A stretch of DNA of 64,000 nt, taken from positions 9,142,448-9,206,447 of the forward strand of contig JAJEKV010000012.1 in NCBI GenBank assembly GCA_021234155.1. The letters run 5' to 3'. A program made the translations under genes and the position numbers. Below, piece after piece: positions 1-64,000 of this stretch; the stretch's first letter is position 1, and every line of letters starts with the position of its first letter. Under the pieces are notes generated by a model, which was not told the DNA's origin, did no database searches, and saw nothing but the letters and a program-made list of their open reading frames with translations. The DNA is from Isoetes taiwanensis. Lineage: Eukaryota > Streptophyta > Lycopodiopsida > Isoetales > Isoetaceae.

Positions 1-540
1 TTTTGTTGTTTATATTTATTTTTATGTTCTTTGTTATATTATTGTCATGGTATTTTCCAATTGTCTTGGGATTGTTTAAATAACCAATGGATTAATTTGA
101 GATGGAAAATGCAAAGCATCGTGCAGGTTATGATTGCGGCAAGTATGCCAATTAATGGAAGAATCGGACTTGATTGCTTGCTAGTAATTCTAAAATGGAG
201 TAGAACATGATAGATTGACCTCCAATATGGCTCTTGAGTAGAAGACTTTGCTTGGAACAAGTAAAGGAGATCCGAGCATGAAGAGCTTGGCAGGCAGCAT
301 AATCAAGTAGTAAGAACATGCATTTTTTTTAGTGGTTGAATTTACTTTAACTAAGAAATTATGGAATACAAGATTGATAATAGTAAGGCTAAGGAGTTAA
401 TCGTATTATTGGCACCTGGATGCAGCCTGGGTTTACGATTAGTCGGCAAGAGTTACGTGCAATTGTGGTCTTTAGACTATATGGATTTTTAAGTTGGAAA
501 TGCTAGATATTGAGATATGATAGTAGTTGCATGTTTAAAT
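1..540. repeat. Diverged repeat, related to 7200-7730
   Basis: AT-rich stretch with no convincing ORF. Several blocks recur in the same order near 7200-7730: the text around 190-290 (aacatgatagattgacc, then agtaaaggagatccgagcat) resembles 7455-7530. I infer two old copies of one dispersed repeat, probably LTR-derived, lying on either side of the HUH gene and the LTR cluster. Confidence 0.4.
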
Positions 541-1126
541 CCCTTATCTAAGGAAAGTGAGCTTTCATTATAAATATTTTATAAGCTTTCCCCTTTTTTG
601 TTTCGTATTTGGGATGTAATGGTCTCAGTAAGGTTTTGGCTGTGTATAGTATGGGAAGTCGTATGTTTTAGGGGTTTTGAGGAGCTTTTCGTCATTTAGA
701 TGTTCTGTGGGGAGCGTGGATTTGCATGTCTGCAAATAGAATGGGGAGCGTTCACGTGACGGAGCTGCGTTGCGTGACAGCGAACTGTTTGTGGGCGATG
801 AGGATGGGAGGAGGTGGAGTGGCTTTGTGCTTGCCGAAGATGTCTGCGGGAGGGGCGCTTGCAGGTAGGAATGTCCATTCCGTGTGCTTGAATGCTTGAA
901 TTTCTTGTTGTTCTGGTTGGAATTTGGTGCAAGCCGAGTGTGCGTTTAGGAACTTGGTGACCAGGTCTCATACCTTAGTCTGCAGTAGTGGGGATTGTGC
1001 GCTGCATGGAAGCCCTGTCCATGTGTGTAGGTTTCGTTAGTTTGCAGAGCTGGAATTCGGCTTGTGCTTCGAAATTTTCCCTTGGCAGCGCTGGACTGGG
1101 AAGGGTGCTGTGAAAGTTGTGCACAT
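541..1126 (+). other. Region upstream of the HUH/Rep-like gene
   Basis: No gene is seen. An AT-rich patch near 575-592 has TATA-like character and lies between copies of gctttc (571-576 and about 591-596), with ggaaag further upstream (554-559). The reading frame of the next gene is open back to about 1064 without an ATG, so a short upstream exon cannot be excluded. Confidence 0.25.
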
Positions 1127-3217
1127 ATGGATATTCGTAGGGCAGCAAGATTGAGAGTGAAGGTGCATAAGTTGAGTCTGCCAAGAGTCATTGTGCAGGG
1201 ATCTCAGTGTTTGCGATGCAGAGGGTTGGATGGGAGGAAGTTGCAGCACTGCCTTGACGCAGAGGGGAGGCTGCCTGAGAGCAGTGCATCTGGTGAGATG
1301 CGGAATATGAGAAACAGGTCTACAGGTCAGGAGGTGACTTGGGGTACTCCAGGGGCTCCATGCTTTAGCGTTCTTGTTGGTGGACAGGGAAGATATGACA
1401 GTGGGGATAGCGTTGGCCTAGCTCCAGGAGGATGGTGTGATGGAGGTGGATTGGCCAGCAACGGGCAGGGGGATAGTTCTCTGAGGAAGGGTCTGAGTGG
1501 GGAAGGAGGCAGCTTGGTCAGGAAGGGCCTGCCACTGGTGTACGAAGATCGGAGACCATTTATGTTTCCAGAGACTGCAGCAGGGAGATGCGGTGCAGAA
1601 CATGATGGAGTTGGAAGGGGAAGATGTGTTGGTGCAGGCAACCGTGGGCGAGGAAGAGGTGGACGTGGAAGAGGGAGACAAGTTAGGATTTGTGAGCCTA
1701 TTCATGATCATACACAGGAAGCTGAGGGGGAGGGAATCACATATGTCACAAGAGGTCGAGGTGGGAAACGGGGCCGAGGGAGAGGAAGGAGAGCAGCCAG
1801 CATGTTTGAAGAGCATGTTGGTATGGACATTGGAGGAGGAGGCGGCGAGGAGGTTGTTGATATGTCTTCTGTTTTAGATGTGTCAGTGACCATTGTCTTT
1901 GGGGGTGCATATGTGCCGACTGCACTGTATGAGCATGTAGTGCAGTTCATGAAGGACAATTGCAAGGCTGGTGTTGTGGCGCTTGAAAGGGGCTCCTCCT
2001 TGGATCATTTGCACGTCCAGGCTGTCTTTCGCTTGCATGCTAAAACGCCTACGAGCGTGAACGTGAGAATAAAAAATTTGCTTGGCTGGAGCCATAGCAG
2101 GCCGGCAGGGGCAATGATTCTATGTAAAGCTCTGACAGGAAGTCGCCTCCACTGTTTTGAAGGCTTGGTCGGCTATTGTTTAAAAGACTTAGGCAAGTTA
2201 CATTTCCAGGTTCATTTACATAATGTGAGTGCTGAGCAAGTGAAGACTGGCAAGGAGTTGTATGCGCTATATGGCGCCGGAGATCTGAAGAACTTAGTGC
2301 TCCTTGACAATAGGAATATCATGGGCAGAGCGTATCATTACCTGTTATACCATAGTGGCAGATTTAGGACTGCATCCTTTATCCATACGGTCAGGCGTAT
2401 GTTACAGACTGGCAAGTTTAGGCTTGCTAGTTCGTGGGTTTTGCCAAATAACTCAGCCTACGTATCACTGGAGCGTGTGCAAGCAGCATGGAGGATCATG
2501 CTTGCACCCGAAAGATGTGCCTACAAAGATGTGAGAATGAGTTTGTTTGGGACACAGCCAGGCATTGTCCCAGTAGAGAAGATTGGCAAGAGAAGGAAGC
2601 GCATGTGGGACAAGGCAGGGGTGTTCGATGATGGAGAGGAAGAGGAGGATGGGAGCAATGATGAGGATGAATTCATTTACGCAGATAGTGGAGTCCAGGC
2701 GCCTTGTGCAGAGATCCCTGCTGATGACTGTGACTTCATTCCGTTAGACATGCATGATTGGACGTTTGATGTTGGTTGAGGTAGTGCTCTCTTCGTTACA
2801 TGTTGCTAATTGCTATGTTATTTACGAATGCATGCAGGTGATGGACGTGATGTAGAGGTCGTTGTGTTGAGCGACAGCTCTGAGGAGGAGGTGTCAGATG
2901 GACGCTCCGCAATGGCAGAGGGGCCAGATACTATTGCCATGCATTTGCAGGAGGCAGAGCAGTCAATCAAAGAGGTTTGTGAAGCTGTAGGAAAACTCCG
3001 TTTAGCACTTGCAGAGGTGTTGGACCGTATTCAAGCGAGCGTGGATCTTGTGGAGAGGCAAGGGGTCAGCTCCATTATACTGGAAGGTGGCTTGTTGCGC
3101 CCGCATCTGAATCTTTGCCGAGGTCTCCTACTGAAGGAGCTTCGTGAGCTGGACGCGCTCAGGCGAAGACATGATCCCTCCATTGGATGCTCAAGGAAGA
3201 GAAATGCTCCACAGTAG
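1127..3217 (+). CDS. HUH/Rep-like endonuclease gene (replitron-type candidate)
   Basis: Predicted protein of about 675 residues from two exons, 1127-2774 and 2838-3217. The 63-base intron has GT..AG ends and a CTAAT branch-like site, and splicing removes the stop at 2777. The start is the first in-frame ATG; the open frame begins at a GTG (1064). The N-terminal half is Gly/Arg-rich with RGRG repeats (about 1612-1800), as in nucleic-acid-binding tails. The middle has the two marks of a rolling-circle HUH endonuclease: HLHVQ at 2006-2020 (metal-binding His pair) and YCLKD at 2174-2188 (Tyr nucleophile with Lys), 56 residues apart. An acidic stretch follows near 2630-2680. Exon 2 begins with a hydrophobic-acidic motif VVVLSDSSEEE resembling a SUMO-interacting motif. 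No helicase domain is seen. Replitrons, eukaryotic transposons encoding an HUH protein, are the best-fitting known class; a domesticated Rep is the alternative. Both family names are inference from motifs. Confidence 0.6.
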
Positions 3218-3353
3218 CAAGTTAGTGGACAGATGGACATGCTTTGCATATGTGAAGAAGTGATGGTTCTGTTTTATTCCAGAGGTGGACATGCTGTACA
3301 TAGCTATGTGTTGTGGACTGCTAGTTACGTTCTGTGTCAATCTGTTGTACTGC

Positions 3354-3437
3354 AATGTACATGTATTGTAAATATAATGTGACTATGACTCTTGAAATGT
3401 ACATGTATTGTAAATGTAATGTGACTATGACTCTTGA
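3354..3437. repeat. 42-bp tandem duplication
   Basis: Two head-to-tail 42-bp units (3354-3395 and 3396-3437) differ at one visible position (aatataatg against aatgtaatg), and a third begins. It lies about 140 bases after the stop of the HUH/Rep-like gene, in its 3' region. Confidence 0.85.
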
Positions 3438-3719
3438 AATGGGTGTACGTACTATGAGAGGTGGAGCTAAATGTGCCTATGGTTAAACATGACCTTAGAA
3501 AGTGGCGGAATTTTTTCCTGCGTAAAAAACATTGGCCTTCCATATGGCATAATGTGAAGAATATTCTGTAAATCAACGCCCCAAATGGAACCCGACTTGG
3601 AAACTCATAAACCCCATGAAAAACATTATTTTCATAAAGTCTTAGCTAAGTGTTCTTAATAGAGATATATTATTGTTAAGGTGGTAATTTAGCCACATTG
3701 AATAAGTTCTGCACCAACC

Positions 3720-4712
3720 TTATAAAGTTGTTTGAGTAAGCTACAATTGGGTTTTCATTACCGAATTGCTACTTCGACATGGTAAAGTTGTACGGACAAC
3801 CAAGGGCAAGGTCTAGGCACATGTTTAGTAAATGCCTAATGAACATACATGTAATGGTCTTTGCATTGTCTCACTGTTGTTCTTGGTATTTTGTTATGTA
3901 TTTGGATCCTTCGGGGTCGGACTTCCAGGTTCGGTGGCCTGGGTTGTTCCGGCATGACTCATGTTCTATGTTCTTTGTATTTGTGCTCTGTGACACCGGG
4001 CGTTAGTTCTCCTGGCCGGGATTACTACGTCAGTCAAATCTTGTGAACTCCCACGGTAAGAGGTCCTCCAGTGCCAGACGTGGGCTGAGAGGGTATGCGC
4101 ATACGAGGTTCACCCCACCACCCGCTACAGGGCTTGGAATGTAAGCTAATTGGGCAACATGCTACTAACAGGGCCTGTATGTAGGCTGGATGAGTTATCC
4201 ATTGTCCTGGGGTTTGTTTATGATGGTTTGGTACTCTGGTTATGTTCCTTGCTCTTGATGCTCATGATTTTTTTTAATTGTCATAGTCTAGCGTTGCACC
4301 ATATTCTTGTGTCTTTGAGTTGTTATATTTGTTATCCAAGATTGCAAGATGTTCTATGCATGCAAAGGCAGCTATGGGATCCCCACTTAGTCACGAGGAC
4401 TAACCCCTTTGAGTGCATTGTATGTGCAGTGGATTAGCAAGCAGTAGTCAAGCTAGCGGCAGCAGTGTAGCTGGGGATTGTGGCTGAGTTCCAGAGGAGA
4501 AGCTCTTGTGTTAAATTGCTCAGCTAGATCTTGTGAATGTATTAGTGTTTCTCTTAATGTTATTGTATTTGATAATAGATATACTATGGTTGATCTCTGA
4601 TTATTATGAGTAAGAAGATTCAATTCTTCACCGATACTATCAACCTAGAATTAGTGCAAGTTTAGACAAGATCCCGAGTTGCTCGGAGGGTCAACTCGGC
4701 AGGCTCGTCACA
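3720..4712 (+). mobile_element. LTR family B, copy 1 (5' part diverged or lost)
   Basis: From about 3800 this stretch matches 5080-6137 block by block (shared: gaggtcctccagtgccagacgtgggctg; gggcctgtatgtaggctg; gatcccgagttgc; gagggtcaactcggcaggctc). It ends in TCACA at 4712, directly before a tRNA-iMet-type primer binding site, so it is the right end of an LTR. The left boundary is uncertain. ORFs here are short and not conserved between copies. Confidence 0.65.
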
Positions 4713-4714
4713 GT

Positions 4715-4726
4715 TGGTATCAGAGC
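4715..4726 (+). other. Primer binding site (tRNA-iMet type)
   Basis: TGGTATCAGAGC, the standard plant retrotransposon complement to the 3' end of initiator tRNA-Met, starts two bases after the LTR end at 4712. Confidence 0.85.
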
Positions 4727-4866
4727 AGGTCTCGAGTTCGAGTCTCCATGAGTGCCTATATGCATGGGTAATTTGCAAAGACTTGGTAATCATTGTGACA
4801 TGGTATGACATGGACATGGTATGGCCTTGGATGCTCGAGAACGAGCATAGTCCTAGTGGGCGAGAC

Positions 4867-6137
4867 TGTAACGGGCCCATGGTAGACCGCTCGAGTATTC
4901 GATCCTTGAATGTGCCTGTGGGGCATTCCCGAGACACCGGCATAAATGGGTAGAAGCGACTACTCATAAAGGTCTAGATGGTTTTGCCTAGTTGGTTAAG
5001 GGCATGTCGGTTAGGAACCTTACAACAAGCTACTGCGACATAGCCAAATTGTGATTGGGATCATGGGCATGATCGAGAATTGATCTTTTAGGCACATGTA
5101 TATTACATAATATAATGAACATCACATGTGTTGGTCTTTGGTATTGCCTTGGTATTTTGATGTCTCTTGATCCTCTAGGGTTGGGCTTCTAGGTTCGGTG
5201 GCCTAGGTTGCTCTGGCATGCGCATGTTCATCTATTTTTTTCTGTGATATTGCTGCTCTATGACACCGGGCATAGTTCTCCTGGAAGGGATGCTACGTCA
5301 CCTCTGTGACTCCATGATAAGAGGTCCTCCAGTGCCAGACGTGGGCTGGGAAGGGTATGTGCATATGAGGTTCATCCCAACGCTCCTGCTATAGGGCTCG
5401 GAATGTGAGCTGGCTGGGCATATTTCTGCTGACAGGGCCTACATGTAGGCGGGCTGAGCTTCCCATTGTCCCGGAGCTATGTTATGATGTTTTGTCACTT
5501 TGACTATGTTTCCTTGCTTCTAATGCTCATGTTTGATATTTCCTGGACTAAGTTGTTATTGTCTAGCACTGTACTCACGTAGAATCTTTGTTTTGCTTGT
5601 GCTTACGTCTTTGTATCCAAGATTCTAGAGTAATTCCATACATGCAGTGGGAGCCAGGGATCCCCACATAGTCACGAGGACTAACTCCATTTGAGTGCAT
5701 GTGCAGTGAATTCGCAAGGCACTGGCCAAGTTGATGGCGGCAATATAGCCGGGGATCGGGGCTGAGTTCTAGAGCTAGAAGCGCATGTCTTACTTGATCA
5801 GTTGTTATGATGTATATATTGAGAATGTTATGAATTGTATAATTTCTCTATATTTATATTGTTCATAATGGACAATGGAAATATAAGAATGGCTCAAATG
5901 TCAAGCAAAGGAAGATTCAATTCTTCACCAATATTATGAATCTAGATATTGAGAATGTTATGAATTGTATAATTTCTCTAGATTTATATTGTTCATAATG
6001 GATAATGGAAATATAAGAATGGCTCAAATGTCAAGCAAAGGAAGATTCAATTCTTCACCAATATTATGAATCTAGAATTAGATGAGTTTGACAAGATCCC
6101 GAGTTGCCAGGAGGGTCAACTTGGCAGGCTCCTCACA
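4867..6137 (+). mobile_element. LTR family B, copy 2 (about 1.27 kb)
   Basis: Begins TGTAACGGG right after a purine-rich gggcgagac (PPT-like) and ends CCTCACA, again followed by a PBS. Only 154 bases lie between this LTR and the end of copy 1, with no coding sequence, so copies 1 and 2 form an LTR pair of a miniature (TRIM-like) element or of a deletion product. It contains a 130-bp internal tandem duplication. Confidence 0.65.
5816..6075. repeat. 130-bp tandem duplication inside LTR copy 2
   Basis: Units 5816-5945 and 5946-6075 are nearly identical; the differences seen are ctatat/ctagat and gacaatgg/gataatgg. Copy 1 of the LTR has a single version, so the duplication arose within this copy. 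Confidence 0.9.
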
Positions 6138-6139
6138 GT

Positions 6140-6476
6140 TGGTATCAGAGCATATTAGATCTTTGGGAGTTGACATAGCAAATCAGAAATTAAATTGAGG
6201 TTGCAGAATTTTGATACTAATGGTTCTTCTTTCATAGACATTTGGAGATGGTATCCTCAGAAGGAGGAGCAACATCTAGAGATTTTATGGTTACCACGGA
6301 AGTATGGCAAGGGATAAGTCTTCATATAAGCAATGAGAGCAACCCTTGATGATGTTGAGGTATAGATTAGTGAATAAGTTGGTATTGCATATTGATTCTA
6401 TAAGTGGTTGGAGGAATGCTTTACCAAATCAATGATCAACCCGTGAGGACATGGGTTCAATTTTAGAAGGGGAGAC
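6140..6476 (+). mobile_element. Second PBS, short non-coding internal region and PPT
   Basis: TGGTATCAGAGC at 6140-6151 follows LTR copy 2. About 310 bases without a usable ORF lead to a purine tract agaaggggagac (6465-6476) that abuts TGTAATGG, a new LTR start. LTR-PBS-short interior-PPT-LTR is the layout of a TRIM-type non-autonomous element. Confidence 0.55.
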
Positions 6477-7905
6477 TGTAATGGTCCTGGTCACTTGATG
6501 GACCAGTATATGTACTTAAATACATATGTACACATGCATGGCATGTATGCATCATGAGTCCAAGGTTTTGTCTCTTTGGAGAAGTGATTGTTGCAAAGCA
6601 TGAAGGCAGGGAGCAATTCTGGGCAGTTTTGGAGGCGGAACTTTGAAGCATCATATCTCGGCGACCCGAGATCCATTTTAGGTGATTTTTCTTTTATTAG
6701 AAAGATTTCTAAATAAGTTTTCCAGAATGTATCTGATCAGCTAAAACTTTATCCGTAAGCAAAAGTTATGATATAAATAGTGACGTTGGATCAGAATTGA
6801 CTGCACTACGTATCTTTTTCTGCAGTTTGATTCTTGGAGCTAGAAGGTGATTGTTTGAGGCGCAAGCAATGGGAAAAGGTCCAGAGGTCTATGCATGAAG
6901 AAATTCTCAGGTGGGGTTTTGCTATTGATTAATTGAGGTGCTGTGAACTGCCGTGATTAATTTGTACATGATTTTTGCATGTGCATATGATACATTATGA
7001 AATTGTTGGACTCATAAGGCTATGGAAGGTAACCAGTCAATGGAAACATATCTGGAAGGGCTAATTCTAAGTCAAGAAGATCTGCAATTACTTGGGAAGT
7101 GCCAATAAGGCTTGAATCCACATAATTGGCATGTCTTGAATCTTCTTGCTGGACGTCTACAAGTTTTGGAACTAACCGATCACGTTTTTTTTTGCTATTG
7201 TTTATATTTTTTTGGTTGAGTTGTCTCTATATTTGCTTGGTTTAATATTTTGTTGCTAATCTAATGAGTTAATTAAGGAATAAACCATTGGAATGGGGCT
7301 TAATTGTCTTGCACGTGGATGGAATCAGTGAAGACTGCACACATTGGTCAGAATAATCACAGGAATTGTAATAGTAAGGAAATGCATTGCTTTGAATGAT
7401 TGTAATGTAACTAAAATAGTATGAAATATAAGGATTACTAATTCTAAAATTGTAGAGAACATGATAAATTGATCTATGAGATGGACCTTAAGTAGATCCT
7501 CCTTGACACGAGTAAAGGAGAATATGAGCATCTAGGTAGCTAATCAGTAAGTTGAGCATGGAACTCAAGGATTGTGCCATCTGTGTTGTTTTCTCTCATA
7601 AGGATGGAGCTATGATTCAAAATAATGTGGCGAGAATTAAATGCAGTTGCAGCCATCAGGTTATATTGATTTTTAATTGGAAGTGCTGGGTTTTGAGATT
7701 TTTCATTAGTTGCGTGAATAAATGTCTTTGTTATGGAAAGTAAGTTTATAGTGAAATATATTAAAACCACAGCTAATGATTGAATTGTGCAGTGAATTCG
7801 CAAGGCACTGGCCAAGTTGATGGCGGCATTATAGCCAGGGATCGGGGCTGAGTTCTACAGCTAGAAGCACCTGTCTTACTTGATCAGTTGTTATGATATT
7901 ATAAT
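6477..7905 (+). repeat. Third LTR-like unit, diverged
   Basis: Starts TGTAATGGTCC after a PPT. The middle differs from LTR copies 1 and 2, but 7788-7905 again matches family B (gtgcagtgaattcgcaaggcactggcc, then gatcggggctgagttcta). Part of it (about 7200-7730) also resembles bases 1-540. Probably a chimeric or rearranged LTR; boundaries are approximate. Confidence 0.4.
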
Positions 7906-9366
7906 GTTATCAGATGTGTCGTGGATCACGCCCTATATTGGCCGGCCCACATTAACTCTTCGAATAGACCGTCATCATCACTCCAGAAACAAAGGGCAAA
8001 AAAGCGTTGATCTTTCAACGGGCCATGAATCGCGATGGCTCTGTATTGCCCTTTAGGTTTCTTTAGGGGTTCGATGCAGGCCGCCGGAACCATTCCAACA
8101 TCTAGAGCAAGGGCAACCTACCCGGGTTTGACCCAATGAAGGAGGCACATCTGTTTCTGTTTTCCGATCTCTGCACTTACTAGTTACCATCTTGTTTTGA
8201 TGAAAAGAATAATTTTTTAGTGAAAAACAACCTGAATACTCACACTCCACATTTTGGCCAAGCAAGAATATCGCTTGCCCAAATGCGCGGCATGTATGCC
8301 CACCAATTCTTGGAGCTCTATATGTCAAAATCAGATGAAATGAATTCTAAAATTGAGTTTCTTGGCAATTTTTTAGCTAATTCATTTTGTTACATTACCA
8401 AATAGGTAGCATATACCCTCTAGAAAACAGGTTTTTCAAATTTAAGGTTAGGAACCCCTAATCCTAAATTCCTGTAGCCTGTTTAGACATGTCAATTTTC
8501 CAATTTTGATACATTTCTCCTATCTCCTAGCTCTCGGGCAATTTTTCTCTGTAGTCCTTTTGATCCTAGCCATTGTAGCAGTCAATCTAGTCATTGTGGC
8601 CCCAACAAACTTGGTACAATGACTCTGCTCATGCCATAGACACACCAATCGACGACATCTTTTAAGTCTTCAACCATAGCTTTAACCTCCAAGACACTTT
8701 GAACAAGAATACGATTTTGCCAAGGTATACTAGCCCAGCATATTGAGGAACTCTAAGACAAAAGATAGATACCACCCCATGGTGGCAGATGGTCATCTCT
8801 CTCAGCTTTGACTGCATCTCTTAGTGATGTGCCAAATAAAATTGAAAATTTACAACAACTAATCTAGCTAAGAAGCTTAAGTACCTTGTAAGCATCCCAA
8901 ACTGTAAGGAGCCCTCTTTAATTGTAGATTGGATCCCATTACCATGCTCTCTTGGTGGCAGATGGGAAAAATAATAAATTAAAGAAAAAAGCTTATGTCA
9001 CACTAAGTTAAAAAGAAAAAGGAAGTTCCTTAGGATTAGACAAGAACAATACATGCTAGGGCTTAGAAGGCCCAAAAAATGTTTGGAAAAAAAAAATTGA
9101 AAAAGAAACCAACAGAAAACTCTGAAATAGGGGAGTAACAAAGGCTCGAGCAATTTATCACTAGTGATGATGTTGTCAAGGGATAAGTAAGCTATGTAAG
9201 CTCTCCAATGGTAAAGTAGCAAATGCATATGGATTTGTTGTCGGGATAGGGATATTGAAGATTTAGTTTACAACTTGCTACATCTAGACAGGAACTTCAT
9301 GGGAATGCAGGCTTTGATTTTAGCAGCAGATCTAGGCCTTTTTCATAACATTATTGGTTGTGATTA
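7906..9366. other. Stretch without a recognisable gene
   Basis: Both strands carry only short ORFs without recognisable motifs. A GC-richer patch at about 7930-8160 breaks the AT-rich background but gave no match I can name. Poly(A/T)-rich runs occur near 9080-9100. Confidence 0.4.
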
Positions 9367-10755
9367 TGACGTTCCATGTATTTATACGGTATATATATAA
9401 CTACACTGACACGTCACCAATGTATCGGGACCATTGGGGACTAACCTAAAATGGAACTAACTTAGCCTAATTAGGCTAATTGATGGTATTAATTAGTAAT
9501 GTAGGCTCATTAGAGAGTGCCACTTGGCCTAGATCGATTGGTCCAGAGGTAGCTTGCCATTTTCCGATGGAAAATTGGGCCCCAGTTCTACCCCAATTCG
9601 AATTTGGGGGAAGTTTGAGGAAGATAGGAGCTGCCCTGAAACCTGATCTGCACCATGGATGTTCTTCATGATACTGGCTCCAGCCCGGATACTGGTTAGT
9701 TTTAGCATAGTTTGTGTTATGCTAACCCTTATTTGAGTAGATGAATGATTAATATCTGTTCGATGGTCTATTTGAGAATGATGATAGATGCTTTTTTATA
9801 TGATTGCTCTATCTTCCTGTTCCTCCTCTGTTGTATTGGATTAAGGGGGGTAGAGACCTAAAAGCTATCTAGATTTAGTGATGCTCCTAGCTATAATCCC
9901 TTAAATCCCAGTAATTGCGGCCTATGCACAAGATCCCATCTGGCTGTGGATGCTATGTTGTGATTCAGCACCAGACAATGAGCATGATGGTGAAACGGGG
10001 GTGGAATCCTGCCTAGTATGACTACAGGACTCCTATAGTGTGTATAGGGCCGGGTATGGGTCCGACACCTCCTGGGCCGCAAGATACATACCTAAAGGGA
10101 CATCTTAGGCTTGATGGGTATGCCGGGGTGGCCCATGGATTTTTTTTTTTTTTGGGAGGGGGAGGGAGGGGTAAAGTCGAGTACAGATGCATGGTTGCTT
10201 GAAGGAACCACGATCCTCTAGCCACCCATGGAACTATCATGATCTGGGAGTGAATTCATTCCTCCCTGCCTCATCGGACCGGGAAGATGTAACTCGGAGT
10301 AGTCTCATAGTGTGAATCCATGAGATTGCATCTCCGAAAGCCTATAACCACGTCATAGCACGATTCAGACTATCTGCAAAGTGTGCACAGGAGGAGCGGA
10401 TGCAGTGGACTACCCTTGCCATTGTTCTATGCCAGCCAACACCATTGCCGCGATTCCGTCTGTTGTTATCTGGAGGCCTTGACCGTTGGTTAATTCCCTG
10501 GAGTCTGAGCATGGGTTAGAGCCCCAAATTGATGCATTGCATATGTTATATTATTGTTGGGATGTTATTCATATTGATGATGGATGGGCCACCCTTCGAC
10601 GTGGCATACTATTTGATATATTGTGTGTCAGGTGCTAACTTGTATTTACGCTCCCGCTATCTAGGATTTCCATAGAAGGCATGGGACGAATGACACCTCC
10701 GTGTCCTTCACCCGGGCATTTGACCATCCCAGGTAGCCCGAGGTAGACGGATTGA
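9367..10755 (+). mobile_element. Truncated, diverged LTR of the chromovirus family (family A)
   Basis: Starts TGACGTTCCATGTATTTAT with acacgtcacc shortly after, the same beginning as the LTR at 13609. Many later blocks correspond in order (gggccgggtatgggtc; catctgcaaagt.tgcacagga; gtccttcac..gagcat). The right end, gggagcgtcaca, is missing; similarity stops near 10755. A solo or truncated LTR, older than the copies at 13609 and 25066. Confidence 0.7.
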
Positions 10756-11394
10756 TGTATAAATCTTTTTGAACGTCTGGTAGGCTAATGGTCTCAATAG
10801 ACATAATAATAGACGATATCGTTCAATCGATATAATAACATGATATGTAGTGACATAAAATGCATACACTCGCTATTGCAAAACAATGAATATGAGATAG
10901 ACAGATAGGTAGGTAGGTAGGTAGGTAGGTTGGATTTTAACATCCACAGAGACCAACAAAAGGCCATCGGAAAAAATAAGATTGCGAGATAATGCTTCTG
11001 ATAGTGAAAACACATCAGAAAGCTAGATTGATGTATAGGGGGAAGGAAATTGGGATCCCCTTCCACAATGGACAGGGGGAGCCTCGCGACCGCAAGAGCC
11101 TAGTGCGGTGCGAGTCCCCTGTTCACTGCGGGGGGGGAGGGGGGGGGAGGGGATTTGCTTCCCCCTACAACAAGGAAGATGGGAGCTTTGCCGGTTGCTC
11201 CTGATTTTCACCGGATCTTCACCGACTGCTTCTCATTTGCACTGGCTGAACAGAATCGTAGCTCCTATTTCCATTTTGAAGTGTAGGGAGCTGCCACATG
11301 GCAGCACCAAATTCATCTTATGATTAAGAAAGAAGCATACCATTGCTCATTGCTATACAAAGTAAGAGAATGTCATTTGCTTTTTGAAGTTGTT
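10756..11394. other. Low-complexity stretch with microsatellite and G-run
   Basis: No gene seen. It holds a (GGTA)n run at about 10906-10931 and an almost unbroken G tract at 11130-11152 (runs of 8, 9 and 4 G split by single A), a candidate G-quadruplex. Confidence 0.5.
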
Positions 11395-11813
11395 AGTCCA
11401 TCAATACATCCAAACATTCCTGCATTTAGTTGGAAAAGATAATGATATATTTTCAAAGCAACTGAGCTTGAGATTTGGGTAGAGATTACCATTGGGAAGT
11501 GAGCAAGACGGTTCGGGAAAGTTATACATGCAACATTCAGCACTCAAAGATATTTTTAAAGGGGAACCTGTAGATAGTGATGTCTTGTGGAGCATTTAGA
11601 AGAGCAACCTGAAGTTTTCAAGCTTGCAATGCAGCAAAATATCTATCCTACTAATGTTATAAATAGTCAATCTTTTAAGCGAGAAGCATACCATCGCATC
11701 ATTGCTACAAAATAAGATGTTACAGAAGATTTATAGTCAAATGCAAAAGAAGTTGTTGCACTCACAAAATGAGAACTCACCAAATCCAGAATCATACCAC
11801 TAATCCATTTTCT
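11395..11813. repeat. Local repeat R, copy 1
   Basis: Close match to 13137-13540 (shared text includes acatccaaacattcctgc and tgagcaagacggttcgggaa). It is cut at about 11813, where a truncated gypsy fragment follows. Parts recur at 27678-27850. The right part includes a tRNA-Pro-like relic (ccagaatcataccacta). Confidence 0.75.
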
Positions 11814-11915
11814 TAACCGTAAGATATGGCCCGAACCAAACATACAACCTGGAAGTTCAGGAGCCCAGGCACACCCCTTGGAGAAGAAAAGTGAGCGAAG
11901 CTTGAACCAGTTGCC

Positions 11916-12575
11916 TAGGCCAGTAGCAAGGCTATTCAAGGAGTTTCATGATGTATTTACGGATGAAATCCGTTAGTTACCACCCTATAGGGACGTAGAG
12001 TGTGAGATCACACTAGCACGAGATGATAAGCCTACCAACAAGGCCCCTTACAGGATGAGTTAGTTGAGCTCAAGAAGTAGTTACAAGAACTGCTTGAGCT
12101 GGGGTTCATCATGGCAAGTGTGTCACCCTTCGGGGCACCAATTCTTTTTGTGAAGAAGAAGGATGGGAGTCTAAGAATGTGCATAGATTACGGTCAATTG
12201 AATAAGCAAACGATAAAGAATAAATATGCCTTGCCTAGGGCAGACGACCTGGTGGACCAGCTACAGAGAGCAAAGGTCTTCTCGAAGATTGATCTAAGGT
12301 TAGGCTACCACCAAATAAGGATCAAGGAGGAAGATATCCATAAAATCGCTTTCAGAACGCTGTATAATCATTATGAATTCACGGTAATGCCTTTCGGCTT
12401 ATCGAATGCTCCAGCAACATTCATGAGGCTAATGAACGACATCTTCAGAGAATTATTGGATGAGTTTGTCATCATCTTCTTCGACGACATCCTCATCTAC
12501 AGCAAATCCATCGAAGAGCATGTCGTACATTTGAGAAGAGTATTGGAGAAGCTAAGACAACATCGCTTATATGAG
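11916..12575 (+). pseudogene. Ty3/gypsy reverse transcriptase fragment
   Basis: Encodes the RT fingers/palm of the same family as the full element: [42 protein letters not shown] and the catalytic box [10 protein letters not shown] (the YxDD site written FFDD). Two in-frame stops lie upstream of 12111, so it is dead. The [10 protein letters not shown] block lost from the full-length copy at 22020 is kept here. The frame runs directly into LTR sequence at about 12576, so everything between RT and the last part of the LTR has been deleted. Confidence 0.85.
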
Positions 12576-13135
12576 ACAGAATCCTTCCTGCCTCCTTGGA
12601 CCGAGGAGATGCAACCCGGAGCAGTCTTCATGGGTGATACCATGAGATTGCGTATCCGAAAGGCTAGAGTCGCACCAGAGCTCGATCTAGCCCATCTGCA
12701 AAGTATGCACAGGAGGAGCGGATGGAGTGGTCAACCCTAGCCATTGTCTATAACCAGCCCCGCCATTGTTATGCTTCGGTCTGCTCTATCTTGTGGCCTA
12801 GCCGTCAGTCTACCTCCCCATGAGTCCGAGCCTTGGGTAGGAGCTCTCATGTTTTACGGCATATGTTTATCTCTATTGTATCTATGGATGTATGGATGTG
12901 CTACCCTTCGTGGTAGTTCGATGTATTGTTGTTGCTAGTTCTGATATTGTTTATGCTTCCGTTGTTATAGGAGCCCATAGGGAAAGGGCACGCAAGACAC
13001 CTTCGTGTCCCCTTCCCGCACTAGGGATACCCTGGAGTGCGGGATAGACGGAGGGCCGTGCGGTCGAAGGACCGGATGGGGGATTTACTGGGGAGTATGC
13101 GGCTGGGCACCGTATATTTTGTAGGGAGCGTCACA
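12576..13135 (+). mobile_element. 3' part of an LTR, family A, joined to RT
   Basis: Matches the second half of the LTR at 13609-15185 (atctgcaaagtatgcacagga; cctagccgtcagtc; gtccccttcc) and ends gggagcgtcaca at 13135, the family's right terminus. It is joined without PPT or LTR start to the RT fragment, marking an internal deletion. Confidence 0.75.
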
Positions 13136-13608
13136 ACCAATACATCCAAACATTCCTGCATTTAGTTGGAAAAGATAAAGATATATTTTCAAAACAACTG
13201 AGCTTGAGATTTGGGTAGAGAATACCATTGGGAAGTGAGCAAGACGGTTCGGGAAAGTTATACATGCAACATTCAGCACTCAAACATATTCCTAGAGGAG
13301 AACCTGTAGATAGTGATACCTTGTGGGGCATTTAGAAGAGCAACCTGAAGTTTTCCAGCTTGCAATGCAGCAAAATATCTACCCTACTAATATTATAAAT
13401 AGTCAATCTTCTAAGCAAGAAGCATATTATTGCATCATTGCTACAAAGTAAGATGTTACAGAAGATATATAGTCAAATGCAAAAGAAGTTGTTGCACTTA
13501 CCAAAACGAGAACCATACCACCACTAATACATAGTCAAATGCATCTACCTTACTAATGTTATAAATAGTCTGATCTTTTAAGCAAGAGGCGTACCATTGC
13601 ATCATCGC
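13136..13608. repeat. Local repeat R, copy 2 (left of the chromovirus)
   Basis: Repeats 11395-11813 and then continues with the same text as 27678-27840. It is interrupted at 13608/13609 by the full-length chromovirus; the other half of the repeat resumes at 26634. The target duplication is atcgc here and attgc on the far side. Confidence 0.8.
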
Positions 13609-15185
13609 TGTGACGTTCCAAGTATTTATACGGTATACGTATAAATACACTGACACGTCACATAGTGAAGATACGCCACCATGGGGTATTTGAACCTAGG
13701 GGGTTGACCTAAAAGAGATTAATTTAGCTATGCTCAATTAATAAAGGGGTAATTAAAGGATAATTACCTAAAGTTGAGGAAGTAGTATTTAATTAACTTA
13801 AATAGAATAAATGAATAATTAGGAAGGCGCCACTTGGCCAAATTCGATTGGCCAGCAGGGAAATGCTAACTTGGGCCATCAAATTGGACCCCTACCCCAT
13901 TTGGCCCCAAAATCGAGCCAGGAGGAGGAGCTGTTGAGCGCCCCAGTTGTTGCTGAACACCCAAGTTGCTGAAAGATGGAAGTGCCCCATGATAACGGAT
14001 CTAGCAGAAACTCGGGTTAGTGAGTAGTCTAGCTTGAGCTTCTAGGATAGCGCCTCAGTTAGTCTTCTCTGGTTATCTTTGTTAAGATTAACCCTTCTTT
14101 GATACTTAGGATTATATTTCAAATATGAATTATGCTTTGTTATGGATGGACGGATGAGTCTATGATAGTATCTCTGTTAGCCTTCCGTAAAGCAGGGATT
14201 AAAGGGGGTTAGAGACCTCTGTGCCTCATGTTCTTAGTATGCTCCTAGTAGTTTCCTTAGCTCCCAACTATTGCGGCCTGTGCACAAGAGACCACCGAGT
14301 CGTAGATGCTATGGAATTGCTTAGCACCAGAGAAGGGACGCAGTGGTGAAGTGGGGGTGGGGTCTTGCACGAACATAAAAGGCTCCTGGGACTCCTACAG
14401 TGGGCTAGGCCTGATAGCCAGTCACGCAGAGGGCCGGGTATGGGTCTGACACTCCCTGGGTGCAGAGGTGTGACCCGTATGGGGCATCCTGTACTTTGAA
14501 GATAAAGTTAGGGGAGTAGGTCGGGTACGGATGCGGGGGTCGCTGATGCGGCACGTATTCTCTAGCTCACCCATGGAACCGCTGTGATTCTGGAAGGGGA
14601 CACTTCCCTGACCTGCCTCATCGGACCAGGTCTTCATGAAACCTAGAGTAGGCTCGAAGGGTGATACCTTGAGTCTGCGTTTTCGGAAGGCTATAGTGAT
14701 GCCATAGCATGATTCGACTCATCTGCAAAGTATGCACAGGAGGGGTGGATGGAGTGGACAACCCTAGCCGATGTTCTATGCCAGCCAATGCCATGCCAAG
14801 CTTCGGCCTGCTGACCTCTTGAGACCTAGCCGTCAGTCGATCCTCACTGGAGTCTGAGCCGGGGTAGAACCATGGGTTTGGGGTGTTTTCTCTAGTATTA
14901 AATGTATCTTCTCTGTTATTATCAGTTGGATGGATGTGCCACCCTTCGTGGTGGTATTTATGATATGATTATGTTGTATGCTAACCTTGTATTCACGCTT
15001 CCGCGACATAGGAGCCCCATCGAAGGCGTGGACCGAATGACCCCTCTGTGTCCTTCACTCGAGCATCTTTCCATAGATGGCCCGAGTTAGACGGAGGGCC
15101 TGCTCATGGCGAGATGGTTGCCATGGGAGGGGGAAGTCCCCGTATGTATACGCCCGAGCATCGTATATGTTCTGGGAGCGTCACA
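13609..15185 (+). repeat. 5' LTR of the chromovirus
   Basis: 1577 bp, bounded by the inverted heptamer TGTGACG/CGTCACA. It is followed after one base by the PBS. The 3' partner is 25066-26633; one visible length difference is a short indel near 13702. Confidence 0.95.
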
Positions 15186-15186
15186 G

Positions 15187-15198
15187 TGGTATCAGAGC
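15187..15198 (+). other. Primer binding site of the chromovirus
   Basis: TGGTATCAGAGC, complementary to initiator tRNA-Met, starts two bases after the 5' LTR ends. It fixes the orientation of the element as plus. Confidence 0.95.
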
Positions 15199-15826
15199 CG
15201 TGATTTTGGTAGCCCGAAATCATAGCACTGACCAAACCCCTAACTCGTTAGTTCGGTAGTTAGGTGGGAGTTTAAGCTAGTTGGACTGTTTAACTCTTCG
15301 ATGTTTGGTTTTGTGCTAGGTTGAAGTAATAAATTATAAGTTTTAATAAGTTTAGGGCGACTGGAGGACCCAAGTTTGGAAAGTGCCATAACTTTCTTCA
15401 GGAAGCTCGGAATCGGAAAATTTTTGTTCCATTGCGTCGGAGACCCTCGAATTAGTTTAGGACACTCTTTGGTTGGCAAGAAATGGTGAGCAGATGGCCC
15501 GAAACCCAAAATCGGTGCACTTGGGTAAAAACGAGTTTCTTTCGCGATTTTAAAGGCCAAAATACCCAAGTCCGCCGGTGTGACCGGACGTTGACCATTT
15601 TTATTAAAAAAAAAAAAAAAAATTTCTTAAGAGGCGGGATTTTGGAAGCGGACGTTTTTAGGGTTTTTCCCGCATTTGTTTTTTTTTAGGGTTTTCGCCT
15701 CCTAACCTGTCCGCCGAGCGCCATAGCCGTTGTACCTGTCCGTACCTATTCCACCAACCCCCTTAGTGCTGCCATAGCCGCCTTGCTTACAGTCTCCGGG
15801 CGCCTGCACCGCTACATTGTGGAGAG
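15199..15826 (+). other. Long leader between PBS and first ORF
   Basis: About 630 bases without a convincing ORF. It contains a 17-A run (15606-15622) and T-rich stretches near 15665-15690. It probably serves as the transcribed leader of the element. Confidence 0.5.
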
Positions 15827-17074
15827 ATGGCGAGAACCAAGGGAACTAAGAGTTATGCTACCTGTAGCATCCCTCAGCTCTTTGTTGCGCTTGGAGACAG
15901 TATTAGTGACACAGAAAAGGGTCCTGATAAAGTCGAGCTCCTCTTGGAACAGCTCGTCCTAAGGTTCATTGAGGGCGACTGCATACCATACCCCATTTTT
16001 CACTTTACAGAGAGGTTCCTGGTTAAGCTCAACGCCGAAGAGCAGACTCACACCCTGGTAGAGCAGGAGGACCAAACCTTAACCTTAGTGAAGTACTACT
16101 CTGCGGATATGGCCCAAGATGCTGCAGAGGCCGAGGCTCAGAGGGTAGCCGCCGGGATAATGGCCATGGCTCACGAAGAAGACCTTAGGGAGACAGCTCG
16201 CGCAGACCCGGCTGTTAGGGGTCGGAAATATCAGTATTTGGGTCGGGGAAGAGCCATATGTCGGCGGCTTGATTTCACAATACCCCCGTACTACTATGAT
16301 GAGGATGCCCAGATTTTCATCTGGGAAGATGTTTCCCCATCGTTTCCGCAGGAGGTTCTGCAGGAAATTGAGTTTGATATGGCGGCCCGGCCTGATCGAG
16401 ACGTTGCAGAGATTCGTAGAAGGACATAAGTGCGTCTCCTACGTGAGCAGCATGCAGAGCGGGAGGCAGCTCGGCTAGCCGAGGAGCAGGCTCGGAAAGC
16501 TGCCGAGGAAGTCGCCAGATCTACTGAAGAGGCAGCGAAACTAGTAGCAGAGGCTGATACTCGGGTTGAGGAGCCCGTTAACCGTTTCTACCGGCGGAAA
16601 AGGAAGACCACCAGCCCGACTCGCTTGGGGTCACAATACAAGACCCAACTCCAGGTGATGGGTGGGGTTGCAAAGAAGAAAGGGGACAGTCGAAGAGACA
16701 CCTTAGTTGAGCGAGCCCGACACCCGGCCACAGGGGGAAAGTCACTTCCTCTTATTCCCCCTCCTCGACCGAGGAAGCCCCACCGATTTAAACCCGGGAC
16801 AGTAGCCTTGCGGGAAATCCGCAAGTATCAGAAGTCCGCGGAGCTTCTCATCAGGAAGTTGCCGTTTCAGCGCCTTGTTCGGGAGATCGCACAGGAATTC
16901 AAGACCGACCTTAGGTTCCAGACTCATGCTATCTTAGCCCTTCAGGAAGCAGTTGAGGATTATCTGGTCGCGCTTCTTGGCGACGCAAACCTTTGCGCCA
17001 TACATGCCAAGCGTGTGACCATTATGCCCAAGGATTTGGCCTTGGCCCGAAGGATACGTGGGGAGAGGCCCTAG
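15827..17074 (+). CDS. Retrotransposon ORF ending in a histone H3 core (in-frame stop)
   Basis: One frame of 415 codons, broken only by TAA at 16427-16429 (codon 201). It opens MARTKGTKS, close to the H3 tail start (MARTKQTARKS in canonical H3). About 300 residues of unrecognised sequence follow, including an Ala/Glu/Arg-rich coiled-coil-like stretch (codons 203-246). Codons 314-415 (16766-17071) match canonical H3 from about residue 35 to the C-terminus almost without gaps: [61 protein letters not shown] and RRIRGER are all visible. Lys56, Lys79, Cys110, His113, Lys115, Lys122 and Asp123 equivalents are kept; Lys36 is Arg; the helix-2 end reads LLGDAN in place of LFEDTN. It sits between PBS and gag. 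Its role, perhaps packaging or chromatin targeting, is inference. A nested H3 retrocopy is the alternative, but the continuous frame and the ARTK start argue for a real fusion. Confidence 0.9.
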
Positions 17075-17204
17075 ATTTCCCCATTTTTGTAATATATGTT
17101 GTATCTTTTGTATATCCAGTTTTGTAATTAATGTAATATGTTTTCTTAACAGGGTGTTTTACTACTTCATCTGCATGCAACCAACACATATAAAACTCCA
17201 GTTC

Positions 17205-17226
17205 AAAAAAAAAAAAAAAAAAAAAA
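17205..17226 (+). other. 22-A run downstream of the H3 ORF
   Basis: An uninterrupted run of 22 A lies 131 bases after the H3 stop codon. It could be the fossil poly(A) tail of a captured H3 mRNA; a plain slippage tract is the alternative. Confidence 0.5.
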
Positions 17227-17387
17227 CTTTTCAATAACAGTAATAATAATAAAGTCATTCACTTTAGGGAATATTCCCTTTTAAAGGTCTCACTTTTTCT
17301 TTGAAACGTATCCCTTTCCTTTTAGGGTTTCCAATATTGTGATAAGCTCCTCTCTTTTCTTCTCCTCCTCCTTTTCCCAGAGTCACT

Positions 17388-18676
17388 ATGGATCATACCC
17401 AGCGCCAGCAATGGTACCACGATGGTGAGCAATGGGATCTTGATGTTCCCTTTGAGCATCTTCATCCCTACTTGTTACAAGAGGTGGATCTCATCGCCAA
17501 TATGGAGGCTCATCCCGATTATGCCGACTTCTTGGAGTTCTATATCCACGAGATCGTGCCCCAGTGCTCCTCAGCTTTACCTCCACAGATCCGTCCTCAT
17601 GCAGATGCTTGGGGATGACCGCCATGCCGAAGATACACTTAGGGGTATTCAGCGCCGTGCTAGGCATGCTCCTATTCTTCAGTTTGGACGGCAGCAGACC
17701 TATTTTGAGGCCCGCTTTGCATTGGCCATTCTTATGGACCAATATGTGGAGTTTGATTCCACTCCATTGGAAAAAGGGAAGTTACCTATTTCTGATGATC
17801 CAGAGGAGGATGAGCGCATCAGCCATACAGATTTTGCTCAATGGAAGCAGCTCGCCACCGAACCGCCTATCGTCCGAGCCCAGGGTCGCAAGCTTGCGGG
17901 GCTAGATGCACTTCCCCCAATCATTCACAATGGTCGAGAGTATCTGCTCCTCGATGACATTATGTGGGCATATCACGTCATCGCTAACCTCCCACACATG
18001 ACCAAGGACCTAGTCATGTATGAGCTCGCCGAATATTGTCAGGATGACTTCATTGACTTCTCCCTTCCTGATTATCCTGCGGAGGTCCAACAGCTACTTA
18101 GGTTTCACCCTGAGGATTTAGCACCTGTTGAGACCTTGCTACAGCTAAGGCATTTGATGCTCCAAGATCCCCCTTCTCCGCCACCTGAGGATGCTTTTGC
18201 TGCCATGGGACCCCACGTTCCTAATATTAACGAGGTGGCCATACCAATGGAGGAAGATGAAGAGGGGGAAGAGTTATGTGATAACAAAGACCATCTGAAA
18301 GAGGATAAGGAAGAGGCCTATGCGGAGCAGGTACATGTAAATCTCGAAAGGGAAATAGCGACTTCCAGAGATCCAGACGTAATAGCTTTTAAGAACCACC
18401 TTACACGGTTTTTCCTTTCAGCTTTTCGCCAAGGCCAGGTGTTATTCTTTGTTCGCGCTCTCGCTCCTGAGGTTGAGGCATTTTTTTGGGCACTGAAGGC
18501 TTTGTCAGTTACGGCAGGACACCGGAAGCTTCCTGCAAATCTCCATTCTGCCGTACTTGTGAGTCGTGACTTGACACCAGGACATTGCGGCTTGGATGAG
18601 CATGAAAATGCTCGTGGCAGCACCCTTAGCTACTGCTTTTCCTCCCGCAGTTGCTTCAGCTGCCGCACTCACCATT
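17388..18676 (+). pseudogene. Second extra ORF of the chromovirus, function unknown
   Basis: Starts ATG at 17388 (MDHTQRQQWYHDGEQWDLDV). The frame shifts at about 17615 into the frame that runs to 18678. The joined product would be about 430 residues: mostly acidic and hydrophilic, with a Pro-rich spot (PPSPPPED) and an acidic run (MEEDEEGEE) near 18170-18270, then an Ala/Leu-rich end. I recognise no domain; I looked for H4, H2A and H2B folds and saw none. Context (after the H3 ORF, before gag) suggests an accessory protein of the element. The 18400-18680 end may be out of frame. Confidence 0.55.
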
Positions 18677-18990
18677 AGCCCCGGTGTCGCGCTACTTCGC
18701 CAGCGGGAGCCACCATCTCCTACGACAATGGATCAGGATGTGAAGCCTAGCTCCTAGTCCTTCATAGTATATATTGTATGAGTATAACCTTTGGGCTACT
18801 CAAGCATATGTAATCCTTGATTGGCATTTTTTTTAAGCCATCATATAATATATGTGCTATTTTCGTATGCTTTATGATTATTGTATCGTTGAGTACGATT
18901 GAATTGTTTCCCTATGGTACTTGTTTGTCTCTTTTAGAGTTTGGAGTACAAGAAGTCGTTCAATATAGTATATTCATTCTTTCCGTCTTA

Positions 18991-19495
18991 CAGACGATGA
19001 GCTCGAGGAAATCGAGGACAGAATAACCAACGAATTACGAAGGGACGATCAGGTACCTCCCGACCAAGACTACGGTCAACAGTATGGGGAGTATCAGGAT
19101 CGGGATGATGGTTACGAAGTAGGGGAACCCGTGGAAGAAGGAGAGCCCTATGATTCAACTAAAGGCTTGTAAATAGTCAATATCCTCCGTGAGCGCGCCT
19201 TTGAGCATCGTCAACAAATTCTTCGTTGTACCTGGGATTACTGGGAAATGACGAAGCACGAGGCTTATGCCGACGCCAATGACCATTTATGGCAGCTCTT
19301 TTATGCGCTAAGAGACCTTTTTACTTTACTCACCATTAGTCCTACATTAGACTACCAGTACGTTATCATCCAGGCATGGGCTCGCTACAAGGTAGTCAGG
19401 GCAGTACGGGAAAGCATCCGTTACTCTATCCTGTACCTTTTGCGCAGCCCTAGGCCTGATTTCTTCAGTTTTTTTTGTTGTTATGGCTAAGTGTG
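18991..19495 (+). pseudogene. Third extra ORF / gag leader exon
   Basis: Opens after a splice-acceptor-like cttacag with an acidic stretch (DDELEEIEDRITNELRRDDQ), meets a stop near 19171, then continues in frame through 19248 with NDHLWQLFYALRDLF and VIIQAWARYKVVRAVRESIR. The second part recurs at 48982-49200 in the truncated sister copy (NDHLWQIYYALCNLF, AWARYKLVRAVRESIRYS), so it is a real conserved coding block of the family. It may be an N-terminal gag exon or a small separate protein. Confidence 0.6.
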
Positions 19496-19711
19496 AGTTG
19501 GTTAAAAATTGCCCAATGTATAATCACTACTTTTGTGTTGTACAACCTTAAGTTTTTGTAAACCACACCTCCAATGTAACTACCACTTTGACTTATAATA
19601 AAGATCTTTTCTTCAATTTTCTTGTACTGTCTTTATTATTGTTTCCTAGCACTACTCAAAATGATCTTCTTGTGAGACTTGATATCGCCGTAATTCTGCT
19701 TATACCTTTTT

Positions 19712-20556
19712 ATGGTCAATATAGACGGTGCACGTAATACCTCATGGCAGACACTCTCAAATGCTAGCAGATTAACGCCTGAACAGGAACTCCTGTTGAT
19801 GAAGCGACAGTTAGTAGAGCTGCAGGCTTATGTGTTGAATGCCAACCCACCACAGAATATGCAGAAGGACGGACCGGAGTTACCTCCGTTACCGCCAAGT
19901 CCACCACCACAGCAGCCACCTGCACCGGAACCAGGCCCTGTACCCGCACAAAGGAGGCACCGTTCCAAACGCCGTCGAAGCTCGTCTACGGATAGTGCCA
20001 CATCTTCACAATCAGCCACTTCTGTGTCTTCAGAGTCGTTTATATCGCCGGGACAAGGAATACCGTAAGACGGTTGACACGGCCATTACCAGCATATGGA
20101 AAAATAGGAGCTAACAGGAAATTAGCTCAGTTTGATGGGAAGTCTAGAGGCGGCCTGAACGCAGAGTCTTGGTTGGACGAAATGAAGGAGTTCGGGAAAT
20201 CCTATGGGACGACGGAGAAAGATACAGGAAAAGTTGCCACTACAAACCTTACTGGGGCCGCTCGTATTTGGTGGAAGGGCTATGCTAGAGCCAAGCATCT
20301 AGACAGAAGCAGATGCAAGTTCAAAAAGTTTGCCAAAGCTTTTAAGTCGCATTATGTGCCCCGTGCGCACAAATGCCAACAGATTCAGACTTTTTACAGG
20401 TTGGAGCAGAAGGGTATGTCAGTTCAGGCCTACACAGATGAATTCATGCGCTTGAGGCTGTATGTCCCAGGTATGAATGAGAGAGGGCGGTGGAGGGCTA
20501 TATTGAAGGGTTGCCCCCCTCAATTAAACGAATGGTTAAGGCCATAGACCCGAAGT
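19712..20556 (+). pseudogene. Gag of the chromovirus (capsid part)
   Basis: Preceded by an acceptor-like tatag at about 19725; the sister copy has ttag before the same gacggtgcacg. The first part has LTPEQELLLMKRQLVELQAY and a Pro-rich linker. After a frame change near 20050-20080 comes the retrotransposon gag domain: WLDEMKEFGKSYG, ATTNLTGAARIWWKG, FKSHYVPRAHKCQQIQTFYR, YTDEFMRLRLYVPGMNERG. Another frame change falls at about 20490. Forms the particle shell in intact relatives. Confidence 0.8.
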
Positions 20557-21383
20557 CAGTTGCGGAGGCTGAGGCTAAGGCATTGAGCCTTGAAGAGGAC
20601 ACACCAAGAAACCAGTACCAACGCCCCGCCTCTTATTCCCAGCCGCGCCCGTACACACCTTACAAGCCCCGTTCACCAAGTCCTGGGCCTTCTCAGCAGA
20701 ACTCTAACGGTCGCCAGGAAAAGAAAGTCACCTTCAACATGCCAGACAAACCGAACAATGTCGGTAACGCAGTTCGGAACCTCTTACAATCTATTCCCAA
20801 AGAGGCCCGAGAGCATCTCCACAAAGAGAAGGCATGTTACAGGTGTATGCGACCCGGGCACTTCATGCAAAATTGCCCTTATGTCACACAGACTGCCCAG
20901 CTGGCCATGGCCGACCTTGATTGGGACGATCTCGAGTCTGCACCACCTGTCGACGAGGAGGCTCCCGAGTATATTCACGGTGCGTCCCATATCCTTGCAG
21001 CCATTGAAACCGGCAATGCTGAAAGTCAGCCTGCCGTTATTTCCACTATAGGTCAAGTAGACAGTAAGCCTTTCATAATTCTTATGGATACGGGAAGTAC
21101 ACATAATTTTGCTTCTCCTAGAATGGCCCAGGTATTGCAGCTTGAGACTTTGAGGTCCCGACCGAAACCTGTGACTTTAGCCAGTGGTAGAATCAGACAT
21201 ACTCATGGCCGTCGCATTAACCTTAAAATGCAGCTGCCAGGTGCACCAGTCGCATTGGGTGCCGAGTTAATGGATATTGGCAAATATGATCTGATTGTTG
21301 GCATGGAATTCTTGGCATCTGCAAAAGCCAAAACTGCGAAAAACGGGAGGTTACCTTCAACGCAGCTAATGGAGCCCGCGTAA
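20490..21383 (+). pseudogene. Gag nucleocapsid and aspartic protease
   Basis: Continues gag (AIDPKSVAEAEAKALSLEED), then a CCHC zinc knuckle CYRCMRPGHFMQNCP at about 20837-20881 that binds element RNA. A retropepsin follows with the active site ILMDTGSTHNF at about 21079-21111 and the second conserved block LIVGMEFL near 21294. The frame ends at 21383, short of RT, which is open again from 21413, so a further frameshift is needed. Confidence 0.85.
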
Positions 21384-21412
21384 CTATAAAAGGTGATCCC
21401 TTAAACCCCATT

Positions 21413-22326
21413 ATGCAGTCTATGTCCATCAGGCAGTTAAATAAGGCTATACGCAAGGATAAGCTACTTTGCGTCATCAGACTTGCATCCATTGAGACGG
21501 ATGCTAAACAGAAGCAAGTAGTTGATGCGTTGCCAGAGAGCATTGCTAATCTTCTCAGGGAATTTAGCGATCTCTTTCCAGACGAGATCCAGAAACTTCC
21601 TCCATTTAGAGGGGTAGAATGTGAGATAGCTTTGGAACTAGGTACTAAGCCTACCAGTAAGGCCCCGTACCGTATGAGTCCCCCTGGATTGGCAGAGCTT
21701 AAGAAGCAACTTCAGGAGTTATTAAACCTAGGTTTCATTCGGCCTAGTGTTTCACCTTTTGGCGCTCCTATCCTTTTTGTTAAGAAGAAGGACGGCTCCT
21801 TGAGGATGTGTATCGATTATCGGCAGCTCAACAAGCATACGATCAAGAATCGCTATGCTTTGCCTAGAGCAGACGATCTTATGGATCAGTTGCAAGGGGC
21901 CAAGTACTTCTCAAAGATTGACTTACGCTCCGGATATCACCAAATAAGAATTAAAGAGGAGGACATCCATAAGTCTGCTTTTCGCACTAGATATGGGCAT
22001 TATGAGTTTACCGTTATGCCAATGCCCCCGCAACTTTTATGCGGTTAATGAATGATGTCTTCCGACAATACTTGGATGATTTTAACGTTATTTTCTTTGA
22101 CGACATTCTCATCTACAGTAAGACCCTGGAGGAGCATGAGAAACATCTTCGGTTGGCCCTACAAAAGCTAAGACGTCACCAGCTCTTTGCCAAGTTCTCT
22201 AAATGCAAGTTTGCCACTCCCAAGGTAGATTATTTAGGCCACGTCATTTCAACCGAGGGAATTGCTACAGACCCAGCAAAAATAGAAGCAGTCAAGGTAA
22301 TGTTTCAGAGGTTCGAAGTTTTTTAG
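21413..22326 (+). pseudogene. Reverse transcriptase, damaged
   Basis: RT blocks appear in order: [77 protein letters not shown]. At about 22020-22045 part of the FGLTNAPATF block is missing and the frame changes. The next frame carries [14 protein letters not shown] and the catalytic [10 protein letters not shown]. The deletion removes conserved palm residues, so this copy cannot make a normal RT. Confidence 0.9.
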
Positions 22327-23266
22327 GATTGGCAGGGTATTACCGGAAATTTGTCAAGGATTTTGCAAAGATTGCAGCACCTCTTACTGATCTTACAAAG
22401 CATGAGAAAGTGAAGGATTGGATTGAGCATTGGAAAGCAAAGGTCCAGGGAAGTTTTCAGAAGCTTAAGGATGCTTTAACGTCAGCACCAGTCCTCACAT
22501 TGCCGGACCCCGAAAAGGATAAACTAGTAGCAACGGATGCCAGTAAGATTGCTACCGGTGGAGTCCTAATGCAGGAGGGGAGGGTTATTGCCTATGATTC
22601 AAAGAAAATGAATGAGACTGAACAGCGATACCCTACCCATGATCAGGAATTGTTGGTCGTTGTCCGCGCTCTGCGTATATGGAGACACTACCTTCTTGGT
22701 AGAAGATTTCAGCTTGATACGGATCATCAGAGTCTCCGTTATCTATCAACCCAGCCGAATCTCAATCTCCTCAAAGGAGATGGATGGAATTTATAGAGGA
22801 GTATGATTTTGAGATTATGTATAAGCCTGGGAAACACAATGTGGTTGCGGATGCGTTGTCACGCCATCCCTTGGTAACCCGAACCCATTATAATGCGATT
22901 TCCACACTCACCAGTGAGTTCGGAAAACAGATAGAGCAGACCTTGGCCAGGGACCCCGAGTTCCGTGATGTCTGGGATAGTTTGGCTAAGAAGGCACGCA
23001 CAGATAAAGAACGTGAAGCTTTCCATTCGTATAAGAAAGAGGGCAATTTGTTATATCACAAAGATAAGTTGTGTGTACCTGAGACTTCAGGAGTGCGTAA
23101 GCTTATTCTCCATGATACACACAATAGCCCTATAGCTGGACATGCAGGTTTCATGAAGACCTACTTTAAGATCCGCTCCAGTTATTTTTGGCCTTCTATG
23201 AAGAAGGACATTGCCAGATATATTAAGCAGTGTCAGGTGTGTCACAAACCAAGGCTGAGCAACTAA
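22299..23266 (+). pseudogene. RNase H and integrase zinc-binding domain
   Basis: After another frame change: [19 protein letters not shown], then the RNase H/connection region with PDPEKDKLVATDASKIATGG, ELLVVVRALRIWRHYLLGR and TDHQSLRYL. The next ORF (from 22784) has YKPGKHNVVADALSR and the integrase HHCC-type finger: H..HDTHNSPIAGHAGFMKT.. then CQVCHKPR at about 23230. A frame change separates it from the integrase core. Confidence 0.85.
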
Positions 23267-24567
23267 GGATTCCAGGAGAGTTGCAACCTCTGGATGTGCC
23301 CAACGCTAAATGGGAAGTAATAACCATGGACTTCATTGTAGGCCTTCCACGTACTCTCTGTGGATATGATGCATTGATGGTAGTGGTCGACAAATTGTCG
23401 AAAATGGCTCATTTCTTGCCATGTCGTACCACGGATACAGCTTTCGATACCGCTTTGCTGTTTACAAAGGAGATTTTCAGATTGCATGGAATGCCACGAG
23501 TTATCGTATCCGACAGGGATCCCAAATTCGTAAGTGCATTTTGGAAAGATTTCTTTGCCACCATCCAAACTAAGCTTGCTATGAGTACGGCATATCATCC
23601 TCAGACGGATGGACAGACAGAGCGTACCAATCGCATTATAGAGGATATGCTACGAAGTTATGTGTGGAGTAAGCAATCACAATGGGCTGACTATATTTAT
23701 TTGGTCGAATTTGCCTATAATAGCATGAAACAGGAGTCTTCCAGAATGTCTCCCTTCATGATAAATTATGGGTACCAATGCCTTACTCCAGACACATGGC
23801 ATAATCCCATTTCTAAAGTGGAGGTTTCTCAACAACTCCTCTTGGAAATGCAAGCTTTGGTTGAAGAAGTTCGTGGTTACTTATTGGCAGTACGCAGTCG
23901 TCAGAAGAGTGTCGCGGATAAGCACAGAACCCCGCGAGTCTTCCAGGTGGGCGAATCAGTTTGGCTCAAAATTAAGGTAAAACAAGCCAAGCTTAAGATT
24001 GGTAACTGCAAGAAGCTGGCACCCAGATGGGCTGGGCCGTTCAAGATCATTGAACGTGTTGGAGAACAGGCATATCGCTTGGATTTGTCACCCCGCTTGA
24101 AGATCCACAAGGTCTTTCACGTGAGTCTTCTGAAGCAACATACCCCAGATCCAGAGGAGATCTTGGATACACCCACCCTCCTTGAAATGACAGAAGATCA
24201 TTTAGATATAGTGCCTGAAGCTCTTCTTGATCGAGCTTATAAGCAGACCAGAAGGACTCAAATGTTGCAATACTTGGTTAAGTGGAAACACTTGCCAGTT
24301 GAAGATGCTACGTGGGTGATGAAGATAGACCTTGAGAAGCACTATCCAGACTTTATGCGGGAATCTCACGGCCGCACCATCAACGATGCTATCAACCCCG
24401 ACCCCGGCAGTAAGCTTGAAGGCTTGATTCGCCGGGAATCATGTAGTAGAGGGGTAGATGCATCGTGGTTGACAATAGTTACCGATGATGAGATCACCTT
24501 CGTGTTCTCTAGGACGTGGTGTATTGTCGATGTTGGCATGACCGCGAATTGCTTGGAAAGCATGTAG
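23230..24567 (+). CDS. Integrase core and C-terminal chromodomain
   Basis: Open frame of 445 codons. DDE core: MDFIVGLP, VSDRDPKFVS and DGQTERTNRIIED carry the three acidic residues. GPFKIIERVGEQAYRLDLS is the GPY/F module. A chromodomain follows at about 24216-24360 (LQYLVKWKHLPVEDATWV), with the Y, W and W positions of the aromatic cage recognisable. In chromoviruses this module directs integration toward chromatin marked on H3. The last ~65 residues have no known motif. This is the best preserved ORF of the element. Confidence 0.92.
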   Translation: MSGVSQTKAEQLRIPGELQPLDVPNAKWEVITMDFIVGLPRTLCGYDALMVVVDKLSKMAHFLPCRTTDTAFDTALLFTKEIFRLHGMPRVIVSDRDPKFVSAFWKDFFATIQTKLAMSTAYHPQTDGQTERTNRIIEDMLRSYVWSKQSQWADYIYLVEFAYNSMKQESSRMSPFMINYGYQCLTPDTWHNPISKVEVSQQLLLEMQALVEEVRGYLLAVRSRQKSVADKHRTPRVFQVGESVWLKIKVKQAKLKIGNCKKLAPRWAGPFKIIERVGEQAYRLDLSPRLKIHKVFHVSLLKQHTPDPEEILDTPTLLEMTEDHLDIVPEALLDRAYKQTRRTQMLQYLVKWKHLPVEDATWVMKIDLEKHYPDFMRESHGRTINDAINPDPGSKLEGLIRRESCSRGVDASWLTIVTDDEITFVFSRTWCIVDVGMTANCLESM

Positions 24568-25050
24568 GTCATAGGCCGCGTTCATCTCGGCTATAATGGG
24601 AACTTGGCCATTCCTTACGCCGCAATGAATTGCGAACCATAGGCATGATAGGTTCCCTTGTAGATAGGTTTTCCTTTTATTTCTTATAAGGGGTGGTCCC
24701 TTAAACCACAACCTACTTATATTATCTATATATACTGATCTATTGACATGTGCAGGCCAGTGAGCAGTACGTGACCTGCCCATGTATAGAGGGTTGCTGA
24801 TGGCCCGACTTCTCCAGTTTTATCTTGTCTACATGTGTTACCTTTTTGTCACTCTGATGTTGATATTGGACTTCCGTCCTTGAATCTTTTTCTTATGATA
24901 ATCATGTGAAATGCACCTTGGTGCTTAAACTATTTTATGCTTTAAGTTTTAATGTTATTACCTTCGGAAATAAGGAATTACTTTCCTTCTTTTGTGTATA
25001 ATTTCTTATATTTTTTTTAACTAACCCTAATGCAGAGGACAGCATTATTT

Positions 25051-25065
25051 CTAAGGAGGGGAGAA
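25051..25065 (+). other. Polypurine tract
   Basis: ctaaggaggggagaa lies immediately before the 3' LTR, the expected site for plus-strand priming. Confidence 0.85.
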
Positions 25066-26633
25066 TGTGACGTTCCAAGTATTTATACGGTATACGTATA
25101 AAGACACTGACACGTCACATAGTGAAGATACGCCACCATGGGGTATTTGAACCTAGGGGAAGGGATTAATTTAGCTATGCTCAATTAATAAAGGGGTAAT
25201 TAAAGGATAATTACCTAAAGTTGAGGAAGTAGTATTTAATTAACTTAAATAGAATAAATGAATAATTAGGAAGGCGCTACTTGGCCAAATTCGATTGGCC
25301 AGCAGGGAAATGCTAACTTGGGCCATCAAATTGGACCCCTACCCCATTTGGCCCCAAAATCGAGCCAGGAGGAGGAGCTGTTGAGCGCCCCAGTTGTTGC
25401 TGAACACCTAAGTTGCTAAAAGATGGAAGTGCCCCATGATAACAGATCTAGCAGAAACTCGGGTTAGTGAGTAGTCTAGCTTGAGCTTCTAGGATAGCGC
25501 CTCGGTTAGTCTTCTCTGGTTATCTTTGTTAAGATTAACCCTTCTTTGATACTTAGGATTATATTTCAAATATGAATTAGGCTTTGTTATGGATGGATGG
25601 ATGAATCTATGATAGTATCTCTGTTAGCCTTCCGTAAAGCCGGGATTAAAGGGGGGTAGAGACCTCTGTGCCTCATGTTCTTAGTATGCTCCTAGTAGTT
25701 TCCTTAGCTCCCAACTATTGCGGCCTGTGCACAAGAGACCACCGAGTCGTGGATGCTATGGAATTGCTTAGCACCAGAGAAGGGACGCAGTGGTGAAGTG
25801 GGGGTGGGGTCTTGCACGAACATAAAAGGCTCCTGGGACTCCTACAGTGGGCTAGGCCTGATAGCCGGTCACGCAGAGGGCCGGGTATGGGTCTGACACT
25901 CCCTGGATGCAGAGGTGTGACCCGTAAGGGGCATCCTGTATTTTGAAGATAAAGTTAGGGGAGTAGGTCGGGTACGGATGCGGGGGTCGCTGATGCGGCA
26001 CGTATTCTCTAGCTCACCCATGGAACCGCTGTGATCCTGGAAGGGGACACTTCCCTGACCTGCCTCATCGGACCAGGTCTTCATGAAACCTAGAGTAGGC
26101 TCGAAGGGTGATACCTTGAGTCTGCATTTCCGGAAGGCTATAGTGATGCCATAGCATGATTCGACTCATCTGCAAAGTATGCACAGGAGGGGTGGATGGA
26201 GTGGACAACCGTAGCCGATGTTCTATGCCAGCCAATGCCATGCCAAGCTTCGGTCTGCTGACCTCTTGAGACCTAGCCGTCAGTCGATCCTCACTGGAGT
26301 CTGAGCCGGGGTAGAACCATGGGTTTGGGGTGTTTTCTCTAGTATTAAATGTATCTTCTCTGTTATTATCAGTTGGATGGATGTGCCACCCTTCGTGGTG
26401 GTATTTATGATATGATTATGTTGTATGCTAACCTTGTATTCACGCTTCCGCGACATAGGAGCCCCATCGAAGGCGTGGGCCGAATGACCCCTCTGTGTCC
26501 TTCACTCGAGCATCTTTCCATAGATGGCCCGAGTTAGACGGAGGGCCCTGCTCATGGCGAGATGGTTGCCATGGGAGGGGGAAGTCCCCGTATGTATACG
26601 CCCGAGCGTCGTATATGTTCTGGGAGCGTCACA
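25066..26633 (+). repeat. 3' LTR of the chromovirus
   Basis: 1568 bp, TGTGACG..CGTCACA. It differs from the 5' LTR at roughly two dozen positions by eye, plus a short indel near 25158. Followed by attgc, the target duplication. Confidence 0.95.
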
Positions 26634-27000
26634 ATTGCTATACAAAGTAAGATGCTAGTCAAAGGCAAATGATGATGTCGCACCCACTCAAAGAAGAACG
26701 GCACCACCACTAACACATAATCAAATGCAAAAACATGGGCCATTGCAGAATTAAATTCGCAACCTCTTGCACCCAAAGCAAGAATCATACCACTAGACCA
26801 AATGCCCACAACATTATTTTTTGTAATTTTTCAATTATAATACTAAATGAACGTACATTAACTTAAGAAGCACTCGTCAAGAAACATATGTACAAGGAAG
26901 ATATATTGCATATGATAAGCAAATTTACTCATTAAGAAATTGACAAGGAAGAATAATGGCGAGTCCTTAAGAACCATACCACCTTCATAATCAAAATCTA
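26634..27000. repeat. Local repeat R resumes right of the chromovirus
   Basis: Continues the repeat interrupted at 13608. It runs parallel to 27841-28208, including the tRNA-Pro-like relic and the tail gataagcaaatttactcat..cataatcaaaatctaa. Confidence 0.85.
26737..26807 (-). pseudogene. Decayed tRNA-Pro copy
   Basis: Minus strand; the 5' half (gggcatttggtctagtggta, then the TGG anticodon arm) is identical to the intact gene at 27978-28049. The T arm is ruined (gaattaaat where gaatcgaac is expected) and one base is inserted in the 3' acceptor strand. Not expected to fold as a working tRNA. Confidence 0.85.
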
Positions 27001-27059
27001 ACCAACACCACCCAACAAGGACCACCCACCTTGCCCAAAACTGCTTCAAAGTTCACCAT

Positions 27060-27670
27060 GTCTCCTCTGACCCCGTGAACGACTCCGTGGCCAAGACAAG
27101 GGGGAAGCCGAGCAACCCAGTTGGGAAGCAAAACCACCAACTAGTGCAAATCGTGATCACCGAGCCCGCCACTGTTAACCAGCCCGACCAGCCCTCAGCT
27201 AAGATCACTGTCGGGACGATGACACATCCTAACTCAAAAAGCATTGAACAAACCGAGTGAAGCTACCAGCCATTTAGTTCAAACCAACAACCAGCCCAAC
27301 CAGCCAAGGCTAAGCCGCGCCAATGCCGTCGCACCAGCTATCCGCCCTGGGCTAATCGGGACAAGTCACCAGCCAAACATTCCCTCACACGGTGTGCACA
27401 TCACCAACCAACCAACAATGCGAGCCAACAGGCCCGAGCACCCAAAGCCAACCAATCGGGCCAAAGGAAGGAGCTAGCAAGTCGGGCACAACCCAAGGAG
27501 GAACTTAAATCAGTCACCGAGATGACCAAGCCAAGAAACCAGAGGTGACCAAACCGGTGGAGCCAACCAACACGGCCAACGGAACCAACCAGTCGGGTGG
27601 GGAGCCGACTAACAGGAGGGACCAAGGGAAGGGGAACCGACCAGTCATGACCAACCCAAGTTAGGATCTT
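27060..27670. repeat. Degenerate ACCAACC/CAGCC-rich stretch
   Basis: About 600 bases dominated by loosely repeated accaacca, ccagcc and cgggc words on the plus strand, unlike its AT-rich neighbours. No repeat unit of fixed length and no convincing ORF; ORFs here arise from the biased composition. Confidence 0.5.
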
Positions 27671-27677
27671 AAGTGGG

Positions 27678-28208
27678 TTTACAAAGTAAGATGTTACAGA
27701 AGATATATAGTCAAATGCAAAAGAAGTTGTTGCACTCACCAAAACGAGAACCATACCACCACTAATCCATAGTCAAATGCATCTACCTTACTAATGTTAT
27801 AAATAGTCGGATCTTTTAAACAAGAGGCGTACCATTGCATCATTGCTATACAAAGTAAGATGCTAGTTAAATGCACATGATGATGTCGCACCCACTCAAA
27901 CAAGAACGACACCACCACTAATACATAGTCAAATGCAAAAACATGGGGCACTAATACATTGTCAAATGCAAAAACATGGGGCATTGCGAGAATCGAACTC
28001 GCGACCTCTTGCACCCAAAGCAAGAATCATACCACTAGACCAAATGCCCACAAGATTAATTTTCATAATCTCTTAATTTTAAAATAGCTTATTGAGGAAA
28101 CATATGTGCAAGGATGCATGTGATAAGCAAATTTACTCATCAAGAAATTGACAAGGAAGAATAGTGGCGAGTCCTTAAGAATCATACCACCTTCATAATC
28201 AAAATCTA
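27678..28208. repeat. Local repeat R, uninterrupted copy with tRNA-Pro
   Basis: Corresponds to 13433-13608 joined to 26634-27000. It therefore shows the site before the chromovirus inserted: gcatcattgctatacaaag is continuous here. It contains the intact tRNA-Pro gene. Confidence 0.85.
27978..28049 (-). tRNA. tRNA-Pro (UGG anticodon)
   Basis: 72 nt on the minus strand. Acceptor gggcatt pairs with aatgccc; D arm ggtctagtggta; anticodon stem cttgc/gcaag with loop tttgggt (anticodon TGG); T arm gcgag-ttcgatt-ctcgc. It has the layout of the plant nuclear, not the plastid, tRNA-Pro. No intron. Box A (tggtctagtgg) and box B (gttcgattc) are both intact, so Pol III transcription is plausible. Confidence 0.95.
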
Positions 28209-28316
28209 AAACTTTAATCTTTGATCAAAAAAATGTATTTATTATAGATGACATATAGTTACAGAGGATGAGCAATTGGCTCATCAAGGAGAAACAAACA
28301 AATGAATAGTGGCGAG

Positions 28317-31300
28317 TCATTCATAAAATGACCCTTCGCAACCTAAGTTGCAAGTATCGTTTTCCATTTCCATGTAGCACTCTTGCATTCCGTGGTTCTG
28401 TTGGGGCTGGGAGCATTCATAAAACTGCTGATGTTCCACACCCCACATGTTTGCGTTTGTTGGATCTGGTTGGGCAGAAGAAATGGCTGCCCGAGCAATG
28501 GCCTCCTCCTCTGCCTCCAAATCGGCTTGAGCTGTTTCAGCATCCACTTCAGTGAACTCAAATTTTACTCGTTCTGCCATCACACACATTGGACATGCAG
28601 AGGCCTTTTTCAAACGGGCTTCAAGCAAACGCTGTTGCAGTGTCGCTATTTCCGTTGCGTGCCTTCGTTTCATCTTCTCTATTTCTCGTCTCATTGCATC
28701 TGCTTCTTGTTCTGCCAATGCAGCGGCATCCTAACACAGAAACCCAATCTAACTGGTAAGAATAAGCCAGGCATAGGACCAAATGAACAGAACTAAAACT
28801 CCTAGCACTAACTGGTAAAAATTAGTATACTTCAAGATTAAAAGAACAAACTTATATACTACATAGAGCAAATGTAGTATTATAAGTCGAATGAACTATT
28901 TGAATATTCTTAGATCAAATAAACAGAACTAAAACTCCTAAATAAGTATGCCTAGATTGAACGAACAATTTAGAGCCCAAATGTAGTATTATAACAAAGT
29001 TGTAAAAATTAATGTTATCATTCAAAATTATAAGTTCTCACCTGAGAAATGGTGACAGCCTCCTCTGCTTCCTTCAACCTAACAAGAAGCTCTCCAGCAG
29101 CTTGTACTGCCTCCGCTGTATCTCGGAGCTGTGCCCTTAGACCTTCAATCTCTTCATTTGCTGCCTGCCTCTCTTGATCACGCTCTAGATTGAGTGCAAC
29201 TATCTGTGCAGCTTGTGCTTCTAACCATTTGGACTGAGATGCACGTACTCCGGCTTTTGAAGCCATGCGTTTCACATCGCACACACCTTCACGAATCTTT
29301 CGATGCTTTGCCAAAAGACTCACATGTTTTTCCTGCAATTCTGCATACTGTTCCAACAGGCGTGCATGACCATCCATGGCCACATAAAGAGCTTCTTTCA
29401 TCTCCTCCGAATGCTGTCTTTCCTTTTCTAATTCTCGTTGCCTTTTTGTAGCCTGACGTTTATAAGCCTTTGCTTCACCTCTAAGCTCCTCGAATAAAGC
29501 AACCCATTCTTCTTCTCTTTCAGCCCATTCCCTTGCTTCGTCGTCATCTCTTTTTCTCTTCACTTCGGTTTTACCCTCGTCATCTTCCATTTCGATAAAT
29601 TCTGGGCCTCTCAATTGCTCATCTCTTCTGTCACTGAATACAAGTTCATCTGTGACATTCTCACAAGTATCTCCATCTCTCTTTCTCTTCCATTCGGTTT
29701 TGTCCTCGTCCTCTTCCATTCTGATAAATTCTGTGTCTCTCAATTGCTCATCTCCTTTGTCACTGGATACAAGTTCATCTATGACATCCTCACAAGTATA
29801 TCCATCTCTTTTTCTCTTCTCTTTGGTTTTGCCCTCATCTTCTTCCATTTTGATAAATTCTGTGTCTCTCAATTGCTCATCTCTGCTGTCATCAGCTACA
29901 AGTTCATAAGTGCCATTCTCACAAGTATCTTCAGAGGGCCCACAAGCTAATTCAGCTTCTATTTCCTCGTGTATTTCTTTTAGACACTCTGGACGAGCTT
30001 CCTGTGCTTCTATAATTTGGGCTCCTCCTATAGGAGTTTCGAGATGTACTTCTTCTTTCTTCACCCCTGCAGGTTTAGCTAATTCAGCTTCTATTTCCGC
30101 ATTTATTTCCCTTAGATACACTGGATGCGATTCTGCGGCCAGTCCAGCTTCCTGTGCCTCAACAATTTGGGCTTCTCCTATAGTTGGAGATTCCTCAATT
30201 TCTTTCTTCTCCCATACAGATTTATTGTTGGAAGTTTGTGTGCCATTCTCATGATTATCTCCAGAGGTCCCACAAGCTAATTCAGCTTCTACTTCCGCAT
30301 ATATTTCTTTTAGACATTCTGGATGCGATTCTGCAGACAGGCCAGCTTCCTGTGCTTCAATAATTTGGGCTCCTATAGATTCCAAATGTACTTCAATGTC
30401 TTTCTCCCCCCCTACAGATTTATTGTTGGCAGTTTGTGTGACATTCTCACAACCTTCTATTTCAGCATGTATTTCTTTTGGATGCGATTCTGTAGGCAGA
30501 CGAGCTTCCATAATTTGGGCTCCTCCTATATATTCCAAATGTACTTCAATGTCTTTCTTTCCCCCTACAGATTTATTGTTGAAAGTTTGTGTGACATTCT
30601 CACAAACTTCTATTTCAGCATGCATTTCTTTTGGATACGATACTGCAGACGGACCAGCTTCCTGTTCAATACTTTGGGCTCCTCCTATAGAAGGAGATTG
30701 GAAATGTACTTCAATTCCTTTCATCACCCCTACAGATTTATTATTGGAAGTCTGCGTGACATCAATATCATCATCGTCAATGTCCATTTCTTTTGTTGTG
30801 GAAGTCTGTATTTCTCTTAGACACTCAGGGTGCGATTCCATAGAAAGGCCAGCTTCCTGTGGTTCAATAATTTGGGCTTGTCCTACAGAAGGAGATTCCA
30901 AATGCACTTCCATTCCTTTCTTCACCCCTACAGATTTATTGTTGGAAGTCTGTGTGACATTAATCTCATCATCAATCTCCATTTCTTTTGTTGTGGAAGT
31001 CTGTATTTCGTTTAGAGACTCTGAATGCCATTCTGCAGACTGGCCAGCTTTCTGTGCTTCATTAATTTTGGCTTCTCCTATAGAAGCAGAAGGAGAATTC
31101 TTCACATCTACAGATTTATTGTTGGAAGCCTGTGGGGCAGCAACATCATCATCAATCTCCATGTCCTCTTCGGTATCAGAATCTACAGTAGGAGGTGCAA
31201 CCGAGTGATTTAAACTGAAGCGCAATAGATTGTAACTTCTTCGGGCATTCCATGCATTTGAATATGCACCCACGGTTCCAGTTTGCTGAATCTCCTTAGA

Positions 31301-33646
31301 TTTCATTCTCATAAGCTCTTCCTGGCAAATTAAAAAGAAGAATAACATTTCAGCAACACGAGAACAATATTTAATGTATATAATAGTGGGTAATCACTGA
31401 CCTTCAATTGCCGTATCTGCTCCCTAAGCAGGTTGGCATCAGTTGTAGTCTCTTCATTAACAACTGCTTTGTTCCGTATTGCCTTTGCTCTCTGTGCAAA
31501 TCTTAATGTGCTTTGAGTCTCACTTTTGCAACTATTCAAAACATGAAAATTCCATCAGACTGACTAATAAAATGGTCTACTTATTACTCAATTTTCAGTT
31601 CTCACCTGTTGGCAGGAGAGACTGCACAAACCATCGCTAATTTAGCATTGCCACCAAGCGATTCTTGCAGTAAAAATGTGAGACGAGAATCACGGTATGG
31701 TATATGCCTCTGTTTTCCTGTTTGTGCAACCTCTGCCAGAATGTTGATCAGATTCCTGCACCTCACAAATGTACTATTAGAATCCTTTTGACGTTAACTT
31801 GATAGTACTATAACATTACCCAAGCTGGGAAAGTGAACGATTTATGCTTCCAGCCTCCTTAAGACGTTCTCCAGCAGCTGCAGTTTGTTTTTGTCTCTCA
31901 GACCCTGCCAAATCTACAAGGTTTATTCTGCTGCTTCTTACACTGCTCATTCCATCAGGCATGCTCTGAAGAATAGCATCCAAAAAAGGAATGTTAACAT
32001 GCAACTCATTGGTTATTTTTAAATAAAACTGCAAAAAGTGGCAAAGAACCTTATAACGGCATTCAATGATACAGGTAAATACACAGTGAGACCTTGAACT
32101 CTCTGCGTTCATAGAGGTTGAGCCAACCCTCCTATTTGACATTCCCTGTTTCAAGCGTACCAGTAAGTAAATACAAATTATAGAACTGGAATAATAAACT
32201 AGATCAACTTTTATCACCTTCAAAAGCAGCCGCGAGACATCCTCAATGTTAGACACATACTCCTCAGTAAGGTTATCAACATAAACGCCAGTCTTAGTGT
32301 CCTCCCTAATCTGCAGAAAAGATGATACAAATCATAAATGTCTGGAGACGGTACAAGACAATTAAACACCATTTTCCCACTTGCCTGAAGATTTTTCAGA
32401 CTAGGTTGAAGAAGATCCATGATCTGCTCGTTATATATCTGAGAGAAGTAGAGACAAGCTGATGCCTAAGGAAACCCCAGGTTGTTATAATCAAATTGGA
32501 TTAGGAAAAAGGTCTGTTACCTCAAGGAATGAGCATCTACATTGATATCTTAGTTGTTTGGCATGATGCTTCTTTTCTTCCTGTCAGCATGAGATTTGAG
32601 CTTAGTATGATTGCTTGTACCTGCAACCAGATGGCTGCTACCAATGACTTATCATTTACCTGTTTTATCCGGGCAAATAACTTCTCAAATACCCGAGGTG
32701 TCAATCCCCGCTCTTCCTTTGGAGCAGAACCATTACTAGGATCACCTATGGTTCCCCACATTGTGTAAGTTTTCCCACTCCCTGTCTGCGATTTTCACAT
32801 TTCAGTAACAATAAAGAAAGTGACTAACCTACCAAGAACTTTTACCACCACCTTACCTGTCCATATGCAAATATTGAGCTGTTGAACCCTTGCAAGCAAT
32901 TTTCCACCATAGGCATGCCCATTGTTTGAAAAATTTGCTCCTAAGAATTTGAGAGATGAGTTAAAAGATGCCTGTTGCAAATCATCAGAATATAGGGCCA
33001 GAAAGACTCTCTACCTGAGATGCATCTTCTCCAGCAACAGCATCAAATGTATAATGCTGATCTGACATAGAAAACGTATTTGGGGACGTCTTGATAATGA
33101 TGCGCTCAGCTTCTTCATCTTGTTCTTTCTTATTCAGTGGTCTAATTCTCACCATAACCTAGAGAAACCAACCTGTTAGCGTCATTTTCCTTCTTTGCAT
33201 GGATCTTGAATGCCTAAGCATTGATTTATTGAAGAATAAAGCTAAGGTGTATTAAATCGAACCTGAACTCCAGTATCGCTGGTATTATTCTCGGAAACCT
33301 GCGGAGAAACTGAAGAAATATGTTCCTGAAGAACATTAGGGTTGTTCTGCACATCCCAGGAAAGCTTGCGTCTAGCATTCCCGTTTGTTTCCTGATTACC
33401 ATGAACTCTGTTTGCACTAGGAGATGGCTTAGCAGAAGGAGGTCGAGGAGGAAGGCCAGGACTTTTCAAGGACCCGTCTGCCTTAATCAATGCAGGGGCT
33501 GTATTTGGGGGTAAATTTTCTGCATTCTGCTTCACCCTCCTTGTCGGAGTTGTAGGAACACTCTTTTGACGAGAAAGAGCTGGAGAAAATGGATCTCTGT
33601 GTGGCGAATCCACTCCCCTAAATGAATGACTACGAACCACCGGCAT
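28317..33646 (-). CDS. Kinesin-12, phragmoplast-associated (PAKRP1/KIN-12A type)
   Basis: Thirteen coding exons on the minus strand (33646-33263, 33158-33015, 32940-32857, 32785-32660, 32580-32521, 32438-32385, 32310-32218, 32145-32050, 31965-31820, 31755-31606, 31531-31402, 31321-29042, 28730-28317) give 1386 residues with all phases consistent. Ser/Pro-rich N-terminus (1-126), then the motor: [12 protein letters not shown]-loop GQTGSGKT (203-210), switch I NAESSRSH (328-335), switch II DLAGSE (365-370), neck [18 protein letters not shown]. The C-terminal coiled coil keeps the KIN-12A/B signature [15 protein letters not shown] and [20 protein letters not shown]. In Arabidopsis this family works at the phragmoplast midzone in cytokinesis. 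Odd points: exon 12 (2280 bases) holds two protein-level tandem repeat arrays (about 555-930 and 955-1082), absent in the family as I know it, and intron 6 uses a GC donor. Confidence 0.95.
29570..31150 (-). repeat. Coding tandem repeats within kinesin exon 12
   Basis: Array 1 (residues about 555-930): six copies of a 51-66 residue unit centred on NNKSVG followed by [27 protein letters not shown]; a seventh has lost the NNKSV core. Array 2 (about 955-1082): three copies of about 43 residues reading [29 protein letters not shown]. Strongly acidic with basic KRKR patches that could act as nuclear signals. The frame is kept throughout, so the expansion is tolerated. Confidence 0.85.
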
Positions 33647-34055
33647 TGTGTTCTTGATCTTCCGTTTGCTAAGAAAATTCTCCCAGATCAGCAATGTTTT
33701 TGATGATATATACAATCCGCTGCAGGATTTTACAGATCAAACTAAGATCTGAGGGAAAAGAAAGAGTATCCCAGACCATGTGAGGAATCCTCTGTGCCTG
33801 GCTCTTTGGGTTCGAAAGCTAAGATGGTTTTTTGGATCATGTTACAAAACTAGTGACCGTTGAGATGACGGATTCCGTTTAAGTGCCTATTACAACACAT
33901 ATATATTTTTGAACGTTAAGGTTCAAGCAATTTTTTTATTGCAAGACATAAAAAATCTTTCTGGGCAACCGTTGGGCCTTTATTAGTATGCCTATGAACT
34001 TGGTCTAGTGCGATAACACACAGGTCCTAGACTATCTATATCTCGAGTTCGGCTC
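33647..34055 (-). promoter_or_regulatory. Upstream region of the kinesin-12 gene
   Basis: About 400 bases between the kinesin start codon and the palindrome cluster. It must include the 5' UTR and core promoter. An AT-rich patch (catatatattttt) lies near 33898. A motif of the form aaCGGnnA (gaccgttgagatgacgg, near 33855-33873) resembles M-phase MSA-like elements only loosely. Confidence 0.3.
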
Positions 34056-34765
34056 AAGATATATATACCCTGGATTCGGGGATCCCGGAGCTAGAGATCC
34101 CGTCCTCCGGAATCCCCAGGCGTTCTCGACGGGATCCGTTCGGAGACCCCCGTTTTTCCGTACTGACACATGCAGGTACCTGTCAGGTCGATCCGGGCCG
34201 TCCGAAACCCCGTCGAATCTCTGCCGTCCGTAGAGATCCCCTCCTCCGGGATCACGCTCGGTGATCCCCCTCCTCGGGATCCGCGAGGACTGGCGATATC
34301 TTCTCCGATAATGGTCGTGGTGATCCCACCTCGGGATCACATCCATGGCGATAGTGATCCCATCCTCAGGGATCCACGCCCCCGACCCCGTTATCCGCCG
34401 CGGGGCCGGCGCGGATATGCCCACGATGTTAGCCCTGGCGTAATTGGGTGATCAGCCCTCAGGGATCAGTCGAGGCTGACACGGCCATTGTTGCCCGTCT
34501 CACTTTGGGCACATTGGCGGCGGCGGTTATCGGTAGCGTAGATCCCCTCCTCGGGGATCCGGCTCGGTGATCCCCTCCTCGAGGGATCACGGGGGCACGG
34601 TCGATATCCTCTTCAGATATCGGCGTGGTGATCCCCACCTCCGTCTTTGATGGCAGCCAGGTGTTTTGCCCGCGATTCGCCAAGTTGTTATTACGGTGTT
34701 GGGGAGTGATCACGCCCTCAGGGATCCCCCCTTGGCGTGGCGTCAAATCGCGGCCGGGTTATCGC
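34056..34765. repeat. GATC palindrome cluster, left
   Basis: About ten copies, many degenerate, of a hairpin-like motif: arm GTGATCCC, spacer CTCCTCC, arm GGGATCAC. Clear copies are near 34234-34255, 34259-34280, 34540-34560 and 34567-34590. GC-rich against an AT-rich background. The spacer reads CTCCTCC on the plus strand, as in the right-hand cluster at 37587-38280. Confidence 0.8.
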
Positions 34766-35143
34766 CTTCGGAATCATGTCCTTGCAATTACGAGCCGTCC
34801 GTGGTAGCATCGAGCCGTCCATTCAAATTTAAAATGACGACCGAATTATTACGCGTGCGTTGCCAATAATGTGGTGCCACGTAGATAAGTGATTCCGAGG
34901 AGGGAATTCCCCACTCTGCACGGAGTGCAATTTTGGATTACTCACTTTTTGACCTCTGCGCCATTTTACGAGAGGAGGGGGGCCGGTTCAGTAGGCGCAG
35001 TTGCAGCTGTGTCTCGATCTGAAAGCCGAGTGTCTTTGACTTGTTTAAGGTAAAAAATCGATTGAATAGACCTCGGTCGACCTCGGTTTACTGTTTTTTA
35101 ACCTTTGCTTTGTTTTTTAACGTAATCTTGCCTGTCCTTGCAG

Positions 35144-36181
35144 ATGGAGGAATCTGTTAACCTGGAAGTTAGCTTGAATACCTCCATAAATGAGAACTGG
35201 GGGCCCGCAGATGAGGCTGCAAACTCCCTTAAGTTACCCGGCTGTTTTGAGAGATATAGCCGGGTTTGAATCGAGATCTGAAGGTGGAATCCCCTTCCAA
35301 GGAGAAGGAAAAGCCTGATCCGACAACAGTGGTCGAGCCCCCTGCAGATAAAAATCCAGCCTCTGTTGAGGCTCATTGGCAGGAGGATATTCATGGGGCT
35401 CAAGGGGATGGCGAGGTTGTTTGGGAAGATTTCTTGGAGCACCCACAGGAAGAGCCCCCCCACTCTACGGTATGATCGGTCGGCCCTTGAGATGGAGGTG
35501 CTGTGTAGACGTCTGCGATAAGAGTTACAGCAGAAAGGTTGATTTAGAAAATCATAGGTTCAGGGCACACCAGATTTATGAGAATTTCAAGCTCCCCGAT
35601 GCTCCAAGGGGTCGGATTCCTGGCAGTCAGAGCAAGGGTGAATCCAAGAAGAGGGACTATGGGAAGATAGTGTGGCACCGATCTTGTGATCCCGATTTCA
35701 AGTATGCCCATAACTTGACCAGGAAACTTCAAAGGACTAGACGAAATGCAGCGGTATTAGTGGATCAACGATAGATATTAGGATTGCTTCTACCGGGGCG
35801 AAGCCGACTTCATCAATTTGCGTGTTCGTGAGAAAGAAAGCACGGAGCCCGAATCCCGGAGAAGCAAATAAGGAAATTCGGCTCGAATTGCTCTCGAGCC
35901 ATGGCAATGGGGTCACCGAGGAGGAAATTTGGCCAGCCCTAAATTGGATGCCGAAGCGGCCGAAAGTGCCCAAGTGGACGCAGACGATTGAGTGCCGAGG
36001 TTGTTCTGCTGCAGATGATAATCTGAAATCTCCCCAGGTAAAAAAGGACACCACATCGCTCGGATGCACCATTGAAGCCGGGCCGACTAAGGCGTCGAGA
36101 ATCTGCTATCATGGCTCCCAATCATATTATTTCGAAGAATCCGAGCCCGATGACGAAGAGGAGCCGGTTGATTCCAAATAA
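35144..36181 (+). pseudogene. C2H2 zinc-finger ORF relic between palindrome clusters
   Basis: Opens after an acceptor-like ttgcag with MEESVNLEVSLNTSI. The coding trail changes frame near 35266 (acidic DGEVVWEDFLEHPQEE), again near 35470, and again at about 35780. The third piece holds a C2H2 finger: CDKSYSRKVDLENHRFRAH with the paired Cys upstream (spacing C-x3/4-C-x12-H-x4-H). The last piece ends in an acidic tail ESEPDDEEEPVDSK. No transposase signature seen. Frame breaks may be mutations or unrecognised short introns. Confidence 0.5.
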
Positions 36182-37041
36182 AACCCAAAGAGGATAAGAT
36201 TTCATTATTTGTATTGCATAGATCCCTCCTTTTTTATTGTTGTTCGTCCTACCGGAGAGGTCTCCGGAGAGATGGATCTTTAATTTCACATTGACATATC
36301 CAATTGTTGTGGAGAGTCCGCTACTTAAGGTGGGCAAACAAATGCGCAATCCGTGGAGTTCATCACCGGGCGAGGCCCAAAATTCCAAACAATTCCAAGT
36401 GGCCTCGGAGATTTGGCATGCGAGGTGGATCTGAATTGCATTGGAGCTTCTTTTCTTGTGAGTGTAATTTTGCTACTCTGATTCATTACATTGCTCAAAC
36501 AATTGGAATTCGGTTTTAATTTGCACATCCTCTCCTCGATTGTACTTGTCCATTCGATTCCTATTTAGAAGAGATGTCACCATGTAATGGTTCACCTCTT
36601 TGCATTCGGATTATTTCTAAGTGGAAGCAAAGCGGGGTTTAGGCGGGGGCATATGACTAATTTGCAAAGTTGATCCCGCCATCACCGTTTGGCAAAGCTG
36701 CTCAACGGAGAATTCAACATGTTCAGTACTACTACATTCCTGTTAATGCAAGGTAACATCTGCTTGTCAAGTTAAAAGATCCCCTTCATTTTTGATTGTC
36801 AAGTGATTAGTTTTATCGAACTGCGGTGGGCCATTGGAGCTGTTTATATTAGTTGTTGATCAATTGGCATGCGGTTTGAACAAGCCCCGCCGTGCATTTT
36901 TCACTTTGATTCTTATGATCCCCGCATGCAGATGTTCGAGGCTTCATAACTTTGTGAGTTATTTGGTGTACACATATTTATGGTTTCAAAGATAGGTAAT
37001 TAGGTTCTTATTTTAGGGATTGAACTTCGGATTACATTTCC
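36182..37041. other. Stretch without a recognised gene
   Basis: Lies between the zinc-finger relic and the Ulp1-like exon. Short ORFs on both strands lack known motifs. It could hold introns or decayed exons of the same gene. Confidence 0.35.
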
Positions 37042-37521
37042 ATGTTCTTGAGTGACCTATTCAAGAGGTGGAAGCACAAGGAATCAGCACTTCACAATGC
37101 TCCTTGCATACTGATGGATGCTCCCCAGCAACATAACAGCCAAGATTGTGGTGTATATGTCATAAATTATGTGAATAGATTTATTCGAGATGTTTGCGGC
37201 ACCAAAGATCGGGTAAATCACAATTGAAATGACTTAAGAATTGTCACTTTTCGGTTGTCATTGCTTAAGAATTGTCTCTTTTTTTTAGGGTTGTCATTAC
37301 AGGGATTGGTTCGGAAGGAAGAGATAGACAATACCCTGAAGTGTTTCATTACGGTGTTGCGAAATTGGTGGTTGTCTAGCCCAAGGGAAATCCACTTTCT
37401 ATTTGCCCGAAGGCCCGGATCAGTTCTCTCGTCCAGTTACCCGTCTACTGTTAAATGGCCCCTGAAAATAACAATGGATCTAATCTGTATACTGTATATC
37501 TGCACATATGAATATCTATGA
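37042..37521 (+). CDS. Ulp1-like cysteine protease, C-terminal part
   Basis: Carries the C-terminal catalytic block of the C48 (Ulp1/SENP) family: ILMDAPQQHNSQDCGVYVIN, with the Gln and the nucleophilic Cys in QDCG. The His and Asp part would lie upstream and is not seen. A plausible intron (donor gtaaatcac after 37215, acceptor ttacag before 37303) joins to LVRKEEIDNTLKCFITVL and an open frame to 37521. Ulp1 domains ride on many plant DNA transposons (MULE and CACTA groups), which fits the flanking palindrome clusters. ATG at 37042 is only the first in-frame Met of this piece. Confidence 0.65.
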
Positions 37522-37586
37522 ATATAAGAAATGAACTTTCTGTGAAATATTGGTCAATGTGGAATATGAGACATAACATAATTATT

Positions 37587-38280
37587 GGTGATCCCCTCCT
37601 CCGGGATCACAACATGTGATCCCCTCCTCCGGGATCACAACTTGTGATCCCCGCCTCCGGGATCACAACATAATTATTGGGGATCCCCTCCTCCGGGATC
37701 ACAACGCGCATGGCTGTGGATCCCCTCCTCCGGGATCACACGTCCGCGAAAAAAGCATTATTTAATTTCAATGGTATGGTTATTATTTTCGATATTAAGG
37801 CATATTAGTTTGTAGATCTTGGGATGATCCCCTCCTCCGGGATCACAACATAATTAATGGGGATCCCCCTCCCGGGATCCTGCGTCCATGAAAAAGCATT
37901 ATTTAATTTCAATGGTATGGTTATTATTTTTTCGATATTAAGGCATATTAGTTTGTAGATGCTTGGGATGATCCCCTCCTCCGGGGTCACAACATAATTA
38001 ATGGGGATCCCCTCCTCCGGGATCACACGTCCGCGAAAAAAACATTATTTAATTTCAATGGTATGGTTACTATTTTCGATATGAAGGCATATTCTTTTGT
38101 AGATGCCGTGTGATCCCCTCCTCAGGGATCACAACATAATTAATGGGGATCCCCTCTTCCGGGATCACACGTCCGCGAAAAAAGCATTATTTAATTTCAA
38201 TGGTATGGTTACTATTTTCGATATTAAGGCATATTCTTCTGTAGATGCCGTGTGATCCCCACCTCCGGGATCACACGTCC
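37587..38280. repeat. GATC palindrome cluster, right, with 143-bp tandem repeat
   Basis: About a dozen near-perfect copies of the GTGATCCC/CTCCTCC/GGGATCAC hairpin, the first five closely packed (37589-37740). From about 37735 they are built into roughly four head-to-tail units of 142-145 bases, each containing cgcgaaaaaagcattattta, caatggtatggtta and gatattaaggcatatt. The stretch ends near 38280, after which plain AT-rich sequence resumes. Confidence 0.9.
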
Positions 38281-38407
38281 GGTTCTTAAATGTCCCAATT
38301 TAACCTCAATGGTTTGATTTCTTAAATGAGTTGCGTTGCCCCTAAGTATGTCGTATGTAGTGAGAACAATTGAAAGTAAACTCATAAATGACTTAACATG
38401 TTCTGTT

Positions 38408-39187
38408 TTTTTTTTTTTTTTTTTTTTTTTTGAAGGCAGGATATTTATATTTTATTATATAGAAAAAAATTACATAAACAAACAAAGCTAGCAAGTTGTC
38501 CCTTATATGGACTGAACATCTTTATGGCGCAATTGCCTAGGTTCCCTATTTAATCTAGTCATCCTCTATAGTGCCTCTGCTGGCCAAAAAGCATAGAAAG
38601 TATTCATAAAAGCCTGAGATTCTTCCAACAGAGTCGAATTCCGGGTCATAACTATCTCCGAATTTCCTTCTATGAGCAATGCCCATCAAAGAAACTTCAA
38701 AACTAAAGCTTGCTGAGATCCTTCTGTAATCCGAGTTGAGCTTGCCCCTATCCACCTCACATCGGTGTTTCCACACACCACAATGCAATGGCAACCATCG
38801 ACCTTTTCAGCTTGGAGGTCCTGAGCATAGCAATCCTCGGCCAACCAAGTTCCTGGGGTGTAATCCCGAGTATGGGCATTGCCCAATCCCAAAAAGGCCT
38901 GATTGCTGGGCAGAAAAACATGTGATTGGTATCCTCTTCTGCTTTACATCCGAATGGGCAGTCTGTATCCAAGACAATCTTTCTTTGCTTCAGCCGACAT
39001 AAGGTATCTATTCCATTTTGCCATGCAAGCCAAATGAAATGTTGGATTTTTCTGCTGCACCACAGATTCCAGCTATCCACCAAATAAGGTAGTATGTCTG
39101 CTTCATCATATCCTATTCTGCTGCATATTCTTAAGGGTTCTCTGTGTAGCAGTAACTTGTATAGTAGACTCACCTTATACCCTTTGA
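38408..39187 (-). mobile_element. 5'-truncated LINE with 14-bp target duplication
   Basis: Minus strand. The poly(A) tail appears as a T run at 38408-38431. The coding remnant (39173-38757 and shifted frames to 38555) encodes a reverse-transcriptase zinc-binding (zf-RVT) end: WNLWCSRKIQHFIWLAWQN, then CPFGCKAEEDTNHMFFCP. Both sides carry taacatgttctgtt (38394-38407 and 39188-39201), a perfect 14-bp target duplication. A typical target-primed insertion of a 780-bp 3' fragment. Confidence 0.92.
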
Positions 39188-39212
39188 TAACATGTTCTGT
39201 TCAACTGCATAC

Positions 39213-39575
39213 TTACAATAACCCCTCCATCTCAACTTGCTTCCAGCTCTTCTTGATTTCCTTGTCCTTCCTGTTCCCAAGCTCTATCAAAGGCTTGAGC
39301 CTTGCCAAACTATTTCCACACTTCTCTTCAATTGCCAAGGTGGGGAGAGTTGTTATGGCTATCATGTTGGTGCCCCCAACATCATTCATTCTCTCTAGCC
39401 TAGTGTCGAGTTGTCTCATAAGAGAATCAGTAGCAACAAGCATGCTAGGATCTTTTTCTGCCCTTGACACCACTCTAGCAATTACTTCCTGTAAGGATGC
39501 ACGAGTCTTATCCAAGTTAAACCTTCTCTCCATTTGGGAGAGAGACTCCTCTCCCAAGCATATAATGTCGGCCAC
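39213..39575 (-). CDS. Unrecognised ORF, helical and charged
   Basis: 120 residues, minus strand (MADIICLGEESLSQMERRFN..), rich in Leu, Arg and Glu with coiled-coil-like spacing (SLMRQLDTRLERM; LARLKPLIELGNRKDKEIKK). Cut at its 5' side by the LTR element starting at 39594. It could be a fragment of a retroelement gag or of a host gene; I do not recognise it. Confidence 0.35.
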   Translation of the reverse strand: MADIICLGEESLSQMERRFNLDKTRASLQEVIARVVSRAEKDPSMLVATDSLMRQLDTRLERMNDVGGTNMIAITTLPTLAIEEKCGNSLARLKPLIELGNRKDKEIKKSWKQVEMEGLL

Positions 39576-39593
39576 ATCTTCACATGGGTTTCC

Positions 39594-40295
39594 TGTTAGC
39601 CTCTTCTACGCACCCAAGGAAAACTGAAGAACAAGCGCTAACTACAACAACCCAAGCAAATCTCAAGGTATATGAGATAGGCTAGGCCTCACTCTACTGG
39701 CATCATAAATCACCAACATAATCATTCTTACACAAGTCTTTTGAGATTATAGAAATAGAGATAACAAATAGGAGAATCACATAATCATAATCAAAATATC
39801 ATACTTCAACATAATAATATTCAACTGATCAAGAAACATACTCACAACTTCAAGAACTTTGCCCAGATGTCATCTTCCAAATTTGGGCCTCCCTTCTACA
39901 CGAATTTTGGCTATCTTATAGAAAACTCTACTTGATCCTAGCCACTAGATCTAGGCAAATCACAACCTTAGATCCAAATTCTAACTACCATAAGTTCACT
40001 AGATTTTGCCACCTCAACTTCAAATCTAGGTCATCCAAACTTCTTTGCAACTACCATGCTTCCCCAGATTCATGACACGTCATCAAATTATCAACCATTG
40101 AAAATATTTCTTAAGGACTTTAATACTCCTTCAAGTCCATAGGTTCCACTTTAGTACATCATAAATGCTTCCTCCACAATATTTGCACATTTTTTACATT
40201 TTCTCCACATTACACCCATATAATTCTTCATTTATGCATACATTTCATAAATTTAAGCTCATTATGCAAAAATAGTCAAGATAAAACACACAACA
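39594..40295 (-). repeat. LTR of the LARD-like element (left, 3' LTR)
   Basis: 702 bp. Differs from 42080-42781 at few positions (for example cacgtcatc/cacatcatc and actgaag/acccaag). Confidence 0.9.
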
Positions 40296-42079
40296 TTATT
40301 CCCCCCCAAGATTATTCATCGTCCCGATGAATTCTTCAAAAATCTTTTCCTCGATCTTCATGTCTTCAACTTGATCCTCAAATAGCATCACAACTTAACA
40401 AAAATCCAATGTCAAAATATCTTCAAGTCTTCAAAAACATCTATAGAAGCCTTCCAAGGAAAAAAAATACTAAAACTTCTAACATCACTTCATCTTCATC
40501 AATTATAGGGTGGCAAGTCCCATCCAGGTCAGTGGCACCCTCGCTCTACTGCCCTGGCATGGCGCTCTATCCCCTTCACAACACTTATAATTTTTCATCA
40601 CATTTTACATAGGTCATGAGATGCTGCTGCCTTTCTAGGTCAGCACGTCCATCATGCCATCCATAATCACTTAAATAAAAAATAAAACTTGTACAACTTC
40701 ATTTGATAGCTTGAATTCTTGAAAAAACTTAGAAATTAGATCCAATCGAATTGCAAAAGCATAAACACTAACCACATAATCTTGATCTTCACAATATGGT
40801 GTTTGACTTGAATAAGCTTGTTGGAGAATAGTCTTCTCTAAATAATGATGGTCTTCAAAAATATTAAAACTTCAAACAAAGGTTGATTCTTCAAAGGGAC
40901 TTCAATTCTTCTTAACACATGGGAATATGTTTTGGGCACATATACTTGCATAAATAATATCATCAAGTGCAATATTGGGACTGCTAAAATATGAACTTGG
41001 ACTGCTAAAATATGAACTTGGTCTGGATTCGAACAATAAACCTCGCATTTGCTAGGCCACATCCCTTACCATCTCATTCCAATTACTCTTTTATAAATTT
41101 TCTCCTATCTTTTTTTTCTATTAAAGAGCTTTTACTTCCTTTTTCTTTTTTTCTTTTTATTTTTCTTCCTCTTTTCTCTGCTATGCGCGCGGACAGGGCC
41201 GTTAGGTTATGGCGAAGCAAACAGAGGATGCATCACCTGATCTTAGATATGGCGGAAGGATAGTGGCTGTGGTTTAGAGTTTCCAGCAGGATCATGGGCA
41301 AAAAGGAGCGGAGACGAATTGGGTAGTGGCGGAAAGCAAACAGGGCTGGCGGCTATGGCAGAAGCATAGATGGATCAGGCGACTCTTGAATATGGCAGTA
41401 TGGAGAAATAAAGCAAAGGTAGACGGTTTTGGGCTGTAACAGAGTATATTAGGCTTCAATTCTTCTTTGTTTTGCACGGCCATGGCATATTAGATAATCA
41501 AGACGCAGATGGAACAGATAAAACAGAGATATGATAAGGTTTTGAAGAGCTTTGAAATGGTAATACAGGGTGAAGCTATGGCAGCAAAGGTCATTCAGAT
41601 CAGACATCCTTTCTGTATTCATATTCTGCAAGCATAGATCTGAGGCAAACAGAGGATAGATCTGGTAGAAGGCAGATGGGTAACCGGCTTAGGGTATGGC
41701 AGAACGATTTAAGGCCTTCGGATTTCTTAGGCAGTGTCTTCATGGGCTATGGCAGCATGCATATCATTAGAATCAGAGCGAAGGCCGATTTTTTCTTTTT
41801 AGAAGCATTTGGCATTCCATTCAATCATCTTTGGCCGTGGCATAACAAGAATAGAAACAACATTTTCATACCTCTGCAATAGGCTTCAAAGACATTTACA
41901 AACTTCGATCTACCATTGATACACTACCATTCTTTGAACATCGTATTCTCCACTTGCACTTAAATGATACTCCATGGATACCGATTGCAACATAATTATG
42001 TACCACTACCATCTTTGATCTAAAGATAAGAAATATCTTGCCCGCAAAAGTGTTGCTTTCTCATAATGCCCCCAAAATA

Positions 42080-42781
42080 TGTTAGCCTCTTCTACGCACC
42101 CAAGGAAAACCCAAGAACAAGCGCTAACTACAACAACCCAAGCAAATCTCAAGGTATATGAGATAGGCTAGGCCTCACTCTCTTGGCATCATAAATCACC
42201 AACATAATCATTCTTACACAAGTCTTTTGAGATTATAGAAATAGAGATAACAAATAGGAGAATCACATAATCATAATCAAAATATCATACTTCAACATAA
42301 TAATATTCAACTGATCAAGAAACATACTCACAACTTCAAGAACTTTGCCCAGATGTCATCTTCCAAATTTGGGCCTCCCTTCTACACGAATTTTGGCTAT
42401 CTTATAGAAAACTCTACTTGATCCTAGCCACTAGATCTAGGCAAATCACAACCTTAGATCCAAATTCTAACTACCATAAGTTCACTAGATTTTGCCACCT
42501 CAACTTCAAATCTAGGTCATCCAAACTTCTTTGCAACTACCATGCTTCCCCAGATTCATGACACATCATCAAATTATCAACCATTGAAAATATTTCTTAA
42601 GGACTTTAATACTCCTTCAAGTCCATAGGTTCCACTTTAGTACATCATAAATGCTTCCTCCACAATATTTGCACATTTTTTACATTTTCTCCACATTACA
42701 CCCATATAATTCTTCATTTATGCATACATTTCATAAATTTAAGCTCATTATGCAAAAATAGTCAAGATAAAACACACAACA
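42080..42781 (-). repeat. LTR of the LARD-like element (right, 5' LTR)
   Basis: 702 bp partner of the left repeat. The element boundary is at 42781/42782, where a minus-strand gypsy relic begins. Confidence 0.9.
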
Positions 42782-43185
42782 CTACCAACTTGTCCTTGTT
42801 TGGGTTTGGAAGGATCAGCACTGGTGCTGTGGTCAAAGCTTCCTTGAGCTTGTCAAAAGAAGTTTGAACATCCAAAATCCAATGTGCAACTAGTGCTTAA
42901 TGAGGTTTGAAAGAGGTGCTGCCCATTTAGTAAAGTCCTTCACAGATTTCTTATAAAACCCTGCAAGACCCAAGCAGCTTCTAACTTTGACACATTCTTA
43001 GGTGATGGCCAATCGATTATTGTTTCAACCTTGAATGTGTGGGTAGCAATTCCTTCAACCGACATAACATAGCCTAAATATTCCACCCTCGATGTTGCGA
43101 AGTGGCACTTCGAAAGCTTGCTGAAAAGGTTGTGCCATCAATAATGAACTCATTAAAAAAGTCTCTGAAGACGTCATTCACTAAC
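42782..43185 (-). pseudogene. Ty3/gypsy RT/RNase H relic
   Basis: The minus-strand translation, with frame breaks, recalls the RT-RNase H junction: YVMSVEGIAT, IDWPSPKNV, LGLAGFYKKSVKDF and a piece like LTTAPVLILPNPNKDK at the left edge. It ends at an LTR start in the opposite orientation (43186). Decayed. Confidence 0.65.
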
Positions 43186-43640
43186 TGTGACGTTCCAGTA
43201 TAAAATACTCTAGGATTATGTAACTGTATCACCAAGTCACAGTACACGTCACCAACATGATACGTATAAGAATAGATCACGATCATACTATAGGTATGAT
43301 GGTGCGTAGGGACCACAAAGGGAATTGGTGTATTATATATACTAATAATGGTATAATACCATCAATGAACCTTATCTAAACATATATAATGCAGTCTTGA
43401 GTTTTTCATTTTTGTTTTTGTTCCCCCTGAATATTTCTGCGCCGCAATCTAGCTTCATATTTTATTGCCACGTCTTTCTTCGAGACCTCCGACGCTGTAA
43501 CTTGTCGAGACATGCAGGTTTTCCTATGTCGGTGAACAGTCTGGCAAGGTGGACAGATTGATCCGGCATTCACGTATATAAGAAGCGTGCCCACTCTGCT
43601 CTACTAAAATCTGTTCTGCTCCAATCGATGTCATTCGATT
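43186..43640 (+). mobile_element. LTR 5' fragment related to family A
   Basis: Begins TGTGACGTTCCAGTAT and continues to gtacacgtcaccaa, the same opening as the chromovirus LTRs but then diverging. A TATA-box-like gtatataagaag lies near 43575. The right boundary is not visible; no PBS follows. Confidence 0.5.
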
Positions 43641-44229
43641 GCTCCCAGGTATTTGTGATCTGCAAATATTTTGAACCCTAAATCTTTTGGTTTGCAGCCG
43701 ATAATAAGGAGGCGCTGATGTTTTCAGTTGGAGCCGGAGAAACAGAGCCGCCTTCTTTTGAAACATAATCTTTTGAAACAGAGCCGCTTTCTTTGTTTTG
43801 CAGCCAATCTTCTCCAAGGGAGGCTCAGAAGATAATGTTAGATGTGTTGCAATGCCACGATTTGAGCTGTAGGTTAAGATCATGATCAAGAAAAACGTTA
43901 ACAACAAATTTCTGTGGATCATTACTGAAGAAGTCACTCTCAGCTTTCACGGTAGTTAGATAGAGGCTCCTTCCATAATGCCAAAGACATATTCTTTCTT
44001 CTTTTGGGATGGATCAGTTTGGCAGAAAATGGACAGGGTCTTATCTCTTCTCTGCATGCAACTCTAGAAGAAGATCCATTCACCATTATGTCCTGCATTC
44101 ACCAAGTAGGTCCTTTCCCCCTTGATCATTTTATGTACGTTGATCATTTACTGAGAGACTGGTGATAGTGTATTCGAAACGGCCCAGGTTTGCTAAAGAT
44201 CTTTCCAGTGGAAATAATTGCTATATTAC
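43641..44229. other. Stretch without a recognised gene
   Basis: Contains a short imprecise repetition (cttttgaaacagagccgc with variants, 43735-43810). Otherwise nothing recognised. It could be 5' UTR or intron of the following BTB-type locus. Confidence 0.3.
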
Positions 44230-46435
44230 TGTATGAGCATCGATACAGCCAATTCAACAAGTGGAGCCAATGCACTGCAACTAGTTCACATAATGCAACA
44301 AATGCCACAGCCTGCACAAAGTCAGCTTTTTCAGTATATGCAGCCTATTCAAGGTACAATTAATTTGTCAGGTAATTAGATCCAATGCAGCAAATGTATA
44401 TGCAGCCAAATCTGAGTCATCCATTAGGATCTCAACTTCAGCTTTTATGCATACCTACAAAAATGTAGCAGCAATTTCTATAAGTTAATTAATAAGCATT
44501 TAGAACATTACTCTATTCCTGGATTTTTACCTATTTCAGAATCATATGCAAATTCTCTTTTATTATCTATGAGTTGTCTAGTCCTTCAGCCACTGTATGC
44601 ACCTGTAACTTACACTTATGCCAGTTGCACTGCCAGTTGTAACCAGTCCCCCACTTAATGTTGGTAGTCTGATTAGATGTGTCTAGATTCTTAAATGGCT
44701 TATTGATGTTTGGTCTTTTTCTGCATTTAAGTTGTTGATAAAGCGAGTAAATTACCAGATCAATCCTTATGCAAATGTAGGCCATTAGCAAGTGGAGGTG
44801 GCCCCTTGAAGTACAGCAAGGGTAGCAATCTTGACAATCATTTTTTGTTCTATCGTAAGATGCCATATGATATATGCTAGCCAGATCTATAGAATGGGTA
44901 ATGTAGTTATGGTGTTAACTTCAAGTGTGGGCATTTGTTAATGCAGATATGGAGAGCTAAGGCAGATTCCAGACATACTGCATTGCAGGCAATAAGGGAG
45001 AAGATGCCAGGACTGAACATTTTCAAAGAGCTTTTGCAGAATCCGAGCCCTGTGATGGAGGAAGGCATCGAAAATATTCTATCCAAGCTACACTATGCAC
45101 AAGAGCTGGTTTTGTATGCAATCATTGTCTTCAGCTTTCTCCTTTGCTGTGTCCTTTTTCTCCAGCTCTTTTTATAAACTGGAGTAGCATTATGCTATTT
45201 TCCTGTGACAAGGTTGTTGCATCCTTTTCGGATCTTTTGCTAGACTTGCCAGAGTGTTTGTCTGTGTGACTCTCTTCCCTGCTGTAAGAAGAGAAGTATC
45301 TGGATCTCTTTATTTTGCCCTTAGGCTCTTCCGAATTTGCCAGCACTCTCTCTTCTGCCTGCTTTTGCTGTTCATATTCCTTTCTCCATGCCCCAGATAG
45401 TAATACCCAGGATAAGAGTGCATGTCTATTGGGAACCTTCAATCTATCCATCCTTTTGTCATATTTGGAGCTGCAAGTTTGATAATCAGACTATGTTTTT
45501 TACTGTGAGGATAATGAGATATATAGATTTGAAGTGCAAGCCATGAAAGTTTGATTTTTCATGTAGCAATACAGACCATGATAATTACTAGCTATATTCA
45601 GCATTACATAAAACCAAATTCAGTTGTGATAAAACTTATACTTTTTTAACACATGCATCCCAGCTCTAATTTGTCAATGATGGCATTAGCTTCCAAAAGT
45701 TCGTCAGTCTATTAGTCGTTGTCAGATCTTCTATGTCTAAGAATGCCATTTTGTACATTATTTTTATCTTATATTATAATATATGAAAGGAGTTTAGCTG
45801 ATGAACATATCTATGATGTTTTAGATGTTTATCAATGGCATGAGCGAAAGCAGGACAACTCAAGTTTATATTAAAGATACTGATTTTGAGATCTTTGAGA
45901 CAATGATTAAATATATGTATTCTGCTTCTCTTGGCCTTGAGAAATTTGCACTTTTGTTGCCTTTGCTACCTCTAGCAGATAGATTCAGAGTTCCGCTTCT
46001 ATCCTTCAAGAATCAGCTCACAAAATCCTTAAGTGGCTAGGGATGGGATTCTTAATCTTCTATCAGTTCATCTATACCTTAGTTGATGACTCAGCTCATC
46101 CTACAATGGATAGTGAAACTAGTTGTTCATGACATGGCGTACTTTACCTAATTTGCAGGATCTTGGCAAGCTGCATCTCGGTAATGACATTGCTCGGATG
46201 CAGAATTTTGGAGGGCTGGGAGTTTTGCAATTTGATGGCCAGTGTTCTATTCAACTCAAGCTAGGTCTATAACACTAGTTTTTATGCATCGCAGGATTCA
46301 GCTTGTGCCATTCTACGGGTGGCAGCCACAATAGCAAATAACATGCCAGCATCTGAAGTGATGCAACTAAAACATGAAATAGGAAAACAAACATTCGGTC
46401 TTGGTGCTGGAGGGAGCCCTTTGAGTGGCACATAA
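44230..46435 (+). pseudogene. BTB/POZ-domain gene, fragmentary
   Basis: Exon-like pieces on the plus strand: a Gln/Met-rich piece near 44240-44350 (HIMQQMPQPAQSQLFQYMQP); one after gcag at 44946-45106 (IWRAKADSRHTALQAIREKM); a clear BTB segment at 45825-46040 (NGMSESRTTQVYIKDTDFEI, ETMIKYMYSASL, then LPLADRFRVP); and an ending at 46295-46435 (DSACAILRVAATI, stop TAA) after acceptor cgcag. The BTB and DSxCxIL pieces resemble plant BTB proteins of the At2g30600 type. Missing BTB start, an early stop at 46038 and poor splice sites suggest a relic or a gene I cannot fully join. Confidence 0.5.
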
Positions 46436-46630
46436 ACAGAGAAACTTTCTAACGTTAGCATTGGAAATCAAACTTGCAAACCTGTTGATGTTTATAAGAG
46501 TTAAACTGGATTTGATAAGAGCTGGCTATGCTGCTAGTGATATTATTTTGTTGACTTATGTAATATAGGTCTGTAATTGAGATTCACAATAGAACATTTG
46601 CATATCATGTTTTGTTTGTAGGCAATTGTT

Positions 46631-46760
46631 ATGGATCTTTCTGGAAGACTGGATGGCTCAGTAGCTGGCATTGTGGGCATGAACATACTATGCCAGTTTG
46701 GCATCGAGTTTGACTTTATCACCAAAAACATCTGTCTTTCTTTATGCTGTTGGTCTTGCT
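46631..46760 (+). pseudogene. Possible retropepsin-like fragment
   Basis: A short open stretch reads DLSGRLDGSVAGIVGMNILC then FGIEFDF, which resembles the second conserved block (GLLGxxFL..) of clan AA aspartic proteases. No active-site DTG is nearby. Weak. Confidence 0.25.
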
Positions 46761-47210
46761 GTAGTATATGCAATATCCAGAATATATCATTAGGCAATGC
46801 AATGGCATGGATCCCATTATACAGGATAATTATACAGGATAAGTTGGATTGTCATTAAAATTAGCCAAATCTACTCGTCCTTTTTTTGTAATGATCATTA
46901 CAGAAGATCTAGTCAGATTGTAAGACATTATGGGTAGCTGTAGTATATGCAATATCCAAGATATACCATTAGGCAATGCAGTGACATGGATCCCATTATA
47001 CAGATAAAGATAAATTTTTATCGTCCACAGAAACCCAATAGAGTTATAGGACCCATACTAAAAAAGGGGGCGGAAGCCCAAACAGCCGGAGCAAAGAAGG
47101 CAAAAGCCCAAACAAAACCCAAGGACATGAGGGCAAAAAGCTCCAGTACAAACAGGATGAACATGCTCATGGATGCAGGCTGGATTGTCATAAAAATCAG
47201 CCAAATCTGA
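46750..47210. repeat. Imperfect duplication
   Basis: 46752-46822 and 46938-47008 share a 70-base block (tgtagtatatgcaatatcca..catggatcccattatacag), and the sequences after them (attgtcat.aaaat.agccaaatct) also match, with about 150 extra bases in the second copy. Confidence 0.7.
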
Positions 47211-48839
47211 TTACTTATCCCAAGGTAAGTAATCTTAAGAATGTAAGAAGTGCAGCATGTATTGGTACACATTAATATTGTATGAATAGCATCTCTCCAG
47301 CCTATAGTGTGTTATGAACTGCACCCCTCTATCATGCATGCACTAGAAAGGTTCCAATCTTGCGTGTTTATGGACCAAAATTGGTCTGTTACAATTAGAC
47401 ATACGAGCTGGGAAAGAGAAATGTTCGCGGCGGCCTTGCGATAAATTTCTTGTATATATTATGTGGATCCCATAATATATTTTCCCCTAGTGGCAAACAC
47501 CCATAACATAACATGTTAAGTGTGAGCCATTAAAACCCACATGTGTGGTACATGCCCCATTGCATGTGTGATACGTGTCAAGGGGAGAGCACCCCACCCC
47601 AAATACCTATTAACAGGTATTTGCCATAAATGTGCGAGTGGCCCCACTTGCCATGTGGCAAGGCATCATTGGACCAAGTGGCCCAATCGCAGACCAAGGT
47701 CCCATTTTCGAGGCCTATATAAAGGAGTGAGCTTAAACTTTAAAACCTTTTAAGTTTTGGGCCAAGATCGAGTTCGGACACTTCCGATGGTCATTTTGGA
47801 CTTTGGAGGGCAGAAGGTAGTCTTAGAGCTCGAGTAGAGCTCACATATCTAAGGCGTTGTCTCAACGCCTTCATATTTAGTGGAGAGCGCCATGTCAGGC
47901 AGTTTCAGTGGAGAGTTAGATGAAGGAGCAGGTTGATTATAGTTATAGGAAGTATTTCTGCACATACATGAAAAGTATAGAGTACAATGTTTCAACTTTC
48001 ATAGAGGACTACTACAGGAGAAGCCTCAACATCTTCATCCTCCACGAACTGAAACTTATTGGATTGAGCAGCAAGAAAACCAAAGAGATATAAGATAGAG
48101 GTCACAGAACATGTCTTTCGGTATCCTCTGAATCAAAACGAAAGGGTCACCCTGTAGAGGGTGTCTTCCACTTCCATTATCCATCAAGGAGCCCAACTGT
48201 ATGTAGATCAAGGAGCCCATACATCCTCGACCATATGCAGAAGACACCGTGAAACATTCACCGTCACTTCTACCTATATGTAACTTTGGAAGTGGGATAG
48301 GTGGACAAGCCCTATCATCAAGTTGCATCACTCTTACCATAACACTAAAAATATGATAGAGAAAAAAATACTCTACTCATAGAAGCTGTCACTTGTCACT
48401 GCTTCTTCAATTCGAGTTTCCAATCTCATAAGCAAGCAAATTATCCTGTACATTAAATTATATCAGATGCTGCATTGTCGGGGTAGGCCTTCAACCTAAA
48501 ACTAGCTAGACAAAGCATATGTCCAACCGCCATACTCCTCTATTTAAAGCCCGGTGCAAGGTGTATAGATATCAGCAAAACCCTAGCTCGACAATCCAAT
48601 CCAGTCTAATCCATTCAACCTACTTGCATTACAAGCTAAAGAAGACCAAAACTGCATAAGTACCTGATCTTTATCTGAACCACAAATTTAGTCTTTCTGC
48701 CAGCAGGAAAGGGTAATAATAAACCAGGACATTCTAAATCACTTCAAGATTGTATTTCTTAAGATAAGCTTACCCAGAAAGAACTCAAAGACTCAGCCTG
48801 CTTCAATTTGCATTAATTCATCCTATATTTTTCAATCTA
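47211..48839. other. Stretch without a recognised gene
   Basis: Holds the GC-rich palindromic end at 47411-47456, a TATA-like cctatataaagg near 47713, and a second promoter-like ctatttaaagccc near 48541 followed by aaaccctag. No ORF on either strand carries a motif I know. Confidence 0.35.
47411..47456 (-). repeat. CACTA-like transposon end (GC palindrome), copy 1
   Basis: Read on the minus strand: atacaagaaatttatcg followed by a GC-rich palindrome (GGCC core) and catttctcttt. The partner, in opposite orientation, is 57636-57687; this copy lacks 7 bases of the palindrome. TACAAGAAA matches the usual ending of plant CACTA termini, though the leading CAC is not kept. Confidence 0.5.
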
Positions 48840-51412
48840 TCCCAGGTCGACCCAGCCGCAGAAAAATCCCATACCAGGGAAGGGCTTACAAAGCTTATCC
48901 CCCAATTGGGGCTTCCAAATAGTTAACATCCTTTGCGACCATGCTTATGAACATTTACAGCTTACGCTTCGTCGAACGTGATTGTATTGGGACTGTATTA
49001 AGCAGGAAGCTTTTGACGATGCTAATGATCATCTTTGGCAGATATATTATGCGCTCTGCAATCTCTTCAATCTTTTAATCATTAGCCCCACTTTGGAGTT
49101 CCAAGATGTCATCATCCAAGCTTGGGCTAGGTACAAGCTAGTCCGAGCCGTAAGGGAGAGTATTCGATACTCTATCCTATATCCCCTTACGCAGCCCTAA
49201 GCTAGCTTGTTTTAATATCCTCCTTGTATAAATGCAACTTCACTTCATGTATGTGATTCCAACATGTTTTTGTAACCGTGTCTTTATTATAATAAAAAGA
49301 AATGTTTCTCTGTTGCAAAATTCTTGTTATAATTAATTGAATCAGTATGCTTATCTTGAGTTTGTTTCTATCTTAGACGGTGCACGCCCTCCCCCTTGGG
49401 CGACATCCGTGCAACCGGGCCGTCTTACCCCCGAGCAAGAGCTCACTATCATGAAGCGCCAGCTTACTGAGCTCCAGGCCTATGTACTGCAAATAAATCC
49501 ATCTCAAATGCCACAGGAGTATGGACCAGAGATTCCTGCTCCACAGAATCCGCAGCCACCGCCACCCGCACTGCACCTTTGCCCGCCACAGCAAGTCGAT
49601 CTAAGAGGGCACGCCCTACTTCGTCTTCGGATGCTACCTCCGAGTCTTCTGATTCCTCTGACTCCTTCGAGGACGAGGCCGACCATACCAAGGCCAACAA
49701 AAAGGATTATCAGAAAACAGTAGATTCGGCCATCACTAGCATTTGGAAGAACCGAAAGCTGGCACAATTTTCAGGGAAAACCAGGTCCGGAGTGGATGCG
49801 GAATCATGGCTAGACGAAATGCAGGAGTTCGGTAAGTCATATGGAATGACCGAGAAGGATATCGGCAAAGTTGCCACCACCAATCTTACACGGTCAACGC
49901 GTATCTAGTGGAAAGGATATGCCGCTCCCATGGCCTCACAAGGGGAAGATGCCGCTATAAAGTCTTTGCGAAAGCCTTCAAGTCACATTATGTGCCCAGG
50001 GCCCATCGTTGCCAACAGATCCAGACCTTCTACCGCCTGGAACAGAAAAACATGACCGTCCAGTCTTATACGGACGAGTTTATGAGATTACGCTTATACG
50101 TCCCCGGGATAAATGAGCGTAGGGCAGTTGAAGAGTATATAGAGGGCTTATCCCCTACCTTAAGGAAAATGGTTCGAGCAATAGACCCTAAGACCGTTGC
50201 AGAAGCAGAGGCTAAAGCACTTAGCCTAGAAGAAGACACTCCCAAATACCAGCCACCCCGACCCTCTTCGTTCACTCAGAACAAGGGTTATACACCGTAC
50301 AGGGGGTGTTCACCTAGTCCAGGGCCTCCCGCCTCTACTGGATATCAGAAAACTGAAAAGAAAGCTTCCTTTACGGTACCAGAGAAGTCTACCAATACTG
50401 CGGGAGCTTTCAGAGATATCCTCCAACCAATCCCTAAGGAGGCCCGTGAACAGCTACGGAAGGATAGGGCTTGCTATCTGTGTTTTCGCCCGGGGCACCG
50501 TATGCAAGAATGCCCTTACATTACACAGACAATGCAGGCTGCCCTGGCGGATATGGATTGGAAAGACGCAGGGGACCCAAACCGTCCGGACGATGCTGCT
50601 GAGGACGACGCGCCTGACCATATAACAGGTGAGTCTCATATTTATGCTGCCATTGAAACAGGTCAAGCCAACCACCAGCCATCTGTCATCTCTACGGTTG
50701 GTCAATTAGGTTGTAAACCCTTCGTCATTCTTATGGACACTGGTAGCACACATAACTTTGCATCTCCTAGAATGGCAGAAGCCTTACAAATCACCCCTTT
50801 GAAGTCTAGGCCACGTCCAGTTACGTTGGCAAGTGGCGCTATACGCCACACTCGCGGCCGCTGCATCAATTTGAATATTCAGATGCCAGGAGCACCTGTT
50901 GCGAGAACCTGCCGCTGCTAAAGCCAACATTGACTGTGACAAACGGGAGGTCATCTTTAATGCAGCCAATGGAGCCAGAGTCACTATAGCAGGTAAGCCG
51001 ATCATTCCCATTATGCAATGTATTTCATTACGCCAGTTGCATAGGGCTCTCAGGAAATTGCAGGTCACGGGCATGATTCGACTTGCTTCAGTAGAAGCTA
51101 AGTCCAAACAGGATGAAGTTCTTGATGCCTTGCCCCCGGCAATAGCCGTAGTTCTTCGGGAATACCATGATCTCTTTCTCGATGAAATCCATCGGTTACC
51201 ATCTTTTAGAGGGGTGGAATGTGAAATCACCTTGGAACCAGGCACTAAGCCTACCAGTAAGGCCCCATATCGGATGAGTATTCCTGAATTGACCGAGCTT
51301 AAGAAGCAGTTGCAGGAACTCCTCAAAGTAGGCTTCATTAGGCCTAGTGTTTCAACTTTTGGTGCCCCCATACTCTTTGTCAAGAAAAAAGATGGCACAA
51401 AGGCAGTGCTAA
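48840..51412 (+). mobile_element. Truncated second copy of the chromovirus family
   Basis: Begins within the third extra ORF (48982-49200) and continues through gag (49337-49720; 49579-49908; 49908-50700), zinc knuckle, protease (ILMDTGSTHNF at about 50731) and the start of RT ([12 protein letters not shown] at about 51363-51398), where it stops abruptly. No LTR, H3 ORF, integrase or chromodomain. Gag has a stop at 49906-49908 and the protease frame breaks near 50910. Confidence 0.85.
49908..50921 (+). pseudogene. Gag-protease of the truncated copy
   Basis: Largest ORF of the fragment (about 337 codons): FKSHYVPRAHRCQQIQTFYR, YTDEFMRLRLYVPGINERRA, CCHC knuckle CYLCFRPGHRMQECP, then the protease site ILMDTGSTHNFASPRMAEAL. 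Closely parallel to 20300-21270 of the full element but distinct at many residues, so the two are different family members rather than a recent duplication. Confidence 0.85.
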
Positions 51413-52658
51413 TGGTTGTCTCTCAGATCATATATAAACCGGCTAAGTCCATAACATAGCAAGGAGGAGATAGAGTTTACATAGAAGCGTCTAGAAGATG
51501 TGTCAAGATGCTTCCTTTGAATGCTTTAATTTTCTGTTGCTCATCCTTCAAATGGCCTTTTTTGATGATTACCTTAAGATGAAATTTTGCCTTATGCAAC
51601 GAAGCTAAGCGAATGACGACATTCAATTTCTTCACGGAATGGATGAGCAAGATGTTGTTGCATAGAATGTAATGCTTAAATATAAACTACAAAGCATGTC
51701 TATACCGGCCAGCTAGTTGCAGCACAATAGCATCAGATCCAACTAAAGATTGCCCCGAAATTAGATATTCACAAAAACCAAACAGAGTAATAGAATAAAT
51801 GGCGCCTTGAGCTTCTTTGCATGAAATGCAGGAGATATGCTTGCGTCTCCTCTGTGCCCAATCCTCTCTTCAGCTGATACTAGACCTTTTCCAGCAAGAT
51901 CCTCTAGAATTACACATGGGGTTTTGCCAAGATGGAGGATTTCCTAGAGAGGATATCCATTATCACGTCCGGAAGAATATTGTCAATAATACCATGTGTT
52001 TTTTTATTGAAATAATTCTCATGAGCTTTTGCTCTCAGATAAAAAATTTGCAGCATATTGCCGAGGAGGTCCAATAAAATAGCTCTAATACTCTGAGGCC
52101 TGAGAAAATGATGGTTGAAGAGGCTCCACATCGTCCAGGCAAAGAGTATTGCATCCCTTCCAATTGCTATAGCTTTGCGATCCAATGATATGATTCTGTA
52201 TTATCTTAATATTTTTCACAACATTATGCAAAAAGCCAGAGATCTAAGGGCTTTGACCTTGCTTAGCCGTATGAAGCAACATAGCTCTAATCAAATTGAA
52301 CGTCGAAGAACCGAAACTGAAAGAAAAGCGTGGAAAAGAAAGGAAGGAATTTGGTCTATTCTCTAATTTTCTAAACCGTTGATTAAAAAATTTGTAGATC
52401 CATGGCTTAGGTTGACTTTGGTCTAGGTGGTAGTTCACCGTGAATAACCTAGAAGAATTGCAGTAAATGTTGTAGAGAGGGTTAGGCAAGCGTGCTAAAA
52501 ATTAAACCCGAGCATCTTGAATCTTTGTTGGGAACTCTAATAATAGTGCAAGAGGGGGTCAGACGACCGCAACTACACCCTAATGCTCCCTCATCCAACC
52601 AAACCAAGCCCCTTGCGTATGTCAACATAACACTTAGAGCCTTCACCCTTCTTTCCGA
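51413..52658. other. Stretch without a recognised gene
   Basis: Follows the abrupt end of the gypsy fragment. ORFs on both strands are short and lack known motifs. Confidence 0.35.
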
Positions 52659-52791
52659 CGCAATAAAGTTACCCTGGTTATGGGTCGTGGCACGATCATC
52701 ACTGTGGGTTATTCTACGGGATGGAATCACCCACCGTTGGGATTGCGCCATGTCAGCATGATGTCAGCATGACCAGGGTAACTTTATTGCG
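52659..52791. mobile_element. Small inverted-repeat element (MITE-like)
   Basis: Perfect 20-bp inverted ends (cgcaataaagttaccctggt at 52659-52678; its reverse complement at 52772-52791) around a 93-base interior. No ORF. No obvious target duplication, so the superfamily is open. Confidence 0.75.
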
Positions 52792-53723
52792 TTCCTCTTC
52801 GCCTTCTTTCCAATCACGGTCGTTAAATTGGCACATCCAACAGCATCTAGCAACATATTCTAGTTCGGGCAACCCAAAATGGAAGCACATAAATGGACCC
52901 TAATTTTTTTTTAAAAAATGGAAAAAAGCCCCTTTCCGTCGACTTGCAGCTTCGGACCTTCTTTGATCAATTGTTTCTGCCGTGTGACAGGTACCCGCTA
53001 TCCACCATAGCTCTGTTTTGTATTTTGTGTTGGAAAGGACTGATGAATGCTGTTGATCGTTTATTCCCAGTCTCCAGATTGTTTCCAGGTTGGAGCTGCA
53101 GCATATTTTGGATTTTTCAGGTGACTTGAATTATTTCAGCTCTGTCAACGATTCACAAATTTAGCTTCTCATCCCGTAGGGTTACATTCATTTGATGCTG
53201 CAACATGGTGTTAATGAAATTGTTTTCTTGTTAGTTTAATTTACACACAGAGATAATTAAGTGGGTCTAACTAAGGTCTGCATGCTGGGCCTTTTTTTCA
53301 CTCTCACTAGTGGCATGCATTGTTTGGCCATTATGTTATGATGCTCCTTCTAACTCTGCTTCTTTCAATGTAGAAGCTAATTACCTGTCCCTATGTAATC
53401 AATATATGCAATGTAAACATGTCTAAGAAGTACGCTGAAATATGCTATTTTAGATTCAAAATATATAGCTTATTGAACTTCTCTTATTCATCACTCCTCC
53501 ATGCCCCCTCTTCTCAATTTTAAGTGTTTGAAAAGGTTTTTAATTCTATATTAAATCTGTTTTTAAAATTAGAAGTTCTACTTCTGATTGTTCCTGTTCT
53601 CAGAAGTTCCTATTCTTGAAATTTCGATTCATTGTTCCTGTTCTGCTGCTCCTGTCCAGTTATTAAACACGCTGAAGGTTGCATAATTTGGGATGTTTTG
53701 GAAGAACTTGTGAGCTATGTACT
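52792..53723. other. Upstream region of the cereblon-like gene
   Basis: AT-rich, no gene recognised. It should contain the promoter and 5' UTR of the gene starting at 53724; no single TATA box stands out. Confidence 0.3.
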
Positions 53724-56700
53724 ATGACCGATTATCATAATCAAGCAGAGGGTGATACCCCTCCATATAACGAGCGCCTTCGGATGCAGCAGATCCGTGC
53801 ACTCGATTTGGAAGAGCTAGAAGAAGAGGAGGTGGATTCTGAGCCTGACCCGGATGATGATTCAAGGTAAAAAATCAAGCTATGCCACCTTTTATATGCG
53901 TGTGAATTAGAGTTATAGAGAAGCTGAAATTCTGTGCAAGAAATTTGTTTCTCAGCATTTCCTTTTGATTTTGTATACAAGTGTGGAGGGGCGAGGCGAT
54001 GGGGGAGCAGGATTTCATGGTGGGTTCACTTTTGATACATCCCTCACTTGCAGACATAGCTATCTTGGAGGTATTTTATGCTTTATTTTGGAGTGATTCT
54101 ATTATTATTTTCCAAAACATGTCTGATATAGACATCGTGCAGAAGTTGAGGATATTGGACATACTCGTTCTTTCCTAGAGGGAGGAGCCATTATAACATT
54201 ACCTATGTTTTATTTGGAAGGTAATATAGGCATTAGACTTGGAATTTCGAGGTTATGTCCTTAAGTATTTCTAGGTATCCTTCCAATCTTTTGTTACTGA
54301 TTTTGTATGGTTTTATGTAAAGGAATTGTCTTGTTTCCAGAGGCTACCTTACCACTCAGGGTGTTGCAACCCCGTTTCAAGATAGCCGTTGAACGTGCTG
54401 TCCAACAAGAAAATGCCCCATATACACTTGGTGTGGTATGTCTGTTCTCAGGCTTAGAGTAACTCTTAATAAGTTAGATCCTAATCAAATCTCAAATTTG
54501 ATGCTATAACACCAGGTCCATGTCCGTGCACGTCTGCAAGAAGATGGTGTTCATATTGCCTGTGTGGGAACAACAGCTGAGGTATATACAACATTTCTGG
54601 AGGTTCTCTGTTGGGTATACATATTGAAAAATGGAGATATGGATATCAATTAAGTATAGGGGAAAAAATGATGTTAAGTATTAGCGGGCATGGACCTAGA
54701 GAGATTTGAACAATTTTTGATGTAATTTGTTCTCTTCAATTGTTCATAATGCATGTATGCTAAATAAGAAAGAGGTATCTATATTGTGCATATACTAAAT
54801 AAAGGTTATTGAATTTTACATTGCGTCTTATGAGCGTCCAGATTCGTCAGTTGAGACATCTTCCTGATGGATCTATTAATGTGGTGACGCGAGGGCGGCA
54901 AAGATTTCGCATGAGACGTGCCTGGACGGATGCTGACGGTACTGTAAGTATTTATTTAAGCTTGTGCTTTTTGTTCTAATTTGTGATGATGTTTATCACA
55001 TTGTCCTGTTCGCATTTTCAGCCATGTGCAGAGGTCCAAGTTATTGAAGAGGATAGGTCCCTTCATATTCCAAGCGATGCATTTGGTCTGTTAGCATGTG
55101 TTCCACATATCCATAGTGGCAATGTGCCACGTCCATCGCATGAGTCAGATGATGTTCATGAGCAAAGTGATGGAAGCATAGAGGAATTTGATAATGAGGA
55201 GAGCGCTAGTTTGGATACAGAAAATGTGGTTGTCTTTCATCTTCAAGGCTTAGATAGTGAAGATGCTGAGGAATCAGCCTTACCTAGGTGGTTATGGCGA
55301 CGGAGGAGAATACCCAGAAGAAACCAACGAGAAGATGCGATTAGCAGGCCTGCAGAAAACAACATTCCAGAAAACACAGGCACCAGCAAAAAGTTAAATG
55401 GCAGGGGGTGGGGGGAAGCTTCTAAGGCATGGGCAGCTGATGAATTGAAGTGGCAGTATAGAACCTCCCGTGCATTCTGGCCCCATTGGGTGTACAGGAT
55501 GTTCGATGCATATGATCTTGCCCGTCGTGCAGCAGGTAATTTTTATATCATCCATGGAATTCCATCAAATAAGTAGTTCAAAGTCATTTCCTCCATTTTG
55601 TACCGTATAGCCAGCTGCATACCATCATGTTTCATTGGTATTGTGCATTCTCTCTATCATTATCTATTCTGGGTAACTTTCCGCACCAATAGAGGAATGA
55701 GGTAATTGTGTAAACCTTACAAGATCATATCCTCATTGCGTGAGCCATTAGAGTGCAATTAACCTCTCAGTAGCTTCAGGTCCATGCATGGGAAATTTTG
55801 CATGGGAAAGTTTCAGGTGTTTTCGTTTGATCTAACATTCAATAATCAGATGCCTTTCTTTATATGTTCATTTCAATGATTTTTTTTTTTATAAATTCAC
55901 CCATTTATCTTTGCCTTTTGTTATATGAAAATATTCAGGCATCTGGAAACAGACTGCTCGAAACAGACTTCAGCCTTGGTCTTTTTATTAGCCTGGTCTT
56001 GTGTCAATACAAATATTAAAGTAAACATTCAACACATTTGATGAAGTTGTCTGACGAATAACTTGATGAAGTTGTCTGATGAATAATTTATGGACATTAC
56101 AGGCATTGCAGCTATGGTCTCAAATCTAATGTAGCAATGCTGCAACGATCATAAAGGATGAGAAGTTTAGGGAAAACATGAAATACTTAGTTCTGTCAAA
56201 CACAGTTTTGACGAATAACTTGATGAAGTTGTCTGATGAATAATTTACGGACATTACAGGCATTGCAGCTATGGTCTCAAATCTAATGTAGCAATGCTGC
56301 AATGATCATAAAGGATGAGAAGTTTAGGGAAAACATGAAATACTTAGTTCTATCAAACACAGTTTTGTAATAACACATTTTCCTCCTCGAGTAGAAACGG
56401 GAAACTGGTTTTGCATGCTTTAGTCTGTGTGCAATCTGGTTGCCATATGGATTGGAGCATACAAGAGTTTAATGTTGACATCTAGTGTTCATCAATTTGA
56501 TGACAAAATTTCTCACCAGATTATTTATGCAGATATGTGGAGGCAAATGGTGGAACTTCCATGTACAGATGATATGATCAGAAATCTGGTTAGGAGTAGT
56601 CCTGAAGCACTTTCATTTTTCATTGCAAATAAGATACCATTGCCGGATGCAAGGAGGCAGGAGCTGCTTGAAATAGATGGTGCTGTTCACCGCCTTAGAA

Positions 56701-57208
56701 GAGAGATTCAGTTGCTTGAATTAATGGACCTGATCTGTTGCAAGAGCTGCAAGGTGATATTCTCGCTTCATTATAGATGGATTTGAGCATCTGTTTTTTA
56801 TCAATTAGTATATTGACATTGAACAGGCAACTATTGCAAGGCGTAGTGATATGCTAGTGATGTCAACCGATGGCCCTGTGAGTGCTTTTGTTAACAGCCA
56901 TGGCTATGTTCATGAGACACTGACGCTCCGTCGTGCACGTGGCCTGAACTTGAAAGGTCTCCCAGAGAAGGAACACAGTTGGTTTCCTGGGTATGTACAT
57001 TACTCATATATTTAATTGCTCTTACCTGGATTGATGTCTATTGTATATCTGCTTATTATATTGTCTGCACTTGCATTACAGATATGCCTGGACAATAGCA
57101 TACTGTATCTGCGATGCTCACATGGGGTGGCGCTTCACAGCCACAAGGAGGGATTTGCGTCCAAAAGCCTTTTGGGGAATACGAAGAAGCCAAATTGCAT
57201 CTGTATGA
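53724..57208 (+). CDS. CRBN-like: Cereblon-like protein (LON + CULT domains)
   Basis: Ten exons (53724-53866, 53982-54070, 54143-54220, 54323-54435, 54516-54581, 54842-54943, 55022-55535, 56533-56753, 56827-56990, 57082-57208) join in phase to 538 residues, a usual length for plant cereblon homologues. N-terminus acidic ([18 protein letters not shown]). LON-like domain about 65-235: [68 protein letters not shown]. Acidic/basic linker in exon 7. CULT domain from 437: [46 protein letters not shown], with all three cage tryptophans (494, 500, 513). In animals cereblon is the substrate receptor of the CUL4-DDB1 ubiquitin ligase; a similar role in plants is inferred. Odd: the second zinc Cys pair reads C-I-C where human cereblon has C-x-x-C. 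Confidence 0.93.
56053..56366. repeat. 157-bp tandem duplication in cereblon-like intron 7
   Basis: Units 56053-56209 and 56210-56366 differ at about three bases (tttatgg/tttacgg, caacg/caatg, ctgtc/ctatc). A recent local duplication lying wholly within intron 7 (55536-56532), so it does not touch coding sequence. Confidence 0.9.
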
Positions 57209-58639
57209 CCTCGCAATAGAGCCAATTTTGGTAAAGTATCTTCTGTATAGAAAACAAGAATTGTCACTCTTGGAAATTTAGCGAGTAATAAGTTCTGGGA
57301 TATTTCGGGAATTTATACTCCCACGAGGCCAGCAAATGATGGTCATGTCTTAGTATCTCTTGAACTCTTCACAACTTCTCATAGTAGGCGACCAAAAGAA
57401 TGTATGCTTTTCTCTATGATGTTGTACATGAGTCTTTAGCCAAGCAAATGGATAATATGAAGAGCTATTATCCACCAATCTGATGACATTGTCATGTAGT
57501 AAAAGTGAAAGGAGGGTGGTTGTCTTTTGCCCAAAGTTGGGTTTAAGGATTTAGCCTCTTTGAAACTTGTATATTAATGTGTCCCTATCAATCTTATCTA
57601 TATTAAGGAACACATCCATGTCTTTATCTTTAATAATACAAGAAATTTATCGCGGTGGCCAAGGCCGCCGCGAACATTTCTCTTTTCCAAATCATTATGA
57701 AGAGGGCTGGAGTCGAAGTTACATACCCAAGTTTCTTTGAGCTTTTGAGATTCCCTCTAACTCGTGTAAATGTGATAGGGTTATTGATCCTCTAACATTT
57801 CTCCTTGTGCATCATTTATTTCCTACATAAATAATTGTACCTAATGTTGACACATAAGTTAGGGATAACGTAAGTGATGCATAACTTAGGGATAAGGCAA
57901 CATTTTCAATGCTTTGGTACTTACATTGAAATTATGTTCAATCACAACTTTCTCTAGTCCCTAACGCGCGTCGGCAGGAGACTGTCACCTAAGGTGACAT
58001 TCTTGTATGCGTATTAAGAAACCTAGACAATGGTTTGCCAAAGAAGAAGCAGCTTCATGTTATGATCAAATAAAATTAAATGACCCTTTGAATTGTGGTC
58101 CCAGCGGTATAATTTGTAATTTATTTCAAAGAACAAAAGAAAGACAAATTCATCAAGTATGCACCAACCATGATGTTATCAAACATGCATAATGCCAAGA
58201 AAACGTTGTTGAATTTCTCAAGTACCAGAAAAATGTGCATAGGCCCTGATATCAGCTGCTCCTCTTCAACAAAAAAAATTGAAAAAAACAGAGCCCAAGC
58301 TCGGCTATGGAGGATCTGGCGCGGCCATGAGCTTGCCGTTGAATAAGGGTGCTTTCCCATGGACAGAAAGCCTCCAGGTTTCTGACCTTTTGAAGGTCAG
58401 GTTTAAACTTCCGGTGTTCCCATGAAAGCCTCACCTGAATGGAAAAGCGGCAAAAAATGGCGATTAAGTACCTTTTCATCCCCCGTTGCAGCTCCGACAG
58501 CTCGCATCGATCCCCAGCGCCATCAATCCGGACGTTATCTGGTATTATTTCATATTTGCTTTTGGGTTTGGCATTCGTTTTGCCTCTTCAACTCCGGCAG
58601 TCGGATCAACAGCCCAATCTTGCTTTTTGCTTTTCAGCT
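57209..58639. other. Intergenic stretch and 5' region of the penta-EF-hand gene
   Basis: Holds the CACTA-like end at 57636-57687. No protein gene recognised. From about 58440 the plus strand looks like a transcribed leader with a plausible intron (donor after about 58545, acceptor ttttcag at 58631-58637) before the ATG at 58640. Confidence 0.35.
57636..57687 (+). repeat. CACTA-like transposon end (GC palindrome), copy 2
   Basis: atacaagaaatttat, then a 22-bp GC palindrome (CGCGGTGGCC, AA, GGCCGCCGCG), then aacatttctctttt. It is itself an imperfect hairpin (agaaat..atttct). Inverse partner at 47411-47456. The outermost end (TACAAGAAA) faces left, so any element would extend to the right. Confidence 0.5.
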
Positions 58640-58797
58640 ATGTCTTACAGTGGAAACCCATCAGCTCCTCCTTACCAAGGATGGCCTCCTACACAAGGTG
58701 CCCCTCCCCCTCAAGGGTATAACCCAAATCCAAATTCAAATCCTTATGCTCAGCAATATGTTCAGCAGCCTGGCGCCCCATTTGGATCTGCTCCAGC

Positions 58798-58978
58798 TGT
58801 GAAGAATCAAGAACTACAAGAAATGCAGACGAAACTCTAGATTGTCTGTAATAACAAAAGGAATACAACAGAATAAATATAGTGGCAGGAACCCAACCGC
58901 TTGAGATCAGTCGGGGAAACCAACCGCTTGACTCTCCTAGGACATGTGTCAGTCTCACACAGCTTGAATATTTTAACA
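58798..58978 (-). repeat. Copia 3' LTR
   Basis: 181 bp; as written on plus it starts TGTGAAGAATC and ends TTTTAACA. Preceded by target duplication ccagc (58793-58797). Confidence 0.96.
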
Positions 58979-58986
58979 TTCCCCCT

Positions 58987-59679
58987 TCAAGCTAAAACAG
59001 GAAAGTCTGTAATGCCCAAGGAATGTCGATGCTCAGAAAAGGTCACACTAGGAAGAGCTTTGGTAAAAGTATCGGCTAGCATTTGCTTGGTTGAGAGATA
59101 TTCCAGACGAATAAAGCCTTCCTCAAGTTGATGGCGAACATAGTGATAATGTACTGGTATATGGTGTGTTCTTGGTCTGTGAGCAGGAACAATGGCCAGC
59201 TTCATAGCACTCTGGTTGTCAATTGAGACCAGAATAGGAAGACTGGGGGGAACATGGATAAATTCCAGAATCCGAGCAAAAGCAACCAGATCTCTAGCAC
59301 CATGAGAAAGTGCCAAGTATTCTGCCTCAGCACTAGAGCGTGCAATGGTGGTTTGCTTCTTAGATATCCATCCAACAGGGGCTCCATAATATAGGTAACA
59401 GCAGCCAGTGGTTGAGTGACAATGACGATTCGTGCCATGACTGGCATCTACCATTAATTCAAGATCCATGAAAGTCCTGTTGGAATACGTAAGGCCATAG
59501 TCTTTGAAGTACCTTGCAAGTAGCTTAAGAATACGCTTGGCAAGAGACCAATGGAAGATTGTGAATGCATCACTGAACTGGCTCAATGTGATAACTGAAA
59601 AACAGATATCCGGCCGTGTACAAACCATAAGATACATTAAACTGCCAATGAGTGATCTCAGATGGGAAAGATGAATCAA
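58987..59679 (-). pseudogene. Copia RNase H
   Basis: Frame separate from pol upstream (frameshift at about 59640). Shows SLIGSLMYLMVCTRPDI, then the RNase H part with VDASHGTNRHCHSTTGC, SSAEAEYLALSHGARDL and DNQSAMKLA. The terminal part has STKQMLADTFTKALP, the usual copia ending. Confidence 0.88.
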
Positions 59680-62290
59680 TCTCCGTATGGAGGTCGATCA
59701 AATAATCGAGATTTGGCTCCATGGGAATGCACGTGGCATTGGCATCTTGCATGCCAAATTTTATGAGGATGTCCCAAATGTACTTGTGCTGATCAAGATG
59801 AAGCAATCTCGAAGTTCTATCTCGGCAAATGTGAATACCGAGGAAAAACCAAAGATCTCCAAGAAACCTCATGGAGAAATGTGCACAAAGGTGTTGGTGA
59901 ATATGATCTAATTCAGATCGATCATTACCAATCAGCAGCATATCATCAACATACAATAAGATGAGGATGATAGAATTACCATTGACTTGCAAGTATACAT
60001 TGGCATCAATATCGGAAGGGGTGAAATGCATACCACGAAGGACAAGATCAAACTTGTGATACCACGTTCTCGAGGCTTGCTTCAAGCCATAGATGGCCTT
60101 TTTGAGGCGGCAAACATAATGAGGACGAGAAGGATCTTGAAACCCAGGAGGCTGCTTCATAAAGATTTCAGCATCTAATTCACCATGAAGGAATGCTGTT
60201 TGAACATCAAGTTGCAAAATTTCCCAATCCAATTTAGCGGCCACTGCAAGAATAGTTCTTAGACTATTCATGTGTACTACCGGTGAATACGTTTCATCAT
60301 AATCAACCCCATGGATCTGCGTAAAACCTCTAGCCACTAGGCGGGCCTTATACCTGTCAAGAGACCCATCGGCCTGGTACTTTTTAGAAAAAATCCATTT
60401 GCAATCCACAAGTTTTCTATGTGTAGGTGGAGGAACCAAGTCCCACACATCGTTTTGGTGCATCTGCTCTAGCTCTAGTAAAGCAGCCTGATGCCAATGG
60501 GAACTTTCAGGGCTTTGTAATGCAGCATAAATATCAGTGGGGTCATCATGGGAGGCAAGGCATAACCATTCAGCAAGGCTGGTCTCAGCATTCTCGATGA
60601 CTTTCTGTGAAGGAGTACGAGTGCGATGAGAGCAACGTAACAATGGGAAATGAGAAACAGGATCAGGGTCGACATGAGGAATGGCGGCATTGGTATGTGA
60701 AACAGCAGGGGGAGGTTCTTGGGGATCATATGGAGTTGTGGACGGATCAGCTTGGTGATCAGAATTTTCGGACGGGTCATGGGTGGGCTGAGAAGGCTCC
60801 AAAGGAATATCTGAAGATCGGCGTTCAGCTTCATGATCAAGAAATGATGGAGGGTCGCTGATTAACAAGTCCCAATCAATAAAATCTGTATCAAGCGGAG
60901 GATCTGTAGCAGAAACTTCAGAGTTCTGAAGCTCATCAAAGTGCACATCTGTACTAACAAAAACTTTGTTAGTGATTGGATCCCAACATTTATAGCCCTT
61001 ATGATTGGGAGAACATCCAAGAAACCGGCATTTGATGCTCTTATCATCGAATTTGGATCTTAGATCCTTATGAACTTGCATATAAACAGTGCTGCCAAAA
61101 ACTCTCAAATGCGAAACATCAGGTTTCTTATCAAACCATACCTCATGAGGAGTGAGTCCTGGGACTGCGACAGTAGGAAGAAGATTTTGGACATGGATGA
61201 CGGTAGCTACTGCTTCCTCCCAAAAGGACTTGCTAAGTTGTGCTTGAACCAAAAGACTTTTTGCTGCTTCGCATATTGTGCGATTCTTTCGCTCCGCAAC
61301 TCCATTTTGTTGCGGAGTATGACGAGTGGTGAGTTGCCTATGAATGCCCGCATCAATGCATAATTCCTGGAAAAGTGTACTTAAGTACTCTCCTCCGCCA
61401 TCTGTTCTTAAGCATTTGATATGCTTTCCAGTTTGAGTTTCTACTGAAGCTTTATATGCCTTAAAAGCCTCAAGGGCCTGACTTTTCTTTTTCAGGAAAT
61501 ACGCTGTCACTCTTCTGCTGCAATCATCAACAAAAATGATATAATAAAAATTGCCCTGTCTACTGCGTATCTCCATTGGTCCGCAAAGATCAGAATGGAC
61601 CAGATCTAAGATCCCTGATGCTCTTGTACCAAGGGCTGTAAATGCACGCCTGCAATGTTTGCCGAGCATACATGCATGGCAAAGACCCAATGCCTTATCG
61701 TTGGTCAGATAAAAACCAGAAACAAGACTGTTCTTGTGAAGATATTTGAGGGTTTGAGGATTGACATGGGCCATACGCTTGTGCCATAATTCCAGTGAGG
61801 CATGAGACTGTGCAGTCAACAAAAGCTGCTCATTTGAAGGCAAGACAATTTCATATAGGTTCCCTGTGCGGGCTCCTTGAGCCACAGGTGTTCCAGGTAA
61901 AGGAAGCCCTTTTGGAAAGAAATAAACCGCTTCATCAGTGAAAAAGGCATTAAGCCCTGCATCAGCCAACTTTGCAACAGAAAGAAGATTCTTGCGAAGA
62001 CTAGGAACATATAAAGCATCAGAAATGGAAAGGGAATGTCTCCCTGTGAGTGGCAAGCAAAAAATACCTCGTGCTGCAATTGGAACTTCTGTACTGGATC
62101 CCAATTGTACACCTCCCTTACTAGCCACAGAATTTTGAAGAAGGTTTTCTTGCTTAACCATGATGGAGGTACATCCAGAGTCGACCGTGAAGGTCGATAA
62201 TTCAGCTATTGCATGATGTGCCTCATCATTTGATGACCAATCTTCCAAGATAAAGGTTTCCTCCTGAAGGAAAGAACGTCTGATTTGCAC
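59570..62290 (-). CDS. Copia protease, integrase and reverse transcriptase
   Basis: 906 codons open. Protease site TFTVDSGCTSIM near the start (DSG). Integrase: zinc finger HKRMAHVNPQTLKYLH with CHACMLGKH, then the DDE core HSDLCGPM, LRTDGGGEYLS and NGVAERKNRTICEAAKSLL. RT: LVDCKWIFSKKYQADGSLDR, ARGFTQIHGVDYDETYSPV, LQLDVQTAFLHGELDAEIFM and catalytic LYVDDMLLIGND. The last ~20 residues are a frameshift product; the true frame passes to RNase H. Confidence 0.93.
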   Translation of the reverse strand: MQIRRSFLQEETFILEDWSSNDEAHHAIAELSTFTVDSGCTSIMVKQENLLQNSVASKGGVQLGSSTEVPIAARGIFCLPLTGRHSLSISDALYVPSLRKNLLSVAKLADAGLNAFFTDEAVYFFPKGLPLPGTPVAQGARTGNLYEIVLPSNEQLLLTAQSHASLELWHKRMAHVNPQTLKYLHKNSLVSGFYLTNDKALGLCHACMLGKHCRRAFTALGTRASGILDLVHSDLCGPMEIRSRQGNFYYIIFVDDCSRRVTAYFLKKKSQALEAFKAYKASVETQTGKHIKCLRTDGGGEYLSTLFQELCIDAGIHRQLTTRHTPQQNGVAERKNRTICEAAKSLLVQAQLSKSFWEEAVATVIHVQNLLPTVAVPGLTPHEVWFDKKPDVSHLRVFGSTVYMQVHKDLRSKFDDKSIKCRFLGCSPNHKGYKCWDPITNKVFVSTDVHFDELQNSEVSATDPPLDTDFIDWDLLISDPPSFLDHEAERRSSDIPLEPSQPTHDPSENSDHQADPSTTPYDPQEPPPAVSHTNAAIPHVDPDPVSHFPLLRCSHRTRTPSQKVIENAETSLAEWLCLASHDDPTDIYAALQSPESSHWHQAALLELEQMHQNDVWDLVPPPTHRKLVDCKWIFSKKYQADGSLDRYKARLVARGFTQIHGVDYDETYSPVVHMNSLRTILAVAAKLDWEILQLDVQTAFLHGELDAEIFMKQPPGFQDPSRPHYVCRLKKAIYGLKQASRTWYHKFDLVLRGMHFTPSDIDANVYLQVNGNSIILILLYVDDMLLIGNDRSELDHIHQHLCAHFSMRFLGDLWFFLGIHICRDRTSRLLHLDQHKYIWDILIKFGMQDANATCIPMEPNLDYLIDLHTEIDSSFPSEITHWQFNVSYGLYTAGYLFFSYHIEPVQ

Positions 62291-62385
62291 AAAATGGCTT
62301 TCACCAAGAAATTGTCACCGCATCAATGTCCTCAAGTATGCACGCCTCTTCAAGCATACAATTCTCTTCTTGGATCGTCTTTGCT

Positions 62386-63211
62386 TCAACATTTTGGACT
62401 GTTTCTTACGCGCTTTGAAGCGGTATTGGAGGATCGTGATGGCTTACTAGGACACCGATATGCATGGTGGCCAAATCCTTTGCGCAACCGGCATTGATCC
62501 CGCTTTGAGCAAAGTGCCATCCCTTGCATATTGAGGCTGTGGATCTCCTTGTGCTTTGCCTTGAGCATTAGCTCCTTCCCTTTGTGGATGGGAACGTCCC
62601 TTATTCTGAGCCATGCAGACTTGCTCTGAACGACTACTTTTGTCACCTCGTTCCTATGCATAAGAGATATTTCAGTAGGTCATCCACCACATCTTCCCAA
62701 GATGTTCCTTTTCGATTTGTCAGCATCATTTCAACTGTGTATCCCCATGACTTTGGCAGAGATTTGTATAAGCAAAGCTTCTTCTGAATTTCTGAAAGGG
62801 CATTTCCCTCACCTGCATCAGCCAATAGATCAAAGTACTCCTGTAATTTCAGAATGTGTCCCCTTAGATCCTGCCCGTCTTGAAAACTCAGTGCTTCAAG
62901 TTCTGTATGAAGTTGCATAATCTCCATTTCACTCTTCTGGCCATAAAATCCCACAAATGTTTACTACTTTTCTCCAATTCTCCTCGGACCATCTGTAACT
63001 GGCCCTTTGAAAGGCACATGGCAATGCATGCCAAGGCCTTATTGTCCTTTTGTTTCCACAAAAGGAGTTCCTTCTGAAGAGCAACATCTCCAGCTTTATC
63101 CTTTGGAAGGTCTGGTGGCTGTTCCGTTGCCATCCACAACTTCCCACAACATCTCAGCCTTAAGATAAAGGCTAATCCTCCTCCTCCATGCTTCGAAACC
63201 CTTCCCATCAA
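62386..63211 (-). pseudogene. Copia gag, frameshifted
   Basis: Three overlapping frames: 63211-62888 (ALACIAMCLSKGQLQMV), 62954-62643 (LHTELEALSFQDGQDLRGHI; LPKSWGYTVEMMLTNRKGTS) and 62661-62386 with a damaged zinc knuckle (CRLRKGFGHHAYRCP). At least two frameshifts separate gag from itself and from pol, so despite near-identical LTRs this copy depends on proteins made elsewhere. Confidence 0.8.
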
Positions 63212-63337
63212 AAAGTTGGGGTTTCAAGTTCATGAGCATGGAGTTTGAGTTTGCCATGGACACAAAGAGCTCACAGTCTCAGGATCTTCCCCAAAATGAG
63301 AATTTCTTCTCTTAGATTGAGCAAAGCTCTGATACCA

Positions 63338-63518
63338 TGTGAAGAATCAAGAACTACAAGAAATGCAGACGAAACTCTAGATTGTCTGTAATAACAAAAG
63401 GAATACAACAGAATAAATATAGTGGCAGGAACCCAACCGCTTGAGATCAGTCGGGGAAACCAACTGCTTGACTCTCCTAGGACATGTGTCAGTCTCACAC
63501 AGCTTGAATATTTTAACA
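63338..63518 (-). repeat. Copia 5' LTR
   Basis: 181 bp, one visible mismatch to the 3' LTR. Followed by ccagc (63519-63523). The adjacent minus-strand PBS fixes it as the 5' LTR. Confidence 0.96.
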
Positions 63519-63776
63519 CCAGCTCCTGGCTATGGCCAGCCCCCTAATCCTTGGGGCCAGATCACCCCTGCTGCATACGGTGCATACGGTGCTTCCCTCC
63601 CTCCTAACACCGATCCGGAGGTCGTGAGGATGTTCAGACCGCCGATAAAGATAACAGTGGTTCTGTCGATGAATTGGAGCTACAGAAATTGCTCACTAGA
63701 GGAGCTCAAGCTTATAGCATTCGCACAGTCCGCCTCATGTTGCATCTCTTCAGCCCTCACAATCCACAAAGAATAG

Positions 63777-64000
63777 GTTTGTTTTTCTTATACTCTGAGG
63801 AGGCGATGCCGACGATGCCAAAGATTGCAGGATGAGGAGGCGATGCCAAAATTGCCAAACGTGTCAGCATCTAAAATTATAAGACTTTTTTCTCCTCTTC
63901 GATTTTTTCCCCCGGACAGCCACGACGACGTGGCAGCAAATTAGTAACGAAATAAAAAGAATATTCTCAAAGAATCTTGCCTATAGCAATTATATAGTTT
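63777..64000 (+). other. Start of penta-EF-hand intron 1
   Basis: Begins gtttgttttt after the exon. Contains a short repetition (gaggaggcgatgcc twice, 63798-63847). No coding signal before the window ends. Confidence 0.5.

Follow-up and report, generated by a model that had tools for sequence, protein, structure and literature searches.

A Ty3/gypsy chromovirus family of Isoetes taiwanensis carries a histone H3 fusion upstream of gag

Plant Ty3/gypsy chromoviruses possess LTRs, a primer binding site (PBS), a gag-protease-reverse transcriptase (RT)-RNase H-integrase order and an integrase chromodomain. The element described here, found in a 64,000-nucleotide stretch of the Isoetes taiwanensis genome (contig JAJEKV010000012.1, positions 9,142,448 to 9,206,447; hereafter, the window), has all of these features in common with them and, unlike them, harbors three extra open reading frames (ORFs) between the PBS and gag, the first of which encodes a histone H3 fusion. 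Some Tcn1-like elements have an additional ORF of unknown function, according to a figure legend (PMC2864245). Phalaenopsis orchid Ty3/gypsy elements carry an AlkB m6A demethylase ORF that was proposed to counter host surveillance, and a screen of 121 angiosperms yielded 15 extra domains in elements; of those that the available portion of the article names, none is a histone (PMC9289625). Going by that portion, the orchid AlkB element is the closest published case of a captured domain: there, as in the present family, a gypsy lineage has an extra ORF in which a domain of host origin has become fixed, the domain being an RNA demethylase in the orchid elements and a core histone in Isoetes taiwanensis (PMC9289625).

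Of the viral histones that have been tested, the bracovirus histone H4 (CvBV-H4) comes nearest as a precedent for a single, N-terminally changed histone entering host nucleosomes; it is a host-like protein with a changed N-terminal part which, in the part of the source available, is reported to join host nucleosomes (PMC9145170). CvBV-H4 is a polydnavirus H4 acting in a moth, whereas the product of the first extra ORF (ORF1) is a plant-retrotransposon H3 with about 300 residues before the fold. As excerpted from the same article, the single H3 proteins of algal and giant viruses resemble ORF1 in being H3 alone, with 73-87% fold identity to a host H3 and extended tails in three of six; they differ in belonging to DNA viruses and in that most of them keep the tail modification sites that ORF1 lacks (PMC9145170). 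Nudivirus Orf1, described there too, shares with ORF1 a long N-terminal part of unknown nature and a C-terminal histone part, but is an H4-H3 doublet of 30-40% identity from a DNA virus (PMC9145170); ORF1 has one H3 only, which is 85-88% identical to the host protein.

Judged on the ORFs of the window element, ORF1 has one histone type and a host-like fold in common with the single viral histones. The family is a chromovirus with a captured host domain, and what is new is the kind of domain, a core histone, which was previously unreported. To our knowledge, no core histone has been described as a transposon gene. A literature search, part of whose terms were too narrow to return any paper, found no transposon with a core histone, and the word 'histone' was absent from the searched portions of the text of the I. 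taiwanensis (PMC8566536) and I. sinensis (PMC10541799) genome papers. A repeat annotated just as Gypsy can conceal a chromatin gene.

The window element and its ORF1 protein

The element spans positions 13609-26633 of the window (13.0 kb, plus strand, like all of its parts) and is complete in outline. Its 5′ LTR (13609-15185, 1577 bp, with termini TGTGACG...CGTCACA) and 3′ LTR (25066-26633, 1568 bp) are 97.8% identical over 1578 aligned columns, and are flanked by a probable target-site duplication with one mismatch (ATCGC at 13604-13608 on the left, ATTGC at 26634-26638 on the right). Sequence reading placed a PBS, TGGTATCAGAGC, at 15187-15198, which we take to be of the initiator-Met tRNA type, and a polypurine tract, AAGGAGGGGAGAA, at 25053-25065. 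Pfam matches identified a gag and aspartyl protease region (19712-21383; Retrotrans_gag, zinc knuckle and RVP_2), RT and RNase H (21413-22796), and an integrase (22784-24567; PF17921, PF00665 and PF24626) ending in a chromodomain (about 24211-24357) that scored above the cut-off (PF00385, E=4.3e-8). The domains are split among several frames and follow the gypsy order, so that LTRs, PBS, gag-PR-RT-RNaseH-INT order and integrase chromodomain are all present, and the claim of an earlier note on this DNA that the element is a complete LTR retrotransposon was borne out. Because its two LTRs are near-identical and because it carries stops and frameshifts, the window copy is a fairly young, dead insertion.

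Three ORFs lie between the PBS and gag. ORF2 (17389-18678) has no Pfam match and is frameshifted near position 17590 in the window copy; ORF3 (about 18969-19451, some 160 residues) contains one stop and is 62% identical to its family-B counterpart (161 aa) and 53% identical to that of family C (188 aa). ORF1 (15827-17074) comprises 415 codons and a final stop, and consists of an N-terminal domain without a Pfam match (15827-16426), a coil, a basic linker and an H3 part whose core, H3 residues 39-135 (97 codons, 16781-17071), aligns to host H3 genes with no indel. The earlier note had described this ORF as open apart from a single TAA and as reading as H3 to its end. Both statements hold: the only internal stop is the TAA at 16427-16429, and the part that follows it matched the Pfam Histone family (PF00125) with E=4e-42 and 143.8 bits (cut-off 26.4) and solved plant H3.3 and H3.1 chains with E-values down to 2.8e-51 over H3 residues 30-135, the fold being colinear with canonical H3 from about residue 35 to residue 135. 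A Pfam search of the ORFs of the window element revealed no second histone type.

Alignment of 23 uninterrupted copies of ORF1 (394-455 residues) showed a single fusion protein in all 23, always in the order of a conserved N-terminal domain of about 200 residues, a variable coil, a basic linker with a QYK that never varies, and an H3 part that starts at about residue 25-35 of H3 and runs to its end. ORF1 occurs in four families or more, here designated A (with a subgroup A2), B, C and D, the last known from two copies (L052 and L100). The window element belongs to family A, whose ORF1 starts with MARTKG, while family B mostly starts with M[AT][NP]TKS and family C with ME..K. The window start, MARTKGTK, is near the canonical H3 start, MARTKQTA, and residue 5, which corresponds to H3 K4 once the first methionine is removed, is a lysine in 22 of the 23 uninterrupted copies (families A, B and C). 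The N-terminus may be an A-R-T-K4 remnant left by insertion of a domain into the H3 tail, or the likeness may be due to chance. The canonical H3 tail is absent, the K27 context ARKSAP occurring in none of the 23 copies. A conserved K9 mimic in the linker was also considered and rejected, ARKS being found there in only 6 of the 23.

Searches with the remainder of the protein yielded no relatives. The best Pfam score for the non-H3 parts of ORF1 (8 members) was an E-value of 0.0018 in one member, which was judged a low-complexity chance match, and single-sequence AlphaFold models were poor and unfit for fold search (pLDDT 40 for the ORF1 N-terminal domain and 37 for ORF2). The non-H3 part of ORF1 had no public protein match among about 8000 scored candidates per query in a search of 5.8 billion proteins that requires shared five-residue words and whose coverage leaves out unannotated plant genomes; another protein search retrieved, in its best 120 of 8000, nothing but generic H3-bearing proteins. 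Viral contigs scanned with ORF2 and ORF1b queries contained no relatives of these.

Copy number, constraint and origin of the H3 fusion

The Isoetes taiwanensis assembly (1,658,258,908 bases in 1110 contigs) was searched with four parts of the element. With the H3-bearing half of ORF1 as query, 150 places were scored out of 9214 first-look candidates and all 150 were matches; 150 were scored of 3462 candidates for the ORF1 N-terminal domain, 113 of 6748 for ORF2 and 150 of 25,023 for RT, the candidate totals being in every case unconfirmed matches. An exact DNA pattern for V-T-I-M-(P/T)-K-D-(L/F), which host H3 escapes because it has I124, occurred 1,572 times genome-wide (804 + 768) and its reversed control not once. 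A canonical H3.3 query returned 15 host genes at 97-99% identity (intron-bearing genes would be missed or split in this count) and, after a gap, places at 72-87%.

The H3 sequence occupies a constant place. At least 41 of the 150 RT hits had an H3 match, among the 264 listed, on their own strand and 2.4-11.0 kb upstream of them, the median distance being 4.9 kb (4,983 in the window element); the count is a lower bound because the H3 list comprised these 264 only. None of the 150 had one in the three control positions, namely downstream on that strand and on either side on the opposite strand. Of the 70 loci L001-L070, 15 are host H3 genes, and tblastn detected the ORF1 N-terminal domain in 53; H3 sequence followed this domain in each of 20 family-B copies selected by it alone. 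Downstream of H3, ORF2 relatives were present at 15 of the 20 loci L001-L020 and at all 15 of L036-L050 (the stretches of L051-L070 were too short to judge); they were seen in families A, B and C. The PBS 12-mer recurred identically in 13 of the loci L001-L020 and in a family-B copy, L071, which also contains ORF1, ORF2, ORF3, gag and integrase, its stretch having no RT match; a family-C stretch, L072, holds ORF1, ORF2, ORF3 and gag pieces, without an exact PBS TGGTATCAGAGC and without an RT or integrase match. From MARTK to its end, ORF1 was uninterrupted in 7 of the 20 loci L001-L020 and interrupted in 13. The H3 fusion is a high-copy component of fixed position upstream of gag-pol, and the possibility raised in the earlier note that a neutrally evolving H3 retrocopy had nested once in this one copy is rejected: H3 is present in many copies, upstream of RT and behind the N-terminal domain, and does not evolve neutrally.

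Within families, the median dN/dS of the H3 core was 0.047 (A, n=7), 0.012 (B, n=6) and 0.023 (C, n=10), that is, 0.01-0.05, against 0.15, 0.095 and 0.12 for the N-terminal domain and 0.22, 0.23 and 0.13 for the coil of the same copies (Nei-Gojobori method; the pairs are non-independent). Pooled pN/pS over all readable H3 cores was 0.083 (A), 0.022 (B) and 0.054 (C), the 15 host genes giving 0.045. Since this first sample was partly ranked by similarity to the H3 query or picked for long open frames, which lowers dN, a second sample was drawn by the N-terminal domain only (entries 2-21 of its match list, all of family B). Here 15 of 20 copies were ungapped, 11 of these 15 lacked a stop, and H3 pN/pS was 0.110 with dead copies included, many of the changes being private, as decay after insertion would give. 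In 11 copies with both RT and H3 read, pN/pS within families was 0.042 for H3 and 0.085 for RT, H3 being at least as constrained as RT; between families, RT (0.071) was more constrained than H3 (0.116), although H3 synonymous sites are saturated there. The H3 core has been under strong purifying selection since its capture, a point that the earlier note had proposed to test, and, with its constant place in many copies, has the hallmarks of a fixed host-derived domain.

Constraint is also apparent residue by residue. Among 48 element cores, 40 of the 97 positions are invariant and identical to the host residue. At the positions which we take to contact H4, the other H3 or DNA, the host residue is kept in 44-48 of the 48 cores (46-48 for the H3-H4 interface; all 48 for the DNA contacts R63, R69 and R83), S86 excepted (0 of 48). 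Family medians of identity to the best host H3 were 85-88%, and the majority of element cores differ from the host at positions 86, 89, 102, 105, 107, 124, 125 and 135; because S86 and these majority positions differ, some host contacts may be altered. Residues 87-90 read HAIL in families A and C and FAIL in B, host genes having SAVL, TAVL or HAVL; HAVL is the plant H3.3 form in solved chains, and the alpha-2 site H/F-A-I-L of the element is nearest to it.

In a protein tree, 47 cores of A, A2, B and C fell on one side (support 86/77), and 48 cores, now including D, stood apart from host and Arabidopsis H3 (94/87); the element H3s appear, with moderate support, to group apart from the 15 host H3 genes, the tree program classing this grouping as neither shown nor rejected. 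The earlier note had called for an H3/CENH3 tree; the present tree covers H3 sequences. CENH3 has a divergent fold and a longer loop 1, and against this general description the identification of ORF1 H3 as CENH3 was rejected, on the strength of 97 core positions without indel and the above identity to host H3. Synonymous sites are saturated between the element cores and every host H3 gene. Because the element cores share substitutions absent from all 15 host genes, one old capture of a host H3 gene likely lies behind all element families.

Median dS for RT in the 11 paired copies was 0.37 within and 0.63 between ORF1 families; for H3 it was 0.42 within families, and 38 of 44 between-family pairs were saturated (L084, L087 and L088, from which no H3 stretch was obtained or recognized by pattern, were left out of this comparison). 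With H3 synonymous divergence saturated and that of RT not, the ORF1 types, by this measure, long predate the divergence of the pol sequences that carry them. This suggests module exchange between elements, by recombination or template switching; alternatively, H3 may have been captured separately into each ORF1 type, or ORF1 may have a faster silent rate. Separately, a comparison of L071 with the window proteins revealed an identity that climbs along the element, from 37% in the ORF1 N-terminal part through 56% in ORF2 and 81-89% in gag to 98% in an integrase piece, the pattern expected of a mosaic.

Possible roles of the H3 fusion

Silencing of plant transposons acts through marks on H3 tails. 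The reading we favor, at a probability of roughly 0.55, is that a chromovirus family captured a host H3, fused it to an N-terminal domain, and now uses the resulting tail-replaced H3 variant to enter nucleosomes to the benefit of the element. ORF1 would be made as an H3 variant pairing with host H4, which is the simplest reading of its conserved fold, and would be deposited in nucleosomes by host H3 chaperones through the alpha-2 site H/F-A-I-L, thereby setting the N-terminal domain of the element on chromatin where the tail would otherwise be. With K9 and K27 no longer in their normal setting, such nucleosomes would poorly accept the modifications by which plant transposons are silenced; it is for this loss that we prefer an anti-silencing role. 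The likely benefit would be that element DNA, new or integrated, stays expressible or can be found by its chromodomain integrase. Whether a transposon is able to change the nucleosome itself could be tested directly with an element that has an H3 fold and no such tail.

A more elaborate form of this proposal is tentative and, in our estimate, possible at best: element types A to D would each make a different tail-swapped H3 and assemble it with host H4 on element DNA, the nucleosomes would refuse K9 and K27 methylation, and the N-terminal domains would diversify as in an arms race and be swapped by recombination over a shared pol, the H3 fold remaining fixed. The many natural variants, with their fixed fold and varied N-terminal parts, amount to a natural experiment that can tell which positions of H3 are important.

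The alternative that survives best, although we consider it unlikely, is that ORF1 works as a tether, with an N-terminal domain that attaches to Gag, integrase or the cDNA complex and an H3 part that attaches to H4 or an H3 chaperone, bringing the complex into the nucleus or onto fresh chromatin without lasting entry into nucleosomes. The presence of both parts in one protein in 23 of 23 uninterrupted copies, and of H3 after the domain in 20 of 20 sampled ones, would suit such a bridge, and pol bears its own chromodomain, so that the element is in any case built to target chromatin; chaperone binding alone, however, would not obviously need the DNA contacts R63, R69 and R83 that every core retains. 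These same contacts and the basic linker could instead serve to compact element cDNA or RNA inside the particle as a histone-like nucleoprotein, and some large DNA viruses are indeed described, in the available part of the source, as packaging their genomes with viral histones (PMC9145170). We regard this as quite improbable, since the ORFs of the element revealed no other core histone, so that H4, H2A and H2B for a complete octamer would have to come from the host, and in view of the near-complete retention of the H3-H4 interface. That ORF1 competes for H3 chaperones or H4, upsets host chromatin assembly and so relieves silencing indirectly would fit a high copy number and an alpha-2 chaperone site kept near H3.3, but is very improbable, as it predicts neither conservation of nucleosomal DNA contacts nor a dedicated, equally retained N-terminal domain. 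Finally, a functionless H3 retrocopy, or one whose likeness to H3 is renewed by recurrent gene conversion from host genes, would account for the dead window copy with its stop and for the ORF1 interruptions in 13 of the 20 loci, yet it can practically be dismissed given pN/pS of 0.02-0.12 between copies and given synonymous sites saturated against all host genes alongside derived residues in common and a common position in the tree (support 86/77 with 47 cores, 94/87 with 48), which host conversion would erase.

Other features of the window

A second, older relative of the element lies at 48829-51400 (plus strand), with ORF3-like sequence (48868-49197) and pieces of gag and RT that are about 67-74% identical at the protein level; upstream of it, no ORF1 or ORF2 match was found within the window. 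A 571-residue ORF at 1064-2779 (plus strand) contains a Replitron HUH endonuclease domain (PF21859, E=3.4e-19), and a kinesin motor-domain exon at 31816-32256 (minus strand; PF00225, E=1.2e-22) probably belongs to a host gene. A Copia element occupies 58798-63518 (minus strand), with a 905-residue ORF bearing RVT_2 at 59570-62287; its LTRs are probably the two copies of a 181-bp repeat (58798-58978 and 63338-63518). Two 300-bp direct repeats, 99% identical and 2.5 kb apart (39594-39893 and 42080-42379), are probably those of a short LTR element. Just beyond the 3′ LTR of the chromovirus, a 67-bp sequence at 26634-26700 recurs at 27842-27908 with 94% identity, and both copies have a minus-strand tRNA-like match no more than about 150 bp further on (26737-26807 and 27978-28049).
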